Shown in pieces: positions 1-23,588 of a DNA stretch of 23,588 bases (the stretch's first letter is position 1; every line of letters begins with the position of its first letter). The stretch is from a virus: positions 2,001 to 25,588 of the IMG/VR virus record IMGVR_UViG_3300038825_000502; one strand, written 5' to 3'. The position numbers and the translations under genes were made by a program. The notes under the pieces are model-generated. The model was given only the letters and a program-made list of their open reading frames with translations. It was not told the origin of the DNA and searched no databases.

Positions 1-730
1 TGTAGCATGTAAATCCTGCAAGTGTACCCGGAGTTGCAAGTCCGTTTCTGAGGTTAGAAGAGCCATCGCCAGTTACCTGTACTTCTGCCATCTTATTACC
101 TGCCTGAAACATCTTCTCGTAGAAGATCGGAGGTGCAACAAACCATCTATTCTCTTCTGGTACAGATTGGTCGTCAAGCACTCTTGCCATTAATAGCATG
201 AGGTTGATACCTGCATCGTTTGTCTCTACGTTAATAGGAGCAGATGCTGTACCTAAAGCTGAGTTAGTAGTTGTTAAACCACCTGATAAACTTGCATCAT
301 CAGCACCTGCAATACCTGCACCGTCTGACATAGCCTGTAGTACATTGGCATCGAATTTTCTCTTTAGAGCAAAAGCACCTGAAGAAGTTGCCAATGCTTC
401 AAAGTTGACATGTGAATGTCTTTCTTCGATGTCATCTATTTTAAATGCGAAAGCATTTGCTTGGTCAACAGTCAGTGTGATCTGATCGTCTGCCAAGTCT
501 TGTGCGTTAACCACAGAACCTCTTGTGTACGCTGACACAGTAAGTGTTGGTTCTTTTATAATGTTAACAGTGTCGCCAAAGTTTTCAATTTCGCCAGTAT
601 AGTCGGTATTCGTAATATCTTCTGCAACCGAAGCTCTACGGAAGAACTTAAGAACTTTTTGACTAAAAATTTCAGGGGCAAAATTACCTGACGGTAAGTT
701 TCCGTACCCTGCAGCTGAATTAAAAGCCAT
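1..730 (-). CDS. Major capsid protein, 3' part cut off by window edge
   Basis: This is the first 243 codons of a minus-strand gene whose C-terminus lies beyond position 1. The ATG at 730-728 follows an AAGGA ribosome-binding site, and the protein begins MAFNSAAGYGNLPSGNF. The visible part has features common in phage coat subunits: an N-terminal stretch with FSQKVLKFFRRASVAEDI, a 'DYTGEIENFGDTVNI' segment, an 'LTVDQANAFAFKIDDIEE' helix region, and a later 'VPEENRWFVAPPIFYEKM' segment. Similar wording occurs in HK97-fold capsid proteins of marine podoviruses; I infer the fold and do not see it directly. It is the next gene after the scaffold, 29 nt downstream, which is the usual scaffold-capsid order. 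It would form the shell of the procapsid. Confidence 0.85.
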   Translation of the reverse strand, partial: MAFNSAAGYGNLPSGNFAPEIFSQKVLKFFRRASVAEDITNTDYTGEIENFGDTVNIIKEPTLTVSAYTRGSVVNAQDLADDQITLTVDQANAFAFKIDDIEERHSHVNFEALATSSGAFALKRKFDANVLQAMSDGAGIAGADDASLSGGLTTTNSALGTASAPINVETNDAGINLMLLMARVLDDQSVPEENRWFVAPPIFYEKMFQAGNKMAEVQVTGDGSSNLRNGLATPGTLAGFTCY

Positions 731-759
731 TTTCTTATCCTTCCTCTATTTGAGGTTAG

Positions 760-1638
760 TTATTGAGTTATTCGCCCCTCTAATCGTGCTTGATCAATTT
801 CTTTTTCAAATTTCTCAAATTCCCACGCTTTTAGTTTGGCGATGTCTGACATCTTCCAAATCTTTTTGTTTGCATTTTTGTCAGTCGGAACTTCTCTAGA
901 ACTTGGTGTTCTAACTGATTCAGCCGCAGACGCATTAGATTTGTTAGACTTTGTTTTTAAGCCAGTGTCGGCTTTGTAAAGGTCAAGAACTCTGATTGCC
1001 CATTTGCTATCAGTGTTATTCTTAGTTATACCCTCAGAAATAGATTTTGGTTGTTCATCAAGCCACAAAAGAAACTTTTCGTTGTTCCTAATATCGTTAA
1101 AATCAGGATGTGCGGCAAGTAATACTTTGTATGCACTCTGAACTTCCATTTCCTTTTCACGACCTTTTATAACTTCAAGTTCCTTTTTTAAACTTTCAGA
1201 TTGTTCTTTAGCTTGCATTGCCGCTACGGTTTGCACTACTGCATACACGTCTGGGTACTTACCTTTGAACTCTTCTAGCTCATCTGGACTCTTAGGAAGT
1301 TTGATTGAAGGGTCTAAATCCATCTGTTCTGCAGTTGTCTTCAAAGCTTCTTTCTCATTTTTCCATTCTTGAAGTTTATTATCATAATGTTTTTTCAAAT
1401 CATCATAACGTTTTTTGTAATCGTGTTCAGGATTCTCTTCCTGTTTAGTTTCTACAAAACCTTCTTGTTGGGTAGCTTCTTCTTGAGTGCCAACGTCTTC
1501 TGATTTTGCTTCTACTTCATCCTCATCGTCTTTATCAACTTCCTCTCGGTATTTGTTTTTATAGAGATTTGGATTATTTATTACTCCAAAGGAGTCATTG
1601 GGTTTGTTTGCTCTCGCACCTTTTACTTGTTTTGCCAT
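760..1638 (-). CDS. Capsid scaffold (assembly) protein
   Basis: A 292-aa, highly charged protein, read as the internal scaffold around which the coat protein assembles. I chose the ATG at 1638 (MAKQVKGARANKPND), not the longer in-frame start at 1704, because GAGG sits 7 nt upstream and the extra residues lie in an intergenic repeat. The N-terminal third is acidic (EEVDKDDEDEVEAKSEDV). A long helical, coiled-coil-like segment follows (DYKKRYDDLKKHYDNKLQEW and the following lysine/glutamate-rich stretch). The C-terminus is basic then mixed, ending KEIDQARLEGRITQ. Acidic-coiled-basic composition, length near 300 aa and position directly before the capsid gene match podovirus scaffolds such as the T7 gp9 type. 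No catalytic motif is seen. Confidence 0.8.
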   Translation of the reverse strand: MAKQVKGARANKPNDSFGVINNPNLYKNKYREEVDKDDEDEVEAKSEDVGTQEEATQQEGFVETKQEENPEHDYKKRYDDLKKHYDNKLQEWKNEKEALKTTAEQMDLDPSIKLPKSPDELEEFKGKYPDVYAVVQTVAAMQAKEQSESLKKELEVIKGREKEMEVQSAYKVLLAAHPDFNDIRNNEKFLLWLDEQPKSISEGITKNNTDSKWAIRVLDLYKADTGLKTKSNKSNASAAESVRTPSSREVPTDKNANKKIWKMSDIAKLKAWEFEKFEKEIDQARLEGRITQ

Positions 1639-1662
1639 TTTATTTACCTCATTCATTGCAGT

Positions 1663-1719
1663 GCCACATGGCTGTGGGTAGCTGCTTCGGTTCATCAGGG
1701 CCACATGTGTGGGTAGCTG
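1663..1719 (-). repeat. Two tandem hairpin-forming direct repeats between genes
   Basis: Between the 1154-aa gene and the scaffold gene, a unit reading GCCACATGGCTGTGGGTAGC (plus strand, 1663-1684) recurs at 1700-1719, two bases shorter in its middle, with a 37-nt period. Each copy carries CCACA...TGTGG arms that can pair (1664-1668 with 1673-1677; 1701-1705 with 1708-1712). The transcript would therefore contain two small adjacent hairpins upstream of the scaffold ribosome-binding site. No U-run follows, so they do not look like terminators. An RNA-processing or stability element is possible but unproven. Confidence 0.6.
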
Positions 1720-1729
1720 ATTAATTCTA

Positions 1730-4700
1730 TTATTGGATAGTGCCTAGACTCATCATTGGTCTGAAGCCACTAACAGGTTTTACTTCTTTTCCTGCTCTCA
1801 TATCCAATAAATATTTCTTTGCCTGTTGGACAAATTCTTTTTCGTTGGGGTATTTTTGTCTTAAGGCTTTACCAAACTCATTATTATTTAAATCTATCTC
1901 TGCTTCTTGTTGAGCTTCACCTGTTGGTAGAGTAAATCCTTTAGCGTTTCCTTGTGTGATAAATCCTTTAAGACCACCATATATCATGTTTACATAAGGA
2001 TTTTCTTTTAAGTTGTATACAGCAAATCCTAATTTTTCGTCTGCCATAAAACCACCACCTAAGATATGTCTTAGTGTATCTTCACTTTTATCATCATCCA
2101 TAAACTCATTTTCTCTTGCAAAATCGTAGGCAATTTCTTGAGCTTTTTCTCCTTGTTCTCTAACACCAAATACTCCTCCCACTTTCTTTTGAATAATTTG
2201 ATCAATGTTTGTTGTTCCATAATTTCTTTTAAGTGCATCATAGTCAATAAATCCTGAACTTATACCACCTTCTGCCATAGGTTCTCTATCTATTTGACCC
2301 GGACTAACATACATTTCATCTAAGTTTCTGGTAGACTTAGGTGCAGCTCTTTCTATTTGAGATAAAAATGCTTTTGTATCTTCATTGTTAATCATTATGT
2401 AATTAGACAATTCAAAAAGATCAGTTACATCTTGCAAACTAAAATTATTATGTATTCTATCAGTATCAAAATCAGCAGTTGTTACTTGCGAACTAAAAAA
2501 AGCTTTATTTGGTTTACCTTTCTTTTTGATTTCTATAAAGTCTTCTATGCCATTTTCATAGTTTTCAAATTTACCACCAAATAAAATACCTTGCTCTTTT
2601 GCAGTTTCATCTTTATTATACTGTATGAAAGCATCGTTAAAACGTTTTCTATCTTCATCATTAAAATAAGAATTATAAACTCTAGTTATTTCAGATAACA
2701 TAACAGTTTTTTTAGCAGTCTCCAATTTATCTTCTCGTTGTGCTAATCTTCGTTTAGCATCGGCTATATCTTCTTCATCAAATATGGAAAAACCTTGCTT
2801 TTTATCTTCCTCTATTTCAGCAAGTAGATAATCTAAATATTTATTCGCCTGACCTACATAGTATCTTTCACTTTGTGTTTTATCTTGAATTTCATTTTTG
2901 ATAAAGGCTGTGTTTACTACAGCTTGTATGTATCTGTGTTCGGCTCTACCTCTTTCTAATTTGTCAACTTTTCCAAATGATTTATTACCAAACGCATATA
3001 CATTCCAATCAAAATTAGGATCTTGTTCTAATAAATCTGCCCCTTTGTGCATAAGTTCATGTACCTCTGTATCTCCTGATAATCCGGGAGTTGTTATACC
3101 TGCCATTTGAAGATTTTTTCTCGCAACTGCAATTTTATTAAAATATGGAAAATAAACTCCTGCAGCTCCTCCTCCTATGCCCACAGTACCGTAATCAGAT
3201 AATTTTACAAAATCAGTTAAGGTTCTTCTATCTCTAAGACCTGCTAAAAGTAAGTCATTAAACCCTCTACCTTGTCGCCCTAAGTTGTCTCCAGTTTGAG
3301 TTAAATATTGAAATCCTGTTTCTGTATCACCAAACTTTACTCCACTTTTATATTCCTCTGTCATGGGTTTTGGGGGAAGAGGGGAGTCACTATATGTTTC
3401 TGTTTCCCCCTTATTAAAAGGAGTTATAGGATTATTTTTAAGCATTTCTCTAATGCTACTAGGAGCAGAAATTTTTGTAGGTCTACTCTTCTCAAGTTCT
3501 TCTTCTATTCTATACACACCTTTTTCTCGTTCACTATACGGAACAAGAGTTTTTCCAAGAACACTGTCTGCTTTGTCTCTTTCTTCTTTAGTGTAGTATG
3601 TTCCTTTAGGAACTGTTTTAGGTACGTATTGAGTATTACCACCCTCTTGCATACCTATGAAACCACCATCTGATGCCTGTCTAGCTTGTGGTTTTTCTTG
3701 TTTCTGTGACTCTTCTTGTCTACGTGCTACCTCTCGTTTACCACGATTATTTATTTTTTCTAGTCTGTCATATCCAATTACTTTAGCAATCTCTGGAGGT
3801 ACAATAACTTCTCCACGTGAAATCATTATGTCAACTTGTTCTTTGCTCGGTATCTTAGCAGCTTTGGCAGTCCTATCTATTCCAGCATCTGTATCTGCTT
3901 GAGCCACTATCTCGTAGGCTTCGACCAACATTTGTTTTATATCTTCTTTGCCTGCAAACTCTACAGCAGGTGCATTGATTACAAATGCTCCTTCAGGAAC
4001 TGTCTTAGGTATATCATCGGCTATAGTCTGTTGTTTAGTAAATTGATCAGGAGGACCTCCGACAAATCCCATCTCGCCAGTAGGTGTCTGTTGCTGTGCA
4101 GGGTCACCACCCATCTGCATACCTATCTTTCCACCATCACTAAATCCACTAAAATCATCATCAGTGTAGCCACCATAATTATCATCATTACTATCATTAT
4201 TATCGTCTGTGCTAAATGTACCTGTCGCACTGTACTGTGAACCTGCAGGAGCTGCACCAGTTGGATTACCAAAAGCATCGTAGGATGAATACCCTATACC
4301 TGCTTGAGCTGCTTGAGTTGCACTGCCATAATCATCTGCAGTTATACCTGCCTGCATCATTGCGGCTGGATTACCTTGCATGTATCCACTAATAGCATCC
4401 TCATCTTCTTGTAATTCTGCTTGTTTTATAGCTTCTTCAAAATCACTAATTGAACCACTTGGAACAGTCACGCCTGTCATTACTCTTCCACCAAATATTC
4501 CGGGTTCAATACTAACTAAATTTCCTTGATAATATCCTTGATTGTAGCCGGGTATCCCTTGTGCCATCTTATCTGCAACCTCATAGTGAGTGGACATCAC
4601 TGAACTAGCTACCGTGTTTAACATGCCACTTCCCATTGCCACATTCTGACCATAAGGATCTTGCATTGAAGGTCCTACTACTCCAGTAATTAATGATGTC

Positions 4701-5194
4701 GTAGGACTACCTAAAATATTTGACACTGAACCTAACGCTCTAGCTGCTTCAATATTACCTGTGTAAGCGGCAACTGCTGGAGCAAGATTGACTGCTGTCT
4801 GAGCTAAAGCACTGTCATAATATCCTGTTATTGCTGCTCCCACAGGGTCTGTTTCCATAAAACTTCTTTCGCCTGATGCTTTTTCCATACCAAAAGCAAT
4901 CTGTCCTGCTGTCTGTTGACTTCCTACTCCCGGCATTGCTGATGCAATGTTTATGTCTTCTTGTGCCTTTTCAATTGACCTCGAAACACCAACAGGTTCT
5001 ACTCCTATGCCAGAAGCTGAACTTACTCCACCTATATCTAACTTATCAGACTCTTGGTCACTTTCTGATTCCCTCTGTTCAGATATAGTGTCAACTTCAA
5101 TAGCTTCTTGTTTAAGAGCATTTTTAACGGCATTTTTTCGTCTTGCTCTTTTCATTAAGAAGTTTAGTTGAGGATTGTTAGTCTCAAATGCCAT
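1730..5194 (-). CDS. Large virion-associated protein with HExxH motif
   Basis: A 1154-aa protein between portal and scaffold, probably virion-associated or ejected; the role is inferred from position and size. Residues 1-320 are Gly/Ala/Ser-rich. Residues 328-353 are an Asp/Asn-rich acidic tract. Glycine-rich 'GGKIGMQMGGD' (near 354) and 'GGFIGMQEGG' (near 510) are each followed by 'PKTVPxG', an internal duplication. Between them lies a conserved-looking 'EVIVPPEIAKVIGYDRLEKI'. HELMH at 712-716 fits a zinc metallopeptidase, preceded by 'GLSGDTEV', with possible further ligands in 'RAEHRY'. The C-terminal part from about 973 contains 'SEDTLRHILGGG'. The start has no good ribosome-binding site and overlaps the end of the 76-aa gene by 11 nt, suggesting translational coupling. 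Confidence 0.7.
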   Translation of the reverse strand: MAFETNNPQLNFLMKRARRKNAVKNALKQEAIEVDTISEQRESESDQESDKLDIGGVSSASGIGVEPVGVSRSIEKAQEDINIASAMPGVGSQQTAGQIAFGMEKASGERSFMETDPVGAAITGYYDSALAQTAVNLAPAVAAYTGNIEAARALGSVSNILGSPTTSLITGVVGPSMQDPYGQNVAMGSGMLNTVASSVMSTHYEVADKMAQGIPGYNQGYYQGNLVSIEPGIFGGRVMTGVTVPSGSISDFEEAIKQAELQEDEDAISGYMQGNPAAMMQAGITADDYGSATQAAQAGIGYSSYDAFGNPTGAAPAGSQYSATGTFSTDDNNDSNDDNYGGYTDDDFSGFSDGGKIGMQMGGDPAQQQTPTGEMGFVGGPPDQFTKQQTIADDIPKTVPEGAFVINAPAVEFAGKEDIKQMLVEAYEIVAQADTDAGIDRTAKAAKIPSKEQVDIMISRGEVIVPPEIAKVIGYDRLEKINNRGKREVARRQEESQKQEKPQARQASDGGFIGMQEGGNTQYVPKTVPKGTYYTKEERDKADSVLGKTLVPYSEREKGVYRIEEELEKSRPTKISAPSSIREMLKNNPITPFNKGETETYSDSPLPPKPMTEEYKSGVKFGDTETGFQYLTQTGDNLGRQGRGFNDLLLAGLRDRRTLTDFVKLSDYGTVGIGGGAAGVYFPYFNKIAVARKNLQMAGITTPGLSGDTEVHELMHKGADLLEQDPNFDWNVYAFGNKSFGKVDKLERGRAEHRYIQAVVNTAFIKNEIQDKTQSERYYVGQANKYLDYLLAEIEEDKKQGFSIFDEEDIADAKRRLAQREDKLETAKKTVMLSEITRVYNSYFNDEDRKRFNDAFIQYNKDETAKEQGILFGGKFENYENGIEDFIEIKKKGKPNKAFFSSQVTTADFDTDRIHNNFSLQDVTDLFELSNYIMINNEDTKAFLSQIERAAPKSTRNLDEMYVSPGQIDREPMAEGGISSGFIDYDALKRNYGTTNIDQIIQKKVGGVFGVREQGEKAQEIAYDFARENEFMDDDKSEDTLRHILGGGFMADEKLGFAVYNLKENPYVNMIYGGLKGFITQGNAKGFTLPTGEAQQEAEIDLNNNEFGKALRQKYPNEKEFVQQAKKYLLDMRAGKEVKPVSGFRPMMSLGTIQ

Positions 5195-5414
5195 TATTAG
5201 TTTTGACTTTCTCTACATTATTCTTCAAATTGAGGAGTGTTTCCAGTAAAACCAGTTTCCCCTGCAGTTGGCGTAGCTCCGACTCCGATTGTGCCATCGC
5301 CAGACCCTTGACCGTTAGTTCCTTTAGGTTGAGGAGGTAATCCTCCAGACCCTGCCATATCTGTTGATTGTTGACTAGGGGGGCCACCTTCGCCGCCTGT
5401 TCCTTGTTGAGCAT
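5184..5414 (-). CDS. Small helical protein overprinted on the portal gene end
   Basis: A 76-aa gene in a different frame from the portal, overlapping its last 197 nt. It begins MLNKEQAAKVAPLVNNQQIW and contains 'SELRQLQGKLVLLETLLNL'. A compact helical protein with an 'LQG..xxLxxLLxL' pattern resembles small proteins I associate with genes next to phage portals; this is recognition of a pattern, not a search result. AAGGA lies about 10 nt before the ATG. Its stop overlaps the start of the 1154-aa gene by 11 nt, and that gene lacks its own clear ribosome-binding site, which argues that this frame is translated. The portal frame here is low-complexity Gly/Gln/Pro, which tolerates overprinting. 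Function unknown. Confidence 0.65.
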   Translation of the reverse strand: MLNKEQAAKVAPLVNNQQIWQGLEDYLLNLKELTVKGLAMAQSESELRQLQGKLVLLETLLNLKNNVEKVKTNNGI

Positions 5415-7353
5415 CTTGTTGCATTCCTTTCAATATCTCTGCGTAAATCTGTGCTTCGTTTACATCATTAACTAAACTATCTGGATCAATGTCTTGTGAT
5501 ATAGCTAACTCTCTCATTAAGTTTGGTATCTTAACAAATGGTGCGAGGGTAGGATTCATAACTGTTTGCAACAATGCTGTTAATCTTTGACTTCTTACTT
5601 CTTTCTGCATCACTGCAGCTACCCCACGAGGTTTAATTTCCAAGTCGCCTTCTATGTCTTCTGCACTATCATTAAACTGCATGTTCCATTGAAAGTAGGC
5701 TTCTCCCATAGGTTTAAGTAGATAATCATCTATATTCTTTATCACTGTCTTCATAGACAAACCTGCAGAACCCATCAACATTGATAGTCCTGACGCTGTA
5801 CGACCTGTGCCTGTTACACCAGTTTGTCCGTGCATGATTGATGGTATACCTGTTTCTTCATCTGCAAGTTGACGAGATATTTGGTACATCTGTATATTCT
5901 CGCCTGCTGTATTTGGAAACTTAAGACCGTTGATTGCAGTTCCTGTTACACCTGACTGTCTTCTAAATATTTTTCCGGGAAAAATATCCATGTTCTGTCC
6001 GGGAACTAAACTTGCTTCATCCACATCAAACACAAGATTACCTGCGAGTGCTAAATTATCAATAGCCATTCTTACATGACCATTCATAAGCATCTGTGCA
6101 TCTTCCATGTTTTCTGCTACACCAACACCCCACATTTGATATGGGTTGACTTCATATGGAAATACTTGATAAGGTATCCTTGATGGTGTAAACGGATTAA
6201 GAACACATCTAAGTATAATTGTGCCACACACCCATATATTCACAGGTATTTGATCTAAGTCTGAAATACCTGTAGGTAATTCTAATCCTGCTTCATCGGC
6301 AAACTTAGCATCTATTACACCCCAATACTCAAGAACTTCAAATCTGTTCTCTTGATAATATGGCTCAGTTTCATCTTCACGAATAGTGTCTTCGTAATAC
6401 TTGTCTTCGTAGTTAGGACCTTTTGCAAGACACTCTTCTATGGCTTCCATATCAAAGTGAGGTCGCTGTGAAAGACCACGAAGTTGTTGTCTATTCATAC
6501 GATGTCTTTGTATCACATACTCACAGTCGTCTATACTTGTAGCTGCTGGATCAGGATGAAAATCCCATACGGATACAGATTCTATTCTTGGCACTGCTTT
6601 TTCGTAAGGCATGTACTGTCTGTTGCCACTGTCATCTCTTTGCCACTTATGTACTTTCTTGTTAAAGTTGAAAGGTCCTTTAACTATTCCTGTACCAAGA
6701 AGAGATGCTTCAAATATAGCGTGACGAAAAACATTGACTGCATTACTATCAAGTAACTGATCATGTATCATCTGTTCCATCTTACGTGCAGCTTCACCTG
6801 ACGGACTTATCTGAGGTTCTCCTACTTTCGCAGGTCCTTCAACAAGTGGTGCATTTGCAAATTTATTTGCCATACCCCCCAAGAAATCCATAGTTGGAGT
6901 TGCTCGTGTTGCTCCCGGAGCTAATTCCATACCATCACCTGCATAACCATATTGGTCTTGTGGTGGTGGCGATACTTGATCTGCAGGAGTTTCTAAGTGG
7001 GCAAACTTTGCTATACCCTCTGGAACAGGTGTATCTTCTACAACAATAGGAAATTTTTTGTTGGCAAATAATATATCAACAATTTGTCCATATGCTGCAA
7101 GAACTTTAGTTTTAGTTATTCTGACAAATACTCTTGATCTTTCAGAATCACGGTATTGTGTAGTAGAATCATAAATGCCACGAAAGTTTTTATAGGCTTG
7201 TAGCCATCTATGTTCATGGGAACGCCTACCGTTTTCAGAGTCTTCAAACCTACTCTTTACATACCCTGCAAGTCCGGGCATAATCTCTGCCGCATTGGAC
7301 ATAGAAATAGGAGAATCAGACTCTTCATCTGAGTTTAAAAAGTTATCAGCCAT
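5218..7353 (-). CDS. Portal protein
   Basis: A 711-aa protein, the size of a podovirus portal, which forms the dodecameric DNA gate at one capsid vertex and docks the terminase. It sits downstream of TerL and upstream of scaffold and capsid. The N-terminal region has 'RRSHEHRWLQAYKNFRGIYD' and 'RSRVFVRITKTKVLAAYGQI', typical of head-tail connector proteins. The middle has 'YEVNPYQMWGVGVAENMEDA' and 'RMAIDNLALAGN', which match the portal pattern of a 'P.Y..P.G.G..E...D.Q...N...R..ID'-like block. The last 70 residues are low complexity (Gly/Gln/Pro/Thr) and overlap another gene. ATG at 7353 is preceded by AGGA at 8-nt spacing. No enzymatic motif is expected or seen. Confidence 0.88.
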   Translation of the reverse strand: MADNFLNSDEESDSPISMSNAAEIMPGLAGYVKSRFEDSENGRRSHEHRWLQAYKNFRGIYDSTTQYRDSERSRVFVRITKTKVLAAYGQIVDILFANKKFPIVVEDTPVPEGIAKFAHLETPADQVSPPPQDQYGYAGDGMELAPGATRATPTMDFLGGMANKFANAPLVEGPAKVGEPQISPSGEAARKMEQMIHDQLLDSNAVNVFRHAIFEASLLGTGIVKGPFNFNKKVHKWQRDDSGNRQYMPYEKAVPRIESVSVWDFHPDPAATSIDDCEYVIQRHRMNRQQLRGLSQRPHFDMEAIEECLAKGPNYEDKYYEDTIREDETEPYYQENRFEVLEYWGVIDAKFADEAGLELPTGISDLDQIPVNIWVCGTIILRCVLNPFTPSRIPYQVFPYEVNPYQMWGVGVAENMEDAQMLMNGHVRMAIDNLALAGNLVFDVDEASLVPGQNMDIFPGKIFRRQSGVTGTAINGLKFPNTAGENIQMYQISRQLADEETGIPSIMHGQTGVTGTGRTASGLSMLMGSAGLSMKTVIKNIDDYLLKPMGEAYFQWNMQFNDSAEDIEGDLEIKPRGVAAVMQKEVRSQRLTALLQTVMNPTLAPFVKIPNLMRELAISQDIDPDSLVNDVNEAQIYAEILKGMQQDAQQGTGGEGGPPSQQSTDMAGSGGLPPQPKGTNGQGSGDGTIGVGATPTAGETGFTGNTPQFEE

Positions 7354-7362
7354 TGATAAATC

Positions 7363-7590
7363 CTAGCTAAAGTAGTTTTTGTCGTCTGCCATTGCAAAAA
7401 GAGAAGCTTCAACAGTCGGCTTTGACTGCTTCTTTGGCATGGCTACCTGTAACTCATTGTTACCAGTGTTAGTCATATCAAAGTCCATTCCTTCTCTATT
7501 TAATTGATTTGATCCCATTGGGTCATCAACTGAAGTTTTGTCACTGCCCATTATGTATGCAGCACCAAAGTTATAATTTTTGTCTGGCAT
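7363..7590 (-). CDS. Small protein between recombinase-like gene and portal
   Basis: A 75-aa protein of unknown function beginning MPDKNYNFGAAYIMGSDKTS. It is polar, with many Asn, Asp and Met residues, and has no membrane segment, Cys pair or coiled coil. The start is well supported: AGGAG lies 7-8 nt upstream of the ATG at 7590. It ends 9 nt before the portal start and follows the 668-aa gene by 17 nt, so it is part of the packaging/capsid operon. Small head-associated proteins are common at this place in podoviruses, but nothing in the sequence identifies one. Confidence 0.65.
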   Translation of the reverse strand: MPDKNYNFGAAYIMGSDKTSVDDPMGSNQLNREGMDFDMTNTGNNELQVAMPKKQSKPTVEASLFAMADDKNYFS

Positions 7591-7607
7591 TTTTGTCTCC
7601 TATACCA

Positions 7608-9614
7608 TTATATGTTAGGACCAAATGGTCTTGTTGAACCATCAGGCATTGTTACTGTTCCACTATCAATAGGTATTCTTAGTGGATCAGGAACATCTTT
7701 ACGTAGTAGATCACTCATTTGCTGATCCATTGCGTAATTCATTGGACTAGTCGTAGCCATGTCTTGTTTAGAAGTTTCTAATCCCATAGATGTCATGTTT
7801 GCATATTCATCTTCGGATACGGTTCTATATTCTCCTCCTGCTTCCATGTCTGATCCTTGACCTGCAGGACTTGATTGTAATGAAAAATCTGTAGCTATTT
7901 TTAGTGGGTTCATTCCTGTGACTACATCAACAGCTAAATCTCTTGCTGTTTCTGCACCTGCACCTAATCCTGCACCAATATCACTGTACCCACGTTGTTT
8001 ATACTTTAGAAAATCTGCTCTAGCTTCACTGATTATACCAGCAGCAGTAGTACCTACTATAAGAGTTTTAAGACCTTTTGTTAAATCTTTCCACTCTTCT
8101 GAACTAAATACTTCGCCCAAATCAATGCCACCTTTTGCTGATTTTTTAGGTGCAGATTTTAATCCTGCTGCGATATCTGCTTCTAGTTGAGCTTTCTTTT
8201 GAGCAGCCTTACCTTCTGCTATCTTTTTTGTTACTGCTGGTTCTTGGTCTGCAACTTCTAAAGCTTTCTTTTGAACTATAGCTTCTTGTTCAAGTATTTG
8301 TTTGTCGTATTCTAATTCTTCTAATCGTGATTTTTTTTGTTTTGTTGCTGATATTTGATTTGCAGTTGCTATTTCTTGTTTAGTTCGTCTTTGTTTTTTA
8401 GGTATTACGTTTGTATCTGAACTATACAAGAAAGGTTCTTTGTTAGCAGGGTACGTGAAATCGCCATTAAATTCAGGAACGCTTACTCCTCTTTGTGTAA
8501 AGAGATCATTGACTGATGTTCCAGTGTTAAAAGCATCATTACGAATGATGTTATTTATGAGGGGTCCAATTCGCTTGTCTGATACAACACCTGCATATGC
8601 TTTTGCAGAAAGACGAGAAGATGCTTCATCTTGTCCTCCTGCGTGACCTATCCAAGAGTCAACTAAATTTGTATCAACCTCAAATTCATCTTCTAAGATT
8701 CTTGCTAATATCTTTCTGATAACTTTAGGTGTAGCTTTTTCTCCTTGTGGTAATTGTGTAGGAAATCTAGCTTCAAGTTCAGGTCTAAAATAATGATTCC
8801 AAACTCCATTTACTTTATCAGGAGTGGTGTTGAAAAGATCAACTGTTTTTAAATCTGCTCCTTTTGCTCTTGCTACTGCTTTAGTGTGCAAGTGTTTTAA
8901 AAATAATGCAAACTCACCTTCGTATTTTATTCTCGGTCTAAATTTTGTAGCAGTCTTTTTCTCTGCTATTTCAACAATCACACTGCCATCTGGTCTATTA
9001 GTAACTGTAACATCAGATATTTTAATTCCATCTTTTCCGATATTACTTTCTAATCTTTGTCCAGTAGCTTTTTCATATACCATGTAATCTTTGGTATCTT
9101 GACTTATAAAAACTCTTTTGGGTGCGTTTGTTTTTTTGTCAATTGCTGGTTCGCCATCTTTATTTAGTACAGGATAACTATCATTTTGTAAATGTCTGTG
9201 GTACATTTCATCTAAATCCGTTGAGTATATAGTACCTCTCATCGGCTTTAATGTTCTGTCTTGTACTCCTGCACCTTCTTTTGTTTTAGCTGCAATTCCA
9301 GTGCTTCTTGATAGTAGTTTGTAATCTTTATCTTTAAAAGTTTCAGTTCTAAGTAATCCTTTTTGTAATCCTGACTCAAAACTACTAAAATCTCTAAATC
9401 TGTTTACTGGACCTTGAACAGAATTTATAAACTCCTCTGTTTGATAAACTTCAAAGTATGGTTTATCCATAGAGAATGGTAAGTTTCTTCTTAACTTTCC
9501 TGCTTTATCTTTTTGACCTTTGCTTGATCCGGGATTGTTTTCAACAAACTCAAAAGCTTCACCAACAGTTAGTGTGCCGTCATCTACTTTTTCTATAAAT
9601 AATTCTAAATCCAT
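7608..9614 (-). CDS. Tyrosine-recombinase-like protein with coiled-coil and hydrophobic tail
   Basis: A 668-aa protein between TerL and portal. Residues 175-345 read like the catalytic domain of tyrosine recombinases: 'ATGQRLESNIGKDGIKISDV' supplies the first Arg (R187); 'EIAEKKTATKFRPRIKY' looks like the beta-hairpin with its Lys (about K224); 'TPKVIRKILARIL' supplies the second Arg (R300, with Lys where His is usual); 'SWIGHAGG' supplies the GH motif (H324); and Y340 in 'SAKAY' is a candidate nucleophile. The N-terminal 130 residues could be an arm/core-binding region. Residues 410-490 are charged and helical, followed by a hydrophobic segment at 515-530 and a Met/Ser-rich tail. Such tails are unusual for integrases and suggest a virion-linked role. 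The alignment is by eye. The start lies 3 nt after the TerL stop. Alternative: an unrelated internal virion protein. Confidence 0.6.
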   Translation of the reverse strand: MDLELFIEKVDDGTLTVGEAFEFVENNPGSSKGQKDKAGKLRRNLPFSMDKPYFEVYQTEEFINSVQGPVNRFRDFSSFESGLQKGLLRTETFKDKDYKLLSRSTGIAAKTKEGAGVQDRTLKPMRGTIYSTDLDEMYHRHLQNDSYPVLNKDGEPAIDKKTNAPKRVFISQDTKDYMVYEKATGQRLESNIGKDGIKISDVTVTNRPDGSVIVEIAEKKTATKFRPRIKYEGEFALFLKHLHTKAVARAKGADLKTVDLFNTTPDKVNGVWNHYFRPELEARFPTQLPQGEKATPKVIRKILARILEDEFEVDTNLVDSWIGHAGGQDEASSRLSAKAYAGVVSDKRIGPLINNIIRNDAFNTGTSVNDLFTQRGVSVPEFNGDFTYPANKEPFLYSSDTNVIPKKQRRTKQEIATANQISATKQKKSRLEELEYDKQILEQEAIVQKKALEVADQEPAVTKKIAEGKAAQKKAQLEADIAAGLKSAPKKSAKGGIDLGEVFSSEEWKDLTKGLKTLIVGTTAAGIISEARADFLKYKQRGYSDIGAGLGAGAETARDLAVDVVTGMNPLKIATDFSLQSSPAGQGSDMEAGGEYRTVSEDEYANMTSMGLETSKQDMATTSPMNYAMDQQMSDLLRKDVPDPLRIPIDSGTVTMPDGSTRPFGPNI

Positions 9615-9617
9615 TTA

Positions 9618-11309
9618 TCAGTATCCAAATGTTTCATTTTGTACTTGATAGACCTGAGCCTTAATACCATTAAGCGTTTGATGAATTGCTGCATATCCTG
9701 TCATTCTTGTCATTAGCATATATCTCAGAGCATCGTATGCGTGATCTTCTGCCTTAGTATCTACGTCTTCGCTATTAGTTTTGGAAAGAGGAATTGCTGC
9801 CAATTGCTTGATAGTGTTGCTACAATTAGAAAACACTCGTAGTCTCGGTTCGTTTGTTCTCGGATCATCTGCAAGCCTACGATGTATTTCCATCTTACCT
9901 TGTATTCTGTTACGATCAGATGGAATCCAACGAACACCACATCTCATCATTGTTTCTGCTATGGAAGGACCAAAACCTGTTTTATTCCAACAGGAAGAGT
10001 CTAATACTGTATAGTGGGGTAGAGGGTCAAGTTGCTCTGCTTCTAGTATTTTATCAGCTAATTGTTCTGCTGTCAACTGTTTTACGTATAATTCACGATA
10101 AATCCAGATATTGTTATCCCAATCAATAGCACCCCATAAAACGCAAGAAGGACTCGCATACCCATAGTCAGCCGCCCTGATACGGGGCCAATTGGTTGGT
10201 AATTCGAAGCTTTCCACAACATGTTTTGCCCTATTAAATTCTGGGAAAGCTGCACCATCGGCTACATCCCAATCCCCATCAAGTAATCTTTTCCGTTCTA
10301 TCTCTGGTAGTGAACGAAGCATAGCTTCATATTGTCCATCTGCCATGAGGAACGGATTGTCTGTCAATCTCGCAGGAATGAACCTACGATAGAACAGAGG
10401 TTGACCTTCCTTTTCGTGTCCTTGCGGCCACATGAATGGTTTACCTGTTTCGACATCTGCTGCAGGAAACGGTTTATTGTGTTCTCCTACATCGATGTAC
10501 ATCTTTTTAATCCACCACCCTCCGATTCCTCCGGGGTTAGCAGTACACCTCATATACAAACTTTGTTGTAGTTCTGGATCTGTGCTTCTTAGTCTTGATC
10601 TTAGATAATCCCACACGTAAGGTGTTGGATATTGGGTTATCTCGTCTATACCTATCCAGTTGAAAGCTTGTCCTTGAAATCGAGTTACATCTTTGTCTTT
10701 GTCTAGATAAGTGAACCAGATTGTTGCTCCAGATGGAAAATGCCACGTTGACTTTGACTCTCTAAATTTTGCACCGGGAAACGCTTTGGGGTACAGTTGG
10801 CGTGATTTGTCAATAAGTTCTGTTAGCTCATCCAGAGTACGCCTAAGAAGAAGCCCACGATGATTGCTATTAGTGCAATACCGAAGGGGGTCTGCGAGAA
10901 GTGCAAAACTTTTTCCCCCACCTGCCGCACCTCCATAGAGGACATCTCTTTCACTAGCCGATAGAAACTCTTCTTGAGGTCCTTCATTCGGTTGAAACAC
11001 CACTTCACGATTTCCAACGATTTCTTGTACAGGTGGAGGAAGGCTAGATAAATCCCCTGCATCGACAATGGTAGTTGCATCCCCCTTAAGAGCTTTCTCA
11101 ACCTTACCAACTTTCTCTTCAAGCTTTCTGGCATATCTTCTTTTACTTTCTGCTACCTTAGTTATTTTATCTGCACGCTTTTTTGCGTCACGTAATCTCT
11201 TCTGTGTCTGTCGTCTAGCTTGTTCGGCTCTGGACAGAAAATATCTTTGCTTCGGTGCGTTAGGGTCTTTCTTTGGGCGACCACGCTTCGGTGTGGTGGC
11301 TTCAGTCAA
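9618..11309 (-). CDS. terL: Terminase large subunit
   Basis: A 563-aa packaging motor and headful or site-specific nuclease. The ATPase part has Walker A GGAAGGGKS (126-134) and Walker B 'FNWIGIDE' (D222, E223). The RNase H-like nuclease part has Asp in 'RIRAADYGY' (D381), 'YTVLDSS' (D437) and 'KAEDHAYDALRY' (D522), the usual three acidic residues. Residues 7-20 read PKRGRPKKDPNAPK, an AT-hook-like core (RGRP) followed by a basic, coiled-coil-like helix to about residue 75 that many terminases lack. The start is TTG at 11309, overlapping the preceding gene by 8 nt; an in-frame stop lies just upstream and no ATG is available, so start confidence is moderate. Confidence 0.95.
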   Translation of the reverse strand: MTEATTPKRGRPKKDPNAPKQRYFLSRAEQARRQTQKRLRDAKKRADKITKVAESKRRYARKLEEKVGKVEKALKGDATTIVDAGDLSSLPPPVQEIVGNREVVFQPNEGPQEEFLSASERDVLYGGAAGGGKSFALLADPLRYCTNSNHRGLLLRRTLDELTELIDKSRQLYPKAFPGAKFRESKSTWHFPSGATIWFTYLDKDKDVTRFQGQAFNWIGIDEITQYPTPYVWDYLRSRLRSTDPELQQSLYMRCTANPGGIGGWWIKKMYIDVGEHNKPFPAADVETGKPFMWPQGHEKEGQPLFYRRFIPARLTDNPFLMADGQYEAMLRSLPEIERKRLLDGDWDVADGAAFPEFNRAKHVVESFELPTNWPRIRAADYGYASPSCVLWGAIDWDNNIWIYRELYVKQLTAEQLADKILEAEQLDPLPHYTVLDSSCWNKTGFGPSIAETMMRCGVRWIPSDRNRIQGKMEIHRRLADDPRTNEPRLRVFSNCSNTIKQLAAIPLSKTNSEDVDTKAEDHAYDALRYMLMTRMTGYAAIHQTLNGIKAQVYQVQNETFGY

Positions 11310-11580
11310 ACAAATTCGGCTTTCTTATTCTATCGAGATCAACTTTACGTGGTTGTCGATATCTTTTCTTATCACTATAAACTTTTTTATCATCTTTAAT
11401 GGCTTTATATGCTGTTCCTAAACCCAAAGCACCTAAAGCTGCTATGGCATAGCCACCTGCTCGTGATACTTCGCTAACAAGTTTATCTCTTTTTAGTTTT
11501 GCTTTTTCATAATTCTTTTTACGTTGAGGTATCACTGCTTCAGGATCATTTGAATACATCTTATTCTTTTTTTTAGCCAC
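11302..11580 (-). CDS. Small basic protein with one hydrophobic segment
   Basis: A 92-aa protein starting at GTG (11580), chosen because AGGAG sits 6 nt upstream. Residues 1-40 are strongly basic (MAKKKNKMYSNDPEAVIPQR and a Lys-rich helix). A Gly/Ala/Leu-rich segment follows (GGYAIAALGALGLGTAY, about 42-58), short for a membrane span but hydrophobic, and then another basic tail ending RKPNLFD. The codons after the start contain a run of eight A. It lies between the TerS and TerL genes and overlaps TerL. Function unknown; a DNA- or membrane-associated accessory to packaging is one possibility. Confidence 0.65.
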   Translation of the reverse strand: MAKKKNKMYSNDPEAVIPQRKKNYEKAKLKRDKLVSEVSRAGGYAIAALGALGLGTAYKAIKDDKKVYSDKKRYRQPRKVDLDRIRKPNLFD

Positions 11581-11589
11581 TGTCTTCTC

Positions 11590-11829
11590 CTAATTATTTA
11601 CTTTACGTGTACCTGAACCTTTTGTATATACTTTAGATGCCTTGCCACCGTATCTCATACCGTTATCTTCATTCTTTTTATCTTTCAAAGCATCTTTAGC
11701 TTGTTTCTTTTCAGACGGAGTAAGAGATTTCATCATACCTTTTATCTTATCATCAAGAGCTTTGCCCATCTGACTGTCTGATGTCAGAGCATTTATAAAG
11801 TTTAACACTTTAAATAATTCATTAGCCAT
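11590..11829 (-). CDS. Small lysine-rich protein after TerS
   Basis: A 79-aa protein of unknown function beginning MANELFKVLNFINALTSDS. A predicted helical first half (FKVLNFINAL...KALDDKIKGMMKSL) is followed by a very lysine-rich stretch (SEKKQAKDALKDKKNEDNG) and a Gly/Lys tail. The ATG at 11829 overlaps the TerS stop by 8 nt and has GAGG 9 nt upstream. It sits directly between TerS and the next small basic gene, so it is co-transcribed with the packaging genes. No known domain is recognised. Confidence 0.65.
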   Translation of the reverse strand: MANELFKVLNFINALTSDSQMGKALDDKIKGMMKSLTPSEKKQAKDALKDKKNEDNGMRYGGKASKVYTKGSGTRKVNN

Positions 11830-12226
11830 CTATAACTACCTCTTTCTTTGGTGGCAGTAAAACTATTCCGTGTACTGCCTGTACATTTACATTAGTTGTC
11901 TCTTGTTTTCCTAGACCAACCCTATTTAAGAGCGATTCTGCAGCCCTAAAGCGTAAATCGTCTCCTCTTTCAGGTACAGGATTGTCTATTGTGCTTACTA
12001 ACCGTGTAGCAGCCTTAAATGCGTTCATGGATAGTACGTTTTTTGTCCGATTTATTATTTCATCGGCTAAACTGTTCTTCAACCACGTAACACTACCCTT
12101 AGAATAGCCTGCTGCAAGTGCTGCATCAGTAACATTTCCACCATTTTCAAATAAATTAGTTAGAAATTGCTCTTGTTGGGGTGATATTTCACGTGAACTC
12201 TTTGTTTTTGGGAGTAAATTTGTCAC
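11822..12226 (-). CDS. terS: Terminase small subunit
   Basis: A 134-aa DNA-recognition subunit of the packaging motor. The N-terminal half has 'SPQQEQFLTNLFENGGNVTD' followed by 'AALAAGYSKGSVTWLKNS', a helix-turn-helix of the kind seen in phage TerS proteins (the 'AA..AGYS' signature). A central helical region ('AAESLLNRVGLGKQ') suits oligomerisation. It is located two small genes before TerL in the same operon. The start is GTG at 12226, overlapping the upstream gene by 38 nt. The only purine-rich stretch upstream is weakly placed, so the start is less certain than the identity. Confidence 0.82.
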   Translation of the reverse strand: MTNLLPKTKSSREISPQQEQFLTNLFENGGNVTDAALAAGYSKGSVTWLKNSLADEIINRTKNVLSMNAFKAATRLVSTIDNPVPERGDDLRFRAAESLLNRVGLGKQETTNVNVQAVHGIVLLPPKKEVVIDG

Positions 12227-12407
12227 AACGGTATGCTCTTGCTTCCATATCAGGCTTATACACAGGTAAATCCCTTTGAATTTCGTATACTCGTGCTAAA
12301 CACTGATCATGTGTCATGTATGGACCTCTTATATCTGCTAATTGGTTACAATATTCGTCTGATATTGGTTTTCCTATTAAGCATACGAGTACAAATGCTT
12401 CATACAT
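12189..12407 (-). CDS. Small four-cysteine protein, first gene of late operon
   Basis: A 72-aa protein. I chose ATG at 12407 over a TTG at 12470 because AGGA lies 9 nt upstream and the first residues then form a neat hydrophobic start, MYEAFVLVCLIGKPI. Cysteines occur at positions 9, 21, 35 and 61 ('EYCNQLADIRGPYMTHDQCL', 'AYRCDKF'). An N-terminal hydrophobic stretch with spaced cysteines suggests export or a disulfide-containing small protein, though there is no clear signal-peptide cleavage site. It is the first gene behind the strong promoter at 12537-12509 and overlaps TerS. Function unknown. Confidence 0.65.
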   Translation of the reverse strand: MYEAFVLVCLIGKPISDEYCNQLADIRGPYMTHDQCLARVYEIQRDLPVYKPDMEARAYRCDKFTPKNKEFT

Positions 12408-12508
12408 GGTTAAAATTCCTGTTAGATTGTACCAAGAACCGTTCAGCTTGAGCCAAAGCACGAGATTCAATGTGGTTGCTGCTGCTCGAAACTGGTCTTG
12501 ATACAGAA

Positions 12509-12537
12509 ATTATACGGATATAATACAAATATGTCAA
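12509..12537 (-). promoter_or_regulatory. Consensus sigma70 promoter of the packaging/capsid operon
   Basis: On the minus strand, TTGACA (12537-12532), a 17-nt spacer, and TATAAT (12514-12509) form a perfect consensus promoter. Transcription would start near 12502 and give a leader of about 95 nt before the first gene at 12407. This is the only strong promoter seen ahead of the left-hand minus-strand genes. Confidence 0.85.
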
Positions 12538-12564
12538 ATAAAAAAATTTTTAGGCACAAATGTC

Positions 12565-12592
12565 TTGACTTTTTCGGTATGATGGATATAAT
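12565..12592 (+). promoter_or_regulatory. Rightward sigma70 promoter with no clear gene behind it
   Basis: TTGACT (12565-12570), a 16-nt spacer and a perfect TATAAT (12587-12592). It is back to back with the leftward promoter; the two -35 boxes are 27 nt apart. No plus-strand gene with a good ribosome-binding site follows before the oppositely directed gene that ends at 13050. Confidence 0.75.
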
Positions 12593-12685
12593 CGGAGTAA
12601 CACCTCCGGGGAAATACACCTATACACACAGGGTATCCTAAAAGGATGCAAATAGACTGTACAAGTAACTCATTTACATAAAAAT

Positions 12686-12784
12686 ATGGCGACTTTGCTA
12701 ACGTATACGTGGGGGGCCCCCATGACCCTTAGCACCCCTATTTTCGCAAAATTTATCTTTGATCAATACCATAGGATAATATAA
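12686..12784 (+). CDS. Doubtful 32-aa open frame over the palindromes
   Basis: ATG to TAA encodes a peptide starting MATLLTYTWGAPMTLSTPIF. It lies behind the rightward promoter, but no Shine-Dalgarno sequence precedes it, and its unusual GC-rich codons (TGG GGG GCC CCC) are dictated by the palindrome. It could be chance. Conservation of the reading frame in related phages would decide. Confidence 0.2.
   Translation: MATLLTYTWGAPMTLSTPIFAKFIFDQYHRII
12701..12722. repeat. Two abutting palindromes in AT-rich DNA
   Basis: ACGTATACGT (12701-12710) is a perfect 10-bp palindrome. It is immediately followed by G6C5 (12711-12721); TGGGGGGCCCCCA (12710-12722) is a 13-nt palindrome about one central base. 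Such a GC block is exceptional in this AT-rich window. It lies in the noncoding region 300 nt from the start of the operon that encodes the small and large terminase. It may be a protein-binding, origin or packaging site. Confidence 0.6.
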
Positions 12785-12996
12785 CACCCAACTAGGCAAA
12801 GTTAGTTTTCATCTGTGTTGGCTCGGTCTTTTCTCGTCATGTGTATCTCTTTTTAACTTGGATGATATTTTTTAGTTGTACAATGTAAGCCTAAAAGGTG
12901 TTTACTGCTCGTTATATTGCGAATGAATACCCAAACGCCATAACAAGCGAATACATAACAATAACAATCAATTACATATATATTAAGCCTTAAAGT

Positions 12997-13030
12997 AAAA
13001 AACCCCATAGAAACTAATCTATGAGGTTTT
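12997..13030 (-). terminator. Rho-independent terminator of the minus-strand early cluster
   Basis: The arms 12999-13011 and 13018-13030 pair over 13 bp with one G-U and a 6-nt loop. On the minus strand the GGGG side is followed by six T (13002-12997). It lies 20 nt after the stop of the last gene of the 13050-18969 cluster. On the plus strand the stem ends in TTTT, so it may also stop the orphan rightward transcript, less efficiently. Confidence 0.82.
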
Positions 13031-13049
13031 CAGGGGAAGAAAGTTTAAG

Positions 13050-13382
13050 TTATTTATTTAGTCTTACACAACCATAAACACCACGATTAATTTTATCTTG
13101 TGTCGTTTTGGTGTCTTCATTCAAGAATAACTTTCTATACCTTGAAGTAGTATTTGAGTAATTCCAATTATCATAATCTAAATATGTTTCGCCATCAGCT
13201 TTAACACATATTATTGAATTATAACTTTGAAATACTTCTATGCCATTCTGCAAAGTAATAACATATTGATTTGCTACTTCTTTATTACTTCTAGGTGAAC
13301 GCATGTTTTCAACCTTAGCAATATTAAGAAGTTTCTTTTCTCTGTGTGGCATGTTTTCCAAACTTAAATTAAATGTTTGCAT
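13050..13382 (-). CDS. Small phage protein of unknown function
   Basis: A 110-aa protein beginning MQTFNLSLENMPHREKKLL. It has a beta-rich middle ('NQYVITLQNGIEVFQSYNSI', 'ICVKADGETYLDYDNWNYS') and ends 'NTTSRYRKLFLNEDT...GVYGCVRLNK'. The 'W.YS.TT.RYR..FL' stretch looks like a conserved block that I have seen in other phage hypotheticals, but I cannot name a family. AAGGA lies 8 nt before the ATG. The start overlaps the upstream gene by 14 nt and the gene is last before the terminator. A small accessory role in host takeover is a guess from context. Confidence 0.62.
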   Translation of the reverse strand: MQTFNLSLENMPHREKKLLNIAKVENMRSPRSNKEVANQYVITLQNGIEVFQSYNSIICVKADGETYLDYDNWNYSNTTSRYRKLFLNEDTKTTQDKINRGVYGCVRLNK

Positions 13383-13566
13383 TGTTAGTTCCTTTCTGAA
13401 TTATAATTTGATTGCCTTTAAGTTTCTTCTGTTTGGTAGCACAACTATCACAAATAACACTTTCATAATCTTGTAGCTCTCCCTCTAATACTTCCAAAGG
13501 CATTTTAAAAGTATCTCCAAAGATTTCTTTATATTTGCAAATAGTACATTTAAAAAAGTAAGCCAT
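13369..13566 (-). CDS. Small zinc-ribbon-like protein
   Basis: A 65-aa protein. I chose ATG at 13566 (MAYFFKCTICKYKEIFGDTF) over an in-frame start at 13590, because AAAGG lies about 8 nt upstream and it starts one base after the preceding stop. Two Cys pairs, CTIC near the N-terminus and CDSC near residue 40, are spaced as in a zinc ribbon. The C-terminal part is Lys-rich (TKQKKLKGNQ). It may bind nucleic acid or a host protein; the family is not recognised. Confidence 0.62.
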   Translation of the reverse strand: MAYFFKCTICKYKEIFGDTFKMPLEVLEGELQDYESVICDSCATKQKKLKGNQIIIQKGTNNANI

Positions 13567-13567
13567 T

Positions 13568-13915
13568 TTAATTACCTTTCTTATTTTCAATTAAGTCTTC
13601 TAAGTCTAATTGACCGTGTAAACCCCATTGAACACCAATATTTTCATTGAAGTAAAACCTATCTTTCTTGCAAGGTTCTAAATCGTCTTCATATTGTACT
13701 TGCTCGTTAATTGTATTTAAAATGTTTATTGTTTGGTCTTTATGACAGTACAACAAGTGCTTTATTGTTTCTCTGTCTTTCTCAAAACCGATTATTTCCA
13801 AACAAGCGAAACTGTCGTAAATCTTCCAACGCATTTCAACCTTACAAGGTTTAGAAATAATTTCTTTTTGGTTCTCGTCATATTCATGTCTAATTAAGTA
13901 TGTTTCTGTTTTCAT
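13568..13915 (-). CDS. Small protein of unknown function behind an internal promoter
   Basis: A 115-aa protein beginning MKTETYLIRHEYDENQKEII. It has alternating beta-like segments ('CKVEMRWKIYDSFACLEIIG'), a helical 'DRETIKHLLYC', and ends 'GQLDLEDLIENKKGN'. AAGGAAG precedes the ATG by about 9 nt. It is the first gene after the promoter at 14016-13987 and the hairpin at 13984-13957, so it may be expressed separately from the genes to its right. No domain is recognised. Confidence 0.6.
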   Translation of the reverse strand: MKTETYLIRHEYDENQKEIISKPCKVEMRWKIYDSFACLEIIGFEKDRETIKHLLYCHKDQTINILNTINEQVQYEDDLEPCKKDRFYFNENIGVQWGLHGQLDLEDLIENKKGN

Positions 13916-13950
13916 TTTTGAACTTCCTTTTCTACTTAAATTAAGGTTTT

Positions 13951-13984
13951 AAAAAAAACCACCCAAGCGATTACTTGAGTGGTT
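13951..13984 (-). terminator. Intrinsic terminator at a sub-operon boundary
   Basis: AACCACCCAAG (13957-13967) pairs with CTTGAGTGGTT (13974-13984), 11 bp with one G-U and a 6-nt loop. On the minus strand it is followed by eight T (13958-13951). It lies after the winged-helix-like gene. The promoter just upstream would start transcription inside its first arm, so it may also serve as a 5' hairpin of the next transcript. Confidence 0.75.
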
Positions 13985-13986
13985 CA

Positions 13987-14016
13987 ATTATAGTCTTAGA
14001 TTTTTTTTAATGTCAA
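13987..14016 (-). promoter_or_regulatory. Internal consensus promoter overlapping a stop codon
   Basis: On the minus strand, TTGACA (14016-14011), an 18-nt A-rich spacer and TATAAT (13992-13987). The -35 box includes the TGA stop of the preceding gene. Expected start is near 13980. It would express the three genes 13915, 13566 and 13382, if RNA polymerase passes the hairpin and T8 run just downstream. Confidence 0.68.
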
Positions 14017-14480
14017 CTAGTTAATTTATTAACCAAGTTTCTATCCATCGTATTAAAATTTAAAGGATAAGCTTTATATAATTTGTAATGTTTACCTTTA
14101 ACATTAACAGATTGAATATAACCTTTCTGCTTTAAACAATGTACATATTGCCTAACAGTATATATTGACATTTTTATATCTGTTGATGCGTATACATCAA
14201 TAACTTTGATATAATCATTCTTCCTGATTACCTGATATATACTAAACTCTCCTTTAGTCATTGGTTGATTACCTTTGATTAAAGTAGGATTATTTTTGTT
14301 TTCTTTATTAGTAATAATACTATCTAAAGTAGGTACAAAAACATCAAATTGATCTGCTAATTGTTTGGCAAGTTCGTGGCATCTATGCCCTGATCTATGA
14401 CCTTTATTCTTAGCATTCTTAGATACAATTTCCAATGTTTCAAGCAATGTTGACATTTTAGTTAGATGTTGTCTTCTCAT
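14013..14480 (-). CDS. Possible winged-helix DNA-binding protein
   Basis: A 155-aa protein. I chose the ATG at 14480 (MRRQHLTKMSTLLETLEIVS) because GGAGG lies 7 nt upstream and it forms an ATGA overlap with the preceding stop. The N-terminal part is helical and basic ('KNAKNKGHRSGHRCHELAKQ'). The C-terminal 80 residues read like a winged helix: 'MTKGEFSIYQVIRKNDYIKV', 'SIYTVRQYVHCLKQKGYIQS' (recognition-helix-like), and 'VNVKGKHYKLYKAY' (wing). It may repress or modulate phage or host promoters; the terminator and new promoter directly behind it suit autogenous control. The assignment is structural inference by eye. Confidence 0.6.
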   Translation of the reverse strand: MRRQHLTKMSTLLETLEIVSKNAKNKGHRSGHRCHELAKQLADQFDVFVPTLDSIITNKENKNNPTLIKGNQPMTKGEFSIYQVIRKNDYIKVIDVYASTDIKMSIYTVRQYVHCLKQKGYIQSVNVKGKHYKLYKAYPLNFNTMDRNLVNKLTS

Positions 14481-14698
14481 TGTTTTTCCTCCCATTGTGC
14501 AATTCTGATACTAGCCATTCTTTCAGCAAGTACGATTTGGTTACAAGGATCACAACAATACCCATTATGGATAGGTTCAGCATTATTACCACCATACCAA
14601 TAAACAGTATTACCATCTTTATCATTGCCTAAAAACTTAGGTTCAATATCTTTTTTACAGATACAACATTCAATGATTTTTGATTTATCAATAGACAT
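14477..14698 (-). CDS. Small zinc-binding protein
   Basis: A 73-aa protein with two Cys clusters: 'ECCICKKDIEP' near the N-terminus and 'GYCCDPCNQIV' near residue 48, as in a zinc ribbon. Between them is 'YWYGGNNAEPIHNG', a block I associate with small conserved phage proteins of unknown function. AGGAG lies 7 nt before the ATG at 14698. It follows the 25-aa membrane peptide and overlaps the next gene by 4 nt. It probably binds zinc; the partner or target is unknown. Confidence 0.68.
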   Translation of the reverse strand: MSIDKSKIIECCICKKDIEPKFLGNDKDGNTVYWYGGNNAEPIHNGYCCDPCNQIVLAERMASIRIAQWEEKQ

Positions 14699-14709
14699 AT
14701 TTTCTCCTA

Positions 14710-14787
14710 TTAAAATATTAAAGCCAAAATAATGATCACCAATAAGATGACCATTATACGAGATACGTTTGCTAGAAATTCACCCAT
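14710..14787 (-). CDS. Tiny single-span membrane peptide (25 aa)
   Basis: An ATG at 14787 shares a base with the TAA of the DUF932-like gene (TAATG), then a 25-codon frame ends 12 nt before the next gene. The peptide has a short polar start (MGEFLANVSR) and a purely aliphatic segment (IMVILLVIIILALIF), a textbook single transmembrane helix. The gap between the flanking genes is exactly filled by this frame. It has no separate ribosome-binding site, so translation would depend on termination of the gene before it. Role unknown; holin-like or membrane-anchoring roles are possible. Confidence 0.55.
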   Translation of the reverse strand: MGEFLANVSRIMVILLVIIILALIF

Positions 14788-15803
14788 TAAGCGTTAGCCA
14801 TTTCTAAATTTTGCCATGCGTCTGATGTCAATAATTCTCTGACTACATCTGCTCTCTGTCTTTCTACATTTGGTTTGTTAGCATTAGTTCTGCCACCATT
14901 GATAGTTTCAACTTTGAGAGTTTCAGGATTAAATCTTTCTACCTTATGATCAGTATGCGTTGACCAATGTGTAAGAGCATTATAACAACCCCAAAGAGTA
15001 GAACCTAATTCCTTTTTCTCTTCATCAAATAAACCAAGCAAGTAATTTAGCTTAGTTTCATTTACAGGATTAACACCAACTTCAGCAGATTTGGTTTTCT
15101 TAAGACAGATAGTTTGTTTTAACATATCAGCAAATTGTTGATCTGTTACTTGTATCTTTCTCCAATTTAACATCAAATCTTTTTGATGATGCCACATAGA
15201 TAAACCTAAGCCTGATTTTTGGATCATTGCAGATGGCGACAAATTTAACGTATGTTTCTTCTTTTGATGATAAGATTTTTCTCCACCAAACACCAAAGTA
15301 TTTCTACATAAGTTTCTATATGCTCCTGAGAAAACTTGGAACGCCCAAGAAGTATCAACAGAATTAAATACATCTATTCTAGCCTTAACAATATCTTTTG
15401 AATTTGAAACAGGAATAGAAAGATCATCATAATAGATAGTTCTTTGAGCTTGTAAGCCACCGTTGATAAGCTTATCTACAACTCTAATATTCTGCTTAGG
15501 TAAATCTGTTTTATCTAGAATATCAGCTTGTAAAGAAAACAAATCTTGATGAGGTACAAGTTTGTAAGTATCTGCTATTGGTCTAGATTGTAAAACCTGA
15601 CCTAAACTTTCATTGTACAAACCTGAATATCTTTCAAGCTTAACTTGATTACCAATTCCATTTTCATCTTCATCATAAGCAAATAGATCTATTCTTTTTA
15701 TCTTTGCATTATCTGAAAATAATGAAACATCAAAAGGATTGTTGTGTTCGTGAATTGTATTTGATTTCAAGTTTGTTTCTTGATTTGTTATTATGCTATC
15801 CAT
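14787..15803 (-). CDS. DUF932-like protein
   Basis: A 338-aa soluble protein that resembles the DUF932 / phage-plasmid-like family by its core: 'KARIDVFNSVDTSWAFQVFS' followed by 'GAYRNLCRNTLVFGGEKSYH' and a downstream 'HTLNLS'. The N-terminal part contains 'SRPIADTYKLVPHQDLFSLQ', also expected before the core. The C-terminal part has 'GSTLWGCYNALTHWSTHTD'. Molecular function of the family is not established; members are common in phages and plasmids near replication or regulatory genes. ATG at 15803 has only a weak AAGAG upstream; the preceding 80-nt gap folds into two small hairpins. Confidence 0.75.
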   Translation of the reverse strand: MDSIITNQETNLKSNTIHEHNNPFDVSLFSDNAKIKRIDLFAYDEDENGIGNQVKLERYSGLYNESLGQVLQSRPIADTYKLVPHQDLFSLQADILDKTDLPKQNIRVVDKLINGGLQAQRTIYYDDLSIPVSNSKDIVKARIDVFNSVDTSWAFQVFSGAYRNLCRNTLVFGGEKSYHQKKKHTLNLSPSAMIQKSGLGLSMWHHQKDLMLNWRKIQVTDQQFADMLKQTICLKKTKSAEVGVNPVNETKLNYLLGLFDEEKKELGSTLWGCYNALTHWSTHTDHKVERFNPETLKVETINGGRTNANKPNVERQRADVVRELLTSDAWQNLEMANA

Positions 15804-15883
15804 AATTTTTTCTCTTTCTAGGCTAAAAGCCTTTTGGTTACGCTACCTGAATTAGTAGCTAATTTATTTCTAAACTATCTAGA
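15804..15883 (-). other. Intergenic leader with two hairpins
   Basis: The gap before the DUF932-like gene contains GCTAC/GTAGC arms (15842-15846 with 15855-15859) and AGGCT/AGCCT arms with a 3-nt loop (15820-15824 with 15828-15832). No T-run follows on the minus strand, so these are not terminators for this operon. They could tune translation of the downstream gene, whose ribosome-binding site is weak. Confidence 0.4.
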
Positions 15884-16276
15884 TTAAATAGCAAGAAATT
15901 CTTTTTTATTTTTTATCTGCCTTTGTTTCTTTCTTAGAAATTCAAAATCAACTTTTTCTAAACCTTTAGCAGAAATGTTTTTAGGAACATTTATAACTAC
16001 AGGAGTGAACTTAAACTTGGTATCATTTGAAGATAGAGTTGACATTTTTTTACCATCAACTGTAATATCGCCACGAGTTTCTATCCAAACCTTAGCACCA
16101 CAACTAAGTGGTTTATCAGGCGAGTAGACTAACTCCATCTCGCCATTGACCTTGACATTATGTGCATAGATATTCTTGCCACCTTGTTTGATTGTAAAGA
16201 CAGGATTGTTTTCGCCATTCTTTGCATTGGCTTTGATTACATGTTGGTTCACATGGATACGAGCAATCTTATTCAT
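15884..16276 (-). CDS. Conserved-looking phage protein of unknown function
   Basis: A 130-aa protein, largely beta-rich, beginning MNKIARIHVNQHVIKANAKN. It contains 'PVFTIKQGGKNIYAHNVKV', 'ELVYSPDKPLSCGAKVWIET' and a basic C-terminus (RKKQRQIKNKKEFLAI). The start 'IHVNQHVIKAN' and 'PDKPLSCGA.VW' block look familiar from other marine phage hypotheticals, but I know no function. AGGAG lies 7 nt before the ATG, which shares one base with the stop of the preceding zinc-ribbon gene (TAATG). Confidence 0.65.
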   Translation of the reverse strand: MNKIARIHVNQHVIKANAKNGENNPVFTIKQGGKNIYAHNVKVNGEMELVYSPDKPLSCGAKVWIETRGDITVDGKKMSTLSSNDTKFKFTPVVINVPKNISAKGLEKVDFEFLRKKQRQIKNKKEFLAI

Positions 16277-16428
16277 TATCTATCTCCTCTATCTTCAGGT
16301 AGATCATCTACGTTAACTAGATTATCTGAGCAACAAAATGGACAATCTTTTCCATCCTCAGTTTTCATTAGTTCATACTCATGTAAGACAGACTTACACC
16401 TAAAACATTGATAAATTTCACTCGGCAT
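16276..16428 (-). CDS. 50-aa zinc-ribbon protein
   Basis: A short gene of 50 codons. It begins MPSEIYQCFRCKSVLHEYEL and has a CxxC pair at 8/11 and a second near 29-33 in 'KDCPFCCSDN', a minimal zinc ribbon. GGAGG lies 6 nt before the ATG. The start overlaps the previous gene by 11 nt and the stop overlaps the next start by 1 nt, so it is locked into the operon. The acidic tail reads VNVDDLPEDRGDR. It may bind nucleic acid or protein; no family is named. Confidence 0.68.
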   Translation of the reverse strand: MPSEIYQCFRCKSVLHEYELMKTEDGKDCPFCCSDNLVNVDDLPEDRGDR

Positions 16429-16771
16429 TCCAAACCTCCAAAAGAGTTTCATCAATTAGATTAATTAACTCAAAACAAAATCGTCTAGTAGAACGAATTT
16501 CATTTTCATCTTTATGATGCTTTTTTAACTTATCTAAGACTTTAGTTAAAACTATCTCGCTTGGATAAACACCTGATCTAAGCTGATCTAGATAGAACTC
16601 TAATTGTTTTTCCTTGTTATGTAGCTCAAGTGCTTTCTCTTCAACTAGATTAACTTGACCATCATATTCGCTTTCAGCTTGTTGGATAGCATCTTCATCT
16701 GACATGCCCTTTTCCATAAGCTCATTTACTCTGTCTTCGATTTGACTTTCGTGGAAATGTTCTCTGCTCAT
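16418..16771 (-). CDS. Small acidic helical protein
   Basis: A 117-aa protein rich in Glu, Asp and Lys with no Cys pairs or membrane segment beyond a moderately hydrophobic C-terminus. It begins MSREHFHESQIEDRVNELME and has long helical stretches ('SDEDAIQQAESEYDGQVNLV', 'VLTKVLDKLKKHHKDENEI', 'FCFELINLIDETLLEVW'). AGGAG lies 7-8 nt before the ATG. A 52-nt gap separates it from the gene to its right. Small acidic phage proteins can inhibit host enzymes or mimic DNA, but nothing here shows that. Confidence 0.6.
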   Translation of the reverse strand: MSREHFHESQIEDRVNELMEKGMSDEDAIQQAESEYDGQVNLVEEKALELHNKEKQLEFYLDQLRSGVYPSEIVLTKVLDKLKKHHKDENEIRSTRRFCFELINLIDETLLEVWNAE

Positions 16772-16823
16772 TTCTTATCTCCTAAAATTAAAATGAAACA
16801 AACAATTACTACAGATAAACTAC

Positions 16824-17447
16824 CTAGTCAACATCTTTATTGATATCTAGATAAACTCTAAGACATTTGGATTTCTCGATTGGCTGACCATAACTATATC
16901 TTTTCCAACCCTCATTCTTCTTAGTTTCATCATTGAGATACTGACCACGAACCCTGAGTTTATAGCTGACATTATTCAAATATTCCCTCAATAGGCTGAC
17001 AAATTTTCTGCCGTTACTGTCGTTAGGTATCTCGCTAAACACATACCTATCTCCCTTGACGCTAGTGACGTTATTGTATGCTTTGTGCCAATAATCAAAT
17101 TTCCCTTTTAAGGATGATATTTTTTCATCCTTTTCTTTGAGTTGTTTTTCAAGGCGTTGACAATTATCCCACATGATATTGTAAACGTTTTTTGACACCA
17201 TATCCAATACGTGTTGGTTTAACTTATCTCTCTCCTTAATTAAGTCATCTCTTTCTTTAGTTAGACTATTTACCATGATCTCATTCTTCTCTAGATCATC
17301 TACACTTGCGATAAAGTTATCTTCTGCGAGTTTCTTCCACCTTGATTCCTCGCTACACATCTTGACAAAAGCATTTCTTACATATTGATCAGGCATGTTA
17401 GCTATGTCGATAAACTTGCCTTTACTTCTAGAATAATATTGTGTCAT
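16824..17447 (-). CDS. Coiled-coil protein of unknown function
   Basis: A 207-aa protein. The ATG at 17447 is preferred over the GTG one codon earlier because GGAG is 8 nt upstream; it shares one base with the previous stop (TGATG). Residues about 50-115 form a coiled-coil ('LTKERDDLIKERDKLNQHV', 'QRLEKQLKEKDEKISSLKG'). The C-terminal part is mixed and aromatic ('KFDYWHKAYNNVTSVKGDRY', 'RVRGQYLNDETKKNEGWKRY'). No catalytic motif is seen. A structural or partner-binding role is possible. Confidence 0.6.
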   Translation of the reverse strand: MTQYYSRSKGKFIDIANMPDQYVRNAFVKMCSEESRWKKLAEDNFIASVDDLEKNEIMVNSLTKERDDLIKERDKLNQHVLDMVSKNVYNIMWDNCQRLEKQLKEKDEKISSLKGKFDYWHKAYNNVTSVKGDRYVFSEIPNDSNGRKFVSLLREYLNNVSYKLRVRGQYLNDETKKNEGWKRYSYGQPIEKSKCLRVYLDINKDVD

Positions 17448-17776
17448 CACGATTTCTCCAACGCTTGTTTCATTTCTTCTTCTGACATTTTAGCTAGTCT
17501 TTCTTCTAATTGTGCATTAGTTTCGATACCATACAAAGTAGCTAGTTTATCTAATGTTTCTTGACCTGAACTAGACATTCTATCATATTCCCAATACAGA
17601 TCACTTACATATTTTTCTGTGAGATTTTTTTTCTCATTTACAAGATTTCCATGTCTTTTTACTTCTACTATATAGCCATTATTTTCTAATATTTCTAATA
17701 CTTTATCGAGATTATCTGCACATAAAACTCTTTTTTCATCTGCATCATCACTATAAACTTTAAAACTTGTTATCAT
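17447..17776 (-). CDS. Small protein of unknown function next to the methyltransferase
   Basis: A 109-aa protein beginning MITSFKVYSDDADEKRVLCA. It has an alpha/beta-like first half ('DNLDKVLEILENNGYIVEVK') and a helical acidic second half ('ETLDKLATLYGIETNAQLEE', 'MSEEEMKQALEKS'). The ATG at 17776 has GGAG 8 nt upstream. The region around its start matches that of the next gene closely. It lies 32 nt after the methyltransferase stop. No domain is recognised. Confidence 0.6.
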   Translation of the reverse strand: MITSFKVYSDDADEKRVLCADNLDKVLEILENNGYIVEVKRHGNLVNEKKNLTEKYVSDLYWEYDRMSSSGQETLDKLATLYGIETNAQLEERLAKMSEEEMKQALEKS

Positions 17777-17808
17777 CACGATCTCTCCATAGTTTCGTAC
17801 ATTTTCTT

Positions 17809-18969
17809 TCAGGCTAATTCCCTACCAAATTTATTTTTAGTTGTCAAACCTTTTAAGATACACTTAATAGTTTCATTGTTCCAACCATTACCAAGCATCT
17901 TATAACCTTGAGAGTTACTAACAGACTTACAGTAATCATCAGGTAAAGTTTGCAACCTACAACACTCCTTAACAGTTAGCTTTCGCCAATGTAGTTTGTG
18001 TTCGCCATAAGCATCAGGATATCTACCTTTGGGCAAAGGCGAAACTACCGTGTCTTTAGTTAAGGTAGATAAGCATCTTGATTTACCTGAGTCCGATACC
18101 TCTAATGTTTGAACTATAGGTAGACTAGTATCATCATCCTTACGAACACCATTACTATCTAGTCTTCTACCTGTGATTGATGCAGAGTTGCAAAGTATCT
18201 TAGGTTCTCTGTGTCCACCTTGCATGGTAGTTAAAGTGGGGCATTTACCATGAATGGAATACACTCTCTTGATAATGTCATAACCTTTAAGATCAGCTAC
18301 TCCTACCTGATGACAACCATCTCCAAATACCAACTGTCTTCTTGATTTCTCAAAGTACATCTTCAAGTTACCACCTTTCCAATAGTTTGCATCTAGACAG
18401 TATGACTTGTTTCTATCTACACAACCACACTCGATAATATCTTTAAGTACGATACCTCTATCTTCAGGCATATCAAACTCTAGATCAGTAATATACATGC
18501 GAACTCTACGTTGAGCAGATACCAAAGCACTATCAATGATATGTAGTTTTAGTTTTGGATTTATCTCTTGTAGTTTAGATAGGATAATCTGTTCCCATTC
18601 TTTTTTCATTTTGACATTTTCAAAAAGTAGTTTGACATTTGGATTGGCAGTATAGATAGCCTTATAGATGTCGAGGAATGTGAAAAACAATTTGGATTGT
18701 TCGTGTTCAAAATTTAATTGTTTTCCTGCCACCGAAAATCCCTGACAAGGCGATCCACAAAAAATAACATCAATGTCTTTGTGTGTAACTAGCTTATCTA
18801 ATACGCCTTCAACACTACCTAGATGAATAAGATCATCATGGTTATCGTTAGCTATCTGAATAGCATACTTATTGATCTCTGATGAATACCATTTAGTGAC
18901 AGGCAAACCTAACTCTTTTACAGATTGCCTAGCTACACTACCACCTGAGAATAACTCTAAATAAATCAT
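17809..18969 (-). CDS. DNA cytosine-C5 methyltransferase
   Basis: A 386-aa enzyme that transfers a methyl group from S-adenosylmethionine to C5 of cytosine in DNA. Visible motifs, in family order: I 'LELFSGGSVARQS' (4-16); IV 'CGSPCQGFS' with catalytic C75; VI 'FENV' (E117); VIII 'SAQRRVRMY' (QRR at 153-155); a target-recognition region with 'CPTLTTMQGGHREPK'; IX-like 'RKLTVKECCRLQTLPDDY'; X 'QGYKMLGNGWN'. The length is normal. AGGAG lies 8 nt before the ATG. It is the first gene of the minus-strand cluster, behind the promoter at 19030-19001, so it is probably made early. No restriction endonuclease gene adjoins it, so protection of phage DNA from host restriction is the likely job. Confidence 0.93.
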   Translation of the reverse strand: MIYLELFSGGSVARQSVKELGLPVTKWYSSEINKYAIQIANDNHDDLIHLGSVEGVLDKLVTHKDIDVIFCGSPCQGFSVAGKQLNFEHEQSKLFFTFLDIYKAIYTANPNVKLLFENVKMKKEWEQIILSKLQEINPKLKLHIIDSALVSAQRRVRMYITDLEFDMPEDRGIVLKDIIECGCVDRNKSYCLDANYWKGGNLKMYFEKSRRQLVFGDGCHQVGVADLKGYDIIKRVYSIHGKCPTLTTMQGGHREPKILCNSASITGRRLDSNGVRKDDDTSLPIVQTLEVSDSGKSRCLSTLTKDTVVSPLPKGRYPDAYGEHKLHWRKLTVKECCRLQTLPDDYCKSVSNSQGYKMLGNGWNNETIKCILKGLTTKNKFGRELA

Positions 18970-19000
18970 ATCTTATCTCCTATATTTATGATCAGGGTTT

Positions 19001-19030
19001 CTTATACACCTAACTAAAAACATCTGTCAA
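19001..19030 (-). promoter_or_regulatory. Promoter of the minus-strand methyltransferase cluster
   Basis: On the minus strand, TTGACA (19030-19025), an 18-nt spacer and TATAAG (19006-19001). The expected start is near 18994, giving a short leader of about 25 nt before the methyltransferase ATG at 18969. A tract of T/A runs at 19031-19052 lies upstream and may act as an UP element. Confidence 0.72.
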
Positions 19031-19053
19031 ATTATTTTTTTTTATTTTTTTTC

Positions 19054-19083
19054 TTGACGCAAAATTACATCTCGTGGTATACG
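19054..19083 (+). promoter_or_regulatory. Probable promoter of the replication operon
   Basis: TTGACG (19054-19059), an 18-nt spacer and TATACG (19078-19083). The -35 box is good but the -10 box matches only four of six consensus positions, so it may need an activator. It diverges from the methyltransferase promoter; the -35 boxes are 23 nt apart with a T/A-rich tract between. Confidence 0.55.
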
Positions 19084-19115
19084 CAATTATCCCTTTGGGA
19101 GATACACCCCACGAG
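19071..19115 (+). promoter_or_regulatory. Foldable leader / operator before the replication operon
   Basis: CTCGTGG (19071-19077) and CCACGAG (19109-19115) are inverted repeats. They enclose a smaller TATCCC/GGG-ATA stem with a TTT loop. As DNA the repeat could be an operator overlapping the -10 box; as RNA only the 3' part would be transcribed. GGGAGATACACC at 19097-19108 matches the motif at 12609-12620. The ribosome-binding GGAG (19123-19126) of the first gene lies just after. Confidence 0.5.
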
Positions 19116-19131
19116 GTAGATTGGAGATAAT

Positions 19132-19338
19132 ATGAGTAGACCACATAAGATACCTGAAGAAACTAAGAGTTACAATCTGACAGTTTCAAAGGCAGATTAC
19201 AATGAACTAGAGAAATTTGCTACTAGGGAAACAGATAGGTATGCAACACAAGTAAGCGTAGCTGATCTTATCCGAAATGCAATAAAACTATACTTAGAAG
19301 ATTTAAGGATAGCAGATGATGGAAGAGATAAGAACTGA
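19132..19338 (+). CDS. Ribbon-helix-helix-like DNA-binding protein
   Basis: A 68-aa protein, first in the plus-strand operon. 'KSYNLTVSKADYNELEKFAT' has the beta-strand then helix of a ribbon-helix-helix domain, and 'VSVADLIRNAIKLYLEDLRI' has the second helix with the usual 'S.ADLIR.AI..YL' wording. Members are small dimeric transcription factors that bind inverted repeats. The foldable leader with CTCGTGG/CCACGAG arms lies directly upstream, so self-regulation is plausible (inference). GGAG lies 5 nt before the ATG. Its end overlaps the next gene by 23 nt. Confidence 0.75.
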   Translation: MSRPHKIPEETKSYNLTVSKADYNELEKFATRETDRYATQVSVADLIRNAIKLYLEDLRIADDGRDKN

Positions 19339-19576
19339 TATTACTCAACGTACCTATGATAAGCACCATGTATTATGGGCAAAGCTATCTGCAGTACGTT
19401 TAGGTTTAGTAGACAAAGAACAAGTTAAACTAGGTAATCAGCGAGACTACCTGACATGGATGCCTATCTGTGTAGCAAAGTCTCGTAAGTTACTTAAGCA
19501 CAACTTTGAACTAGATAAATTAGCACAACTATATACTGTGAATACTAAACAGTATAGAGATGCTACCAACAAATGA
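19316..19576 (+). CDS. Small basic protein of unknown function
   Basis: An 86-aa protein beginning MMEEIRTDITQRTYDKHHVL. AAGGA lies 6 nt before the first ATG (19316), so I keep that start, though the second ATG three bases on is possible. It is helical and basic, with 'WAKLSAVRLGLVDKEQVKLG', 'VAKSRKLLKHNFELDKLAQL' and a tail YTVNTKQYRDATNK. It overlaps the genes on both sides (23 nt before, 4 nt after), consistent with tight co-translation ahead of the primase. No domain is recognised. Confidence 0.65.
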   Translation: MMEEIRTDITQRTYDKHHVLWAKLSAVRLGLVDKEQVKLGNQRDYLTWMPICVAKSRKLLKHNFELDKLAQLYTVNTKQYRDATNK

Positions 19577-19659
19577 GTAGATTAAATAAACATATATTAG
19601 CATTGATTGTGATATTTATTATTTTACGGATGTTACAATCCAATGGTATAAATTTATGA
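19573..19659 (+). CDS. Tiny single-span membrane peptide (28 aa) before primase
   Basis: ATGA overlaps join it to the gene before (19573-19576) and to the primase after (19656-19659). The 28-aa product has a basic start MSRLNKH, an aliphatic stretch ILALIVIFIIL, then a polar tail RMLQSNGINL. That is one membrane helix with a cytoplasmic-positive N-terminus. The primase has no good ribosome-binding site, so translation of this frame may be needed to deliver ribosomes to it. A membrane tether for the replication machinery or a purely coupling leader peptide are both possible. Confidence 0.55.
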   Translation: MSRLNKHILALIVIFIILRMLQSNGINL

Positions 19660-20444
19660 AGTGGTTAAAAAGTTATGTTGAATCCCTTTCCATACCTGCT
19701 TATGGGCGTTATAGGTCTGATTGCCCTGTATGTGGCAAGCCTAACACATTTAGTGTAAGTGATAATGGCTTTGAAAGATTGTGGTATTGTTTTCATGCTG
19801 ATTGCAATGTCAAAGGTGGCACAGGTATTAGCCTGACAAAAAACAACTCAAGTCAGGCGTTTGTTAAAAGAGAAACAAAACAAGAAGAAGCTGATATAGA
19901 TTTTGTTATACCTGACACATTTGTATCTTTATCTAGAAACATCAACGCTGAAAATTATGTCAAGCAAGTACAATCCTACGATGCTTATCTAGGTGGATTA
20001 GCTGACATACGGTATGATTTTCAAAGAGACAGGGTAGTCTATCTAGTTAAGAATGGCGACAAGGTTGTTGACGCAACAGGTCGAAGTTTATCTGATAACA
20101 AGCCTAAGTGGTTACGCTACGGTGTAAGCAAACAACCTTTTGTTTGTGGTTTGGCTGATATTATTTTTTTAGTAGAGGACTGTCCTTCAGCATGTAGCGT
20201 ATCTAATCTTGTAACAGGCATGGCATTGATGGGAACATCATTGCTGGACAATCACATACAAGTAATTCAAAATTATAAAAAAATTTTTGTAGCTTTGGAC
20301 AGAGATGCAACTAGAAAAGCAGTTGACATTGTCAGGCATCTGTCTAATTATGTACAGACAAAATTAGTTGTACTAAAGAAAGACCTGAAGAATATGGAGA
20401 AAGAGGAGAGAGATGACTTCATCAACAATCATATCAGTAGATAA
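19656..20444 (+). CDS. DNA primase (T7 gp4 N-terminal type)
   Basis: A 262-aa enzyme that makes RNA primers for lagging-strand synthesis. A zinc-binding domain is formed by C23, C26, C45 and C50 ('SDCPVCGKPNTFSV', 'WYCFHADCN'). A Toprim-type catalytic core follows, with Glu in 'IFLVEDCPSA' (E174) and Asp residues in 'IFVALDRDATRKA' (D215, D217). In T7 the primase and helicase are one polypeptide; here they are separate genes overlapping by 32 nt in different frames. The C-terminus is charged (KKDLKNMEKEERDD). The start is set by the ATGA overlap with the membrane peptide. Confidence 0.88.
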   Translation: MKWLKSYVESLSIPAYGRYRSDCPVCGKPNTFSVSDNGFERLWYCFHADCNVKGGTGISLTKNNSSQAFVKRETKQEEADIDFVIPDTFVSLSRNINAENYVKQVQSYDAYLGGLADIRYDFQRDRVVYLVKNGDKVVDATGRSLSDNKPKWLRYGVSKQPFVCGLADIIFLVEDCPSACSVSNLVTGMALMGTSLLDNHIQVIQNYKKIFVALDRDATRKAVDIVRHLSNYVQTKLVVLKKDLKNMEKEERDDFINNHISR

Positions 20445-21642
20445 ACAAGTCTTAGGATTTTGTTTAGATGTTGATTTCTTTGCAAAGGTAAAGAACAAAA
20501 TAGATAGAGATATGTTTGATAGGGAACTAAAAGATATCTTTGACACAATAGTATATTCCCACACTAAATACTCTAAGACCTTAACTAAGTCTGAACTTGC
20601 AGGAATATTCAATGACAGAAATCCTGCCATGCCTGACTCAGCTAGGAACAGGGTACAGGAGATCATAGCTGAACTTGATGATACGCCTACAGATAATGAT
20701 GAGTTGCATCTAGACTTGGTCAACAATCTGTGGCTCAGAGATAGAGCAAGGCAGATAGGAGAGAAAGCACTTGAGATATTCACAGGTGAGAACGAAGAGT
20801 TCGGTGAATTGAGAAGACTTATTGATGCCGTAGAAGATGGCCGCATGAGTGACAAAACTACTTACAACATAGTAGAAAGTGATCTGTCTCAACTACTTGA
20901 AGAAGAAGCAGGAGAAACAGATTTCCCTTTTCAATTCAACCTTATCCAAGAAAAACTTAAAGGAATGGATAAGGGTAATTTAGGGATAATATTTGCTAGA
21001 CCTGAAGTAGGTAAGACTACCTTTTGTTGTTTCCTTGCATCATCTTACATCAAACAAAAATTCAAAGTTACTTATTGGGCAAACGAAGAGCCTGCCCAAC
21101 GTATCAAGCTACGTATCATTCAATCTTATTTTGAGTTGACTAGAGAAGAGATGGTGATGCAAAAAGATCAGCTACTTGAAAGGTATCACTTTGAGATAGA
21201 ACCCTATCTAACAATTATGGATTCAGTTGGCACATCTGTAGAGGAGATGGATGACTATGCAAAACTAAATAAGCCTGACATAATGTTCTGTGATCAGCTA
21301 GATAAGTTCCGTGTTGGTGGTCAGTACAATCGTGGTGATGAAAGATTGAAAGAGACCTACGTTACTGCAAGAGAAATTGCCAAGCGAAATCAACTACTTA
21401 TATGGGCAGTTAGTCAGGCAAGTTATGATGCACATGATCGACAGTTCATTGACTACTCTATGCTTGACAACTCTAGAACAGGTAAGGCTGGTGAAGCTGA
21501 TGCAATCATAGGTATTGGTAAGACAGGATCAAGCGAAGTAGATAACATAGTGCGGCACATCTGCATATCTAAAAACAAGATAAATGGATGGCATGGTATG
21601 ATCAATGCTCAGATAGATGTGCAAAGAGGAGTGTACTATTGA
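20413..21642 (+). CDS. Replicative DNA helicase, DnaB/T7 gp4 family
   Basis: A 409-aa ring helicase that unwinds DNA ahead of the polymerase. The N-terminal 160 residues are helical and resemble a DnaB-type N-terminal domain ('SVDKQVLGFCLD', 'FDRELKDIFDTIVY'). The RecA-like core has Walker A ARPEVGKT (195-202), a catalytic Glu in 'TYWANEEPAQR', Walker B 'PDIMFCDQLD' (D294), 'LIWAVSQASYDA' with the sensor-like Gln, and 'ADAIIGIGKTG'. It overlaps the primase by 32 nt with an AGGAG just before the ATG, so the two are made together. The last bases overlap the HNH gene start. Confidence 0.88.
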   Translation: MTSSTIISVDKQVLGFCLDVDFFAKVKNKIDRDMFDRELKDIFDTIVYSHTKYSKTLTKSELAGIFNDRNPAMPDSARNRVQEIIAELDDTPTDNDELHLDLVNNLWLRDRARQIGEKALEIFTGENEEFGELRRLIDAVEDGRMSDKTTYNIVESDLSQLLEEEAGETDFPFQFNLIQEKLKGMDKGNLGIIFARPEVGKTTFCCFLASSYIKQKFKVTYWANEEPAQRIKLRIIQSYFELTREEMVMQKDQLLERYHFEIEPYLTIMDSVGTSVEEMDDYAKLNKPDIMFCDQLDKFRVGGQYNRGDERLKETYVTAREIAKRNQLLIWAVSQASYDAHDRQFIDYSMLDNSRTGKAGEADAIIGIGKTGSSEVDNIVRHICISKNKINGWHGMINAQIDVQRGVYY

Positions 21643-22019
21643 CGTACAAACATGGTGACATTGGTGTAGATGGTCGTGTGTTTTGGTCGTACAATGCGAA
21701 GTCTAAAGGTGGAGAAGATTGGAGATCACCTGATCAGTTTCATAAAACAAAACAAGAAAGAAGAAACAGAGCAACAAGACTTAGAAAGATCAGAAGAAAG
21801 TGGCTAGACTACCTGAAGATGAAATGTGGTTGTCAAATATGTGGTTACAAAGAGAACCCATTTGCATTACAGTTTGATCACATTACAGGTAATAAAAGAA
21901 GAGAAGTATCTGACATGGTCACTTACAATTTAAAAACATTAATGACAGAGGTTAGAAAGTGTAGAGTGCTTTGTGCAAACTGTCATATGATACATACTAT
22001 AAATGGGAGAAAGAAATGA
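21639..22019 (+). CDS. HNH endonuclease
   Basis: A 126-aa nuclease of the HNH type. I place the start at TTG 21639 because AGAGGAG lies 7 nt upstream and the TTGA overlaps the helicase stop; an ATG at 21588 would give a longer overlap. Zinc ligands are 'CQIC' (65/68) and 'LCANC' (112/115). The catalytic region is 'LQFDHITGNKRREV' (D80, H81) and 'CANCHMIHT'. The basic helix before it (RRNRATRLRKIRRKW) suits DNA binding. It could be a freestanding homing nuclease or a phage recombination/host-DNA nuclease. It ends in an ATGA overlap with the exonuclease. Confidence 0.82.
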   Translation: MTYKHGDIGVDGRVFWSYNAKSKGGEDWRSPDQFHKTKQERRNRATRLRKIRRKWLDYLKMKCGCQICGYKENPFALQFDHITGNKRREVSDMVTYNLKTLMTEVRKCRVLCANCHMIHTINGRKK

Positions 22020-22600
22020 ATGTATTGACGTTAGATGTGGAGACAACACATAAAGCAAAGGAGTCAGGTGGCACTACTGCCCTGCCTTATTTTGGTAATA
22101 GGCTTGTGTCCATTGGTTATAAATGGCTAGGAGATGATAAGATAAACTACGATTTCTTCTATCACAAAGATAAAGAGACTTGGTATGATTCAAATACCGT
22201 AAATCGAATACAAGATGACTTGAATAAGGCTGATGTGCTTGTAGGACAAAACTTAAAGTTTGATTTGACGTGGATAAGAGCCTGTGGCTTTACCTACAAT
22301 GGTCATGTCTACGACACGATGGTAGCTGAATACATCCTAGCTAAAGCAAAGAGGTGGTCACTTAGTCTTGAATCTCTTGCAAAACGATATGGTGTTACAC
22401 AAAAAGAAAAAGATTTGGTTGCACCTTATCTAAAAGATGGTAAAACATTTTATGATATACCTTATGAGATTGTAGAAGAGTATGGTATAGCAGACGTAAT
22501 CGCTACAGAACAAGTGGCACTAAAACAACTTGAAGCCTTTGGCACAACATTTGGAGAACTATTTAATGACATTAGTACCGACACTAAAGCTTTCGCTTGA
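22016..22600 (+). CDS. 3'-5' exonuclease (proofreading domain as separate gene)
   Basis: A 194-aa DnaQ-fold exonuclease with all DEDDy motifs: Exo I 'TLDVETT' (D7, E9), Exo II 'GQNLKFDLTW' (D83), Exo III 'YGIAD' (Y156, D160). GGGAGAAAG precedes the ATG at 22016, which overlaps the HNH stop (ATGA); an upstream ATG at 21971 in the same frame is less likely. In most family A polymerases this domain is the N-terminal part of the polymerase. Here it stops at TGA (22598-22600) one base before the polymerase ATG. The two frames differ by one base. It would provide proofreading in trans. Confidence 0.88.
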   Translation: MNVLTLDVETTHKAKESGGTTALPYFGNRLVSIGYKWLGDDKINYDFFYHKDKETWYDSNTVNRIQDDLNKADVLVGQNLKFDLTWIRACGFTYNGHVYDTMVAEYILAKAKRWSLSLESLAKRYGVTQKEKDLVAPYLKDGKTFYDIPYEIVEEYGIADVIATEQVALKQLEAFGTTFGELFNDISTDTKAFA

Positions 22601-22601
22601 A

Positions 22602-23588
22602 ATGACAAAAGTCCTTACTCGGATTGAGATGAATGGACTTAAAATAAACTTAGATACCTTAGATAAGATAGAGAAAGAATACAATGAGGAACTATCCTAT
22701 CTAGAAAACAAACTACAAACTATGGCTAAAGAAGCTATGGGAGACACACCAATCAATCTATCTAGTCCTGATGATCGTAGTGTTCTGTTGTACTCACGTA
22801 AGGTGAAAGATAAACCTTTGTGGTCAATGACATTTAATCTAGGGCATGAGATGAGAGGTAACACAATCAAACCAAAGCTACGTACTCGTATGAGAAAGAA
22901 TGATTTCATTCGTAATGTGCGTAACATGACAGAGATCGTGTACAAAACTATAGGTCAATCATGTACAGATTGCTTAGGTCAAGGTCGTGTTAGACTTGTC
23001 AATAAAAATGGTGAGCCAAGTAAAGCATTACGGATATGCAAACCATGCAAAGGTAAAGGTGTTGTGTACAAAAATACTAATGAGGTAGCAGGATTTAAGA
23101 TCGTACCTCGTAATCCAAAAGATGTAGCATCTGCAGGGTTCAAGACAGATAAGGTAACTCTTGAGGATAGATCGACAGACTTAAGTGGTGAAGCACGTGA
23201 GTTCTGTGTAGCCTATTCTAGATACAATGCTATTCGTACTTATCTATCTACCTTTGTTGAAGGCATGAAAAATAACGTGGATGATGATAACTTTGTACAT
23301 CCTGAGTTCATGCAATGTGTTACTGCTACAGGTAGACTATCTAGTCGTAATCCTAACTTTCAAAACATGCCACGTGGTTCTACCTTTGCTATACGTAAGA
23401 TAGTAGAAAGTAGGTTTGAGGGTGGTTACATACTTGAGGGTGATTACTCTCAGTTGGAGTTCAGAGTAGCAGGATTTTTATCAAAAGATCCACAAGCATA
23501 TGATGATGTCGTCAAGGGAACAGACGTTCATAGCTACACTGCATCTATAATAGGGTGTTCTAGGCAGGATGCAAAGGCACACACGTTC
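22602..23588 (+). CDS. DNA polymerase, family A, with DnaJ-type zinc finger (3' end cut off)
   Basis: The first 329 codons of the replicative polymerase. The start 'VLTRIEMNGLKINLDTL' matches the block that follows the exonuclease domain in Pol I relatives. Residues 121-153 hold two CxxCxGxG repeats (CTDCLGQG, CKPCKGKG) separated by 17 residues, as in the central zinc domain of DnaJ. The polymerase part then begins, with 'TATGRLSSRNPNFQNMPRG' (motif around 241-259) and motif A 'LEGDYSQLEFRVAGF' with catalytic D281. Motifs B and C lie beyond the window. Such a DnaJ-like insertion is known from HMO-2011-type marine phages. No ribosome-binding site is obvious; coupling to the exonuclease is likely. 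Confidence 0.93.
   Translation, partial: MTKVLTRIEMNGLKINLDTLDKIEKEYNEELSYLENKLQTMAKEAMGDTPINLSSPDDRSVLLYSRKVKDKPLWSMTFNLGHEMRGNTIKPKLRTRMRKNDFIRNVRNMTEIVYKTIGQSCTDCLGQGRVRLVNKNGEPSKALRICKPCKGKGVVYKNTNEVAGFKIVPRNPKDVASAGFKTDKVTLEDRSTDLSGEAREFCVAYSRYNAIRTYLSTFVEGMKNNVDDDNFVHPEFMQCVTATGRLSSRNPNFQNMPRGSTFAIRKIVESRFEGGYILEGDYSQLEFRVAGFLSKDPQAYDDVVKGTDVHSYTASIIGCSRQDAKAHTF

Follow-up and report, generated by a model that had tools for sequence, protein, structure and literature searches.

Gene order and phage group

The gene described here lies in the window, the whole stretch of 23,588 nucleotides that was analysed, at a locus with the order TerL - [recombinase] - orf75 - portal (Table 1). The preliminary description had placed it between TerL and portal, which holds directly on the TerL side, whereas towards the portal a 75-aa ORF (7363-7590) intervenes. 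Its GC content (35.4%) is below that of both TerL (43.1%) and portal (40.4%). The closest named relatives of TerL and portal are found in Pelagibacter phages HTVC033P/103P/115P, Roseobacter CRP phages and Puniceispirillum phage HMO-2011, and the primase of the window is likewise closest to that of HTVC033P. Thus, the window represents an HMO-2011-type marine podovirus, and the closest isolate to the contigs analysed here, HTVC033P, belongs to subgroup IX.

Table 1. Features of the locus and codons of the putative catalytic residues, in window coordinates.
Feature	Position	Strand	Remarks
Putative slot recombinase ORF, 668 aa	7608..9614	(-)	starts 3 nt past TerL stop; same slot in relatives
Predicted core-binding domain (N-terminal, helical), residues ~3-110	9285..9608	(-)	AF2 pLDDT mostly 70-93; whole-length alignments from residue 2-15
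Predicted tyrosine-recombinase catalytic domain, residues ~121-345	8580..9254	(-)	invariant columns and best 50 PDB rows
Variable C-terminal part, residues 346-668 (~320 aa)	7611..8579	(-)	low-confidence predicted helices, no known family
Conserved tail, right cassette edge, common to relatives with different core	7687..7836	(-)	89% nt identity to L085
TerL, left neighbour	9618..11309	(-)	phrog_979 terminase large subunit 7e-59
75-aa ORF between slot gene and portal	7363..7590	(-)	conserved; related to HTVC033P gp79, E 2e-6
Portal, right neighbour	5218..7353	(-)	SU10_portal 2.7e-30; 54% to Pelagibacter phage HTVC033P
R187	9054-9056	(-)
K224	8943-8945	(-)
K297xxR300	8724-8726 (K297), 8715-8717 (R300)	(-)
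G323-H324	8643-8645 (H324)	(-)
Y340	8595-8597	(-)

Relatives were gathered from viral contigs and fall into very different core types. A TerL-anchored survey covered 77 contigs, 67 of which had enough sequence to judge the slot, and a long ORF occupies it in all 67, the complete ones measuring 545-756 aa and each possessing a long non-catalytic C-terminal part. A core-anchored search with the class that carries Arg at the GH position (Arg-class, see below) recovered the same slot in 29/29 loci examined. In other relatives the slot region holds unrelated genes, such as a FAD oxidoreductase (RHph_N3_19) or a GDSL-type hydrolase (phiM6), and 12 HMO-2011-type isolates have no gene there at all. 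Searching 50,697 phage records with five different slot proteins returned no described member, the window protein itself yielding one chance match among sequenced phage records (E 0.8), and open-access papers contained no description of such a recombinase in a TerL-portal slot. What sets these proteins apart is the joining of a tyrosine recombinase to a tail, a constant place between TerL and portal, and exchange as cassettes.

Several further features of these genomes were observed. The 1154-aa protein encoded after the portal (window 1730-5194 (-)) contains HELMH, equivalent to the zinc-metalloprotease HExxH pattern, with no Pfam match; among relatives (L028, L029, L055), its counterparts have a mosaic make-up or are divided over two ORFs. 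The window also encodes a C5-cytosine DNA methyltransferase (17809-18969 (-), PF00145 1.9e-32) and, between a helicase and a polymerase/exonuclease-like ORF, a small ORF (21588-22019 (+)) with an HNH-like C..C..H..H arrangement, perhaps a homing endonuclease. One 56.8-kb contig (G009; L161-L163) has a 668-bp direct repeat of just 87% identity at its ends, which may be duplicated or misassembled, and a GC content of 51%, as compared to 36-39% in most of the clade.

Catalytic residues and predicted fold

The interval 8580-9227, earlier proposed to encode an integrase-type catalytic core inside a packaging-module protein, corresponds exactly to residues 130-345 of ORF 7608-9614(-), and all catalytic residues named in that proposal are present and conserved in divergent relatives. 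In an alignment of 21 core sequences (A7), mostly just 22-45% identical to the window core, 15 columns are invariant (T16, E80, Q118, M125, G127, Y138, T184, R187, K224, R226, P289, R300, G323, H324 and Y340), and six of these, R187, K224, R300, G323, H324 and Y340, make up the catalytic set, in order along the sequence. These invariant catalytic columns rule out a chance resemblance to tyrosine recombinases. A separate alignment of 24 diverse class-1 cores retained R187, R300, H324 and Y340 in every sequence and K224 in 21/24. Another large class among the slot proteins, the Arg-class, maintains both arginines in 21/21 cores, has Arg replacing the GH histidine equally in 21/21, and presents a Tyr 9-17 residues after this Arg, again in all 21. 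Members with Arg at the GH position include L088, L089, L115, L122, L155 and relatives.

The activity of the window protein had been doubted on two grounds, of which neither weighs as much as supposed. At the position of the HxxR histidine the window has K297, and relatives have T, S, Y or K. This histidine is common in the tyrosine recombinase superfamily, yet dispensable: SSV1-type integrases follow R..KxxR..Y and pNOB8-type integrases R..YxxR..Y (PMC8371274), while RDLR occupies this place, in our sequence comparison, in the Roseobacter phage CRP-3 integrase, for which integration at a tRNA-Met gene has been reported (PMC6918029). As all three manage without that histidine, KxxR is not disabling. 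Similarly, a spacing of 16 residues from His to Tyr is covered by the Arg-type relatives, which range from +9 to +17.

Profile searches gave a divided picture, as the window protein has no match to PF00589, whereas several relatives in the same slot do. The window protein is without any Pfam or PHROGs profile match, even at E 1, neither it nor its type-A profile directly matched Pfam, PHROGs or NCBIfam, and neither gave a PDB sequence match worth noting. Among the relatives, L115 reaches PF00589 at 1e-6, above the curated cut-off, L122 (4.2e-6) and L134 (4.6e-6) lie at the cut-off, and weaker matches were obtained for L071 (3.8e-5), L086 (4.7e-5), L089 (4.8e-4), L095 (7e-4) and L056 (0.0019); several relatives also pass the curated cut-off in six-frame searches of whole records, and L055 matches the phrog_1 integrase at 7e-6. 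BLASTP links the window core to L107 (44%), L042 (31%), L055 (E 6e-9), L071 (E 8e-8) and also L056. The window recombinase is very divergent and is probably working.

Two AF2 models were exploited to shed light on the fold, one of the full protein and a second, with better alignment, of residues 1-400. The first is confident in the core only, and its best PDB alignments are with archaeal XerA (Z 12.0, 168 residues) and SSV1 integrase. For the second (mean pLDDT 81.4, pTM 0.69), the best 50 PDB rows from VIA-align are tyrosine recombinases or type IB topoisomerases without exception, and the best matches among predicted viral structures are phage integrases. Topoisomerases aligned with the catalytic domain alone, whereas recombinases aligned with both domains: Tn1549 Int at Z 10.7 over 264 residues (6-339 on 81-379), XerH and lambda Int each at Z 10.5, and Cre at Z 9.0. 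The predicted fold is consequently that of a tyrosine recombinase with a core-binding and a catalytic domain. The expected clustering of the catalytic residues is backed indirectly, the alignments ending at model residue 338-339, adjoining Y340 and opposite Cre 323-324, lambda Int 341-342 and Tn1549 378-379; on the other hand, the His-Tyr loop itself (324-343) has pLDDT <50. Congruent with the conservation and with the PF00589 matches of relatives, the models support the proposal of an integrase-type core at this locus.

The resemblance to characterised enzymes is confined to the core. Tn1549 integrase, XerH, lambda Int and Cre are the best full-length matches (Z 9-10.7) and have the same two domains, but identity is merely 9-14%, and they lack a tail of ~320 aa and a position between TerL and portal. 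SSV1-type archaeal integrases likewise have KxxR for HxxR (PMC8371274), and their catalytic domain aligns at Z 8-10; unlike the slot protein, however, they are small, belong to archaeal viruses, integrate at tRNA genes, and have neither a place in a packaging operon nor a long C-terminal part.

In the full-length AF2 model the C-terminal part (346-668) has pLDDT mostly <50, and the region previously described as a coiled coil is modelled as helices (412-485) of low confidence. The hydrophobic segment noted in the same description proved weak, with a best 19-residue Kyte-Doolittle mean of 1.09 in the window protein; a mean of 1.6 is reached by 0/67 slot proteins, the stretches being moderately hydrophobic at most. 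Given this weak hydrophobicity, a membrane segment or anchor is not supported. Comparison of the C-terminal part with the other ORFs of these phages gave no match, and a tail common to other virion proteins, which could have served as a packaging signal, was discarded as a candidate. At the opposite end of the protein, an extra N-terminal domain of ~130 residues precedes the core in L212:3593-5668, L223:3269-5338, L243:3584-5644 and L246:1995-4004.

Exchange of cores and C-terminal parts

Proteins flanking the slot are 74-97% identical among relatives, whereas the cores often lack BLASTP-detectable likeness. Clustering of 76 cores at 40% identity gave 22 clusters, and BLASTP joins the cores into two groups, of 49 and 27, although the TerL proteins flanking these 76 are about 80-97% identical. 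The window and L085 illustrate the pattern at the nucleotide level: TerL is 91% and portal 90.5% identical, and the slot gene is unalignable save for the last ~150 nt (89%). Unrelated cores with tails at least 50% identical were found in 19 pairs, and cores at least 60% identical with unrelated tails in another 19. These sequence comparisons indicate that cores and tails reassort, and that the whole core is replaced as a cassette between close relatives.

Within a type, dN/dS is 0.07-0.12 for the core, 0.25-0.48 for the C-terminal part and about 0.05 for TerL, values that point to strong purifying selection on the core. In the pair of the window and L002, the dS of the core (0.70) equals that of TerL (0.70). 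Considering this equality and the low dN/dS within a type, the diversity of the cores stems from cassette replacement and not from unusually fast mutation.

Candidate roles of the slot recombinase

Beyond the slot gene, neither a canonical integrase nor any other PF00589 member was detected in nine clade contigs of 38-57 kb (one of which, G012, was taken as complete, with an exact terminal repeat of 124 bp), and no serine recombinase was found. Known HMO-2011-type integrases are located upstream of the replication genes (PMC9038755); in the window, the ORFs upstream of the primase are all small. The canonical integrases of CRP-1/2/3 and HMO-2011 resemble the slot protein in being tyrosine recombinases of the same broad phage group, and also lack the HxxR histidine (RDLR in CRP-3, MDLR in HMO-2011 and CRP-2). 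They differ from it in length (about 290-357 aa), in lying upstream of the primase and, with respect to the window protein, in being readily matched by PF00589 (68 bits for CRP-2); profile-profile comparison with the slot core gave no significant similarity (hhalign probability 0.2%). Phages with such an integrase have an empty slot: in ten of these isolates the TerL and portal matches are separated by at most about 120 nt, leaving no room for the slot gene. Canonical integrase and slot recombinase were not seen together, a reciprocal distribution that is confounded by phylogeny.

Signs of lysogeny were sought by several routes. A tRNA T-arm motif, as expected of an attachment site, was absent from 11/12 slot-bearing records, a weak test that also missed two phages with a canonical integrase, and the window holds no tRNA genes. 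Pattern-limited searches of genome contigs recovered no prophages or bacterial relatives of the clade, only a TerL of 52% in a MAG, and the slot-bearing records had no match to the HTH_3 repressor. Four genomes contained no long inverted repeats of the kind that border invertible segments, and a dyad search of window 12400-19200 returned two weak palindromes. A large survey has described HMO-2011-type subgroups IV-X as being without identifiable lysogeny-related genes and possibly obligately lytic (PMC9038755); for subgroups near this clade it predicts hosts among Pelagibacter or Roseobacter.

On balance, the gene probably codes for a genuine tyrosine site-specific recombinase, most likely an active one; it is the only recognisable recombinase of the clade and is permanently placed in the late packaging operon. 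The maintained active site, the purifying selection and the cassette exchange together favour a functioning enzyme whose site specificity can be exchanged, and the slot protein is likely an active recombinase. Y340 would attack DNA to form a phosphotyrosine intermediate, helped by R187, K224, R300 and H324, with K297 possibly standing in for the HxxR histidine, and two DNA sites would be exchanged. The enzyme would act on DNA of the phage itself, and the site recognised would differ from one core type to another. Two readings would deprive the protein of this function. Structural reuse of the recombinase fold, as raised in the preliminary description, here in a structural or packaging protein that has lost catalysis, would fit the late operon, the missing HxxR histidine and the Arg for the GH histidine in one large branch; nonetheless, the nucleophile and both arginines are kept in 24/24 class-1 and 21/21 Arg-class cores, and with an invariant catalytic set such reuse is improbable. 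Even less credible is a type IB topoisomerase-like enzyme easing torsion during packaging or ejection: the catalytic set and fold class are the same, and the best structural matches include poxvirus and human topo IB, but the full two-domain alignments go to recombinases, relatives match PF00589, and cassette replacement would not be expected.

As to what an active recombinase would do, the absence of other integrases suggests that the slot enzyme takes over from the canonical one, and we rank integration and excision first, as possible though short of probable. The phages would then be temperate, with the slot enzyme standing in for the canonical integrase otherwise located upstream of the primase, and a swap of cassettes would shift the attachment site. 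The two enzymes were not seen together, the slot gene is the sole recombinase found and the exchange resembles the expected site switching, but the above searches revealed no attP, prophage or repressor, and an integrase would not be expected in a late operon. Instead, the gene's strictly constant place in the packaging operon points to late action or virion delivery. A recombinase made late, packaged with the genome via its C-terminal part, ejected into the next host, and acting at once on incoming or resident DNA would account for the late-operon position, for the confinement of the gene, in all loci observed, to the slot between TerL and portal, and for the long, reassorting C-terminal part of all complete slot proteins. 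A precedent for injection is gp44 of phage 80alpha, a virion-ejected DNA-binding protein that enters with the genome and acts on it (PMC7290940); gp44 is, however, not a recombinase, and its virion presence has been shown, whereas the slot protein is a candidate. Virion delivery is somewhat unlikely considering that the tail has no signal common to other phage proteins, that no clear membrane segment is present and that the 12 HMO-2011-type isolates manage without a gene in the slot. Circularisation or resolution of the phage genome is placed second among the roles, yet is rather doubtful; a Cre/Xer-like enzyme circularising terminally redundant DNA, or resolving concatemers at packaging, would suit the adjoining terminase in the late operon and the structural likeness to XerH, XerA and Cre, but housekeeping offers no obvious reason for repeated core replacement, and related isolates manage without the gene. 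Other virion-delivered actions rank third and are quite unlikely. As the arguments diverge, no attachment site or prophage was found and the distribution is confounded by phylogeny, our preferred reading of an active site-specific recombinase covers enzyme class and mechanism, and extends only weakly to integration/excision.

The dominant marine phages include those of HMO-2011 type, and the slot-bearing clade is abundant and uncultured. It is nearest to published subgroups reported to be without recognisable integrase, yet carries a recombinase that the usual profile searches miss; thus, conclusions about the lifestyle of this clade drawn from integrase searches call for re-examination. A bolder and fairly doubtful prospect is that a large, cassette-swapped recombinase family resides in the virions of abundant marine podoviruses and is ejected with the genome, so that site-specific recombination could start ahead of any phage gene expression. 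The findings raise a testable question, namely which DNA site each core recognises and when it acts, and the cassette diversity, with 22 clusters among 76 proteins, represents a candidate source of new site-specific recombinases.
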